A stretch of 64,000 nt of DNA from Cladochytrium replicatum (lineage: Eukaryota > Chytridiomycota > Chytridiomycetes > Cladochytriales > Cladochytriaceae): the NCBI GenBank assembly GCA_025526935.1, contig JAHLKD010000032.1, positions 310,001 through 374,000 on the forward strand. The letters run 5' to 3'. Below are positions 1 to 64,000 of the stretch, one piece after another; the stretch's first letter is position 1; every line of letters starts with the position of its first letter. Position numbers and translations under genes: made by a program. Below the pieces are notes generated by a model. That model saw only the letters and a program-made list of their open reading frames with translations, made no database searches and had not been told where the DNA came from.

Positions 1-166
1 GGGTTATCCTTTGGGTTGTCTTTTTTCTCTTTGATCTGAGAGTTTTTTTGTCAATCCCTCTTCGTTCTTATTTATGGACTTGTATTTCATGTAATTATTC
101 CATGTTTGGCAGGTTCTGAGTAGCGATGGTGGCACTTAGTGGGAATGTGGTGTGGCTTGGTCCTTT

Positions 167-325
167 GAGTTGATGTGACCAATGTCTTTGACCACAGGTA
201 TGCCCACAGGCACTGTTCACTTGAATGTACGAGTTGATGTGACCAATGTCTTTGACCACAGGTATGCCCACAGGCACTGTTCACTTGAATGTACGAGTTG
301 ATGTGACCAATGTCTTTGACCACAG
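167..325. repeat. 64-bp tandem repeat, about 2.5 copies
   Basis: Copies begin at 167, 231 and 295, each opening with gagttgatgtgacc. The first two are full 64-bp units with no difference I can see, and the third stops after about 31 bp. Identical copies point to a recent tandem duplication. No conserved protein is encoded across it. Confidence 0.9.
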
Positions 326-3300
326 CATTCCCTGGTTGCCTGACCAGCTTGGGTGTAGTGTACAGCCTGTCTGATTATTAGGCATATACACACCTGGGAG
401 AACAGGTAATGGGGTAAGAGACGATTCCTTGAACTTGGCTTTCCTATGATGAATTGAAACTGAGACCCTGTCTGTGATTCTTCCAGTTGCAAATCGCGTG
501 CATGGGCATCTGGAAGTGCAATCATGTGGAACGCACGGTTGACCCACGGCTTGTACAATTCAGCTGGGGCCATGTCTCTGATTGTTGGGAGGTCATAGTC
601 CTTGGGATGCTGCTTCTTATACCTCATGCACAGCCCAATGAGTTACTTTCTGCCGCAAAGTTCTTCAGCGTAAACTTGAAATGGGACAGAGTTTTAGCTT
701 TGGTGGGGGAACTTGGCGTCATCGTTGGGCTGGTGTAAGGGTGCGCATGTGTCGAGCGGAGGTGTTCTGGTTACAATGTCAATGATTGAATATATCAAGG
801 GAACTGTTGATAAAAGTGGGATTCAGTAGTACAAATGTGTCAATTATTTAAACATACCATAGATTGTCCAGTTTGTTCAGATGACTTTGTCATTGAGTCT
901 GCGGGGGTTGTGCGGGAGGTAAGGGAACATGGAATTAAGCTGCTGACCAAGTACTTCCACAAACATATCCACAGTCTCGAAGTCGTCATCATTCAAGTCG
1001 TCATCTACCCCAAAGTCAATCTCATTGATCGGCACTCCGCCAGTGGGTCCTCTCTTTCACTTGAATCACTGACATTCTTGAAATTGTGCTTGTTGCCATC
1101 CTTGTTGCCATCCTCATCCTAACATCGCTGTACTCATTGCAGTCCGCATCACAGAGTGCATTGCAAACTTCTTCTCTGTCACCATGATAGTCTCACTGTT
1201 AGTGTTTGCACTCAATTGCGCAATAGTCTCCAATGTTCCGTTTTCTGCTGTTCTCGACGTCGTCCCCGCACGTCCTGCTTTCCTCTAGTCGCCAACTTGA
1301 TATGTCCGTCGCAATTCTGATCTCTCCGATGACAACGACCACAGAAGCCCCTCGAAAAAATTGGCAATAGATTCCCTGTATTTTTCTCGATTTTCTCGAC
1401 CCTCTGCAACCCTCCAAACTATCTGATAAAATTTTGAATTTCTCAACTCCAGTTCTGCCAAATCAGCGGCAATCGCACGGTTCGCACCACAGTTCGACTC
1501 CAAATGACTCAAAGCACAACATCACAGATTGCATTATTGCACACACACTCTCCCGATGCAAAACAACAACTCCAGACATGAACACACTATCTCCAGACAC
1601 AAAACAACGACGCCAGACATGATACAATGTCGCTCAACCACTCAACTCCGATTAAAAAGGCCCCCAAGAATTGCATCCCAGGAAGGCGCACCACTGTTGC
1701 AACTGCTGCTGATTGTGATAACAATCTTCAAGCAGGCTGATGTCTATAGAACTCCTGGTGATTTGTTTGTGTGTATTTGTGCATGCTCGCCTTACTGGTC
1801 TCTCCTGTGTTGCACTGCCACCAGCAGCATCCCAAATACAACGTGACAAAAATAAACGAAGAAAAAAGGAACTTTGCTTCCATAGCTCAATAAAAAACAC
1901 CCCGTAAATAAAACAAACACACATCCACAAAGAAAACAAACTCAAAGAAAATCTCTACCACTTGTCTTGACTGCCCACAAAAATCACACCCATCACAATT
2001 GACTCGCCACTCCATTCTCAATCATCTTCTCTGCAAGACCCTTCCAAATGGGCCTGACTGCTACAACGTCGTTTACACTAAGTTTTTCAAAGCAAGCGCA
2101 AACATTGGCCTATCGCTGCTTGGCTGATAGATTGGGGAAAGACCTCCATAGCCTCCACTTTGTGTACGTCACCACGGATCTTGGGACATTCATAAAGACA
2201 TGGTTAGAGAAATTGGTAGAGCATTGTTCAAGTATGAGAAATCCGGAACTCCATCATGGCGAAGAGAGTCAACAGCTGATACCACAGCTGTGGCAAAGGT
2301 GTTGTTGCGCTCCTCCAGGAGCTTACATTGGGGCATTTGAATTCAGGAGACCAAAGCAGCAACTGACTTTTCGAAATCCTTTGGGGCAATGTCAACCCTT
2401 CCCTCCGTCTGCTGCGGGGCCTACCATATTGTCATCGACATGATAAGAGAGAGCCTCGTCATTTGGCGAGTGACAATTTGAATGACTGGAATGAGGCAAA
2501 CATCTGCAATGACCTTCTCGTTGCCAATCTTGATGCAGGAATTTGACAAAGACGTCGTCCCACTCAACCTGCCTCTTCTTTGCCAGAGGAGTTCCCAAGA
2601 GAGCATCAATAGTCGACAGCAATCCTCTGAGCTCTCCTCTTCTGCCCGTGTTTAGAAGGCCTTATGCCATGATGAGAATCTAGATGCAATGAACATTCTT
2701 GACGTCTCTCACCTCTCTCACTGTCATTCTTGTTGCCACTTCCCCTCTCTGGTAGAGTTTGAATCAGTGCTGCCTTATCTCCCAAATTGATGTGATATTG
2801 CTCAACTGCAGTGTTGTTCTCATCCAAGTCCATGGGTTCCACATCTGCACTTGAAGTGGATGGTCTTGTCGGTGCACTTGGATCAAGATGTTTGGACATA
2901 AGCTATTTAGGAATGTCTTTGTTAATTAATGTAGAGGTGAAGAATTGAATGAGTCTTACCAAGTTAGGCATTGTCTAGGAGTTGTTATGGTGGTAAGAAG
3001 GCACAGATGAGACCTCTAGCAATGAAAAGGTTTATTGCTTGGACAAACCATAATTGTCCTTGCTGTCACTGCCTTCTTGGATGATTCCTCTCTTCCTCTC
3101 TTCCTCTTGCCCTTGAAGCCGTTCAGCTCCTGATCCAGCAAAAACGGCTTGTTAAGGTGGTTTGTCAACATGTTTTGATTCTCATTCTCCAAAGCATGGC
3201 CTCTTGATGTGTTTTTGAGCGTGGTTGTGACTCTCAGAGAAGTTGGAGAGGTTGGGTGGCATTTTGACAGCTTGATTCCTCCCAAACAGATCGGCAGACT

Positions 3301-5110
3301 CATCTTCTATCCCTATTATTTGTAGCCAACTCAACCTAATTTGTTCCCACTACCCAACCTGAGTCCACATCTCCGCAGTCCTGCCCATCATCCAGGATTG
3401 TTGGAGATTCAGAAATCCGGGGCGCCACTAGTGAGAAATGGCATTGAGAGGTAGGGAATAAGGAAGCCCAGTGAGTGAATAAAAAAAATTTGCTTGAGAA
3501 GAAGAAATTGCAGAAGTCCTTGGCTCATTTTGCATGAACAGTATAGGTGTTGCAGGAGCAAAACCACTCGCATAATTTCCTGATACCCACAGCTTGAGAT
3601 ATTCTTGAGCAATACATTGTGGCAACGTAGTCAGCCTCAGCGATTCCGGAAGCATGTATGTGAGAAGCAGAAAGAATTATATGCTTGGATTGATAACCTA
3701 CCAGTAACTTATCATGATCATAGAGAGCCAGCACAGTATTCACATCACTCACAATGTACGTCAAAATCACTCTCACACAGGGGAATGTAGGCAGTCTCCA
3801 CGTATCCTTCCCACTGCCAGGCTGCTGCTCCATGATCTGCGGGTAGTTTTCCAGCTCCTAGCAGTTTGGATGCCACAGTAGTTGGCGTGCAAGCGGGGAT
3901 TAAGCTTTCCTGTTGTGGGAGTAATTGATTAAATGATGAAATTTAGTTTTATTCTCAGTGAAGGCTTTTCGATGCGCACCTTTTGTCTGTTGATATGAGC
4001 CTTTGCTAATGGTGAATCAGACATGATCAGATAGGTGAAGGGCCCACTCGTACCTTGCTGTTTGAATTGCTCGTCGTACTTACTTTTAAGGCTGACATTA
4101 AGGTTGCGCCTGTTAGAAAACTTGATCATCGTTCATTACAGGTTCTATCACCGTACAGCTTCTGCTGTGAATCCCTGAGCAGCTGCTGAAACTAGAATTG
4201 ATAAACATTGAGATTGATCCATCGAAAATCAAGTGCTTCTGAGCCCAAATTATCTAGAGATTTAGAAAGCTTTGCTTCAGCTTTCTTCTGTTTCGCGGTG
4301 CTCTTCCGCCTAAATTTCACTGATGTAGTCAAACTTCAATAGAATTCCTTTATTTCACCAGTTTGAGTTACATTCAAAACAAGCTCATTCGCTCTTCCAA
4401 GTCGCTCCCTTGCTGCCTTGATCATCACGTTGTGATAAGCCCACAAGTTAAGTCATGATATAACTGGCTTACTTTCTTCCCCTGATGTTTGAATCACCAC
4501 TGTCATCAAATGATTTGTTATCTCTCAAGCTGAAACTAGTAAGAGTCTTGTCGGTGATGTCCTCTTCCTTGCTTGAGTGCCAAGGTTGCTATCGATTGTC
4601 TGACAACGGATCTATGCAACTGCATCTATGCACTCCGGAAACGCTCAGCAGGACTGACTGCAGTAGACGAACTCGTAGCTCCTGAGCGGCTGGTACGTTT
4701 CCTTTCTCCCCGTTGGGTTGTAACCATGTGAAAGTATATTACTACCAAAATGGGAAAGAATTTCTTTAACCGAAGAACCATATAAATTAAGAAACAGGAG
4801 AGTCTGGAATTAAGAGCAGGAATTTTTGGTCCTTTGAAGTACGGAACCAGCGTTCCTTGACCTGAATGGTGTATTTTACGAGTGGGGGCACCGCCTCGCC
4901 GTTCCCTCTTTCTTTGGGATGGCATTTGTATTTTGGGCTACACAGAGTTATTTTATTCAAAAAGATATGAATATTCCATTGGATTATGTCTTTAAATCAG
5001 CCAATCAATTAATGCATTTGTTTATTCGGGCTTGTTTATCAATGGTTTCCTAATCCGTGTGTAGAAGTTTGTGTCGGATCCGAAAGTTTCCCTGTGATTT
5101 AACCAGTTCA
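326..5110. other. gene-poor left flank, probably decayed repeat or transposon DNA
   Basis: I find no gene I can support in this 4.8-kb stretch. Reverse-strand reading frames look partly protein-like: around 480-627, at 2606-2899 (acidic, with MDLDENN), and around 3525-3833. Each is broken by stops and frame changes, and none joins its neighbours through plausible splice sites. I recognise no transposase, reverse transcriptase or helicase motif. Together with the tandem repeat at 167, the look is of old repeat DNA. A short-exon gene on the minus strand around 2400-2900 cannot be excluded. Confidence 0.4.
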
Positions 5111-7434
5111 ATGCCACAAAATTCTGAAAAGCAGGGAGGCCGTACTTTTGGGGTTTCTCTTAGAACCGCAATAGTGTTACTCGTTATTGTCAAGTATTTT
5201 GATAGATCAAATCTCTGTGATAAGTTTTTCACCAGAACTTCAGTGTCGCACTGGCCGCTGTTATCATCACCGTTATAGGTAGGCAGATCACCTTTTCCAC
5301 CTGGTTTTGTTGCTAATGTTGACTGAATACAGGGTTTATCTCTGCTCAAAAGAGCAACGATTTGGCAATCGATCGGAGTATGTAATCTGCTGTATTCGGA
5401 GAGCGTTCTGTAATCGAATTTCACGAAGGTATTACCACGATTGCGTCGCTCGCAGCTGCCCGTCAGCAGGATGCCTCAAGAATCATCAGCGACTATTTAG
5501 GTAAGAGCATCTTGCTGAATTTGCATGATTCTTAATGCCAATCCCCTCCAGGAGGCTATATCGATCGGGTTTGTGCATGTGCTAAGCGGTCTGTGCAATT
5601 TCTCAATCGAATTCTGCAGCTTTTTACGTTTGTAGTGGCCGTTTCAAGCTTGACAAAAAGTGGTACTCTTGATGTGCAGGATTTTGAGTACAACAACCCA
5701 ATGGAATGTCACTTCGTCTATTAACTTTTCAATTTTCCCGCAGTGGATTTGCTCCTGCATATTTACAAATCGCTACAACATATCGCAATGACTACATAGT
5801 AAGCTCGCGAGTTTTCGTACCACATTTACTGAAAGGCAAAAGAACGCTGTCTTCTTTGATAACAGAACCATGACTGGATTTGGTATCGGACCATTGAACT
5901 ATGATTTTGGAAACTTCAGTAAGAACTAGCTCATCTGATTTTTAATGTTCAAGGTGAAGCTTACCTCATTGGTAGAATACAATGCATCCAACGACAAATT
6001 GCAATGGATGTACACATACTTTGCTTACACAAATAAGACCTGCAACAAATGGTGCCCGGTGGTCAACACAAACTTTCGCCAGACTTATTGGTATTACAAC
6101 GAAACAACAAACGCGCCTGGAGATCTTGTCTTCCGTGTATGCAAACAGATGCTTCTATACTGTTTTGCGTAATCGAACTCGTCACCCGTATAATAGGGAA
6201 CTTCGGCGTTTTATCCTTGGACACGTCCATGGTGGAAAACAAGCCTCCCTTATGGAAGCGCCTTCCTTAGCCCTGCATATGTTGGAGCCGCCACTGGAAG
6301 TACCATCGGAAATCTTCTTAGTGCTCGACAAACACTGACCGTCAACATGTATGACCCCACCGGGACCATGGTCGCGGTGTCCCAGGTTACTTTCAGCATA
6401 GAGAATTTGTCAAATGTGCTTCAAAGTGTTCGTGCAAAATCCGGTGCGCTTAATTCTTTCTACTATGCTCTGGATACCAGCGGGCAGATCATAGCCTTGA
6501 CTGGAAAAAATATGACTGTAGATGTAAGGACAGTCGTTCGCATTGGCAATCACTGAAAAGTCGTTCTCATTTCTTCAGTTGATAATGTTCAAGTCACCCG
6601 TGGACAATCAGCTCTACTTCCGGAAAATATTTGACATACGCTATGAAGACTACCCACTTATCAATCTCACGGCCGCTGTGGTTTACAATTATGCAAACCA
6701 AAACTTGTCTTCTTCGTTCGCGGATGCGCAATTCACGATGGAAGATTATCTCTTTCAAGTGACATCTAAGCAAGTGTTCAATTATAAATACATCGTCATT
6801 TCTGGAGCGGTAAGCGTTCAGTATATTTCTAATGAAGGAGACAATACCCATGTCCTTTTGGACAACAGCCATCTGCCGACTACCTTGCGGATACTGCAGC
6901 GCTGAAGAGTCAGCTCCAGGATAATCTATGGTCTGCTCAACGTACCATCATCATAGTTGGTACGACGCTAAGGTGTATGATTATCAGCCGTTTTCTAATA
7001 GTCCTCTCTCTAGCTGTTGCAATCGTCGTTGGGATGGTGGGCATTTCGCTGACTTTTACCCACTTCTACATCAACCTCCCGTTGAAGGCAATTCTCCTCG
7101 CGATGTCGAAAGGTAATAAAAATATACTGGAATGGAACAGAATTCACACAAGGTTTAGCAATGAAGTTTGATTTCAGCTCCATTGCCGATGGGTCTGCCA
7201 GAAAGAAATCGATCATTCTGGAGATTGTTGAAACCCAGGATAGCTTCATGTCGCTAATGAAAACGTTTGCAGACGCTCTTCAAAGTAGGTTTTAGAAAAG
7301 AAAAAGCCTTACTTTTTCCTGAAATAGGAAACGTAGAAAACAGGTCGCTTGTGCGTGGCACCACCACCAATTCAAATGAAGTGAGCTCGAAAGGTCAAGG
7401 GCAGACAACAACGGCTCAGTTCTCACCAGTCTAG
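5111..7434 (+). CDS. two-TM receptor with extracellular dCache sensor domain
   Basis: The predicted membrane protein opens with MPQNSEKQGG and a hydrophobic segment ending near 5275. An extracellular region follows, then a second membrane segment around 6950-7075 and a short tail ending at the TAG at 7432. The middle has the hallmarks of a double Cache domain: an FYPWTRPWW stretch, then GSAFLSPAYVGAATG and a second small-domain strand YDPTGTMVAVSQV (about 6195-6390). In prokaryotic chemoreceptors and kinases such domains bind small ligands. About ten exons can be joined by GT..AG introns, for example 6526-6580 and 6809-6867. The first introns (about 5190-5470) are poorly resolved. The part after the second membrane segment is only about 85 residues and holds no kinase, cyclase or other output domain I recognise. 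The gene is real with good confidence; its ligand and partner are unknown. Confidence 0.75.
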
Positions 7435-7544
7435 CTCTACAAACTATATTTTAGAGTGGTCGGTACAAACCGCTATGACAATTGCCAAGTGGAAAATCTA
7501 TCGTGCAATAGTATATTTTGAATCAACGAAGCCATTCTCCCAAC

Positions 7545-8815
7545 TCAAAGTGATGCCTTCTGAATTTTGCACCTTCCCATTCCAAATAGGACGGCCAGTC
7601 GGAGTAGCCCTTCTCCGTCCCGGCGTAGTAGTGTGTATGATCTCCCATAGTAAGGGGCCAGCCATACCAAAGCCTTTGTCACAAAGTCAGGGTTCGGGAT
7701 GGACGGTGTTGAGACCGACCAGATGCGCCCATCCGCTCTTAATGGCTTCCTTCCCGGGCCGAAACCACTTCCTTGAACACCAGCTGTGCCTTTCCATTTT
7801 TGAGGTTTTGCTGTAGTCAGGGCAAAGTTTTCGGCGTCTTCAACATGAGCGAGTCCGTCGTTCACGCTTTGTCGGAAACTCTTTCAAGTAACCACCAGTG
7901 AGCTGAACCTTTGTAGGCTCCTTGACGAGAGGGATAAACTGGTTCAACTCACTTTCGTCTCTTTCTGGTCCATTTCCAAGGTCTGCCCAGCCCGGCTTAG
8001 TGAGATGGACATAGGCAAGTGGGTACTTTTGGGGATGGCTAAAAACGTAGGAAAGCTAGACGTAATCATCATCACGAACTTTGTGGAACCCTGCACCGGG
8101 AGAGAGTCCGATTCCGACTGTGGTAGCGGGGACGGCCTGCAAAGCAGCTTTGACAGCTTCCAGGAGGAACCTGGCGCGAACCGGCCCCCCGTATTCACCA
8201 AGTTTGTGTTTGAATGCAAGAACTAATCGATGAGATAGCCGTGAGCACCGTGGATCTCGACCCCCTCGAAGTCCGCGGTGTTGATGGCGAGGCCTGCAGA
8301 AGTTTTGTACTCCTGAACAGTCGCCTTTATTTCCGGCACGGTCAGAGGATGGCAAGGATCCTTTCGGAGCAATCCTCGAAAGAAGAGGAATATCCGAAGC
8401 TGAGACAACTGGTGAGGCATTATTGGGCTGGAATCGAGGGCTGGGAACCCTGCCGACGTGCCAAAGCTGTGCGTAGATGAATCCAGCTACGTCGTGGACA
8501 GCAGAGGTGGATTTGTGAGCGTACCCGTGTCCCGATACAGATGAAGGTGCCCTTAGGAATCAGGAGACCACCAGGGGTAGCGCGCTGATAATAGCAAAGC
8601 GCTTGACGATCATTTGCAATAGAGCCAGGTGCACGAGAGCGGGTCATCGTGCCAGACGACTCGGTGCCATTAATACAACATACAATTGCCATGCTCCAAC
8701 TTACGAAAGCGTCATGTCGCAAACTTTAATCGCCCTGAGCAAGGGAGGTGAACCTTCTGGCATTTTCAAGAAGACAAACTTTTCACCGGGGAGTGAACGC
8801 ATTGGGGTGCAATGA
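7545..8815 (-). pseudogene. decayed Old Yellow Enzyme copy
   Basis: This is a broken paralogue of the intact gene just downstream at 8856-10203, same strand. Matching blocks occur in order but in different frames: MTRSRAPGSIAND and CYYQRATPGGLLI (8560-8655), EVKATVQEYKTSAGLAINTA and EIHGAHGYLID (8223-8345), a GEYGG and LSPGAGFH region (8056-8200), and a C-terminal IPNPDF block (about 7690). Several frameshifts and internal losses separate the blocks. No single frame covers more than about a third of the family. Order and orientation indicate an ancestral tandem duplication. Confidence 0.85.
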
Positions 8816-8855
8816 ATATTCTCAAGTTTATTGTTTTTCATAAGTGTTTGATCCT

Positions 8856-10203
8856 TTACTCCGCCTGAGATTTGAATGCTTTTGCGGCCTCGGACTCGAG
8901 GTAGCTTGGCCAGTCTGAGTACCCTTTCTCATCCCCGCCATAGAAAAATTGTGTCTCGTCTGCCACGGTTAACGGCCATCCATACCACAATCTCTTCACA
9001 AAGTCCGGGTTCGGAATGAAAGGCTTGGCATACCCAACAAGGTGGGCTCTCCCGCTTTCAATCGCTGCTTCTCCAGCAGTGCCAGCAGATCCACCGTCGT
9101 TGAATACGAGATGTGCTCGCCCGGCCTTGATTGCCTCCTCCTTGTTGGCATAGGCGTCAGAAAACTCGATCGTTGCTTTTCCGGCCTTTTTCGCCTCTTC
9201 TATCGACTCATTCGCGTATCCCCCAGTCAAAAGCACCTTGGTTGGCTCTTTGATCAGGGGGAGGAATGTCTGCAAAGTGCTCTCTGCGTGAGCAGGTCCA
9301 ACTCCCGCACCCCATCCAGGCTCGGTGAGATGAATGTACGCCAGGTCGTACTTTTGCAGCTGTTGCAAAACGTAGGAGAAAAGCTCTACATACTTGTCGT
9401 CTTGCATCCTGTGGATTCCGAGCCCAGGTGAAAGCCGTATGGCGACCTTTGAAGCGGGTACAGCCTCAACGATGGCTTCGACAATCTCAAGCACGAACCT
9501 CGCCCGATTCTCGATCGATCCTCCGTACTCGTCCATGCGGAAATTGGTGCTTGAGTGCAAGAACTGGTCGATGAGGTACCCGTGAGCTCCGTGGATCTCA
9601 ACGCCGTCGAACCCAGCAGTATTGATCGCTAAATCAGCCGATGTTTTGTATTCCTGAACGATAGACTTGATTTCTGGGATGGTCAATGCACGAGTTTTGA
9701 GTCCATCTGCTTTTGACGAGATGAGCGGGATCTCAGAGGCAGATGGAGGAGCCGCGCCGTTCGGCTGGTACTTTGGGTTAGAAGTTGCTCCCACGTGCCA
9801 CAGCTGGGCGTAGATGTATCCGCCAACATCATGGACTGCTGATGTTGATTTGCGCCAAGCCAGTGCGTGTTCTTCCGTGATCAGACTCGGAACGTCATCG
9901 TAGCCGTGGCCAGTAACAGATGGCGGAGTCCCCTCAGAAATGAGAAGACCCCCGGGGGTTGCTCGCTGGTAGTAGTACAGTGCCTGCTGCTCATTCGCAA
10001 ACGAGCCTGGTGCACGCGAGCGGGTCATTGGCCCCATGACAACGCGGTGACTGAAATGGATGTTAATATTCGGTGTTCATAGTAGTGCTAAAAGCTCACA
10101 ATAGTGTCATGTCCCCAACTTTGACAGGACTGAAGAGACCTGGCAAGGTTGGGTGAGAACCCTTGAGGAAAGGAGGAAAAGCTGAAACTTTCGATGGCGA
10201 CAT
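8856..10203 (-). CDS. Old Yellow Enzyme / NADH:flavin oxidoreductase (OPR-like)
   Basis: FMN-dependent ene-reductase that uses NAD(P)H to reduce activated C=C bonds. Two exons: 10203-10100 and 10050-8856, joined by a 49-bp intron; the product is about 432 residues. Exon 1 supplies the family N-terminus (LFSPVKVGDMTL); the splice gives HRVVMGPMTRSRAPG. The active-site block IHGAHGYLIDQFL contains a His-x-x-His pair as in plant oxophytodienoate reductases, rather than the His-x-x-Asn of yeast OYE, and keeps the tyrosine. It is followed by DEYGGSIENRARF and the phosphate-binding LTGGYANES. Odd: between LTGGYAN and the final AKPFIPNPDF there are about 35 extra residues, built of three imperfect copies of an E-E/A-A-x-x-x-G-x-A unit (around 9060-9200). 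The protein is probably cytosolic. A decayed duplicate lies directly downstream. Confidence 0.9.
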
Positions 10204-10441
10204 TTCTGAACTTCGATCGAGCACGATTCGACAGGGTGGGATACCGGCGGATTTTAAGCATCGCGCACCCTCAAATTTTGGCTTTTGTAATCAACACATG
10301 GTGCAATGATGGCCGAGATGAAACAAAGCAAGAAAAAGGGAATTACAAACTCCGCAGTTCTGCAGTTTGTGATAAAAACTTCCTCTGGGTTCTTTGGCTT
10401 TGTCAGAAAAAATTAGTTGTATTTCGATGACAAAAAACATG

Positions 10442-11642
10442 CTAAAGCATTGATTTGGTCATTCTTCTGAGTCCGTCATCCAAGAGCAAAGTCACATCCT
10501 CAAAGCTCTTTTCTTTCAGCTTGTGCTGCAAATCTTTTCGTTCTGTACTGCGATTCGCCAACCCCAGCCATCCTTCGTCAAAGTATGCACCACTGTTTCC
10601 GACCACTAGTTCATCATCCGATGTAGAAACATAGAGAGTGGTGAGGGAACCTTCCTCTTCCGTAAGGAATTTACCATAAAGCTCCGCCTCGGCGCCGGAA
10701 ATACCAGCCTTGTCGAATATTTCTGTCGCTACCGCTCCAGGATGCAAGGAATACACCTGGGGAAATAATGAAGGAAGTTCGCATGTTGTAAGATCAGATG
10801 GTGTTTCTTCGATACGTACATTAATCCCATATCTCTGCAACTCTCGGGCACGACGTTTGGTATCTATCACCTATGCAGCATAACCATCAGACGACCGACA
10901 ATGACAGTTACAAGCAAAGAAACCTGAGCAAACTTTGAAAGGGCGTAGGGCCCGCCGAACAGCATCTACTGGTGTGCTCGTCTTGAATCTTCTTGTTAGA
11001 TTAAAGTCAATGTCCTTGAATGCGCGGTGCCATATCGAGCTGACGTTGAGAATGCGCACGGCTCCAGGAGTCCAACCCTCCTTCTCGGCAGTTTTCTTAA
11101 GAGTCGGTAGCAGCAGCTCGATCAAGAGAAAGTGGGAGAGGTAGTTTGACTGCCAACTGGTTGCGAGAAAGTAGTTGAGCGGGACAAAGCAGAACGAAAA
11201 CGGTTTGAAAAGACCCACATCACTTCAAATCCATCTTCCGTCGGTGTTTCTTGGGACAATGCTGTGCCCGCATTGCACACCAGAAGGTGCAGCGCAGGAT
11301 CGTCTCCGCACACCTCCAAGAATGTTTTTACAGCGTGTCGTACCGATGCAAGGTTGGCGTTATCGCATTGTACAAAGAACATGCCGTCGAAACCCGTTTC
11401 TTTGCGAACTGCATCGATAACTTCATTCGTCTTTGCGGCGTTTCTGCCCAGCACGAACAGTCGTTTCCGGCGAAGCTGTGCAAACTGCTTCACATTCCAT
11501 TTGCCGATTCCACTGCTACCACCTATCAAGAGTCTCATTAAAGCAAGTGTTGGATCAGGAATAATACCGGCGCACCTGTGATCAGGACGGTTTTGTTGGC
11601 GAGAGAGTCTGAGGGAGGGACATAGGACTGAAGAATTGACAT
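10442..11642 (-). pseudogene. short-chain dehydrogenase with catalytic YxxxK out of frame
   Basis: Close paralogue of the intact gene at 18249-19368. Exon 1 begins at 11642 (MSILQSYVPPSDSLANKTVL) and splices to the Rossmann motif ITGGSSGIGKWNVKQF. The CNAG motif and NVSSIWH (catalytic Ser) follow. At about 10955-10965 the frame breaks. The expected GGPYALSKFAQ, carrying the catalytic Tyr and Lys, is present in the DNA but in the frame shifted relative to PVDA just before it. In the open frame the same bases read PVDAVRRALRPFK. Downstream exons (VIDTKRRAREL, SLHPGAVATEI, the tail ending at 10442) are intact. Either the gene has lost activity by a small indel or the assembly has an error here. 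Orphan splice sites still allow a spliced but inactive product. Confidence 0.6.
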
Positions 11643-11983
11643 GCTCAGTCTTAGTCTCTCAGAGATCGGTTCTCTTGACTTTTGGGAAATGAAAGCTACT
11701 TATTAAGCGAAGATAATTCGCTGCCAACCATTGTCTCACCTTCCTGCTTATTTCAGCCATTCAGCCATTTGAAAATTTAACTCGTTCAGCATAACCGGTT
11801 GCACCAACCTCTCACTGTATCACCGGCTGCGTTACCTCAAGGAAATGATTTCCCTTTTATCGCTTTCTTGATCGTTGTCCAGCTGAGTCTGGTTCAGTAA
11901 ACACACTGGTGTTGTTTTGCGAATTTTACTTATTTACTGCCAACTTATTTGTTGTCAGCCATTAAGAAGGGTTTCATATGTCA
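11643..11983. other. intergenic, nothing seen
   Basis: About 340 bp between the 5' end of the dehydrogenase at 11642 and the 3' end of the polymerase gene at 11984. No open frame, RNA gene or repeat stands out. It presumably holds the dehydrogenase promoter and the polymerase 3' UTR. Confidence 0.5.
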
Positions 11984-14132
11984 TTACTTATTCCCTGGCT
12001 TAAAAAAAGTGGTAATGGCATTCTGTGGTTCAGCCACCCTTTTACTCCCCGATCCACCATTGCCATTTCTTGCCCCCGCTCCTCTACCTTTGGTCAGAGG
12101 TTTTGGAATGTTTGGCAGCGCCCGCGCCTGCTGATCCTCCCTATACAAAGCCATCGCAAAATGGAAGTCCGTATGCTCCTCCCTTGTCCAACTCTCAACC
12201 CTTTCCCCGCACTCCCCACAAACGATCCATCCCGCATGATCAATCCCATTTTCCGTTTCCAAATGGTTCCCTGGTTCATGAAAATCATCACCTGCGATTC
12301 GTTTCGCGGGTGGAGAGCTTACGGGATGAGGTGCGTCACGCTTCTGACCAGCTACGGACGGAGCGAAGAAACGAGTGATAGGTGCGCTTCCACGCTCCTC
12401 GGATATGAATTGTGAGACCGAGAGTGTAATGTGGTGGGATGGTAGCGATGGTTTCGAGACGCCGCCGAGGACCAGCTCGGTTACTTTGTCGCGAAGGGAT
12501 TCGGCGGAAAAGTTGGGTGTGCGCGGCGGTACTGGCGTGGTTCGCGTGAAATCGCTTGATGAGCCGACACTCCGTACATGAACCTTGACAAGAAAGCAGG
12601 AAAAGTCATCTTTGTGATAATTATACACGGCAAAAAGTTCTCACCGTCATGGTCTTTGGCCAACGAGCACGGAGCTCGTATTCGTCCGTTATACGCACAT
12701 ATAGCTCCGCTGAAAGTATCCCGATCCATCCGGCGACGTCGTCCCGTGTCCGTGCGAATGGGGCTGGGATTGATTTTGCCGCCATCATTGATTTGGGGAT
12801 GGAAACCTCGCGAAGGTCGTCGTTGCAGATGCCACGAACGATGTTGTGGAGCCATATGGCTGCGGCGGGGTCACCGATCCGTTGTTCGAGCTCTTCTTTG
12901 GAGTATTTCCAGAGGTCCCCACATTTGAGCGGTGGAGGGGCTGGGGGTGCTGTTGGTGGGTCGGAGGTTTGCGTTTCTGAGGCGGTTGGTTCGTGATGAT
13001 CGTCCATCGTAGCGGGTGGTTGTGAAGATTCAAACGCGGTTCCGATGGAGCGGCCAAACTTTCCTCCAAGGCCTCGGATGCTGGTGACCTCCACAGTAGC
13101 CATGAACTTTAGCACTTGCGATGATCTGAGAACAGCCTGATGTGGAAATTGAGTAATGATCTCGTTTTAAATTGAGAACAGCAAGACATACCTGACCATT
13201 CGGCTTATTCAACGGAGAACAAAGCTTGGAAACTGTTTTGTTTGGCGAGATCCCCGATGAGCACGTAAACTTTGTTTCTTTCAGAACCGCTGCGCGGATT
13301 TCCTTGGACAGGTGAGCTGCAAGGTTAATTGCGAGATCCGGGTATCCCCGTGACGTTGTTGTGGGCTCATCTCCTGTCTCGCCCGCCAACCTTCCCAAAT
13401 CGTCGGACCACGTTGAGACAGGTCCCTCTTCGTCGAGCTCTCCCGGCCAAACATTTGGCGATTCGAATATGCGTCTATGAACTTCTTCCGTAACATCCAA
13501 ATACGCCTCGTCGATCCCCGCCCGCTCCACGTCCAAGTTACTGAAAGTCTTGAAAACACCAAAGATTTCCTTGCTCGCATTTCTGCAAATAATAATATCA
13601 GCTCCAGCTTCTAGACTACACCGCAGTATCGAAAGACCCACCGATACGATTCCAATGAAACCTTGTGTGTTCTCTGGGAGACCTTCAAACTCCCCTCCTC
13701 GCCCTCCCGATATCTCGGCACCATCTCACCCTCTACAAACGTCGCGACGTGTACAAGCCGCACTTCAGGACAAATCTTCTTAGCCTCTTCGGCGGTGTGA
13801 AACCTCCGAACGCCGCGTGCGCGGGCTGCGTAGTTTACGGCGATCAGGCTCTGCCATTGTTGCACGCACAGTGGCTCGGAGTGACTTTTTAATTCAACAC
13901 GCGATGAAATCAGATTTTGGGATTCTGATTGTGTGAAGTTTTGCAATGAAACTCACGGAATGTCCAATCGTCGGTGCTCAACTTGCTGGATGTGTTTGTT
14001 TGGATCAGGTTTGTGGTAGTTACTTAATAAACGCATTACCGCGTAGAAGCAGTCCAGATCGACGTGCAGGATGACTCGCTGTTTCTTCAAAGCGTTTCTT
14101 TTAGCGAGGATTTCGTGTGGGAGAGTGTTCAT
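11984..14132 (-). CDS. POLH: DNA polymerase eta (Rad30 type)
   Basis: Y-family translesion polymerase that copies past UV dimers in the nucleus. Start taken at 14132 (MNTLPHEI); an in-frame Met lies upstream at 14189. Exon 1 has the metal-binding ILHVDLDCFYA and splices to QVEHRRLDIP, then LIAVNYAARARGV (finger region). The second catalytic motif reads GIDEAYLDVT, with Gly where the family usually has Ser. SSGISPNKTVSKL and LNKPNGQ follow, then the HhH region VTSIRGLGGKFG (about 13060). The C-terminus has a UBZ-type zinc finger, CGECGERVESW..EEHTDFH (about 12150-12210), which binds ubiquitin. It ends in a PIP box, QNAITTFF, which binds PCNA. These two elements separate eta from kappa and iota. 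At least five introns are visible, e.g. 13135-13190. Confidence 0.92.
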
Positions 14133-14714
14133 TTGATTCGCCAGAACCACAAGCCACAGATTGGGTACAGATTGGGCTTCTTCGCACACATTTGTTTTGA
14201 ATGCTCCATGTTATCAGATGATGCAAACATTGTTGTTGGAGTCAAACACCAGCCTTCCGCTGGGCACAGCCAAAATATCGTTCATCTTGTTTATATATTT
14301 GATCGCGATGATATCACGCTCGGTCAACGAAGTGAAAATTCCGGAATGCGCTCTCCAAAACTGAATTCTGATTGGTAATATTCAGGAAGTCCGTCGATTG
14401 CGACTGGATTTTGATAACGTTATGGAGACTCAAGCTCGCGGGAAGGGGATTCGATCATTGAGACAGATCTTGAGGTGGTTATGAAAACTAGTGCAGTTTA
14501 TGTGGCCAATTATCGTACTTCTCGTCACGTCATTTTGCACCACCTCTTGGTTTCGTCGAGGAGAATTTTTAACCCATTAAGAACCTCGCATCTGGTACGC
14601 TGTCTCGTTACCTATTTCAGCTACAAAGGCTCATCGCAGTTTCAAGAGTGGAACGTGCATCTCCAAGTTTCACTACATTCAAAGGATCAAAAAGCAAACT
14701 CAGCGGAAAACCTG
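14133..14714. other. intergenic, nothing clear
   Basis: About 580 bp upstream of the polymerase gene and ahead of the decayed VWA-gene fragment. I see no conserved frame or repeat. It may include further remnants of the fragment that follows, too diverged to recognise. Confidence 0.4.
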
Positions 14715-15190
14715 CCGAAAAGGTGGCACGTATGACCGAAAAAGGAATGAAATATATTCACGCAGTCTCAACATGAGGCCAAATTTGTCAAATTTAACAG
14801 AAACTATAATCAAAACTCAGGCATTAGTGTTTATCTACCAGTGGACAGAACGTTGTATGATCCATCATCGCCGGTGTCCCTTTCGCGTTCTAATTCCTTG
14901 TTGATGTTAGTGGTAGCAAGAAACCCTCTTTGCGTTGTAGCAGCAAACGGAGCAATAGCGGACGTTTTCAAGCCGTTCCGCGAATACCTTCGGAGAAATG
15001 AGACTCAAAAAACAAGGAATCGTACACGGATTTACCCCGACGGCTGACAACAGCAAGCTCTCTCTCTCTCTCGCAGAAGACTTTCAAGCAATCGGGTATC
15101 TTGAAAGTCCCATCGTCGGCACATCCCAAGAGGATATCCGATCCAAGATCACAGCACTGGGTTCTGTATCCGTGCTGAATGGAGTGTAAA
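14715..15190 (+). pseudogene. decayed partial copy of the solute-binding/VWA gene
   Basis: A degraded duplicate of the third and fourth exons of the gene at 15361-17570. Matching stretches are MTEKGMKYIHAVST (gene: MARRGMNYLHAVST), VFIYQWTE against VFIYPADG, NPLCVVAANGAIADV against NPLCVITADATKAEA, and KKQGIVHGFTPTADNSKLSL against a similar run. The intron between the two exons is also recognisable, so the copy arose at DNA level and not by retroposition. Stops and frameshifts separate the blocks; neither the transmembrane start nor the VWA domain is present. It lies head-to-tail just upstream of the intact gene. Confidence 0.85.
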
Positions 15191-15360
15191 ATTTACCTGA
15201 CTGATAGTTAAGCTTCCATCCACACCCATTCGGTGGCGCTGTGTGCTGTGCTCTCCAGCCAATCGCGTGTGCACGTGCGAATCGTTTCCCACGCTTGGTG
15301 TTCTGTCCCCAATAAAAGCCGCCGTTGGTCCTCGTCCACCACCCCTCCGTTCTCTAAAAA

Positions 15361-17570
15361 ATGTCCACGACAATGTCCAACCAGTCGAATGACTATATCC
15401 CACATTCGACTACATCATCTTCCGCTGGCGACCGGGCTGGTGGTCCCGTCTACCATCTGCCCGCTTACCTTGAACACTCCGCAACCACCGCAGTTCCCAC
15501 CTCGACCACTTATGACGATAACCCCAAAAAAGTACCAACAAACCGACGGCGCCTCATCGTCATTATCGTTGGTGTCGCACTTCTTGTGATTGCTGGTGTA
15601 GTCATCGGCGTATACTTTGGAGTCATCGCAAAGGGCTCCGCTGGTCTTGTGCTCACACTCCAGGCAGCAAACACAAAGCAGGACTGGTTAACTCTCGCCG
15701 GATCAAAGTTCAACGATTCAAAGACAACTGTCAATGGCCAAGCAGTATCAGTTAATATCGCGTTCACTGGCTCAAATCTGTCCAGCACCATTTTCGGTGG
15801 TTGGCCTGATGCTTGGAGGTGGGTCAAAATGCGTTCCCATACTTTTTCCTGATTCTTATGACAAATACTTAGCCCCCAGAACGTACTTTGGGTCAACCAA
15901 GTCACTGACTACTACAAAAATTCTGCAACAAAACCTCCGTTTCTCATTTCGGGAGCGAAGCCAGACTGTCTGGAGACGATCACAACACCTATTGGTGTTG
16001 CCATGTGGAGGACCATGGCGGAGGCACTTGGATGGCCTGGAAGAGATATTGGGTGGAAAGATCTCGTCACTCTTGCCGAACAAGGTTGGTCATCTGTTGG
16101 CCGAAACTATGGCGATTTCCGCCTTGGATACGGGTGAGTTTCATTTTTCTCGCGATGTTGTCTTCGCCCTATAAAATGCGTTCTTTCTAGCCACCCAGAA
16201 TTCTCCAACTCTGGTCGCTTGACCATTGTAGCGGCAATCTATGCCCTTGCCAACCAACGTGGTAATTTGGCGCCATCTGATATCAACAACGCAACAATTG
16301 CCGCGATCCAGAAGATTTCCTTCGCGGTGCAACACATGGGTACGATCGAGACAGATCTGTTGGACCGTATGGCCAGGAGAGGAATGAACTATCTTCACGC
16401 CGTTTCAACGTACGAGGCCAACGTTATCAACTTCAACAGAAATAACCCCAATTCCACCGGATTGGTGTTCATCTACCCAGCGGACGGAACCTTTGTATGA
16501 TACTACATTTGTGCATCTTTTTTGTTCTTAACCCGTGTAAATTCTCAGTGGTCGGAGAACCCTCTTTGCGTGATCACAGCAGACGCAACTAAAGCAGAAG
16601 CTATCAAGTCGTTCCGCAATTACCTTCGGACAACTGAAGTTCAAAAACAAGCGATCGTTTACGGATTCCGGCCGACTGCTATCTTCAGCAACCTCTCACT
16701 CACAGCAGATGTTCCACAAATCGGAAATCTCAAAAGTCCATTCATCGACACATCGCTTGGAGTGCTCAGTAATAAGACCCAAGAGACAGTGAAGTTGCTG
16801 CCTCTTCCTGATCCACCGTCTGTCATGGACCTTATCATCAATGCGTGGAAGACGGTCAAGAAACCCTCCGTCACCGTCCTCGTCATAGGTAAGGAAAGGC
16901 ATACTGATTTAAAAAGCTTTTATTTTTATTTAAATTTGTCATGTTATAAGATACGTCGGGATCCATGAACACGCCCAAGAACGGGATTGTCCCAATCAAC
17001 GCCTTAATACCCGCTGCCCAGTCGTTCATCTCCAACATGCTTCCTCAGGACTACCTTATCCTCATCCCCTTCTCATCCACCTACTCCGTCATCCGACCAT
17101 CAGGTGCGACCAACTTCACCGACAACCCTCCCACCATCGCCGACCTCTCCCCCTTCTCTATCAACGGAACCTGGCGTGGCGAAGCCTTGGCCGAGGTCGG
17201 AAAGCTCCAGGCGACCGGCGCGACACTTCTCTACGACACGACCAAGTACGCCTCGAGCCTTCTCACGAGCATCCGCGACGCCGATGTCACGAGGAAAGTG
17301 CGACGGAACTACGGCATCGTGCTCATGACCGACGGGAAGAACGACAATGCAAAAGATAACAGCAACGACGCAGCGGCGTTCAACAGCCTCTTGCAGAGCT
17401 TGCCGGATGGAACTGAGAGTGACCAGGTGCATATTTTCTGCATTGGTTACGGTGACGACGCGGACGTGAATGTGTTAACGTCGGTGGCGAACAGGACGAA
17501 CGGGAAATATTACAGCGCAAACACTGTGAACGTTGGGGATATTTATCGCACGCTGAGCTTGGAGTACTGA
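15361..17570 (+). CDS. membrane-anchored solute-binding-like domain plus VWA protein
   Basis: Five exons: 15361-15818, 15873-16133, 16191-16494, 16549-16888 and 16951-17570, about 660 residues. The N-terminus is a roughly 60-residue, Ser/Thr-rich, probably cytoplasmic segment. RRRLIVIIVGVALLVIAGVV then forms a signal-anchor membrane helix, so the rest should face outward. Residues about 95-440 resemble the periplasmic solute-binding fold that bacteria fuse to VWA domains (FGGWPDAW, GVAMWRTMAEALGW, YGDFRLGYGHPEFSNSG). The last about 200 residues are a von Willebrand A domain with an intact MIDAS: DTSGSM, a threonine loop and LMTDGKNDN. Metal-dependent ligand or protein binding is expected. The introns show it is a true nuclear gene. 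Its closest known architecture is bacterial, so ancient transfer is possible but not shown. Confidence 0.85.
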
Positions 17571-18248
17571 TCTCTTCTGCCAATGATCCGTTTGCCTCTT
17601 ATTAATGATGACTCGCGAAATTCTCGCTCAATTGCATCAATCCCTATATAGAGCGGTGCCTGTTTCATTTGAAGGTTTTTTCTTCTCCGGTATTTAGGCT
17701 TTTTTTCAGTCCGCAAGTGCGGTAGTATGTATAAAAGATAACGTGGTGGTATTTTGACTTTAGAGTTGCTTTTGATACTTTGTTGCATACCTTCCATATG
17801 GCCAAAATCTCTCCATTTTCAAGTTATGTTCTTCCCGTTTGCAGTAAAATGAAGCACACCAGCTCGCTCTCTTTTGTTGTAATCTTAATATCTGAGCGTT
17901 TATTTTCTTTTGCGAGGAAGTGATTGTTCTTCCCACTTGTTGTCAAACAAGCTGAGGCTGAACGGAAACGGAATCACCAAAATTTTTCATCAACCCCGCA
18001 CACATCGACTCCTTCTGGGTTTGTGCGCTTAGCACATTGGAAGAGACTCGAATGGGACCCGATTGTCTTCTCCATTTCATCCCAACTACATCGATTCCAT
18101 AATTAATTCTTCCGAATTGGCGTCTGAGTTTGTTTCATGTTGCAATTGTGTCTCCTTAAATTTGTTTTAGTAAGAAGTGTGGTCCCACATGAAAAGTACT
18201 GATCAATTACCCCTATAAATATGCCAACAGTATCTCATCGGATTCAGC
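17571..18248 (+). promoter_or_regulatory. intergenic with TATA-like box ahead of the dehydrogenase
   Basis: About 680 bp between the VWA gene and the dehydrogenase. No gene is visible. A TATAAAT at 18214-18220 sits about 30 bp before the ATG at 18249, so it could be the core promoter with a very short leader. The rest is AT-rich and unremarkable. Confidence 0.4.
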
Positions 18249-19368
18249 ATGGCTTCACTAGCGTCTTACGTTCCTCCTCCAGGATCGCTTACCAACAAAA
18301 CAGTCCTGATCACTGGTAAGTTATAACGACCGCCTCTTAAAACCTTCTGACATTTGATATATGATCCAGGCGGGAGTGCCGGCATCGGCAAATGGAATGT
18401 GAAGCAGTTCGCCTTGCTTCGACCGAGACGGCTCTTCGTTCTCGGTCGTAATGAAATCAAAACGCGGAAAGTGATCGACACGGTTTGCGCGGAGACGGGT
18501 TTCGAAAAGATTCATTTTGTGCTTTGCGACACGTCGAGCTTCGGGTCGGTGAAGAGTGCGGCGAACAAGTTCTTTGAGCTGAGTGGCGCGAATCCAGAGC
18601 TGCACCTCTTGGTGTGCAATGCCGGTACATCATTCTCCGAGGATGAAAGGACGGAGGACGGGTTCCACGTTTTGTAGGTCTTTCCGCTTGTTTTTATAGC
18701 TGATTGACTGACATTTTTGTATGTATCGAATCGTTAGATGGCAGACGAACTATCTTTCCCACTTCTTGTTGACCGAGATCCTGCTTCCGACTATGAAGAA
18801 ATCTGCCGAGAAGGAAGGACGAGTGCCTGGCGCTGTGAGGATCGTGAACGTGAGTTCGATCGGGCACACCTTCGCCAACGGCATCGAGTTTGAGAAGACT
18901 CGAGCGTATCCGGTCCAAAACCCCGTTGAAGCGATGTTGGGACCTTACGCTCTCTCAAAATTCGCTCAGGTGAAGTCCAGCTCCCACAATTGTCACATCA
19001 CATCATGGCTGATCTTGGGTTTTTTGGGGGGAAAGGTTGTGGACACCAAGCTTCGCGCTGAGGAGCTTAAAGAATACGGCATCACGGTACACTCATTGCA
19101 CCCGGGACCGGTTGACACCGAAATCTGGGGAAAGGGTGGCGTTACGGATCCCGAAACGACATTCAACATCAAGCTAATTTCCGAGGAGCTCGGATCTCTC
19201 ACAACTTTCTACGTCTCCACTTCTACCGACGAGGATGTGTTAGGGCACAGCGGGGATTATTATGACGAGGGCAAGCTCGGGACAGTAAATCCGAAAGCGG
19301 AGGACAAGGACTTGCAGATCAAGTTGAAGGAGACAAGCTTGGAGCAAGTTCAGGGTTGGCTTGCATGA
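18249..19368 (+). CDS. short-chain dehydrogenase/reductase, intact
   Basis: NAD(P)-dependent oxidoreductase of the classical SDR fold, nearest to the retinol dehydrogenase/WWOX-like group by motif; substrate unknown. Exons 18249-18315, 18370-18673, 18738-18969 and 19036-19368, about 310 residues. Cofactor loop TGGSAGIGKWNVKQF, then CNAG, NVSSIGH with the catalytic Ser, and PYALSKFAQ with the catalytic Tyr and Lys. HSLHPGPVDTEIWGKGG follows. The third intron falls directly after the catalytic motif. It is the only one of three related copies in the window (10442-11642, 18249-19368, 19578-20419) with every catalytic element in frame. Confidence 0.92.
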
Positions 19369-19577
19369 TGATATATCTGTAGTGATCGTATATCAACGAA
19401 ATGAAAAGCTGTACTAGCTTCAAAGTGTGGCCCGCTACGTTGCTGCACTTATATCCGAATTTGCGGCATTCCTTTCTTTCTGCTCCGGACGGAAGATGCT
19501 TCAGAAGGTGGCATTTCTCTTCTGTTTGCTGTGCGCGCATTTCATGACCCGCTATTCTCTATTGAAAAGCATTCAAC

Positions 19578-20419
19578 ATGGCATCATTAGCAAGAGTACT
19601 TTCCCCGTCCAACTCTGTCACAAACAACACTGTGTTAATCATGGATATTCACCGAAGTCTCCCTTTCACGACATCAACTGACTTTATCTGAACCAGGCGG
19701 AAGCACCGGAATTGGGAAATGGAACTTGAAAAATTCGCTTTGCTTTAGCCGAAACAACTCTTCGTTCTGGGCAGAAATGCGGTGAAGGCACAAGCTGTGA
19801 TCGATTTGGTTCGCATCAAGACTGGGTTTGAGGGCATTCACTTCGTTCAGTGCGATATGTGGAGTTTCGAATCGGGGAAGCGTGCCGCAACGGGGTTCTT
19901 TGAATTGAGGAGTGAAAAGCCAGAGCTGAATTTGTTTGGTGTGGAACGCTGGAACGGCCGCTGGGACGTCAGCTTTTGAAGAGAATACGGATGATGGATA
20001 AGACCTTCTGTACATTCAAACCATGACCACTAAGCTAGCGTTTTCTGTTTTTCATAGTTGGCCGACAAACTACCTCTCTCATTTTCTACTGACCGAGCTA
20101 CTGCAGTCCAACTTCCTTGCTCATTTCCTGCGTAGCAGGTTCATTCTCTTCATCCTGGAGCTATCGACTCAGAGCTGTGGGGAAATGGCGGAGTTGCGGA
20201 TCCCGGATCTGCATTTGGATTGAGCTCCTCTCGGTCGAGCAGGGTTCGCTCAACACCCTCTACGTGGCCACTTCGAACGATTAAGTGGTGCTCAACCGAA
20301 GTGGAGATTACTTCGACGCTGGCCGTGTCGGGAATGCAGCTCCAGGCACGGGCTCAAAGGAAATTCGGGATGAACTCAAAGAGAAAAACCTCGAGTTTGT
20401 GAAAGCTTTCCTGGAATGA
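19578..20419 (+). pseudogene. ruined third short-chain dehydrogenase copy
   Basis: Tandem relative of the gene ending at 19368. It begins with MASLARVLSP and NNTVL (19578-19640), close to MASLASYVPP and NKTVL of the intact copy. It then reads GGSTGIGKWN with a frame change at the end (about 19695-19735), LFVLGRNAVKAQAVID in pieces, and SWPTNYLSHFLLTELL (20055-20100). The part carrying the catalytic Ser and the YxxxK is missing or unrecognisable. The tail up to the TGA at 20417 still resembles the family C-terminus (DYFDAGRVGN, AFLE). It is broken by several frameshifts, an internal deletion and stops. Confidence 0.88.
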
Positions 20420-20460
20420 GCTTCCCACTTTGACTTCTTAATCATGAAACTCCTTTGTTA

Positions 20461-20500
20461 GTTCGATCCAGCCTGATGTTGTTTGATCCAGCCTGATGTT
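20461..20500. repeat. 20-bp tandem duplication
   Basis: Two 20-bp units starting at 20461 and 20481 differ at one base (gttcgatccagcc against gtttgatccagcc). They lie just after the ruined dehydrogenase. No function is suggested. Confidence 0.8.
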
Positions 20501-20776
20501 GAGTTGAATCTTGTATGATCCCCGAGATCCAACCACTTTCTATCCTCCTCCTCGATCATAATACGATGGATGAGGGACTGGTGCCCATGTTTTTCCGAAT
20601 TTTCCGAAGTTTTCATGCAAAAGGTCATGCTGATGCTGATATTTGAATGAATCGAAATGAAATTGAATAGAACATTGGAGACAATTAAAAATGTCCAGCA
20701 TAGTGTTCATGGCAGTTCGAAAGTGGTTCCTGATTGGACCAAACCCGTAGACTTGGGAGCCTCGCAACTAGTCGGA

Positions 20777-21570
<794 letters not shown>

Positions 21571-22358
21571 GAAGAGCTGGGACGCACGATGGGGGAAAGG
21601 TCAATCGAAGATGAAATTCGCATTCACTATATTGTTCACTATATTGTTCGTGGCTGTTCTGGTAATTCGGATGTTAAAGTTCTGCGTACTTTCAACAGTG
21701 ATACAAATTTCTAATATATCGTTCGGGAATCTCGTTTTCTCGAAGAACTCGTCCTTTTCATGTCCTCCCAAGTTAGGCTGCAAACCGGTGATCTCTTCTA
21801 TGTGCGAAATGCACAGAAACCTTTTCATGTCCTCCCAAGTTAGGCTGCAAACCGGTGATCTCTTCTATGCGAACTGCACAGAAACATTCTTCCAACCGGG
21901 TTCTAGTGAGGATTTTTTTTACTTCTCCCAAGATTCCGTATGCTACTGAGACATCCGTGTTAGGTGCACATGAGGAGCCATAGGCGGTGCGTACTGGAGT
22001 GTACTTTCACCAACCTACGCATTTTCACTCGATCAAGCCCCGAGGGCCATCACACGTACGTAGTGTGGTTAGAGATCTTAATAAACTCAATTCAAATTCT
22101 CGAATTCCAGTTAACAAAGATTCCCTTGATCGAAAGGGCCAAAATCCATTACTTTTGACGCACCAGATCCCTGGGTTGTGAAAACGCGTCCGATCATGTG
22201 ATCACGGCTGTTCCGCTCCGCAGCTGTGATCCCGACGGTGTTCTTGTTGTGCTGACAGTTGCCTTCAGCCATATTGGCCGAATACATCCAGAAAGATCAC
22301 CAGAGAGTCACTTTCCACTGAGATCATCGCCGGAAGTGGCATTCACGTACAAAACGAG
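21571..22358. other. intergenic, no supported gene
   Basis: About 790 bp between MORN5 and the retinoblastoma-family gene. It contains the 67-bp duplication listed separately. The open frame spanning that duplication has no family I recognise and its length is a by-product of the repeat. Confidence 0.5.
21753..21885. repeat. 67-bp direct duplication
   Basis: The 67-bp unit starting ccttttcatgtcctccc at 21753 is repeated from 21820. The first roughly 50 bp are identical; the end of copy 2 has two bases missing and a change. A recent local duplication. Confidence 0.88.
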
Positions 22359-25300
22359 ATGTCGAATAAACGGCCGAGAGAGGAGGGCTCGGACGATGAG
22401 GATAGAGAGGATACGCGGTTTGGTGGTGAAGCGATGGATTTATCAGAGAGTCCACCTCAAATTCCGCTTTCAGATCCATCCTTTGTCAAAATTGGTGTTA
22501 TGTCCGCTCAAAGCATGTCATCACCGCGATCACCCATGGGTTGGATTTCACAGCGAACTAGAGCAGCTCCATTGCAAACAACGCCTAGGAAGATCAGAAG
22601 AGCCATGGCTTATGTCGGAGAAGTGGGAAGTCCCTCGCTATCTGCGAGCCGACGACTAATTGAACATCAACAGCAGAACATCTCTCAGTCACCGTGTCGC
22701 GATCGCAGTACCCCACAACGACTTTTATCTGGAAATATGATTGAAAGAACGCTATCGAATCAAGCAGATGGTTTTATGACCAAGGTCAGAAACGAAATTC
22801 CTGATACACCAAGTTCGAAGAAACGACGGCGAATCTGCGAGGACGAAGGATCTGACATGGAATTCTCTGTATCGACAGCCGATAAAGCTGATTACTCGAT
22901 CCAGACGGGGCCGATTGGTTTCAAATTTCAGTTCAGCCAACCAGACTCTAAAGCCTGTGTGAACCCTGTAGGCAACGATAGCACCAATCCGTTTGTGTTT
23001 GGAGCATCTCATCCATCAGTGAGCACACGAATCTCTCCACATCTGAGCACTTTGAGCGCTCCAATGGACAGTTCGTGTGCACAATGGTCTGCACCGAATG
23101 CTTCAGCATTGGTCATTCAAACGCCGACGCAAGAGAAACCTCTTCAGCAATGCCATAGTGATCGGTCGTTGAAAGCCTCTAAATCCATGATTTTCTCGTC
23201 AACACAGGAGACTTCCTGCTTACCAAATGCCGTCCACGCCCTTCAACCTATTATCACACAGAGCAATATTCAGCCAACGTCGAATTCATCCAGGGAAACA
23301 GCTGTGATGACTGTAAACCTTCAGGAAACGCTTTCCTTTTTCCTGATTTATATCGATTCAAACGAGTTGACATCATCTACAGCAAATGGGCTTTTTGGGA
23401 TGGTATTCAACGAAGAGAGCCATGTCACACTTGATTTTGTTCATCAGAGCGCGTGGTCTGGAGTGATTACCTGGATCGCACACATAATTGTAGGCGAGAA
23501 AGAGAGGAATATCGTTCCCTTCTACAAAATCTTAAGGAAAGTCGTGACTTACGGGTAAGCTTACTCCTTGAGAATATGGCTGGTGATACTACTTTTCTTG
23601 TTTATAAGTGCCCAGCATCGCAAGTCGCATGGAATGACTTTCATTCAGTTGATGGAGGGTGTTGTCAGAGTTCTTAGCAGTATTTTTCCTCGTCTCATCA
23701 TTGAGAAAGAAAGTCGTCTGCCTGAGTTGTTAGCGATGGTGCTAACGAGCGAGGCTGCAGACCCCAAACCGTTCCTCGATTGCGTTAGGGCGCGTTTTAC
23801 TATTACAGCTGAATCCTATCAGCTGTTGAGCAGACAATTTGACAGCTCCAAGTCACTCTTCCAGTCGCTAGTAAACTATGACCAACTCAGCTCAGGATTT
23901 CCACATGATCTCTTTTGCTACTCATGGATGCTCTTCCTATTGTGCCAATGTAAGTATATATGAGCGAAAGTTATCAGTATTGAAAACCTAGTTTAAAGTT
24001 AACAATGCGAAACACGGAGAGCGAAACGACGATCAGTTATGCATCCAATGCGTGCTATTTGTGACCTCACAACCTGGCGTTGACAGGCGGTCAATAGGAG
24101 AAGGTAGTAGACGTTAAGCAACGAAAAAAGTGCTCATTTTGCTAGTGTCACTTCGTCATCATGACGTGAACGCAGCCGTCGATTGGATCTACAGAGGAGA
24201 CGAAGTCAGTACAAAGTTATGCAGCGAAAGGGGATTCGATTATCAATCATTTGCAGTTCAAGCGTCTATTGTGATTTCCTCTGTTGAGGTAAATGATACA
24301 ATGAAGCTATTTCGTATCTGGTTGCTAAAAGATAACTTCGAAGCATTTGGTCGGCAAGTCACGGTTCCTCTCAAGCCAATCCATTCAGCACCCCGGACAT
24401 TTTCCGTGGAATGCATACGAGGGGTCCTTTGTGGATCATCCACAGTCATATCTTCCTGCGAACTTGATCGACATCGCACGCCAGTTGGATTTTTTCACAA
24501 TTAATCAAGAACGGGAATTGGACGGCACCATGTTCTTGGATCGTACTTTCTTGACTGGTAATCTTGAATGCTTTTCTGCTCACAACGACAAAGTTTTAAG
24601 AAGTAATGTATAGACACACCGAGGACGGTTTTCCGTACTCCTTGCGCGCCGAGAGTCTCAAAAGCGCCTGCGTCTAAATTAAATCTGTCAAGCATGATGA
24701 AGCAGGTTTCTAAGTTTGGGGTAAGGCCACATTTTATAGCAACGCAGGAATTACGACTATAACTGCCTTAGCAACTTATGCCTGCAACACCATTGACGGC
24801 GAATCCCCGGTCATTGACATTAAAGAATTCAAACCTCAGTGCTACAAAACAAGATATCATGATGGTCCAAAGACGCATTTCTGATGCGCTGAAAGTGGAG
24901 GTATGTGAACCAAACTCCAACGCCCAATGTATAGTATCTTAGTCTCGATCATAAAGATTAACGTTAAGAGTCTCATCGACAGATATTTCCCAGCTGCTCG
25001 TGCAAATGAGATTACTTCTGTCATCAAACAGCGGATCTGCGAATTTATTGGTCAGTAAATCCCCCCAAAGGAAAAGAAGGAACTTTCTTCTTATCAATGA
25101 TTCTGTAATAGCGCAAACGATCAGACGCTATCCATCGACAGATAAGGTGGAGATCAGGAGGTGTGAACAATTGTATTACAGTTTACTTTCATCGACTCTG
25201 CGCTGCGAGGAAAGGCGTCTACACACGGTAGCTGTGGTTTTTGTTTTTTCGCGACTTGTACTCAAAAACATCTTTCAAGGTGACATGGGATGATCTTCTT

Positions 25301-26713
25301 TGCGATAATCAATTTCACGTATGTTTAATTTTGCTTGCATACGAGTTCAATCGACTTGCATTCAAGGTACTGTGTGTGTGCCCGCTCAACTTCGCGGTTA
25401 TTGATTTGACGATACGAAAGCTACCCGACTGCGAGTTTGATTTTGCCCAAGAGCTGCTGTGCGTAGAACCTCTTGAGCTTTGTTTGATCGGACAACTTGT
25501 GCGCAAGAACGAACAAGAGGTATTATGCATCCAATGATCTGAGGGTATTCCCAATTTTAATGGTATGCTAGTTGATGGGACCCAAGCTTCTAAACAACAG
25601 AGTGATGGAGCTGGAGGAGCGATTCTTGGAGACTTGGTTGTGGAAAGGAAGCAGATACTATGACATAATGGCTCACCTGAAAAGCCAGAGTATTGGTTAG
25701 ACAGTGTGTTAGGAAATGAAGATGGTTGTGACTAAGTGATATTGTAGGGATGGAATTGGTCACAAAGGTAATGCAGCTTCATGAAGATGCCACAAAGGGG
25801 TTGAGCAACGAAGAAGACCCACAATTTCCCGGGTTTCATGTGCTCAAGGTATGCTGATGCAATACTGTGCCTATTCATCTCTATTTACATCGCATTTCAG
25901 ACGTTAAAATCGATGGTACTGCGAATGGCGGATGCAAGAATGAAGATTCTTTGCAAAGAGTTGGCTCTTCGTGACGAGATCGCGAATCAGGTACTTAATG
26001 CAATCTCGATTGTCCTTTCTTAAATCTATTGACCTTTTTCTATATTTTGCTTCCAGGGGTGGGAGTATATGAAAGCTTGCTTGGAGACCGAGTTCGAGAA
26101 TCGGTTTATTCAGAACTCAAACATCGACCGGCTTATGATCTGCTGTCTCCACAGTGCGGCTCGAGTTCTAAACACGGACATAAAGTTCCAAATTATAATC
26201 GAGAAGTATCGAACGCAACCGCAGGTCACAGAAGAGGTGCGTATCAGCTCAATGAAAGCACGCGGCAACTGATTCGGCGTAACAGATGATCGAGTCGTTA
26301 AAAGTCGGAAATGCTGAACACGCCTCATTGGTTGATTTCCACAACAACCAATTCATTCCAAAGTTTCGCCCGTTTCTTGGCCCGGTATGAACTGTGTGGC
26401 TGCTCTTCCTTTCTCTGCTGAACCACTTCTTGCAGCGATCTCATCCGGAGGAGCCTTCGCACCACGGAGGACTTCCCACACGAACACCGCTGACAAGAAA
26501 GGTAACATTCCTCTGTGAGCTCCGAATGAAAAGCGTTTATATAAATATTGGACATCAACTGCACACTAGTTGTCAAGCTGTGAAATACTGAACGGATCGT
26601 CCTCGCCCATGCCAATAGTGAAGGGGTCGAAGAAAACATTGAACATGATGAACTCCATTTATGTCGATCCCCGCCTTTCTCTTCTTCGATCACACGGCAA
26701 AGTTCGTGAATAA
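22359..26713 (+). CDS. RB1-like: retinoblastoma-family pocket protein
   Basis: Nuclear repressor of E2F-driven S-phase genes. A long, disordered N-terminus (first about 300 residues) carries many Ser/Thr-Pro sites and basic clusters, as expected of a CDK target. The N-terminal cyclin-like domain (DUF3452 type) follows: FTITAESYQLLSRQF and HDLFCYSWMLFLLCQ (23790-23948). A linker reads RELDGTMFLDRTFLT, then DTPRTVFRTPCAP. Pocket A is marked by IDRYFPAARANEI, CEQLYYSLLSSTLRCEERRL, DNQFHVCLILLAYEF and MELEERFLETWLW (24965-25650). Pocket B has ETEFENRFIQNSNIDRLMIC, IIIEKYRTQPQVTEE and SLVDFHNNQFIPKFRPFLGP (25750-26385). The last exon ends MMNSIYVDPRLSLLRSHGKV, like the C-terminal segment of animal family members. 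I count at least 14 introns; total about 1,100 residues. Chytrids are reported to keep Rb/E2F, whereas yeasts and moulds use SBF/Whi5. Confidence 0.88.
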
Positions 26714-27144
26714 TTCGGCCCGACCATTCGCAACATTCCCTCGATTTCGTTTGCTCTGGCTAGACAGTCTGGAGCGAAAGAGGATCAATCAGCAACGGTA
26801 AAAATCAAACGGAATACTAGCAAAAGAGACACCCCTATTTATCTTTCCTTTCCCGATTTGTCTGCATCTTTTTCCCCGAACTTCTTCCATATTCGCTACA
26901 ACACGCAAGCGATCTGTTTCTTATTCCATACAGCTTCCCTTCCAACTCTCTTTGTGCTGTTGATTTTTGCTTCTGGCTCGCGATTTGCAAAAAAAAACTT
27001 AGTCGACGTTGCTATTGTATCCAATTATAACGCCGCACATCGTTTTTCGGATTGATATTGCTGTTGCCAAACGTGCATCAGCAGATTTTTGATGATTCCG
27101 TCGATGAGAGTTTTGGCCCCGAGCAATTAACAAAAGGAGAGGAG
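26714..27144. other. intergenic between convergent 3' ends, nothing seen
   Basis: About 430 bp, AT-rich, between the stop of the pocket-protein gene and the stop of SmE on the other strand. A plus-strand frame at 26858-27055 has no family resemblance and no support. Confidence 0.5.
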
Positions 27145-27735
27145 TTAATGTAAACTAACCTGAATTAGCTAAAAGTGGAAACGATCAGCACAACCAAAAT
27201 AGTCGTAAGAAATTGTCGATCTTACAGTAATATTGTCTCCTTTTAGCAAAATTCGACCGAGAGGCTTCCGTGTCTCTTTCTTCACCGAAATCTCTTCAGC
27301 TTCATCCAAAACTAAATTCATGAATTCGTCGAAACCCTAATTAAAAAATACTACACTAAGTGAACGCAATCACGAAGCGGGTTGGTGCGAGTACCAAAAT
27401 TCTTCCTTCTATCCTCAGGTCAACCTGAGAGGGCATGTCAGTTCGAACAAATTATGTGTTTTGTATAGAAACATCACAATACCTGCTCGTAGAGCCAGAT
27501 TTGCACGCGAACTTTCTGCAGTAGCAAATGAATAATTAGATGATAATTTAGAGAGAATTGGAAGCAGCTCCTCGGCATGATCCCTGGGGACTACCCGATT
27601 GCATACCTGTTGAAGGTAACGGAACATCAACGTCTGTTGGGGTAAAGGAATATCAGGTACCGCAAAACACGATCAATCAATCCATTTCAAACTTACGATG
27701 GGCTGCAAGAGCACCTTCTGCACCTTCTGTGACAT
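27145..27735 (-). CDS. SNRPE: Sm core protein E of spliceosomal snRNPs
   Basis: Part of the seven-member Sm ring on U1, U2, U4 and U5 snRNAs. Six tiny exons give about 87 residues: [43 protein letters not shown], then [16 protein letters not shown] with [14 protein letters not shown], and LIQVSLH. All joins have GT..AG ends and keep the frame. Sm1 ([15 protein letters not shown]) and Sm2 ([10 protein letters not shown]) are complete. No single open frame covers it, which makes it easy to miss. Its start codon faces that of the export factor at 27790, only 54 bp away. Confidence 0.93.
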
Positions 27736-27789
27736 ATTTTTTGAGTCTGTGGTTGGGTAGCTGGGTGAGTGTGGCTTGCCAACAGAGAG
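27736..27789. promoter_or_regulatory. 54-bp shared divergent promoter interval
   Basis: The start codons of SmE (minus, 27735) and the NXT1-like gene (plus, 27790) are separated by 54 bp. Both transcripts must start within or very near this interval or inside each other's leader. An in-frame upstream Met codon on the plus side at 27769 would make the gap even shorter. Confidence 0.6.
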
Positions 27790-28329
27790 ATGGGCAGCAC
27801 CGCGCAACAGAGGTTCGACGTCGCCAGCAGAGGAGCAGACAACTTTGTCAAGCTGTACTATTCAACGTTTGACTCGAACCGAATCCAACTGCAGCAGCTC
27901 TACAGAGACAGCTCCGTGATCCTGTGGAACGGAAACCCATTTCAAGGTGGGACGCCGTACATGGAGTTTTGCCAGAAACTACCAGCATCAGGTGGGCTGC
28001 ATTGGCCTTTTTTTTAGCATCTGCTACGGGAATTACTGATGCTCTGTTGGTTGTTTGGTGTCAGATCACAAGCTCTCGTCGTACGACTCACAACCTATCG
28101 CAATGAAGGACAAGGATGTGTTGGTTAACGTGAATGGTACCGTGTCTCATTTCTCTTTTATTGAAGGATTAAATTGAATTTTCTTCTGTCTTTCCCTCCA
28201 GGGGCGGTTCGATATGGAACAGAATCGTTCAGACAGTTCTGTCACACATTTATTCTCACGCCGGATCCGGAAAACATGACTTCGAGGGGATATGTTATTG
28301 GCATGGAGTCATTTCGACTTGTTTCCTAG
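27790..28329 (+). CDS. NXT1: NTF2-related export protein (NXT1/p15)
   Basis: Small NTF2-fold partner of the TAP/NXF1 (Mex67) mRNA export receptor, acting at the nuclear pore. Exons 27790-27991, 28065-28136 and 28202-28329, about 133 residues. Diagnostic stretches are GADNFVKLYYSTFDSNRIQL, SSVILWNGNPFQG, YDSQPIAMKDKDVLVNVNG, RQFCHTFILTP and a final MESFRLVS. The WNGN block and the FILTP near the end fit the p15 family better than the Ran carrier NTF2. Most well-studied fungi use the unrelated-looking Mtr2 in this role. It is transcribed divergently from SmE. Confidence 0.88.
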
Positions 28330-29673
28330 TGTTCTAAACCAACAGTTTGGCGGAATGTGATTTTATTTATACGTGTGTTTGGGAGTTACTTAACCAACCC
28401 GATCGCAAGTTCCTCCTTGAGCCCATTTTGCATCAACTATTACGAGTGACTCCTTTGTATGCAACGCAGTTGCTTCAATTCAGTTAGACATTTTTCCCAA
28501 GGAAGTCTGTTCTTTTATGTGCTTGCATTCGGAATACTCCTCGAAACAAAAACAGGATTACTAACAGCCAGTTCAAGAAAGCTGCATCAAACACTTCGAA
28601 AAACAAACACCTGACTGACTATCGAAAAACACTTGAAAAGAATGTGGTATCGAAACAAGAAAAAAGTTCTAAAAAGACTGATGAAATCAGAACACACACA
28701 AGGAAGTCGTTTCTCAAAAACAAACCAAAAAACCCCTAAAAAATACAACGTACATTTGAAATCCAAATCAGCGAGATTCGACATCGACCAGCTTGGCCTT
28801 CTCCGACTTCTCCGAAGACGACGACGGCTCTCGCAAGCGATGGAAGTCCCCGTCCTCGTCCATTGGGGAGTAGAGCAACGAAACTGTGCGCGGGGTGATG
28901 TTCTGGTGATATGGCCAGGTTGTGAAAAGAGATAGGATCGTGCAATAGAGAGGGAGACAAAAAAGAAGATTTGGATCAGATATATTTTGTCATTTTGGCA
29001 AATAAAAAAGAAAACGAAAAAAACACAGAAATTTCTTCAAATGAAAACCGAAAACACTCCCGGTTTCGTGCTACACTCAAGAGGCTCGCACGAACGCACG
29101 CACGCAGACGAGAACACAACACACACGGGGAAAAGAAAGATTGCAATGAGAACTCGAAAATGTTTCTGGGATATTAATGGGGGGTTGAGAAGGCAAGCGG
29201 AAAGGTGAGGTTTGGGAAGGGGAGGGAGGAGACACGATGAATCCAAATGGGAACACCACACAAAGTCTGTACAAAGACAAAGGGGCGGAGCCAGCCGCAC
29301 CTGCACCGACGAAGAGCAATAAATCTGGTTCATTCTCCATAGACTCAGTGTTTGCGACGCACAAAATTGGTCCCCGCTTCCATCATGAGCTCTCACGTGT
29401 GTGCACAAACCGGTTTGGTCCAGCAATATACAGAACACTTGCCAAATAGAGGGAAGAATGAGAAATGAGGAAAAAGGGATTAGTGTGATATAAAGGGTAA
29501 AATTCCCGTCCATTTTTGTCCTTGGCCCCGCCCCCCACGAACGCTGCTCGTTCTTTGTGTGGTGATGTGTTGAGAATAGCGAAACAAACTAATGGAAAGT
29601 GTGTGAAATTGTGTTTTGTTTTTGGAAAGATATTGTCCACGCGTGCGTGCGTTTTGTGCATGTGGTTCCAGTT
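28330..29673. other. long intergenic stretch with CA/GT-rich tract
   Basis: About 1.3 kb between the 3' end of NXT1 and the annotated stop of NIPA. It includes purine-rich runs, a CA-rich tract around 29085-29125 and an exon-like piece at 28768-28902 (listed separately). The long minus-strand frame across 29037-29513 is low in charge and rich in Ser/Leu/Phe and I do not think it codes. Confidence 0.45.
28768..28902 (-). other. exon-like frame, possible alternative last exon of NIPA
   Basis: On the minus strand a CAG acceptor is followed by 44 sense codons and a TGA: NITPRTVSLLYSPMDEDGDF, then an EPSSSSEKSEKAK stretch. The acidic and phosphorylatable composition looks like a cytoplasmic tail. 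Upstream, inside the last NIPA exon near 29735, a good donor (G|GTTAGT) would join in phase. The intron would then be about 830 bp, unusually long for this genome. It could also belong to an unseen gene. Confidence 0.35.
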
Positions 29674-31139
29674 TCAATCGTCCATATCCTCCTCACTCTC
29701 CCCAAACTCTTGGAATGTCCTCAGAAGATGTGTCTCACTAACCACTCCAGGCCTTACTCCGTTAGCCGACCCATTTCTCCTCCCCTTCTCGAGCAGGATG
29801 GCCCCTGGCGATGCGCTCCCTGGTCCCATCCCACCGCTCGTGCCGATTGCTGTGAGCGAGAGCGGTGTAAGCGAGGCTTCTCTTTGCTTAGACTCGTTGA
29901 GCAAAAAGACGCCAATGAAGATCGTGATGAAGCCGCAGAAAACCGTTACGACGTTAATCGGGAGGGCTTCGTTGAAGCCTTGGAATAGAATGACGGAGGC
30001 GATGATGGTGGCCGTGGTGAACATAACAAAGTAAACTGAAATGCAATGGATTAGCAAAAAAAATCAAAATTTAGCGAGCGATGGCAAACATCACACAGGT
30101 CCCAGACATACTTGGTGTCACCCTAATTTTAACGTAAGTATGATATTGCAGTTAATTTTAAAAAATGCAGGAGGACTTACCGATTTGTGGAGAACATGTC
30201 GAGAGCTTTGTTGAAGTAGTTGATCTGCGTAACGGCGCAAACTACCACGACAATTCCAAAGACATATGTTGAAGGGTATACAAGCTGGTTGTGGCCCGAA
30301 AACGTCAGCTTCAATGCGATACCAAAGCCTTTCGCTGCCATGACGGAGATTGATCCGACCATAGAGCAAATGGAAAGGTATACAAGCATCGAACGCTTTC
30401 CGTACTTTGGTGCAACACGATAGATGAGGAATAGAGTGGCTCCTGCAACAATGATCATGTAGATCAAGAACGCTGGACAAATCGGAAGAATAGTTTTAAG
30501 TATGTCCCGTGTGTTCAAGTTCGAGGATGATTACCAGGCTGAATAACGAAGGCAAGAATTTCGTCAACAGATTCCACTTTCTTTTCTTCCGGACTGTGGA
30601 GAATAATAAGGACTGCACCAAGAATGCAAAGTGCACATCCAATAATGCCTTCCTTTCCCAGCTGTTCTTTCAAGAAAATTTGCGCAAGAACCGCACTAAA
30701 TAACAAAACACAATGAGTATCGAATACACTCAAAGGATCGGTCGCTCTAACCTGATTAGTACACTCCCTGCGCCGAGCGGTGTCACCAATATTGCTGGAG
30801 CATATGAATACGCTGCAAAGTTGGCTGCTTCGCCTAGTGCCACTTAAGAAGACGTATGGTAAGATCACAGATTCTCTCTTGAAAGACATCATTTTACACA
30901 TACTTGTAACTGTCCCGATCCACCATGTGTAACTCCGAAGATATTTGTAGTTATCCCCTGCACCACCTGCAGGACAGTACCAATAAGACTCGTAATACGC
31001 GCATTGAGAACAACTCCGTACCTCCGTTGCTCTTTGTTGACTCTGTGAGGGCCATTTTTGTGATGATAAAGCTGATTCCGATCAACACGCTCGATATGAC
31101 TGCGAGGATGAGCCCCACATATTTATCGTCGAGAGCCAT
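29674..31139 (-). CDS. NIPA: NIPA-family magnesium transporter
   Basis: Multi-pass membrane transporter of the DMT superfamily that moves Mg2+. It starts at 31139 with [20 protein letters not shown] and [11 protein letters not shown], then the family signature [20 protein letters not shown] and [18 protein letters not shown]. Next come [19 protein letters not shown], a long loop, [32 protein letters not shown] and [16 protein letters not shown], with [16 protein letters not shown] near the C-terminus. About eight to nine membrane helices. Six or so short introns interrupt it, e.g. after STKSNG and after GTVT. The C-terminal tail is Gly/Ser-rich and ends in an acidic EEDMDD. Divergent from mL40. 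Confidence 0.92.
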
Positions 31140-31636
31140 TATTGTCGAGTTCGTGTGTATTTTAGGCGAGATGTTCGCTCAAAGGGCCTAGGTAGAACAC
31201 TCGAACAAATATGTCAATCTACCCAGACATTTAACTTTGAAGAAACGAAAAGCTGCAAAGTTGAGCGCACCAGGAAATTGAGTGTAGAGCACCGAAGCCG
31301 GTGCAGAGAGTGGGGAGCACGAAGAAGTGCCAAGAGAGACAACTGGGCGTTTCTCGCCGGAGTGGAGAGACAAGGAAGGACGCGCCAACAATGACGCGAA
31401 AGGGCAGCGTAATTGAGCGGAGAGCCTTGAGCGAAGAGTTGTAGCAGCGCACGAACGAGCGTAATAATATCTACGTACGTTTAACGATGGCGGGTGTCAA
31501 TCAATCAAATTTGAGTTGTTGTTTCAGTTCCGCTGGGGTGGTTTTTGTTGTTTTGGTTAGCCCACATCAGTGGCTTAGTGTTCACTGGGTGCTCAAAATC
31601 AACAAAAAATCAACAAAAACAACCATCAACTGAAAA
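31140..31636. promoter_or_regulatory. divergent promoter region of NIPA and mL40
   Basis: 497 bp between opposed start codons at 31139 (minus) and 31637 (plus). No gene is visible. Just before the mL40 ATG there is a repeated tcaacaaaaa (about 31597-31620). I see no clear TATA box. Confidence 0.45.
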
Positions 31637-32119
31637 ATGCTCTCGGCAAAGAGAATCTCCGTCGTGGTTCGGTCATGCCTGGTCGGGGGACGGAAGACTG
31701 CTGTGCGCTTCGAATCGTCTGCTCGGCCGATAAAGGGCGGTGGAATCCTGGGCGATCGTCGAATCCAGCAAATGCAAGAGTTCCTCTATACCCCCGTCCA
31801 ACCAACACCTCCACCACCAGAGAACGACCCGGCTGTGCAGCAGGAGCACGATGAGACCGAAATCATCGAACGTATGTGGGCACTGGAGAAACTCGAAGAG
31901 GCTCGATCGGAGATGGATGCGTTGAAACGCAAGTACCGTGCAATGCGATTGGCGATGCTGGAGCTGGAGAAGGTTGACGAAAGACTATTTGGGGGGGCTA
32001 TTTCGGGAGGGTTGGCGGACGAAGGAGACACCTCTTACGTTACGTTCCCTCGAAACCTGCGCATACCAACGGAAACTCCCCCATTATCTGGCTTCCACCC
32101 TCCAGCAGATTCGTCATAG
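31637..32119 (+). CDS. MRPL28: mitochondrial large-subunit ribosomal protein mL40
   Basis: Single-exon gene, 160 residues. The N-terminus (MLSAKRISVVVRSCLVGGRK) is basic and lacks acidic residues, as in a mitochondrial import sequence. The core IIERMWALEKLEEARSEMDA with KRKYRAMRLAMLELEKVD resembles the helical part of mL40 (yeast Mrpl28). The end, FPRNLRIPTETPPLSGF, matches its C-terminal signature. The role is structural in the mitoribosome. The assignment rests on motif recall over a short, divergent family, so it is likely rather than certain. Confidence 0.72.
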   Translation: MLSAKRISVVVRSCLVGGRKTAVRFESSARPIKGGGILGDRRIQQMQEFLYTPVQPTPPPPENDPAVQQEHDETEIIERMWALEKLEEARSEMDALKRKYRAMRLAMLELEKVDERLFGGAISGGLADEGDTSYVTFPRNLRIPTETPPLSGFHPPADSS

Positions 32120-32364
32120 TGGGAAACAACACTGGGAGAACAATAAAAGCTCCGCCTTCTCGGTTCAAATAGCTTGTTATTTGGTTATTGAACATGCATC
32201 GATTAAATTAAGTTCAATTATTCGCTCATGACCCCCTAATTTTCCCTTGATTTCGAGGGTGATCGCCGCCGTCCTTGGATGTTCTTTTCCTTTAGGTCCA
32301 CTCTTACTTGCTCAACATTCTTAGCTCCGAGGAAAAAGTCGATCGCGCTCTGCGATTACGCAGT

Positions 32365-35300
32365 TTAAACTGTTGTTCCCTTCACGATGCTTGCTTCACC
32401 CACCTGCTTGACACTGTCTCGGAAATTGTTTAAATAGAGCCTCGACAGCGAATTCGTTGCATCGTTCATCATCCCTTGAATATTTCGCTTCCCTGTTCGT
32501 GTGAAATCTCCCTTCAAGGCGATTGTACCTGGAAATATGTCAATGCATAAAGAGGCGAAGGAAACTGAACTATTGTCTGTACCGGTATAAGCTCGACTTA
32601 TCGCATCGCCGTTATTTGCCCAAACGTGCTTGAAAGTGGTCTCAAACATTTCATGGTATTTGATCCCTTGCTCCGGATGGAGCTGAACTCCCAACCGAAG
32701 GAATACAATGTTGATCACAAATCTCGCGAGCACGCTCTATCAACAGAAACATCAGAAGCCATACATGTTCAAGTACGGTTTGTTTCTGTTACCTGTACAA
32801 CATTCGTTCTGTCCAAGCAATCCATGCACGACACTCGAAACACTCCTTTCTGCTCGCACAGCTCCACAAACTCATCCCCTCCCCCTTCGTCGCTGGATTC
32901 TCCCAGCGTCTCCTCCCCACCACTCTTACTCCCTCCTTTCACCGTGTCCCAACCTTTAACATTCTCCGTTCGACTGATCCAGTAATACTGCACCAGATTC
33001 TGAAAGTCAGGCTCCACCATCTGCAGCAACAGCTCAAGGTTATCGTAGTTCTTGCAGATGGCGTGGAAATCAAACTCGATAAACATGATCTTGCCTTCCG
33101 GATTCTCGGTGCTCTCGGGTTCAGCGACCATTGGCATTGGTGTATGTGCGCTGGCGGTGGGGGGACGGGAGACTGACCCTATACTGGCGATGCTCATGTG
33201 ACTGACAGCATCGCCCACTTGACCTCCAAGCTCCCGCTCAGCGGTGAATCCTCCACGCTTTTCGAATCCGGGAAGGGGCCACTGGGTTTCCCCTGCGTCG
33301 CTGCTGAGAGAGAGTCGCTCGCTCATTTTGGCGTAGTACCGGTCTGGCGTCGACCGGTACACCTTTGCAATCATCTCCCGATACTTTCCGCCAACGATTC
33401 CTTCTCGCCCTTGAAGCTCCACAAGATTCACTGGTTGCATAAATAGTCGATTTGGAGAGTTCAGGATTGATAGGAGCGCACCACATACCAACGAGTGTAT
33501 GGTTGTAGTTTATCTTCAGGAGCTCAAAGTGTTTCTTCACGATCGCAAAGTTATCTTCGTCAGATCTCTCAACGACTGGTGTAGGCTTTAAGCTTGACGC
33601 TGCTTGGCTCCAATACAAAGGTACTAACATGAAGATCAGCACAGCGTCGCGAGACATTGCATTGCCGACTTACTGGAACCTCTAAGACCAGAAAAGGTCA
33701 CGGAAAGAGAAAAATGACGTTGAATCAGTTGATGAAGACTCGGCGGCGTTTTAGGTGCTGTACCTGATCTGCACGAATGACGTTTCATGCACGTTTCCAA
33801 ATAGCTAAGGCAAGGAAACTTATAATGAGTACCAGATACCTGTTGAAAAGCAAATGTGTGAACAATCGTTATTTACCTTTGTGACAACTCTCATTTCCGT
33901 CTCGACAAAGTTCGCCACTGCACCTTCATCATCAATCCCTCGTCGTTGATACCGCAATCCTGTAGCGCAACTTTGTTAGTAAATTCCATAGCTCTATACT
34001 TAAGCTCACCTGCTCGCTCCCTTGACCTCCTCGATATTAGAATAAAGTCGAACGGAATGTCGTCAATCTGCGAAGTTGTAACGGAGACGTAGCCTTGGAT
34101 GATTGGTAACACCCAAGAATACAACTGAAAAGTGATGAATTTGGATCCGCTCACAAACAAAGTCCGCCCGAACCTTTTTCTCGAGAAACATCTCGCAAGC
34201 AGATTCGTTCCAGAAAAATCGGCGGTCAAGCTAAAATTGTTCGAATCATTGAGACTCGGGGCGTTTGAATGAACAACTTTTTGAGCCCTAACCTGAAGAA
34301 CTGGGTGCACGTCTTTCGCAAACGTCCGGCGTCGGCGTTGCAGCGACTTTGTCAAGTCGAGAGCTGCGACGTTGTTACAGTAGAAAAAGATCCCACTTAG
34401 TAACAGCGTCAGTTCTTTGCACATTTTACCATCGATGATGGCCTTTGACCAGCGTTAGCAATCCATTTTCTACATACCAAGTTTGCGTACCTCTTCGGAG
34501 GGCATGAACTGCTGGAAAGTCTTCCTGGTCGACCCGGGTGACTTTACACCGGGCTCTTCCGATCTGATGCTCGGACCCGGAGACAGACTGAACCCTCTCG
34601 GTCTCCACTTCTGCTCCTGTTGTTTCTGAGCATCGTTTTCCGCACCAGCTTTCCTGCCTCTTGGCTCTTCTGTAGATTCTGTAGTCGCCGGCAACTGGTT
34701 ATTGATGCTCTGTAAACCGACCCGGAACGCCTGAAGAAATGACGAGCTGACGCTGCGTTTCGGTTGCCTCGGTGGGGCCCCAGTGGCTACTGTGCTTGAG
34801 GGAACTTCGAGGTGTTTGGGGGTCGGTAAAGAAGCTGCGAGTTCATGCCCACCGACGATAGGGCTGCCGGGTGGGCTGGCGATTTGAATGGGTGAGCTTG
34901 CGCCATCGTCCTGTGATACTTGGAGCGACATCAGGTCTTCTGTAACTGTTCCATCTCCTTCTGACAGAGCCAGAATCGGGTCTTCTTCGTTCGGAAACTC
35001 GCTGTCACTCTCGCTCTCCATTCCCGCCTGAAACATGTTGCGTGGGTTGTCTGATCGCGTTTGCATGGAGTCGAGTCAATGTACCTTTGCGCCAATCCTC
35101 TGTAGGATCCGAAACGCGACATCTGCTACCAAGGGCAAGATCGCGACCTTGTCGATGCGATAGACACGCTCATCTGCTATCACACCGACAAAGGATCGTC
35201 GAACAATCACAATCATATGAAGACCTGAGAAGAGTCCAGTAGAAATCTCAATTAAGACCAGTTGATCTATGAACAAGGCAGGCAACAGACGCGGCGGATT

Positions 35301-35613
35301 TTGCATCTTTGCATTTGCCTCACTCGCAGTCATTCGAAATCAAACCACCCTGGAGACATGCATGAATGTAACCATTACCTGAAAACAACCTCACAAATCC
35401 CACGATTCCAAAGATCTGGAATGAGCCAAGGGTTTGGTTGGTTGGACGAAAAGTGTCCACGGGCACAGGAAACATCTCCAAATCGCGCGATTCGTTCGGG
35501 AGAGACACCCTCAGCATCTCTGGCTCGGATGAGCCATTTGTCTTTGAGCTTGGTTGTTTTGAATCCTTCTCCTTGCGAAAGTAGAATGCGTCTGGTTCGA
35601 TGTAGAGATCCAT
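32365..35613 (-). CDS. INPP5F: SAC-domain phosphoinositide phosphatase (INPP5F/Sac2-like)
   Basis: Removes phosphate from phosphatidylinositol phosphates on endomembranes. It begins MDLYIEPDAFYFRKEKD at 35613. After the N-terminal SAC strands (LGSFQIFGIVGFVRLFSG) there is a disordered acidic and Ser/Pro-rich insert of about 190 residues (34480-35040). The conserved core follows: PIIQGYVSV, FILISRRSRERAGLRYQRR, a DEGAVANFVETEM block, and VPLYWSQAASSLKPTP. NLVELQGREGIVGGKY precedes a second disordered insert of about 100 residues. The catalytic CX5R loop is complete: RVSCMDCLDRTNVVQ (about 32810). WANNGDAISRAYTG then splices to TIALKGDFTRTGKRNIQG, and the gene stops at 32365. About ten introns. 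The short tail lacks the extra C-terminal domain of human INPP5F. Confidence 0.9.
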
Positions 35614-35832
35614 CGTGCTGTGCGACGTGGCTTACAGAAGGCACAAAGATTCCACAAATTTTCAAAGTCTCGGTATGATTATCGCAGTCACTGGGAGGCA
35701 CTTCGGCAGGTGGGTGTCATATGCGGTGCAGATACAATGATTCCACCATGGCATGACACACCAAAACCACAATCTTTAACATCCCAGATCCAAACTTATT
35801 CCCACCAAGCCATTTATTTGTGCGGTCTTACC
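35614..35832. promoter_or_regulatory. divergent promoter of SAC phosphatase and FRA10AC1
   Basis: 219 bp between start codons on opposite strands (35613 minus, 35833 plus). No frame or repeat of note. Confidence 0.5.
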
Positions 35833-36664
35833 ATGTCCAATGCCTACGAAAGACACAAATATTTCGTCAACCAGTATCTACTGCACTACGGGAAGACGGC
35901 TGCTGGCTTACCGTCAGCAACGACATTCCCAACACAGGATAATCGCAAATACAAGTCCGCAGAAGTAGAGATCTTGAAACGTCACCACCGATTTCTGCGA
36001 TCGGAAGATGAAAGCGAAACAGAAGCTTCGTGGGAGGCGAGAGTGGCCAAGAAATACTACGACAAACTCTTTAAAGAGTACGCACTCGCAAATATGGATG
36101 GCTACAAACAAGGGAAAATCGCAATGCGATGGAGGACGGAGAAAGAGGTCATATCCGGCAAAGGTGAGGTGTGACACCACTACAAAACTCGGCAATTCGA
36201 GGATGGGCTAACTTAAGCTCGTAGGCCAATTCGTGTGTGCAAATGTCCGCTGCGAAATGAAAGACCAGCTTCGCTCTTGGGAAGTCAACTTTTCATACGT
36301 CGAGGAGGGAGAGAAACGCACTGCGCTGGTCAAGCTTAGGCTCTGCAAAGCTTGTTCTGAGAAGCTGAATTACAAGCGAAGGAAGAGTGCAAAAGACGTG
36401 GCAAGAAAAGCTCGACAATCAGAACGAAACACAGCTGAGACAACGGAAATCACCAATGAAACCAATGAGTCTTCGAGAAAGAGGAAACTTGATGACGTTG
36501 AAGAGATGGACGATCGTGCAGCTGTTCCAAACAAGAAATCAAGAGACGAAACTCTTGTCGAGCAATCAAGCTCGGAGAGCTCACGAATATGGAGCGCGCC
36601 ATTGCATGTGCAAGAGGACAATCAGGACGACATGGACTCTTTCTTTTCCGATTTATTACTGTGA
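35833..36664 (+). CDS. FRA10AC1: FRA10AC1 homologue, spliceosome-associated
   Basis: Nuclear protein found with late spliceosomes in animals. Two exons, 35833-36163 and 36225-36664, about 256 residues. Exon 1 has HKYFVNQYLLHYGK, YYDKLFKEYALANMDGYKQG and KIAMRWRTEKEVISGKG. Exon 2 has the zinc-ribbon-like pair CANVRCEMKDQLRSWEVNF and YVEEGEKRTALVKLRLCKAC, then LNYKRR. The C-terminus is charged, with KRKLDD and KKSRD as likely nuclear signals, and ends in DDMDSFFSDLLL. Its 3' end is 60 bp from the stop of the convergent CIBAR gene. Confidence 0.92.
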
Positions 36665-36724
36665 ACGACAGGGGCCATGTTATTGCAATCTTAATAGGAT
36701 AGTGAGAAGTTTTCACCCTCCCTC

Positions 36725-37943
36725 TTAGGCTTTGGTTGGAGAAGTAGGGGCGCTTTTCGCCAGCGGAGTCATTCCATAATCATCCGTGTACGCTTTCGAT
36801 GGCCTGCTTTCTGATCTTGTTCGACGAAGAGGACTCATGTACGTTGGAGAAGGTGGCGGGGAGGCTGCGAGGTTTATTCGATCCTCGATTTCCTGTTGGG
36901 AGAGTCAAGCCGTGCACACCCCACTTCCCATCGTGCATTGTACCTGTAAGTCGCCCTCAACATCTATGGTTGATAGTGTTTGGTACATCGACGTTAAGAT
37001 CTCCAGTGACCTTTAAGTAGTTCTGCCGATTTAACATAACAAATCCCACGTATTTTGTTACTCACTTTGCACAAAAGGCCATCTCGCTCCATATCAACTC
37101 TGTCAAACTCGCCTGCGAGACTTCAACATCATGATCACAGTTTCTTATCCCATAGTTACCTTCAAATCGTGACGCTTTCGTGCTTCAAATCGCTGGACAC
37201 TCTCAACCAACGCTTTGGTTGCAGTTCGCACTTCTTGGGTCGCGCCCTCAAGTTCGAGATGTGACTATTGCCCTTACCATCAGAGGTCAATTAGGCACGA
37301 ATAAATGCAAACCTGGTTCTGTGCAAGACGAGTTTAGTGTTAAGATCATTCCAGCGGTTTACACGTACAATTTTTGTTGTGTTCGCCGTTCCCTTAGATC
37401 TCAGAGTATCCAGCTGGAACTTCTTTTTCTTCTCCTTGTCGAGCGAGATTTCCCTAGCTTTGATTTCGTTCTACAACCCTTTAGCTAGCTGCATCACTGC
37501 ACCCCACCGTCAGTCCTACTTGTATCTTTCCACAAATCATCTACAGAATGGAGATGATTACGCTAATGTCCGGTTGTTAGTTTCCATACTCACTCCATAG
37601 AGCTTTAGAGGCTCTTGCGACATTGTTGTGATCCTGTACTCCATCTTTTCGCGTTGCTTTTCGCGTTCTGTGATCTTTTCAGAGATGGTGTTCAGCATCA
37701 TTCGCAATCCTGTTGCTTCGCGATCGCCAAACTGCTTCATTATCATCGATAGCTTGTAGTTCTTCTTTCGAATCCCTGGAAAAGCGATCAGGCCATACAA
37801 TCAGCGACGATCACGTTTCGCTGATAAATACTGTCATTGTTTCTCACGTATCCTTGGATTGTTGAGCGTAGAGCTGCGATGCTCCTGTCTGTTCTCGACA
37901 CGCTTTTTTGGAGGAACAAATTCTGATCGTCCGTGTTCACCAT
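36725..37943 (-). CDS. CIBAR1: CIBAR/FAM92-type ciliary BAR-domain protein
   Basis: BAR-like membrane-curving protein of basal bodies and ciliogenesis. Exon 1 (from 37943) reads QNLFLQKSVSRTDRSIAAL. Then come IRKKNYKLSMIMKQFGDREA, EKMEYRITTMSQEPLKLYG (37615-37800), NEIKAREISLDKEKKKKF, TKALVESVQRFEARKRHDLK, LIWSEMAFCAK and SLEILTSMYQTLSTIDVEGD. The last exon is Pro/Ser-rich (SPPPSPTYMSPLRR) and stops at 36725. Order and spacing match FAM92/CIBAR: PLK-YG, the EMAFHAK-like block and the ID-x-E-x-DL end. Exons 1 and 2 do not join in frame through the obvious splice sites (donor about 37848, acceptor about 37773). There may be an extra microexon or a base error. With MORN5 this is a second marker of a flagellated stage. 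Confidence 0.8.
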
Positions 37944-38303
37944 CAAGTGCACGTGATTGATTCACATAGGATTAAAATAGAAACTCTTAAATGTAAAGGG
38001 AGGATCTGATAAATGGGTTGTTACTGTGGCAAAACTTGTTTCGGAAACGTTCACTCGGAAGTGCAACGCCGCGGATTATACCTTCTCACTGTGACTGACT
38101 TTCAATAAATGTTTTGAGCCATCACCGTCGGACTGTTTGTGCTGTCAAGTGTCTCCAGTCGAAATCATGTACCACTAATTTATGTCGATTCATAATACTT
38201 TTGAGAGAATTGGATCTGGAACTGAGTATGAAACTCTTTCAGAATATTGAGTGTGTGCACGGATGCTATCAATTTTTGACCAAAAAGGAGATGCCAATAT
38301 TAT

Positions 38304-39571
38304 GAACTCCGAAAATATGGCTGGAAGTCATTCAGCAAGGTCCATCTTGTCGGTGCTTCGGCATGACTTTCCGTGCTTCCGCTTCCCCCACGCTCTCCCT
38401 CTCGAGCTAGTCCCGACGCTTCAACAGTCAACTCCCATTATGAATTCATGTAAGCACCAAGTCAGATGGCGTTGCGTTGCCCCACATTTTTGTCACCCTC
38501 TTAACACAATTCCCACGCACATCAGGCGAGGAATCTCTCCTTCGAGCTGATCGAAGCAATCCTCATCGCGTTGGCAATAAACAGGGAGAGCCATAATCGA
38601 CGTGTGGATGTTCTCGATTGGTGGAAAGCAAGCGGCCATGAGATGAGATGGACATACTGCGGCGATGGACCAGGCGATGATGAATGGGCGTCTGAATGTG
38701 TTCGATTGGTGGTCGAGTGCTCTTGCTCTGCGTAGTCAACGAGCTCCGCGAGAAGAGCGGGCTGGGTAGACGGTCTTGACTGGTGGCGTTCAAGTGGTCT
38801 TGATGAAGTGGAGCCGAGAGAGTATGGTCGCGGCAAGTAAAGGAGGGAACGTCGCGGTTCTTGATTGGTAGAGACCGAGCGGACTCGAACTGAAGTGGAA
38901 CGAACCAGCAAAAGATTGTCAAGAGAAAATGGTTTCATTCGATTGGTGGAAAACATTGGGCTTGAGATCGAGTGGACCAGCAGTGGGCTAACACTAGATC
39001 AAACAAGCGAGAACGGTCATGTTGAGGTTCTCGAGTGGTGATCAAAAGGGGACTTGAAATTATCAGTCCATGTCCATTTGGTTTCTGTGTTAAATTGGTG
39101 GATGTCAAGCGGTCTCGCTTTGCAGTGGAGTTACATAGCTCTCGACAAAGCGACCAATCGTCGGGCTATCGACGTTCTAGACTGGTGGAGATCCAATGGA
39201 CTTGAGAAGAGATGGTCAAAACGCTTTGTGACTGGGCCAGTGAGGAAGGGCACATTGACGTGCTCAATGGCGGAAGACCAGCGGTCTAGAATTGTAATGG
39301 ACGGAGTGTGCGATAGATATGGCTAGCTCGAAGGGACATTGCGATTTGCTCGATTGGTGGAAGTTTCGAGTTGTGATGGACCTGAGATTGCCATTGGTTC
39401 TGCCAGCGTTTTTCGAGGGATGAAGCAGACTAAAATGACAATGATTCTGTTGCTAATTGGTGGGATGAAATTGGGCGGCTTGATTGTGAAGATCAGTACG
39501 AAGATATTAATGGTTTTGATTCAGTTATTTATAACAATTCACATCACTAGCAAAGAATCATACGAGGAGTG
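38304..39571 (+). pseudogene. decayed gene of about ten LDWW repeats (ankyrin-like)
   Basis: A repeated motif, roughly V-D-V-L-D-W-W-(K/R)-x-S-G-L-E-x-x-W-S, recurs about every 75-115 bp on the plus strand. Copies lie near 38615, 38693, 38770, 38855, 38937, 39026, 39088, 39168, 39342 and 39455. The units fall in all three frames; several are cut by stops (for example tggtag near 38863) and the intervening helices are mostly lost. The segment ahead of the repeats (PHALPLELV, then after an intron ELIEAILIALAINRES) looks like the start of the same gene. Similar LDWW tandem repeats, usually scored as ankyrin-like, are common in chytrid proteomes. No intact product is possible. Confidence 0.78.
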
Positions 39572-39747
39572 ATGCTCAGAATGCAAGCGATTGACAATTA
39601 GTAAACATGTAATGCGTTGAAATCCTTACAATGGAAGGCAGAAAGAGTGCTCGCGTGCAAAGAAACAGGTACATACAGAGCCAAAATCGAATAAAGGTGC
39701 AGTGAAATCCAAAAACCAATAAAACCACGACTGCGTTCATGCTTTAA

Positions 39748-42700
39748 TCATTGTGGCTGATTCAACGAATCCGTAACCACCGATGTCCCACTCGCTATTC
39801 GCTGCTGCAGCAAGCTCGAAGTTGTGGTATCCCATTGAGGAAGGATTGGGCCGGGAGAAAGGTCCATAATGGCTGATCTCACGTTGTCCCACCCATCGAT
39901 CGAATCAATGGGCGACCTCGTTGTGTTAATTGGCGGTATCGGATTGCTGCTTTCTCCGTTCATCCGAGCTGACTTTCGTGGAGCCATTCCCTGGACCTGG
40001 AGTGGCTCCGGCCTTCCCATGTCAGGAGAAACAAACTCTAGAGCACGTTTCTCAATATCGCCCACGAACCGCTTCTTCGACCAGTGCAGCAAGACGCTTC
40101 TAGATTTCGCACTGATGTTGCGGAACACATTGCTTGCGACGTCTGGCCGCTCCACGCCCTTATCTTTAGCAACGATGAACAGAATGCTGTTGAGCCAGAC
40201 GCGCTCAGGTCGAGGCTGCAAGTTGTGCCGCTCGATCTCAGCAAGAAACTGTTTAGTCTCGTCCAAGATGAAAACGCAATTGTTGAAGCCGATTCTGTCG
40301 CGAACAGCATAGAGTCGCTGAAGAAACCCGAAATCTGAAATCACGTACACGTTTACCCAGACCGCTCTTTGAAAGGCGGCTGGGATCTGTCCGCTTGGGA
40401 ATCCCAGGTCGTCGAGGTGAGTGTCGCTGATCGGAAGGTGGAACCCGAGTGTTTCAAGATACAATTGGAGTGTCTTACAGATTGCATTCTGTTTATCACC
40501 ACGAACGACGACATAGACTCGTGGGACAAACTGACCCTCTGGGGACCCCTGCATTCTACTCAGCGATTCAACGACCATAGCAGGAAGCTCGGGATCGATT
40601 TCGTAGGACGAAACACGCTTCCGTCTGACTGATTTTGTTAATCTCACTGTCTTACGCTTCCCGGTCGTAAATGCTTCGTTGTCGGCATCCGCATTGTCAG
40701 ATTCACTGGAACGATTCTGATTTAGTGTGCCAGCTACCAGAAGTGCACGAAGCGGCGGCGGAGTGATGCCAGTGCGATCTAAGAGCACACGATAGTCGAT
40801 GGAACCGACCACCAGGTAGAGAATGGTCTGTTCATTTGCAGTTGGGTTAGGTGCTGGCGAATTGTTTGGATACTGTACACATACCAGAGCAAGGAAAGGA
40901 GGCCACACTGCAATGGTCGTGGGTAGACCAGCGGTGACATAGTACTTCTCGAGGTTAGAAATACACGGGACAATTTCGTCTATTTCTCTCCATGGGTACA
41001 TGAATGATCGATCGAATGAACTGCATCGTAAAGTGGTGTTCACGTAATTATCGAATCGATTCCAAGCAACTGGGATCAAATAGCTTTGGAGAGGAAACAA
41101 TCAGAGCCCAATTCGTTCAAAAGTTAGACGGACTTACTTCAACCCGCTGCTCGGACCTGTCCCTTGATCTAGCTTAAAAAATGGAACCACACAGAGTGCG
41201 TGGAGTATGCTCCCAGATGTCAACCCTGCTGGGCTATCCGGCGGTGCGTTTTGACCTGCTCTGAACGTTCTGTCGATATCTCTTATGCAACTAGCAGCCG
41301 CAGAGTCTAGATGGACCCATCTCATTGCAAACGTCACCAAATCGACCAACGGAGTTACGGCGCAGAGCCCAAGAAGCACAGTCAGCCATGGGAAGGCAGA
41401 AGCGCGTGTTCCCATCTTTGTCGCACCACCGGAGATCCAGAGGTTGCCAAATCTGATGCTTCCTTCAGGAATGTGCCAGTCAAGGTTCCATGGCGTTAGC
41501 AAGCGGAAATTATAGCGTTCAACGGCAGGAGGTGTTGTTGCGTCGTCGGGGACGCTTGACGTGGGACTGGCATTCCGGAGCCACCACCTGGAAGTTGACA
41601 TCACATGGTCAGATAGGTCATGCCAGAAACTTTCAAATACATACCAAATATCGTACACGTCCCCTTCGCGCTGTACATATGCAGTCAAAGCTGCACACAA
41701 ATCCAAATAGCCCCTTCCGTTCCTTCCTAGTTTGTGAACAGCATCCGTGGATTGTTTTTTGGCTTCGCTGGCTCGACGTCCCAACTTCGATGCTTTGTAT
41801 GGGTGAGCCGTGATGCGGTCAGCAGATATCCCGACTTCTTGAATCATAAATCGGAGAAATTTGTCGACTGTTTCGTCCCACTCCAAAACGTGAAAGTGCA
41901 CCTATCGTAGGGTTCGTAAATGACAGCGAATATAAGTGCGTTTATTGTGACTAAACCTTCTCAGGAAAGCAGAGGGACTGATACAATTCATGGCAGCAGT
42001 TCATTGACTCCAGATATTTCGGAGTGAGGAATATTACCATAGTGTTGACATCACGGGCCGCCTTCCGAACAGTGTACCATACAGTATCACCAGATTGAAT
42101 CTATAGTTGGAGAGTCGATAAGTGAGTTTTCAGATTCGTGCTATCCGAGACATACCTTCACCCAATCGATCCAAACTCCGATATCCATCTGTGAGAAACA
42201 TGTTTCATCTTTGGAAGAAATGAAAACGTATTGGTGCTCAGTACCTCCCACAGTGCGCGCGCGATCGAACGAATATCATTCATGAATCGAGGATCCCAGT
42301 TGTACGAGAACATAAACTGTTTCGGATGAGATTTGATATTTGTAACCCAACTGTCTCGTTTACCTCTTCTGCCACTGGAGGAGCGATAGCTCGCATTTTC
42401 TGCCATCCACCTATTAAACACTTCTAAGTCACCCATTGAGAAATGTGTTCGAGAAAAACTACCTTTCTCCTTCGAAGCATTTGCATCACCGAAAACAGTG
42501 AGACGAATCAAACCCAACAGTCCAGGGAGCCACCACATCCCAAGGGCGAAAGAGTACCCGCCACGGGCAAAGTCCAAGAAACCAGGGAACTGGATTGTCA
42601 ATAATCCATCCGCGAGGATCGACATCACCGCCCACGTAATATATAGCAAGAATATAAGCAACAAGACCAGCACCACTTGAACCACATAAATATATCGAAT

Positions 42701-44066
42701 CGCTGACGAGAAAGACATCCACGACGGAAGCAAAATAAGCCGACCTTTCCATCCGAGCACGAGCGCCTGGCTACCGATTCGAAGCAGACGTGACGGCAGG
42801 AGTTGATATGGTGACAAATGTCTCGTTGTCAGGGTTCTTATAAGCGATCCCGGCACATTCCCGCTGCCGACATCTCTGATATCGTCAGATTTTGTTTGTT
42901 CGGGTTGGGGAGTTATGTTGGTGCCAAACGCTTTCAAACCCGGCGCGAGCTCCACGAGTCTGTCGAACTGTACTCGCGAGATCGGAAGCGCACGTACATC
43001 GCGCTCGGTCAAGATCTGCCCAGAGACGTGAGGGTCGATCGATTTCGCGATCAGCTCGAAGGACGCTATCAAACTTGATTTTTTGGACTTTGGCACTGGG
43101 CGCATCGCTAGTCGTCTACTGGCCGCGGAGTAGATCTGCTGTTTGTTATATAGCGCACGTCGAACAAGGATGTTGTAAGGGACGAAGAGAATCAAAATGA
43201 TGACTGTCACCAGGGCACCGAGAAACCCTTCAAAGTTGTAAAATGCGCGAACTATACTGCTGAATATGTGGAGCTGGTAAACATGATCGTCAGGAAACAA
43301 TGATAACTTGAATTGGGACATTTGGCTTACATCATCGGTGAACGGATTTTCTGTCGGAGTGTGCAGATTGCCGGTGATAATGTGGAATTTTACTTCCAGT
43401 GCCTAACAAATATGAAATTAGCCCACAGGTACCACCATTTCATTGCTGAACACAGTACCAGAAACTCGGTTCCTCCGTTTCTGGGCCTGACAATCATGAA
43501 TGCAGAGGCACGTTCGTCTAAACGTGAACAGTAAGGAACACGGAATCGAAGCTGAGTCGTGTTTTCGGCAGAAGAAGTCGACATCAAATTCAGGTCGAGC
43601 GCTGGGGAGTATCCATCATCCTGACTGCTGTCATACGTTCTTGGGCATCTCAACTTGCTTTGCAATGAGTGAGAAGTTCGACAAATAGCCGTCATCAAAA
43701 ACTACCTTGAGACTAAATGTAGCCTCCCACGGAACCCCTGACACAAGTCGCGAAATAGTTGAAGGATCCCATCTGCAAAAATGAAACACTCTCAACTGGT
43801 CATCAACTCGTAATAAGTCTTTAAGCTCACGTCGCCTGCACGATGTTTCTCTTCGAAGTGATCGGAACACAGTTTGTTTTGTTGAGGGTACGCAAGACAA
43901 GTGGTGGAGTGCAAGGACTTTTCCAATCCTGGGCCAGATATCTGATCCCGTCCTCGAGGCGGAACGGGATGTTCGAAGCAAACTCAGGTGGGAGAGCAGC
44001 GGATGCTCCCAGAGCAAAGGAGTTAATCAACAGAAGGACAAGTGGTCCAACGCGGGAGAGATTCAT
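39748..44066 (-). CDS. multi-pass membrane protein with a TIR domain
   Basis: The start at 44066 gives a signal peptide, MNLSRVGPLVLLLINSFALG; an in-frame Met lies at 44180. A roughly 200-residue outer domain with paired Cys follows, then a first membrane helix (GFLGALVTVIILILFVPY, about 43220). After a long loop come two hydrophobic stretches (VVQVVLVLLLIFLLYITWAV and a region at 42500-42590). Next is a TIR domain: FMFSYNWDPRFMNDIRSIA, MDIGVWIDWVK, IQSGDTVWYTVRKAARDVNT and MVIFLTPKYLESMNCCHEL (42320-41950). The last has the C-x-x-E-L pattern whose Glu is catalytic in NAD-cleaving TIRs. A further membrane helix lies near 41340. The C-terminal about 300 residues include a second alternating strand/helix segment (RVYVVVRGDKQNAICKTLQL, FQRAVWVNVYVISDFGF) that could be a diverged TIR-like fold. 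Eight or more introns. Function unknown. Confidence 0.75.
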
Positions 44067-44289
44067 CCTTGCGTTGATGTTGGAGTGGTGCGGCCGCTTC
44101 CAGGGGAGGTACAAATTTGTTCGTGAGAACTTGCGCAGCAAGTGCCATTTACTATTTGCTCCGTTACTTTTCATATTCATTTGTTAAAATACCAGCGACC
44201 TCAGATCATACATTACAAATATATTGATTAGAGGCTATTTGGATCACACACCAGCAACAAAATCGCTGATATAACTCCAATATCTCTCT

Positions 44290-44927
44290 CTACTCCTTCT
44301 GGAACGTAAGCGAAATGCTGTTCACGCAATGCCTTTCATCGGTGGGGTTGGGAAAGCCTTCACCCTTGAACACGTGGCCCAAATGCGAGCCACAGTTGGT
44401 GCAGACAATCTCAGTGCGAACCATGCCGTATGCTCGATCAGATTTCTGTGTAACAGCACCGGGAATCGCATCGTAAAATGCTGGCCAGCCACAGCCCGAA
44501 TTGAATTTAGTCTTGGACTTGTAGAGGGGCACGCCACAGGCTCCACATCCGTAGGTTCCTAAGCAATCAGCAATTAGATAACATCTCGAAGAATACTCGA
44601 AACCACCAACCTTCTTCGTAAAACTTGTCGTATTTTCCTGTGAATGCTGGCTCTGTCCCCTTCTGCCTCAACACACGAAACTGCTCGGGGCTAAGAACCG
44701 CACGCCACTGAGCGGAGAAATCGAACGAAGTGGAAGGCATTTAGTGATGCATGACACAAATGATGAAACTTGCTTACCTCTTCTTCACTCTTCTGTGCTG
44801 CAGACATTGCTTTTGGTAGCGAGGATCTGAATGCTCTTGTCTTGGCTAGGTGAAATCGAAGCAGGGGATTAAGTACATCCACAGTGCGGCGCATGACTTG
44901 TGGCGTACGCATGGAGGTGAATTTCAA
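44290..44927 (-). CDS. MSRB: methionine-R-sulfoxide reductase B
   Basis: Reduces the R form of methionine sulfoxide. Three exons. The first (from 44927) is Arg-rich and acid-poor (MRRTVDVLNPLLRFHLAKTR, then AMSAAQKSEEE), suggesting a mitochondrial presequence with possible internal starts for a cytosolic form. WRAVLSPEQFRVLRQKGTEP and FTGKYDKFYEEG follow, then TYGCGACGVPLYKSKTKF, GCGWPAFYDAI, IVCTNCGSHLGHVF and DERHCVNSISLTF. Both CxxC zinc pairs and the catalytic Cys in RHCVNS are present. It shares a 181-bp divergent promoter with cytochrome b5 reductase. Confidence 0.95.
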
Positions 44928-45108
44928 ACATTAAAAATGTGAATATTAGTATTGAATACGACACTAATATTCCGCGCTGGAAAAATAAGATCCTATCCAT
45001 GTAGTGTGAATATCCGCTGTTGAATAATACTACATCCAGATTCACCACTCTGTCTGTGAACCGGTTTCTGTGGCTTTGTCTGCTCTGCTTTTTTGCTGCT
45101 CTTTCGCT
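44928..45108. promoter_or_regulatory. divergent promoter of MsrB and cytochrome b5 reductase
   Basis: 181 bp between opposed starts (44927 minus, 45109 plus), AT-rich in the middle (44930-44975). The open frame reaching back to 45070 on the plus strand starts with GTG, so the first ATG at 45109 is taken as the start. Confidence 0.5.
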
Positions 45109-46398
45109 ATGCCAAACCAACTCGACGAAATGTTCCCCATCGAGGGGCCGGTCGCTCAGTTCTTAGCATTGACAGTCGTGATCGGTCTCTTCGGGATGTC
45201 AATCCTCATTTTCAGGGCTGGCCAAGGTAACAAAGAGTGCATTGTTTCGTCATAAAATCGGACTGAACATGCACACAGCGAGTCGTCCTGCCATTAGCAA
45301 GATCCACTGGGCTCCTTATCCGCTTACCGAGAAGAAGCAGCTTACACCAAACACTTTTCTGTGAGGCAAAGAGAACCACAGCTGTTTGAACGTCAACCTA
45401 ACGTATAATCGTGTGCAGGTTCCGTTTCTCACTTCCGAAGAACATTTCCTTGAATGTTCCAATTGGACAGGTATGCAGAATTCCCTTTCGAAATGCTATC
45501 TTTGGGGCTCAAAGCATTTTCACAGCACATTTCCATTGGGACTGAAATCAATGGAAAAATGGTCAGCAGGAGCTACACTCCTGTCTCGACCAACGCCGAT
45601 AAGGGTTACTTCGACATGGTCATCAAGGTTTACGAGAACGGCCTCATTTCAAAGCATGTTGGATCTCTCAACATTGGAGACAAAGCAAACTTCATGGGAC
45701 CAAAGGGCAACTTCATCTATGTTCCAAACATGGTCAAGGAAATTGGGATGGTATGGAATTTCTCAAGAATTGTGCCTTTCCTTTTTCGCTGAAACACACG
45801 GGTACATCGTTAGATTGCGGGAGGGTCTGGTATTACACCCATGCTTCAGATCATTAAGGCGATCCTCGCAAACCCCAATGACAAGACCACCATCAAACTT
45901 ATGTTTGCGAACGTTACTGAGCAGGACATTATCCTCCGTGATGAGATCGATGCCCTGGTTGCGAAGAGCGAGGGTCGCGTAGACGTGCTTTACGTCCTCG
46001 ACAAGGTATGGCTTATCAAACTTTGCGAATGTGTTGCATCTGGAATAATATTATTTTGTGTTTAGCCCCCCGCAGGCTGGACTGGTGGATCAGGATTTGT
46101 TAGCAAAGAAATGATCTCCAACTTCTGCCCGAAGCCCGCCTCTAACATCAAGATTCTCCTCTGTGGTCCTCTTCCGATGGTGAGTGGCACATTTTGTAAC
46201 GGTTCGCCGCAAATGAATCATGCACTAACGCTCCATTGTCACCAGATCAAGCACGTCACGAACCTTTGCGCTGAATTGGGATATGATAAGGTAAGAGATA
46301 TGTATGAGTTGGAACTCAGTTTTCAGTTTTCGAACAAACACATATTTTGTCAGGCTAACGCGATCTCCAAACCTGGGGACATGGTCTACAAATTCTGA
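45109..46398 (+). CDS. CBR1: NADH-cytochrome b5 reductase
   Basis: FAD enzyme passing electrons from NADH to cytochrome b5 for lipid desaturation and sterol synthesis, anchored in the ER or outer mitochondrial membrane. [13 protein letters not shown] precedes a membrane helix ([18 protein letters not shown]). Then come [27 protein letters not shown] and the FAD motif [10 protein letters not shown], with [19 protein letters not shown] and a MGPKGNF block. The NADH-binding part has [39 protein letters not shown] and a terminal DMVYKF at 46398. About seven short introns; about 300 residues, normal for the family. Confidence 0.95.
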
Positions 46399-46516
46399 TC
46401 CCTCCAATATATCATTCAATAAATCAGCAGTAAATTTCAAAAATCCCGTAGATTGTCTCTCACTACGCCACGCACAGTTTACCAACTCCATCCGTCCCAA
46501 CCGTCGCAACGTCCCA

Positions 46517-49284
46517 ATGGCCGCAATGAACTGGTGGTCCATTCGGCTGAATGCCACAATCGTAAAGGTGGTTGCAGTAATCATTATCGGCGGGGGGTTC
46601 CTCGCCTTTTTTGTGAGTTTACGGCAAATGGGTTTCGAGCGTCGTTTTAAAAATGTTCCACCCAGATCAAAGAAGTTGTTGATTATCTTACCGCACCGGT
46701 AATCGTAACCGTGTCGCTGGGAAGCAACGAAACTATGCCACTCCCTGGTGAGCTGGAAATAATGAGCTGTTCGAATTTCGCTTGAATGTTAGAATAGGAC
46801 TGGTATTTGTCTTTCCATTCGGATCGGCTGCATTCCAAAATGTGACTACAAACCCAACCGGCCCTGGAATAGGAAATCTTATACAATGTGAGGTCTCAAA
46901 ATAATCGCGCTGAATGGACACTTTACTGTTTTGGTGAATAGTTACTCCAACAGCGCTGGGCCAGCGGATACCACCAGATCAAGCCCTTTCTCGGTGCTTC
47001 GATACGTTCAGCATATTCAGTAACGATACTCAGCACTTTACAGCTGTAGTATTGCTGCCCAAGGCTAATGCACCCCCGGTGAAACAATGTGAGAGTTCCA
47101 GGTTTCTGTGAGCACTTGCTAATTCTTGAATGCAGACGGCCTTCTCGCCGCATTCGAGCAACCGGCCTTGGACCTGGACCCAGTACCGCCACGGCTCAAT
47201 GGTTCGGGGAACTTGAGGCAACTAACTGTCATGGTAATTGGAAGGTACTTTGCTTTTTAAGTCCTCCCATCATTCTTTAAAATCTGCTTTAGTCGTTTTC
47301 TAAGCAGCGAGTTCGGCCAGAATATTCGAAATTACTTCAACACTACCGTGAGAGATCCACAATATACAAGTCGGCCCTTTCAATTATCCTATCTTGCCGC
47401 CATTAATGGGTCTACTTCTGCAAGAGACGTGAATTCATTCGTTATCACGAACAACTTTGAGGGAGAGAACAGATTTGGTTTGAACACATATATTTATCAA
47501 TATCTGAATGGAAGCAATGAAGTGTTCTACGGTAGGCCTAATGATCGCAACATCGGTGATTTGTTAATCGACTGTCGTTCATACTTAGATCTCTCACAAA
47601 CTGGTTCTGCTCTGTGGAATGTTTTGCCACCTACGCGAATAGTTCAAGTAACGGTGAACCAGCAAAGCACCAAAATAACACGATATATTGAACAAAGGAG
47701 CAAAACATTCGCAAGCTTACTTTCATCGTATGTACCTTTGCCTTTGGAATCTGCCCAATGTACTGACTGTGAATGGCGCGACAGAGTTACCGCGGCTTTC
47801 CAGTTTTTGATGATCACCATGGTCTTTCTCGTATTCGGTCGAGGTCGATACAGCCCGTATGGACTGATCCACAGAGTATTCCCGGAGGAAGCAGTCAAGA
47901 ACTATCACCCACAGCCTGGAGCTGACCCGGACTTTGACAAGTTCCGGTACCTAATGACGTCGTATTTGGACACGAGCGTTCTCGAACGACAGGAAGATGG
48001 TCGAACGCGCAATGTCCCTGGTGGATATCCAGTACCTTCAACGTCAACTCAAGGAAAGGTTGGTGCCAGCCACAGATATTCAGCCGTGCAGACGGATCCA
48101 ACCTCGCCCGTGACCGTGGGACAGGGATCCCTGGGAAGGAGGTCCATCATGAGTTGGGATGAGCTTCAGCACGGCTGGCCCGGCTACCTGGCGATCTTGC
48201 TGGTCTTCTTGGCGATCATCATCTTTGCTATTTTGCTGCTTTTCGGCATGAACTCGCCGTTGGTTTCTTTCCTTGTCATTAGGTCCACCAATCTGGCAGG
48301 TGGAAGTGCGTCTGTGTTTAACGGGAATGAACGGCTCGAAGTCGACACCGTTTATCTCGGGTTTTACGTATGTTTTGCCAGTTCAAAGGAATTTTCAAAG
48401 TTTTAAATGTTTAGGATTTCCAGGGCCCAATTTTTGTAAAGAACGGCGTTGCGAAGCTGATCCCAGATGTGGATATACTGCGAGTGCTTCGTAAGCTTCG
48501 TATTATTCAATGCACCAACGTTCCTCATCCGATCCTCTGAATTTGCTATGCAGAGCCTTTCACCGTTGTGCCATCTGGTTCATTCATCACATCTGGATCG
48601 AAAAGTCCGTCTTTCATTGAAGACAGCTTCATGACTTTCAGAGAGATGCACGCTGCAGCACCGTTCCTTTTCAGTTGCCTCACAGTCGTCTCACTTGCTC
48701 TTTCAGTGCTCATCAAACTCGCTGCTTTGGCCCTCGAGCTCGACTTTGCTGTTTCTATAGCCGATATTTTTGTCCCCATCACTGCGAGCGTGTCTGCAGT
48801 ATTTGCTACCTTGACGTTTGTGTTCTCCCTCGTTTATTACGGGCGGGTCGAAGAGACTGTGAACGAGGGACTTGAGACGCCACTGGCTGAAGCGAGTTTC
48901 GGCCCTGGAATGTACATCTTGACCGTTGGTGCGCTGGCTGCGGTTGCGCTGTGTCTTACCGAAGTGTTCGAGAGCTACCGCATCCGGAAGAAGAAGATGG
49001 ATCTTGCTGCGCGTCGTGCGGTGACGAGTTGGTTGCCGCCTGCCGCTGCGACGTGGCCGCGACGCACGGACGCGAGAAGCTCTTGGGCGTCCGAAGTAAC
49101 GCAGCAACAGATGCAGATTGTGGAGAATGGTTCAACCACGGGAGGGTTGCAGCGACCGCAGTCTGTTCGGGAGTCGATATCGACGACGGGAGAGAGCGCT
49201 GGTGGGCATAGTCATCATTCGGTTCAGGTTGCTGCTGTTTATGGCATTGCGCCAGGATATGTGCAGGTGCAGCAACAGCGGTAG
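46517..49284 (+). CDS. multi-pass membrane protein with Sur7/PalI-like C-terminal part
   Basis: The start at 46517 (MAAMNWWSIRLNATIVKVVA) leads into a membrane helix. A variable outer domain follows, spread over small exons (VVDYLTAPVIVTVSLGSNET; LVFVFPFGSAAFQNVTTNPT; FSNDTQHFTAVVLLPKANAP). An uninterrupted frame then runs 47300-48376. It contains a second helix (FQFLMITMVFLVFG), a polar linker, then WPGYLAILLVFLAIIIFAIL at 48175. Splices add DFQGPIFVKNGVAKLIP and a last exon with three more helices: FLFSCLTVVSLALSVLIKLA, VSAVFATLTFVFSLVYY and GMYILTVGALAAVALCLTEV. The end is Gln/Ser-rich (WASEVTQQQ; the stop is at 49282). The part from 48148 resembles four-helix Sur7/PalI proteins. This may be one fused gene or two genes that share an open frame. 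No function can be assigned. Confidence 0.55.
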
Positions 49285-49980
49285 CAAAAGGTCTAGTAGT
49301 GCGATGACTGAGATTTGTTGATCACAAATGGCACTTCTAAATCACAAGTACTGTCTTGCCGTTAACTTATCTCCATGGGCAAAATTGTTCGGTGACCACT
49401 GCGAACAAGTATGGGACGATTGAACATCCTGTTCATCTTCGTTTTTAATGTCATTCGAAATTCGAAGTTCCGAGTCATGCTTTCTTTTGGGGACAATTCA
49501 CCAACAACACATTCAATACACATTTGTTTTTGATTTTGTTTTCTTCCGCAATTTGGACTGGTTTTTAAATCCGCTAGCAGCTCATTCATCGATATCGAAC
49601 AGGCGAATGGTGACGGCGTTGAATTCGACACAAGTGTGTTTCCCTCATACGGTTGAACTTTGCATCTTCGATGAAGGCGACACTGCGGAAATGTGGAAAT
49701 GTCGTCTCCTGTGTGTGTTGAGATTTGGCCATCAGGTGCCGCATTGTAGGCTGCATTGGTTAGCAACCGGTCAAATGATTCCACTGCGATCATGGAATTT
49801 GGCACCCTCTGATAGTGTAACCGAACTACGTTCCGATTGACCACCAGGTAATAGGCACTGCAGGGGTAGTGGATCGCGGCTGATGATCATTCGTTTGATC
49901 AGAAGTAATTGTAGTACGGTGAAACAGTTGCCTTAAGAATCCGATGCAGGGTATATAAGCAGCTGCAATGCCATCTCATT
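49285..49980. other. intergenic, overlapping ORFs of doubtful value
   Basis: About 700 bp. Long frames run on both strands over 49362-49844, but neither shows a family, a start context or splice partners. A TATATAA at about 49951-49957 on the plus strand has no gene close behind it. I regard the stretch as non-coding or relic. Confidence 0.4.
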
Positions 49981-51047
49981 TTACTCACGTCGTTTAGATT
50001 CCTTCACCGGTTCAGCAACTTTGTTCATCCGTTCTGCAACGTGGAAAGCCGCTCGGGCATTATCAAACACCCACCCGCACAGATCATTTATTGGACATGT
50101 CAGGCTGACGATAGCTCCATATGCTAATTGTACCTGCTGTGATGGTAAACACTGTCCTGTGCTGAACTGACTTTCTTTCAATTCCTCACTGAATCCCCCT
50201 TGCGATGATTCGTCTCCCTTTCTTTGGCTCGATGTTACAGCGTCATTTTCGTTTTCGATTGTTTTGTGCGAGCGCCTTGGCATACAAGATTTGGGATTGT
50301 GCTTGTGGATGCGTACAAAAAATGTTATGTCGACACACGTCCCTGACTGTGCGAAAGGGGTGAGTGCGCATCTTACAAAAGCTGTACGTGCAACAACTAC
50401 GGACAGACGCGCTTGTGGACCTACGGTAACCCGGAGTCTACAGCCGGCCAGTACCAATAGAGGAAACCTCACAAGGATTGTTTCGCGATCTGTACATCTT
50501 CCTGAACGATCGATCACTGATCTCCCTCTTGTATTTTCCGTTCCAGTCCGTTGTGCAGCTCCAGCGGTGCAGCCTGCTTGTGGCAACCCAGCATGGCCGC
50601 AGGCGACTTTCCACGGCCGACAGGGCTGCGGGCGACCACGAGATATCTGGACAGGTAGACTGCTCGATCCCAACAGGTTTGCACTGTGCTTTGGACGACA
50701 GGGGCCGCAGCAGACCAGGTGGGCCGCGCTGCTGTGTAGCACCGAATGTGAAGCCTGTCGGACAATACTGACAACTGTCATCTCGATCAGAAAGGGGCTC
50801 AACCTCATACAAACATACCTTTGCTCATGGTCAGCGAAAGCGCCTCCACTTCGACCGTCGAAACGGTGGAACCATCCCCAACGGAATCATTGGGTGAGGT
50901 CCGTTGGAACATTCGATTGTCGAAAATCAATGTGATGCAACACCATCTGACGGAATCGGCGATGCTACCGATGATCATGAGGATGGTCAAGCCGCGTCTC
51001 GGCCCGGTGGACTGTGCACTGCTAAACTCGCCATCGAAAGTACTCAA
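49981..51047 (-). CDS. doubtful unknown Cys-rich gene
   Basis: I do not recognise this. A minus-strand frame of about 275 codons runs 50808-49981, and a possible 5' exon lies at 51047-50814 (MSTFDGEFSSAQSTGP, then GLTILMIIGSIADSVRW). A donor after ALSLTMSK (about 50819) and an acceptor at about 50754 would join them, but into a different frame (GFTFGATQQRGPPGLL, ending near 50438). The C-terminal part (SSQGGFSEELKESQFSTG; NDLCGWVFDNARAAFHVAER) is more protein-like than the Cys- and Arg-rich middle. Equally long frames exist on the plus strand. It may be a real fast-evolving gene, or one damaged by the nearby rearrangement at about 51260. Confidence 0.25.
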
Positions 51048-51261
51048 ACAAGCCTGGGGTCACGACCCACTCGGCATGTAATGACAGGCAAGGCATGTTG
51101 TCATTGATACCAATCCGTCGCGAAATGTCATATCTGTGGAATATTTTCACGACTCTACTCAGTAGACTGTGGGCAGGTATTTCGTCTTTTGTCGGGATCG
51201 GCTTGCAAGGCCCATCGACTGTGGATCGAGGCGACGTCGCTGGTATTCTTTTGGTGAATCG

Positions 51262-51667
51262 GAATGAATCTGAGTGAGCACGCAAGACTGACTAATCTGT
51301 GGAAGCAAAAAGGATACATTCGCCATCGCGGAGAGGAAAAGGGAGATCAACGAAATTGCAAGGTTTATCCAAGGGCTTGGGGAAGTCTTCAAAGACCTTC
51401 AGAGTATGGTGATAGATCAGGGGACAATTGTGGACAGAATCGATTTCAACATTGAGCAAACAGCTGCTATGTTCACGGGAGGAGCCACATGAAAAGCTTC
51501 AAAAAAGGTCGGGTTTGAGATCTATTATGTTAGTACCCGGTTGACAATTTCTCTTTCCAGTGTTGGCCGCCCAGATTCAGAAGAATTCAAAGGCCAAACT
51601 CTGTGTAATAGCTCTCAGCACTGTCGTGTTATTCTTGCTTCTTATAATAATTCTCAAGAATGCATGA
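51262..51667 (+). pseudogene. C-terminal piece of a syntaxin-16/Tlg2 gene
   Basis: The piece begins near LSEHARLTNLWKQ and continues with the SNARE motif ERKREINEIARFIQGLGEVF, then MVIDQGTIVDRIDFNIEQ. Past an intron comes the membrane anchor QKNSKAKLCVIALSTVVLFL to the stop at 51665. This is the Qa-SNARE end of the syntaxin 16/Tlg2 family (Golgi/endosome fusion). Two frame breaks are visible: about 51305, just before the SNARE motif, and about 51485, where the SNARE frame hits a stop while HMKSFKK, leading into the anchor exon, is in another frame. No Habc domain or start lies upstream. The matching N-terminal part is on the other strand at 61740-62054. Confidence 0.7.
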
Positions 51668-51800
51668 CACTTTTTTTTGGTTCCCAGAGAAATACATTCG
51701 ACGTTTACAACACTACTCAGTCTCTATACCGCTTGAATCCTTGAGGTGCTCCTCGGTGTCCACCTGTAACCGGTACGTGGCTTCATCAGCTATCCAGCAT

Positions 51801-54800
51801 TTAATAATCCAAGTTCATAATCGTACCATAATCTTCTTCGTCGCTTTCCCGTCGTCCCTTTCGCTTTCCACCGCCAGCTCCTCGACCAGCTCCTCCCGGT
51901 CCTGCTCGGCCACCACCCTGGAATGATGTGCAAATTCAGTGAAAAAAGTTCTGATCCAGCGGACGCTCACACCAAACACACACCTTCCCTCGGGGAGCCC
52001 TTCTGTCCCGCTCACGTTCCCTTTCCCTTTCGCGATCGATTCCCCGTCTGTACGAGTCTTCGTAGGAGCGGTCTGCGCCAAACCGATCTCCATGCTGTTC
52101 TGCTTGTAGTGTTATGGGAACGATGGCGGGGCCGACATTCGTGAGCGGAATCTGAGTCTGACGCAGCACTTCCATCACATCGTTGACAGGGATGATTGGA
52201 CCTTCATTGCAGCGTCAACCGTCGAAGGTTAAAGACGGTTGACCGATACAACTTTGAAAAACTATACCGTTGTATGAGTTTGGCTGAGGAAGGCTCGCAA
52301 AGAATCTCGCAAGGGCTTCGGGTACAAGCACCGTTGGTCCTGGTGTCTGCTGCTGTCCACCAGTTTGCGAGTTGGACCGCGGTGATGTATCGACATACTC
52401 GCCAGCACTTTGCGATCCGGGTGAGCCGGCTCGTCTCGTGGCAGCCTCAGCTTCGGGCTGGTACGATATCCACTTGGACAGGTCTGGCCTCGGATATCGC
52501 TCCGCATGCACTGGGTCGAGGTTTTGGTACTTGACTCTGGCGGGGTCCGAGGTCGACTTTCTCCGTTCGTCGGACTTGTGTGCGGTTGTGGCGGCAGCCT
52601 TTGCCCGCCGTTGGTCAGCCAAACCGAGCTCGATATCCCCGACGTTGGAGATATCCAAAAACCTCCATCTTTCACCGACATCGTTCACTTCCTGGATAGT
52701 CCCCAGCTCTATGGGAAGAGAAAACATCAGACCCACACGAAGATCATCGTGGAGTATTTTTTATTGTACCTTCCAGATATGCTTCTCTCCTCCGCTTTTC
52801 ATTCTTTAGGAAAGTGGCGAGATCCCCATATTGATTCTCGTATTCGAGAAACTTTGTCCAGATTTGATGCAAGCGTGGTGCTGGCATGGCTGACAACGCA
52901 CGCTCAAAGATTGCTCGAGCGTCTATTACAAATACAAGATCAGGTCTCAGTGTGAAAAAGTACATTCTTCTTTTAAGCATACTATTTTCATCGTTTATCC
53001 CGATCAGAAAGTCGAGGTAGTGCCCCACGTATTGATTCGCATGCTCGTCTTCCGCCAAATCGAGCGACTTCATCCCGAGTTCGAATAGCTTTCCAGCAAC
53101 CTTCGAGTCTTTGCTGCAGTGATACTCCATCAAAGCTGGATGCGTGTTTGGGGTTACGACTTGATAATGAATCGATACAAAACTTCAATCTACCTGATGC
53201 CACAAAGAGGTGGTAAGTGCACGACGGCGACTTGCGAGCGTTCTTGAAAATCTCTCTTGCACCTTTAATACCCTTTGAACCGCACCCAGTGTCAGTCAGT
53301 GCATGGGCAATTCGCTATTCGCTTGTGTGTATTGTATATCAACACACCTGAGTCCTTCGAGCGGTGCGCATGTAGACTATCCACGCCAACGTGAGGGCCT
53401 TTCGTGTGGAATCAGTATCCTTTTTCCGGTGTTCCTCGACCTTTTCTTCGATTTCCTTTTCAATCTCTCTCAACTTTCCGCGCTCACGCTCCCTCGCTTC
53501 TCCGTCCCACTCTTCCTCCGCTGCCGCTCCGGACCCGTCTCCGTGCTCCTGGAATTCATTCGATACGCCTTTGGCGTTCATGTACCGGTCGCGTCGCGAG
53601 TCGTACTTTGCAGTTATCTCGACCATCTCTTGCTCCAAGCCGGATATAAGTGTGTCAAATATGGGTTTGATGTCATTAAAATCTTTCTTTCGAGACTCTT
53701 CGATTTCTGCCAGCGAAAAGTTTAGCAGAAGGCTAAATAATTGGGGTGGTCATCAGGTAAGAGTCCAAGAATCTGAACCAAAGAGCTACCTCCGAGGAAG
53801 GATTTCAATCCCAGTTTTTAGCATGGCGAGTGCGTCGTCAACTCTTCCGTTTTCAGACAAATACGCAGCTGCATCGTACCTTGAGAAAGAGTTTCAATTC
53901 AATCAATCGCCGACAATGAAAAGTGGATTCTTTAACCCACCACACTTCTGGGTACTGTCGAAGCATGGCCAGTGCAAGTCTGTAAGCATAACTGACTCTG
54001 GCGATCAGAGATGGTTTCTCTTTCTCCTCAAATTGGAGTGGATTCGACTTTTCCCAAGCGATGTACCGTTTCCACATCGCCAACTGTAAAAGTTGAGTAC
54101 AAGTACCGCAATAGAGTACAGATTTGACTTCCACTTACCACCGAGCATTCCTTTTCACTCCAGCTTGGCGGCTTGGGCATCCACATCTTCTGTGCCTTCT
54201 CGATCGGCTCGATCAGATTCTTCATTTCTCGGAGTGCCGTTCGTGCAGTCATGTACGCAGGCGATCGCTCTGCGAGCAACTTTTTTGCCTGAACGTTTTT
54301 GATCAGACGTCCATTCACGAGGACCAAGTACACGAATCGTTCATTTTACCAGCTGCTTGTTTAACCCGTTTTCATAGTTGTCGTATTCTTTCCACAACTG
54401 CTCGATGTTGTTTAGGGGGATGACCAGTGCACGCTGGTAGGCCCGTCGAAGTTCGTCCATCTTCCGCTGCTCCTCATATGGTGTCGTTGTCTGATCGAGA
54501 AGGCCCAGTTAGATCCATTCAGTTGATCGGAAAACTCGGATGCTCGAAACATCCCCAAACGAATATGTAAATCCCTCCCGGAGCGCGAATCGATCCATCC
54601 AGACAGAAACAATAACAAAAAAGGACAAACACCGAATCAAAGAACGCGATTCGCAAGATAAGGCACTCTACAATGAGGGAGCATGTTTTTCTTTGTCAGG
54701 CAGGTGCACTACGGGTGACACTCCTGAGCACAAGAAGGTTCTGTTCCGCAAAGAATGGGACAGGTGAGCTCGTTCGAGAAAGGCACAAAGTATCTCCATT

Positions 54801-55411
54801 TTAAAGAGCTTATATTGCGATCCACTGATAACACATAACGTGTATGTTCCGACGCGACCCTTCATACACGAAACACGGTCAGCAGTTTGAGGACACTTTA
54901 CCTCTTTAGCTCGAATAAACTGGATATAGTCGATCCAGATGCTTGCAGCATCCTTATCCAGTCCAATATGGTTCAGAACAAACTCAAAGGACTTGTTAAT
55001 TGTCGCACGTGCTTCTACTTTCCGCTCGGGTGGAAAGTTGGCGGGCGAATGGGTCTTTCGGATGTAGTTCAGATAGCATTTCCACAGGTCGATAGACGGG
55101 ACGGAAAGCAGACAGCGGCCAAACAAGGCCTCGACTTTGTCATAAGCCTTGTTTTTCTGTTCAAATTCGATGTAATTGATCCATTGTCTGGCCTGTGGAT
55201 GGTCAATAAAGCTTCAGAGAGGGAGGTTTGGATATTCGCCACAAAGTGAACGCACTAGACTCGGAAACTGCTTCAGGATTTCCTCGTACGCTTCCCTGGT
55301 AGTGTTCACATCGTTTGTTTTAGTGCACTCCAGCAGGTACGCCGACCACGAGTCTGTGTCCCATTCATTCGCCTTCAACTTTGCCAGCAGTTTGTCTTTC
55401 TTCGTTGCCAT
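51801..55411 (-). CDS. RNA14: mRNA 3'-end processing factor RNA14 / CstF-77
   Basis: HAT-repeat scaffold of the cleavage stimulation complex that recognises GU-rich elements at poly(A) sites. It starts at 55411 ([20 protein letters not shown]); an in-frame Met is also at 55486. Next come [57 protein letters not shown] and [57 protein letters not shown] and [19 protein letters not shown] follow. The C-terminal monkeytail-like [14 protein letters not shown] is at about 52185. The last exon is Gly-rich ([17 protein letters not shown]) and stops at 51801. A coil of alternating Arg/Glu lies near 52020. About ten introns. The blocks separate it from the other HAT protein Clf1. Divergent from the kinesin. 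Confidence 0.9.
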
Positions 55412-55612
55412 GCGAGTGGAAAGTGGCGGTCTCAAAATTGCACTTTTGGGGCTATTTTTTAAAAAATCATTGTGGACGCTCTGCATTGCATTCCATAATC
55501 CAGAGTATCCATATCGCTACACTGAATTTTAACTCTGTTGTTTTTCACAAAGCAAACCCCGTGGCTAGTGGGTCGGTCGGCTGTGGCTAGTATACGTGAA
55601 GTCTTCTCATGT
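55412..55612. promoter_or_regulatory. divergent promoter of RNA14 and kinesin-4
   Basis: 201 bp between opposed starts (55411 minus, 55613 plus). The upstream RNA14 Met at 55486 would shorten it to 126 bp. It includes a short duplicated gtggctagt near 55561 and 55583. Confidence 0.45.
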
Positions 55613-58600
55613 ATGGCGACCACCTCGGTCAAGGTTGCTCTGCGCGTGCGGCCGCTGACCCAAAAAGAAATCCTCGAAAATGCTTCGCCATGCGTCAGCG
55701 TCGTCAATGGTCTTCCTCAGGTCGTCGTCGGCAGCCTATCTACTAAATCTGGCACAACCCTAGTTGTACATGGCCACCCCGTTTCCGAAAAGGCATTCAC
55801 ATTTGACTATGTATACGGGCAAAACTCTGCTCAGTACGAGCTGTACGATGACTGCGTGGCGCCATTGGTATCGAAGTTTGTGGAGGGTTTCAATGCCACT
55901 GTTCTGGCGTATGGGCAGGTGAGCGAACAAATTTGGCAACATGTTCCGTTGTTAACCTTCTGTACGGCAGACGGGATCAGGGAAAACTTACAGCATGGGA
56001 ACAGCACTTGATTCGACTGGCGATGCGGAAGGTTGGTTTTGAATAAAAATTTGCTTTTTGTGCAATGCCAACGTAGTACATCAGGAATCGTACAAAGAGC
56101 GGTCAGATCAATATTCGATTATCTCCATAGCAAGTCGGAAAAGAATCCCGCGGGATTTCAGTATTCTATAGCGGTCTCCTTTCTGGAACTCTATAATGAA
56201 GAGCTGGTGGATTTGCTCAACCCGCGAAGATCATCTCCTGGTGGCTGGGGTGGGCTATCCATTAGAGAAAACAGCGAGGGGGCGATTGTTTGGTCGGGTG
56301 TAAGGGAGGAGAATGTACGAAATGCCGATGAAATACTACGGTTGGCTTAAAGAACGTTTTTTGAATTTGTCTTACAATTGACTTTTTCAACAGTTGCCTT
56401 CAGAAAGGAACTCTCTGTAGAACAACCGCGTCGACAGAAATGAACACGACATCATCAAGATCTCATGCCATCTTCAGTGTGATTCTCCGTCAGCAAAAGT
56501 GGCAGCCTCGCCCACATGAGAATGACGACCCAAACGAATTGCTTGAAGGACTGGAAGGCGATTTGGATTTTGTCATCACTGAAAATCCATACGCCAATCC
56601 TATCACTCACCCGGATGGACAATGGGTACATCTCACATCGAAATTCCATTTTGTCGATCTTGCTGGCTCGGAGCGGCTGAAGAAAACTAATGCGGCTGGT
56701 GACAGGAAAAAGGAGGGCATTTCTATTAATCAAGGGCTCTTGGCATTGGGGAATGTCATATCTGTGCTCGGAGATGAGTCGAAGCGGGGGATGCACGTTC
56801 CTTATCGGGACTCAAAGCTCACACGAATGCTTCAGGACAGTTTGGGTGGAAATAGCCAAACGCTTATGTTGGCTTGTGTCAGCCCCAGTGATTTCAATTA
56901 CGGCGAGACGATGAGCACGTTAAACTATGCAAATCGTGCCCGAAACATCAGAAACCGGGTGCTTATCAATCAGGACTGGGCGGCGGGTGGTGGAGCTGGG
57001 GCATCGGAGAAGGACCATGAAATTCGAGTTTTGCGTGCTCAAATATCGCAACTTCGAAGCGAAAATGAAGAACTCCAAAACTCGCTGAACGGGAAGGCTG
57101 GGATTCCGAACGGACAGGCATCTTCAGTATCCTCAAAAGAGCTCGAAGACAGGAGAAGATTCTTGGAAAAGGAGGAGGAACGAATCAGAGCTGCATCTTT
57201 GAAACTGGAAAGAGAGCTTCAATTGAAGCAGCACAATCAGCGAGATTTGCGGGATGAGTTAACCCAAATGACTGAGCGGGAGCAAGCTACCCAGTTCGAG
57301 TTGGACAGGCTTCGATTCCGGTGCTGCCGATTGTACGGCAGATCGCTCGAGTTGAACAATGAACTGGTTACAGCATTAGCGGAGCGCGACAAGGCGTTGG
57401 TGGATGTGGGCTTAAGCAGAAAGGCCTCAACCATTAAATCTGAACCAGGGAACACGATCAGTGATGAACAATCATCTGGCTTTTCAATAGAGGTCCCTTT
57501 CGAACAGGGAAGAGCCTCCCCGGAAGTTGACCCCGATGCCACCACTGTAGAAGCCGCGAAGCAACCGCAAGGAATGGACAATCTTCAGTTTCAGCAAATT
57601 TTGCACTCCTACATTCAGACTATCGCAGAGATGCGTTTTCGGCTTGCGAATGCGGAGGATAAGTTGGCTTGGTACAACGAGGTTGTGATATCGCTGACAG
57701 GGGTTCGCCAAGAAAGTACGGGTACTTCAGAAGTTCCTCCTTCTCCAGATCGACGTGCGTCAGATATACGGAGGAAGTGGAGGCCAAAGAGAAGAAGAAA
57801 ACCGAAATCTGCCACACCAGTTCAAAAGGAACAAATAACTACCACCGCACAAGTCGCTCCTAACCCATTATCGAGCTTTCCAGACGAGTTTATAGAGCAA
57901 GCAATAGGATTGGCACAGCCAGATTTATCGGCTGATTCGTTGAGTGCAGTTGAAGTGCCCCAAACACCGATTCAAAAAAATATTGCTGCGGTCCAGCGAG
58001 AAGCTAGTGATGGCGTTGACCACGAACGCAAGCTCTGGCGTGCTCTGAAGCAGGATCCGGAAATTAGCGACGTAAGTGGCAGCCCTATTAAGGTTGGAAC
58101 TGCTGATAATCAGTATTTCATCCTCCCTCAGATGCTCAGCTCGCAAACAAGTGCTGCCGATAGCCCCTCGACGTCCGAACGAACACGCCGCAAGATACCC
58201 CGGCTTCTTGAAACGAACTCACTAGTAAGCTCGCCAATTGAGTTTGTAACGTTAATACTGAATTGTAGTTTCAGGCAAAATCCCGACATATGCCGTTTAC
58301 TTCTCTTGGAGAATCAGATGGTGCACCGAACGGATTAATTGGTTCATATAGCGACAGCACATCATCATTGGAGCGTCACGAAGAGTCTGACGGCATCCTA
58401 GCAGGCGATTCGGATTCCGACCACGAGGCTGGACTACCGTCCTCAAATACAGTGTTTAGCGACGAATTTGGAACTCCCATGTCAGAACTTTCCTCACGAA
58501 AGAAGTTCAACGTATCTCGTAACAGTGATAAGTCTGCGGACATGTTCTTGCTCGTCCACAAGCTTCAGATGGATATTGCGGATCAAGAGACACTGATGAG

Positions 58601-61073
58601 GAGATTGCAAGATCGTGATGCTGAGTACAACTCCATGAGGCGTACATACGAACAGCAGCTTGGTCTGCTTCAATCTCAGCTTGCTGATGTACAGAAGCAG
58701 CGGGATGAGGCAATGAAGAGGATCAGTTCGGAGATGCCGCAGAACGTGCACCATGGGCTCAAAGAGAAGAAGTCGACGAGATCTCTGAAGTCTGCAGCCA
58801 CTGACTCACGTCCTGGGACTGCTGCAATCCGACAACGGCATGAGGATAAAGTCAGGAAGTTGGAGCAGGAGATAAGTTTGTTTAAACGTAAACTGGACGA
58901 GTATCAGAGCATCGAAAAAACGATCAAACAACGACATGAGACTCTCACCAAGAACATGACCTCGACAATCCAGTCCCTGAAAGGTATGTGATTCAATGCT
59001 GTATGGAAGAATATTGAATGTTTGCTCTATTTAGCGGAGAAATCCACGTTGGTGAAGCAGTTGAAGGAGGAAGCAACGCGTGTCCGAAAGATCGAAAGTA
59101 AGACGCAAATAGAAATAGCAGCCCTGAAGAGAAGAGAGAAAGCTGCGATGGAGATGGCCAAACGGCTCGAACGGAGTCAAACCATTCAGCGTGCAGTACT
59201 GGAGCGTAGAACTGAGAATATCGCCGAGTCGCAGAATACGATCAAACAAGTGATGAACATGCTTGAACAGGCATCACCCATTGCGGATACATCGGAGGCC
59301 ACCGGTGAATTGGCCAGGGCGCCGACGAGGACTAGTCAGCGTATCAGCGAAGCTACTATCGACCGAGTCCGCAAAGCTCTCCAAGGGAAGAGGCACAGAT
59401 TTGCAATGAAGTCGATTCACTCAGCCAACGGTGCTCGTAGCCCGTTGCCCGGTGGACCGGACGGGAACGCCAGTTTCGATATCGCCGAAACTCTCTCACC
59501 ACCAACGGAAAGCTCACAGAATTTGTACCGTGGTGTAATGTCCCGAAAATCGAAAAGGCTTTCCAAACGACTTTCGAAACGCAGGGCTGAGCCTCATGTC
59601 GACCTTCGTTCACCATTGGGTGATCCACGCTCTCCATTCGTCAATACCCCGTCTAATTTCGCAGAAGGTTCTACGGCTGAGACACCGTTGGAAGTCCGTG
59701 TCCAGCTCAAGAAGCAGATGCTCGACAAAGAGTTGACCTCGTGTGTGGCCGCGAGGAAAGGACTCCAGTTGATTCGCGACTTGCAGCTTCAACTTCAAAG
59801 TTTGGCAGACGAGCGGCGGGATCTGCTCCAGAGTTCGGCCGAACAAAAGTCACGAGGATTTGCTGAAGACGGAAACACAGTGCTGGAGTCAGACGAGCGA
59901 CTTCAGGCGATAGACGGAGAGATATCCCTGTTTAATGCCAAGATCGGCTCCACGTGGGCGGATCTGAAGAATGCAGGGTTAGTTTTGATTTTGAACGAAG
60001 ATGTGAACAGCACGCCGATCTTTACAAACTCATTCGACACCTCTGGAGTCATATCGGAATCGACCATAGGTTGGGAGAATGCTCTCAACATGCTTCGTTC
60101 CTTGAGTGACCTGGAAGTGGAGAGAGTTGCGGAGCTCTTTATGGATGAAATTGTTACGCTTAGAATATCATTGCAAAGCTCAAACAGTTTGGTGGTCGAG
60201 CGCGACAAGACTCTCGACGAGCTCCGTCACACACTCAACGTCGTTCGAAATGCAGCATTGCAGACAGCCATGGACTACGAGCAAAGAATCAAAGCTATTG
60301 AGGAAGAAGCAGCAAAGCGGGTCCTCGCATTGAGAACATCAAACAGGAATATGATGTCGTGGATTCAAGCCCCTGCAAACGAAACAGAATGGGTTCCCTT
60401 GGGTCAGGCGTGGTCGAGAGATCTCCCAAATCACCCGCAGTTAGAGCGAACACCAGTATCGCCTCCGTTGATATTGACGATTGGAGACATGCGTCGTGAC
60501 GTTGATCGTACGAAACAGCGAATCATTATGAGTCCACATGGCTTGATGGACGAGGACCGCGTCGATGAATCTATTCTTCAAGGCAGGAGAAGTCAACCTA
60601 CACCGTCGCCGACCACATCAACAGCATCTTCGGACGGTTTCTTTGCCTATCGCCGGGACAGCAATGCGGGGATACGGGATTCAATTGGGAGCGATGGGTC
60701 AATTCCTGAACGAGAGCATGTTGAACCCGGATTGTTCGGCAGGAGACGAACAAGAAGTGCATGGATACCAGCCTCCAAAGCAGCCATTGCTCAGATGTTC
60801 ACGCCAGGGACATCGTACTCGGATCGCCAACCACGCGCACGTATTCCCGCCGGTCCTGCGTTATCAAGAGGAGCTTTTGAGCGGCTTACTAGGCAGGATC
60901 GCTCTGCACATGTGGCATCTATTCGTAGCGCGAGCGCTGGAAGTGCCATCGAGTTTTCTCGCGGGGCGTCCTCCGAACACGACGTGTTTTCAAGACTCTC
61001 TACAAGTCATACTCAATCAAGTGCCAGCAAAATCCTTCGCAAGTCGGAGCAAGTGGTGGTTGGGGAAGACTGA
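55613..61073 (+). CDS. kinesin-4 family motor protein
   Basis: Plus-end microtubule motor, about 1,700 residues. The motor domain is N-terminal: [29 protein letters not shown] (P-loop, joined across an intron at 55918), [29 protein letters not shown] (switch I), [20 protein letters not shown] (switch II), then [20 protein letters not shown] and [15 protein letters not shown]. The last two are typical of kinesin-4 (KIF4/KIF21/KIF27). Long coiled-coil segments follow (57000-57320, 58540-58960, 59040-59280, 60090-60330), interspersed with Ser/Pro-rich linkers and a basic patch (about 59550-59590). Introns fall mostly in the motor part; two more are at 58226-58268 and 58985-59033. KIF4, KIF21 or KIF27 subtype is not settled. 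Confidence 0.93.
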
Positions 61074-61739
61074 ACGGAGTGATCTTCCTGAGTTGCCGAC
61101 TATCATATGAATTTGTTGGGTTTTCTTTCTTTGGTTCCATGCTTCTTGCAGCACCGCAATGTGCTCACTCTCTTGTTTTCTATTTGCGGAACATGTCTCG
61201 TTTTGGTCTAATCGACGTATTTATAATTGTCTCAGCTACTTCGAAAAGTCCGTTGTCCTCCTGGTCATCGTTGGACTTGAAGATTCAAATTGACGGAGTT
61301 CTGGTGACAGCATAATAATACTATCACTTTCTTCATGGTTCGGTCAGAGTGCCTTTCACCATCCACAAGGACAAGCTTGTTTTACAAAGAAGGGATGGTC
61401 CAAGAGCAACTTTCCGATTGTCCCTCGAGACTTTGAAGTAGGAGCTGGAGGAAGCAAGAGATTATCCATGCTGTTGACTTTGTTAGATAATGACAATCCT
61501 AAAATAGCGGCCCTCTCACACACAAACGCCGGAGATAATTATTAAATTCAATGTGTGTTTCCATTCCTCACAGCAACTGTACCTAACGGAATTCCAGCCT
61601 TATTCAGAACATTTCTGAAAGAGTCCTTTGTTTTTGGCCCTTGGATCGGAGCACATGTCAGTTGTTGAATCGTCCGGTCGTGAGAACTATTTCAAGTGCC
61701 ACTCCAAAACGCATTGATGATGGAGCACGGAGTAGATTA
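61074..61739. other. kinesin 3' flank up to the syntaxin break, no gene seen
   Basis: About 670 bp. Short plus-strand frames have no resemblance to known proteins. The right edge, about 61740-61750, is where the N-terminal syntaxin piece stops resembling its family. Confidence 0.4.
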
Positions 61740-62054
61740 ATTTTGCAAAATACCGAGTCGTCTTCTTCACCTGGCTGATCCTCTACGCTGGGCATGTTGC
61801 AGAGATCTTTACTTCTAGGTTCCCTTACCCATAGCTCTGGAGTGGCGACGGGGTCAAACAAAACATGTGGAGAAAGATGTTTGATTCCGTACTAGCGAGA
61901 TAAAGAGACTGTGATTTGCGGAATGTAGCTGACACATCTTGCAGTTCAGTTGCAAGCGAGATCTGTATGTTTTGCTGAGTGCCGTGGGATGTGCTGATGC
62001 GACATTGCTCTCGTTGTGAATTGGCTTCACTTTCTTCTGGCATTCGCTGAACAG
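61740..62054 (-). pseudogene. N-terminal (Habc) piece of the same syntaxin-16/Tlg2 gene
   Basis: After a CAG acceptor at 62055 the minus strand reads AVQRMPEESEANSQREQ, then NIQISLATELQDVSATFRKS and QSLYLA. This is the third Habc helix of syntaxin 16/Tlg2. At about 61890 the frame changes; GIKHLSPHVLFDPVA follows, then across a 43-bp intron VEDQPGEEDDSVF, the acidic linker that normally precedes the SNARE motif. Similarity ends there. What should follow is found on the plus strand at 51262-51667. The first Habc helices and the start codon are not visible upstream, where the NAC gene lies. Confidence 0.68.
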
Positions 62055-62280
62055 CTGAAAGAAAATACATTAAGATCGAATGAAAGCCAAAGGGACAGCA
62101 TAAGAGGTGTTGTTAACAATGAATATTGAATTGAAATTGAATTACTTCTAATATGGAAGTTTGAGAACACGGGTTGGGTGGCTGGTCACCAATTGGACAC
62201 GTGACAGCATAACCAGTACGTTACCGGGAGGGAGAGAGCTCGCCAGTGTGGATGGAGGAGAGATACCCGAGTGGAGAATC

Positions 62281-62350
62281 TGTCGATGGATGGATGAATC
62301 GATTGGATGAGTTGATGGATTGATGGATGGATGAATCGGTGAATCGTTGT

Positions 62351-62360
<10 letters not shown>
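62281..62360. repeat. short GATG/GAATC-rich minisatellite
   Basis: Irregular repetition of gatggatgaatc-like words between 62281 and 62360, overlapping the proposed first exon of NAC alpha. Such slippage-prone DNA in a leader could vary between strains. Confidence 0.7.
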
Positions 62361-63206
<846 letters not shown>

Positions 63207-64000
63207 AAAAATTATTGAAAATATCATCAATACTTGTTCACAACCCCACAATTGAATCGCTTGCAAATTTATGCCTTGAGAGTTTACTGTGGTCCTCGAA
63301 CACATGTGTTGGAAGTGCTGATTTGCCAGTGGGTTGATTGCTACGAAGGAATCCATCGCTGGAGCTTTTCGATAATCGTTGCGTTGATACTTGGTCTGAA
63401 AGTGGGGATTTCTCCCACCACTTCTTTGGAGGCTTGCGAGCAATGTTTCCGCTGCTGGAAGATTCTGCGCACTCAGGGTTTCGAAGTATGGTTGTTCCGA
63501 GCACTTTCCCAACCTCAATACGAGATTGGTCGTGGTTCTCGAAGCTGCAGCTTTGATTGGTACGAGCGGCACAAGAAAGGACCAAAAGCGCCCTCAGAAA
63601 TTAGTAATACGTCGGCAAATACACGACTTCTGTATCGACTCCATGTAGATTTACCACTGGCGACATGCACCGCGATCGCCACAAGCCTACTTGGTTTGAT
63701 GAATCTCTATTCTGCAATGTCAACGACGTCAAATAGCACAGTTGCCGACCACATCAATGTCATTGTCAGATGATTTCTTTGTCTAAAGGTAAGATATCAT
63801 GGTCATCAATCCCTGAACATGATTATTTGGCAGAAGACGAATCAGAATAATGACCTCTGTCCTCAATGTTCCCAACTGACTCTAAACCTCTCGCCCAACT
63901 TTCAAACCAGTTTGTAATACACGTTTGCTCCCTGCAGTCACGACCGATTCGTAAAGGAACTCCTTGAGGAAAAGGGCACAACTTCTACTCATGTTTTTAT
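63207..64000. other. right flank, no supported gene
   Basis: About 790 bp with overlapping long frames on both strands (plus 63234-63773, minus 63238-63585). Neither has a recognisable domain. The minus frame (SGNIARKPPKKWWEKSPLSD) is somewhat more protein-like and could be the 3' end of a gene entering from beyond the window. Confidence 0.35.

Follow-up and report, generated by a model that had tools for sequence, protein, structure and literature searches.

The 64,000-nucleotide stretch of Cladochytrium replicatum DNA analysed here (the window, part of contig C32) carries two pieces of one TLG2/syntaxin-16 gene on opposite strands with a block of about 10 kb, harboring RNA14 and a kinesin gene, between them. 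This arrangement had been proposed in a preliminary description of the window, and both pieces match an intact TLG2 gene on a second contig of the same genome (C37). Very probably, an inversion split a duplicate TLG2 in the window, while the C37 copy was kept intact. The window would then represent one of two paralogous chromosome regions, the other being on C37, both of which would once have had TLG2 flanked by NACA and RNA14. On the window side, the block comprising the TLG2 3′ end, RNA14 and kinesin would have been inverted, with one breakpoint in TLG2 (intron 6/exon 7) and a second separating the kinesin from the SAC-phosphatase side, setting the TLG2 halves 10 kb apart on opposite strands, and the dead gene would also have lost its first four exons and gained indels. 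The C37 TLG2 could supply the Tlg2 Qa-SNARE, which would explain why the break was tolerated. The relevant features, in window coordinates, are as follows.

32239..35075 (approximate limits), minus strand: SAC phosphoinositide phosphatase gene, left flank, catalytic motif CMDCLDRT
51322..51507, plus strand: TLG2 exon 7, 5′ end missing, SNARE motif; aligns to C37 305635-305456
51508..51560, plus strand: TLG2 intron 7, retained (GT...AG)
51561..51667, plus strand: TLG2 exon 8, membrane anchor and stop codon; aligns to C37 305394-305293
51706..55428, minus strand: RNA14 (mRNA 3′-end processing factor), in the inverted block; Pfam Suf
55612..61246, plus strand: kinesin gene, in the inverted block; Pfam PF00225, E 5.9e-54 for the ORF at 56365-58338
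61247..61741: right junction, ~500 bp; a genome search gave no second match
61742..61753, minus strand: TLG2 intron 6 stub, point of cut
61754..61836, minus strand: TLG2 exon 6, acidic linker, in-frame 6-bp deletion; aligns to C37 305824-305736
61837..61892, minus strand: TLG2 intron 5, retained (GT...AG), 56 bp
61893..62054, minus strand: TLG2 exon 5, last Habc helix; aligns to C37 306045-305874
62066..62175, minus strand: site of the 5′ deletion, ~110 bp unalignable to C37 that replaces ~640 bp
62176..62330: NACA-TLG2 intergenic sequence common to both regions, collinear with C37
62314..63230, plus strand: NACA gene (aligned stretch), right flank; Pfam NAC; collinear with C37 306833-307755

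The plus-strand piece (51322-51667) shares 83% identity with the C37 TLG2 (query residues 4-58; E 5e-22), and, of the solved structures, it matches the Qa-SNARE Tlg2 best (6xmd/6xm1; E 1.5e-12). The minus-strand piece (62054-61742) shares 81% identity with the same gene (query residues 20-55; E 1.6e-10). Taken alone in Pfam, the minus-strand peptide gave no match and the plus-strand peptide a SNARE match only, below threshold. The former piece had been described as the last Habc helix and acidic linker, which are found here as exons 5 and 6, and the latter as the SNARE motif through the membrane anchor, of which exons 7 and 8 are present but the 5′ end of exon 7 is missing. Their outer limits are exact, 62054 being the first base past the intron-4 acceptor and 51667 the final base of the stop codon. 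On the inner side, the left-hand homology begins at ~51322 rather than 51262: positions 51262-51312 show no TLG2 similarity above chance (635/2000 shuffles equally good), and the peptide ‘SEHARLT’, previously read as the TLG2 start of this piece, therefore lies outside the gene. The right-hand homology stops at ~61742, within intron 6, and the peptide ‘EEDDSVF’ consists of the end of exon 6 (EEDDS) and read-through into the intron. The gene is cut at intron 6/exon 7. Its two pieces do not abut almost exactly, as had been thought: ~89 bp present in the intact gene (C37 305636-305724) have no equivalent there.

Frameshifts had been noted in both pieces, and these are borne out by the loss of 1 bp from an A-run in exon 5, which also carries a 9-bp in-frame deletion, and by two insertions in exon 7, of +1 and +2, with a TGA in the out-of-frame part between them; exon 7 also carries a +3 insertion. 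The supposed frameshift after YLA is, however, intron 5. The suspicion that the first Habc exons are missing and that the right side had lost more proved correct. The ~640 bp absent from the window comprise the start codon and exons 1-4 (C37 306624-306113), which have no window counterpart, and C37 similarity in window 62060-62180 is at chance level (240/500 shuffles equally good). With exons 1-4 gone, its parts on two strands and its frame shifted, the window copy lacks the features of a working TLG2 gene, while its retained introns 5 and 7, the lesions in exons 5 and 7 and the intact C37 sister are those of a duplicated (non-processed) pseudogene. A retrocopy origin is rejected on account of the kept introns and the upstream sequence common with C37.

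The C37 TLG2 gene is intact, with eight exons and GT/AG introns, and its 308 amino acid product is identical to an annotated C. replicatum t-SNARE and 64% identical to a Spizellomyces t-SNARE. Among solved structures, it matches Tlg2 (6xmd; E 5e-47) far better than syntaxin-1A (E 5e-13), with the Tlg2 alignment extending over residues 33-264. An Arg-bearing start (MATRSRT), a SNARE domain above the Pfam cut-off (residues 250-301) and a hydrophobic tail are all in one reading frame, and we take the Gln in VIDQGT to be the central Gln of the SNARE motif. Its N-peptide and Habc correspond to those described for Tlg2 (PMC7470827). A search of the genome for an intact Tlg2, advised in the preliminary description, thus located one on C37, and no further full copy was found with both pieces as queries. 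As such, the loss of the window copy leaves the genome with an intact TLG2. An inversion on the C37 side was also considered and rejected, as the C37 gene is whole, with eight exons, and most of the listed homologues align over at least 90% of its length, which is unexpected of a derived, re-joined gene.

In comparison with C37, the window block at 51.3-61.25 kb is inverted (C37 305.6-293.8, minus), while its flanks at 22.2-32.7 kb and 62.3-63.2 kb are in plus orientation, and collinearity on the right side continues stepwise to 85.7 kb in window coordinates. Within the block, the aligned stretches of RNA14 and the kinesin gene share 79% and 83.5% nucleotide identity with C37 303401-299714 and 299489-293802, respectively. 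The gene order on C37, from which alone the ancestral order is taken, is NACA, TLG2 (intact), RNA14, kinesin and a SAC relic. This is the order that, as had been predicted, is restored by flipping ~51.26-61.75 kb, and in the assembly the reversed block lies between two collinear flanks. On the right-hand side, none of 500 shuffles equalled the similarity of window 62150-62330 to C37. To the left of the break, ~18.5 kb (window 32.7-51.3 kb) have no counterpart at the C37 locus, and the event was therefore either more than a bare inversion or was overlaid by later changes. No paralogous block was found for window 35.2-51.25 kb, which has 15 matches in the genome; two of these, adjacent on contig C6, overlie or adjoin the Fra10Ac1 gene and the others measure 36-241 bp. 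Pfam named no domain in the five ORFs tested at 39.7-49.3 kb.

Gene pairs shared between C32 and C37 have a median dS of 0.77. Similar values were obtained for chosen CCT/proteasome pairs (10/10 with dS 0.43-0.92; median 0.74) and for SNARE and RPB2 pairs (7/9 rows with dS 0.48-0.87, the other two, at 0.04 and 0.29, being apparently out of frame), the duplicate pairs having been picked non-randomly, for matching boundaries, and collinearity having been measured for C32/C37 only. The similar age of these pairs (dS ~0.75) suggests an ancient whole-genome duplication, from which the two regions may descend. Cladochytrium replicatum is a water-dwelling chytrid fungus. A literature search, with subscription papers mostly outside its scope, returned no report of ancient polyploidy in Cladochytrium, nor of this split TLG2 case.

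The long-distance collinearity of C32 and C37 and the presence of many genes in two copies could also be accounted for if a single heterozygous or hybrid individual had contributed the contigs as divergent haplotypes, the split TLG2 being one allele. We consider this improbable. The MCM family numbers eight loci, as MCM2-9 would give in the absence of duplicates, and four loci, with one evident pair, make up the RNA polymerase second-subunit family (loci not typed singly in either family); the assembly is therefore not simply doubled. Furthermore, the two regions differ in gene content, and a dS of ~0.77 far exceeds usual allelic divergence. Slightly less probable still is an assembly misjoin, whereby the assembler placed the block backwards and the TLG2 pseudogene, though dead, was never split. 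The copy is dead in any case, with exons 1-4 missing and frameshifts. Artificial inversions usually need inverted repeats, however, and no long repeats are common to window 49000-51400 and 61100-62400, where the longest match is 18 bp (best E 0.38). Moreover, a mere flip would leave neither the ~89 bp missing from TLG2 at the cut nor the ~500 bp unmatched at the right junction. The breaks of the inversion appear to have been joined without long repeats. A GGAT-type simple repeat is found near the right end (~62280-62350), and C37 has a similar repeat in the corresponding position. Two separate duplications of TLG2 fragments, landing on either side of RNA14 and the kinesin without inversion, are highly improbable: C37 does carry a second relic of exon 7 (303554-303653), evidence that fragment duplication occurs here, but the window pieces are non-overlapping and lie beside NACA and RNA14 as in C37, with the whole RNA14-kinesin block reversed and both flanks in place.

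Constraint was lost in the window TLG2 but not in RNA14. Polarised residue changes number 22 in the window and 5 in C37 for TLG2, as against 12 and 20 for the neighboring RNA14 (Fisher p 0.0013), a comparison of 27 TLG2 changes with one control gene in which several assignments depend on small outgroup majorities. A stricter filter gave 21:3 (Fisher p 0.0003), and requiring that 17 or more of the 34 outgroups show the ancestral state gave 14:1. The 22:5 count omits five codons left of 51322, which are not TLG2; their inclusion gives 24:5 plus one tie. High dN/dS as a signal of decay was not seen: the dN/dS of the TLG2 pieces against C37 is 0.09 (bootstrap 0.05-0.15), no higher than in the neighbors, and the asymmetry is visible only after polarising the changes. 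By itself this value would suggest a living gene. It indicates that most of the divergence arose under constraint. On the substitution pattern, the window TLG2 was retained through most of the period since duplication, losing constraint late and independently of RNA14. Based on the 22:5 count, ~406 nonsynonymous sites and ~0.42 synonymous changes per site and lineage, it seems to have been constraint-free for very roughly a tenth of that period. The same pattern is compatible with either order, inversion first or smaller lesion first; we infer that the gene was killed by the inversion and not by a small lesion before it.

Chromosomal inversions that break genes are known, the human F8 inversions being an example. 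As in those cases, a flip ending inside TLG2 leaves its halves on opposite strands. Unlike them, C. replicatum has an intact second copy, which records how the genes were ordered before the flip and renders the break tolerable, and no long repeats were found at its junctions. In the Dothideomycetes, intra-chromosomal inversions are described as reordering genes (‘mesosynteny’), with breakpoints associated with simple repeats (PMC3516569). The window inversion likewise reorders fungal genes within a chromosome, although in a chytrid and through comparison of paralogous regions instead of species, and, as C37 has a similar GGAT-type repeat, no role is shown for the one in the window. Gene loss after whole-genome duplication is described in Rhizopus oryzae, where retained pairs include the ubiquitin-proteasome system (PMC2699053), and duplicate losses in post-duplication yeasts such as Kazachstania (PMC8825440). 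To judge from these accounts, C. replicatum resembles both in its paralogous blocks, many retained pairs and losses in either copy, but differs in displaying directly how one copy went, cut by an inversion. The window TLG2 is a clear case of a known and ordinary kind of duplicate-gene loss, and an unusually legible example. Lost duplicates seldom reveal how the loss happened; here its physical cause, or a close partner of it, can be read, and the C37 sister provides a clock as well as the gene order before the break. A whole-genome duplication signal in a chytrid would also help in setting its gene retention against that of Rhizopus and yeasts.

The two sides of the rearranged block may have lost different membrane-traffic genes in an ancient polyploid C. 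replicatum, TLG2 in the window and, on C37, the catalytic portion of a SAC phosphatase, a proposal to which we assign even chances. If true, reciprocal losses of this kind by rearrangement can isolate sister lineages, and the genome would allow the deaths of duplicates to be dated and their causes identified individually. The SAC phosphatase, which lies across the block from TLG2, is without its catalytic part on C37, and C37 similarity to the window SAC gene ends at window position 32712, downstream of the catalytic motif.

Each of the two TLG2 (syntaxin-16/Tlg2 Qa-SNARE) pieces in the window was used to query the whole 50.5-Mb genome. Apart from the window, a single full TLG2 locus was found, on contig C37 (SNARE piece: 82 bits; Habc piece: 46 bits); the remaining matches are two at E >0.1 and one, at E 0.004, to a relic (C37 303576-303662). 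Both pieces match this one locus, in agreement with the preliminary description of two non-overlapping pieces of a single gene, and the genome-wide search for an intact Tlg2 proposed there is thereby answered with one copy. Its product is identical to the database protein 't-SNARE [Cladochytrium replicatum]', and two RNA14 proteins are likewise present in the database for this species, one each for C37 and C32, the contig of which the window forms positions 310001-374000.

TLG2 and SAC-phosphatase features in the window and on C37
Window 51322-51667, plus strand: TLG2 piece B, SNARE piece
Window 62054-61742, minus strand: TLG2 piece A, Habc piece
C37 306624-305293, minus strand: intact TLG2, eight exons, GT/AG introns, 308-aa protein
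Window ~32239-35075, left of the RNA14-kinesin block: SAC-phosphatase gene, possibly incomplete, catalytic motif CMDCLDRT

By DNA comparison, window 22.2-32.7 kb is collinear with C37 282.6-292.7 kb and window 61.75-63.2 kb with C37 305.7-307.8 kb, while the intervening block carrying RNA14 and the kinesin (window 51.33-61.25 kb) equals C37 305.6-293.8 kb, reversed. Past the window end, collinearity continues stepwise as far as window coordinate 85.7 kb (C37 325.0-354.1 kb). Both ends of the reversed block coincide with the two TLG2 pieces, and turning it round restores the gene order of C37, a sequence outside the view of the preliminary description, which had predicted this outcome of a flip. 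The inversion interpretation is thus supported, with the addition that the window TLG2 is a redundant duplicate. Events of this kind are already known; this case is unusually well documented by the organism's own genome.

The two pieces are confirmed, with their inner limits corrected to approximately 51322 and 61742 by local alignment scored against shuffled sequence. On the left, window 51313-51363 was matched by 0/2000 shuffles, while 51262-51312 shows no similarity to TLG2 beyond chance (635/2000 as good). The SEHARLT stretch, previously assigned to TLG2, falls outside the gene because similarity begins only at ~51322. On the right, 61745-61795 was likewise matched by none of 2000 shuffles, and 61730-61755 by 372/2000. 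Approximately 89 bp of the intact gene are absent at the cut: the remainder of intron 6 plus the initial 45 bp of exon 7. Exons 1-4 (C37 306624-306113) are also missing from the window, with ~640 bp gone and ~110 bp standing in their place; this loss is local, since intergenic sequence on the side of NACA, the right-flank gene, is still common to both regions as far as ~62176. In piece A, a single base is deleted from an A-run, and 9 bp and 6 bp are lost in frame; piece B has insertions of 3, 1 and 2 bp, and its shifted stretch contains a TGA. Introns 5 and 7 are retained with GT/AG ends, and one of the frameshifts described earlier proved to be intron 5.

Across 173 aligned codons, the window and C37 TLG2 copies differ by a dN of 0.075 and a dS of 0.83 (ratio 0.09, bootstrap 0.05-0.15; 0.10 before removal of five doubtful codons). 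Ratios in the same region are 0.09-0.18 for RNA14 and 0.03-0.18 for the kinesin (sense-strand rows), a resemblance that by itself speaks against the gene having long been dead. With 34 further fungal Tlg2 proteins used to polarise the changes, the window copy had changed at 22 of 27 differing residues and C37 at five (24:5 and one tie with the doubtful codons included). The window changes K153E, E221K, L252V and A235G are among those at invariant or near-invariant positions in other Tlg2 proteins. In the RNA14 control (16 outgroup proteins, 486 positions, poorly aligned stretches filtered out), in which the annotated window protein is shorter, 12 changes fell to the window and 20 to C37, with 5 ties (Fisher p 0.0013 against 22:5; p 0.0003 against the 21:3 obtained for TLG2 under the RNA14 filter). 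Against this single control gene, the loss of constraint is specific to TLG2, and it is recent compared with the duplication.

For coding segments shared by C32 and C37, median dS is 0.77 (70 segments, dN < 0.3, dS defined), a value that still includes any wrong-frame rows and tandem copies. All ten CCT and proteasome pairs, picked for matching profile boundaries, lie at dS 0.43-0.92. Three pairs among ten SNARE-search loci match across at least 1 kb; adding RPB2 brings the comparison to nine rows, of which seven lie at dS 0.48-0.87 and two (0.04, 0.29) are apparently out of frame. Counted by family, there are at least 17 chaperonin-family and at least 23 proteasome-family loci, where about 9 and about 14 genes are expected. 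The eight MCM loci are the number expected without duplicates, and the RNA polymerase second-subunit family has four loci, including one pair. These data fit a probable ancient whole-genome duplication with partial loss; alternatively, the pairs could stem from large segmental duplications or from an old hybridisation. Gene pairs at similar dS (~0.75) were observed between C32/C37, C2/C11, C81/C120, C24/C25, C62/C99, C6/C28, C100/C142, C39/C18 and others.

To the left of the block, the SAC-phosphatase gene has a modest PDB match to SAC1 (E 4e-4). C37 similarity to it ends at window 32712, downstream of CMDCLDRT; the remaining C37 stub (292.2-292.8 kb) apparently switches frame twice and ends at the start of a dispersed repeat (292752-293153), also found at ~window 1-435 and on C32 at window coordinate 100343. 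With window 32500-35200 as genome query, only itself and the C37 stub were matched. The catalytic part is kept in the window and absent on C37, opposite in direction to the TLG2 loss, so that beside the block each region has lost a different gene, or its working part.

Further differences were observed around these genes. On C37, a stretch beside RNA14 (303554-303653), which contains the relic named above, is a second remnant of TLG2 exon 7 (81% identity to the intact gene's exon, ~1.9 kb away) and may represent either a partial tandem duplication or an insertion scar. Between TLG2 and RNA14, C37 304115-305060 duplicates parts of C37 328344-329777 in reverse orientation (73-76% identity) and is missing at the corresponding window place. 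Immediately left of the TLG2 break, ~14 kb (window 37000-51250) is without counterpart on the compared C37 stretch, and none of five large ORFs tested from it was named by Pfam. A Fra10Ac1-family gene (window 35563-36174) has its evident DNA relative on C6 (39567-40208) and not on C37, a partner either moved or separately retained. Finally, two adjoining stretches in window 7545-10053 match the same C37 locus (~270726-271932, an ORF presumably oxidoreductase-like), suggesting either tandem duplication in the window or loss on C37.
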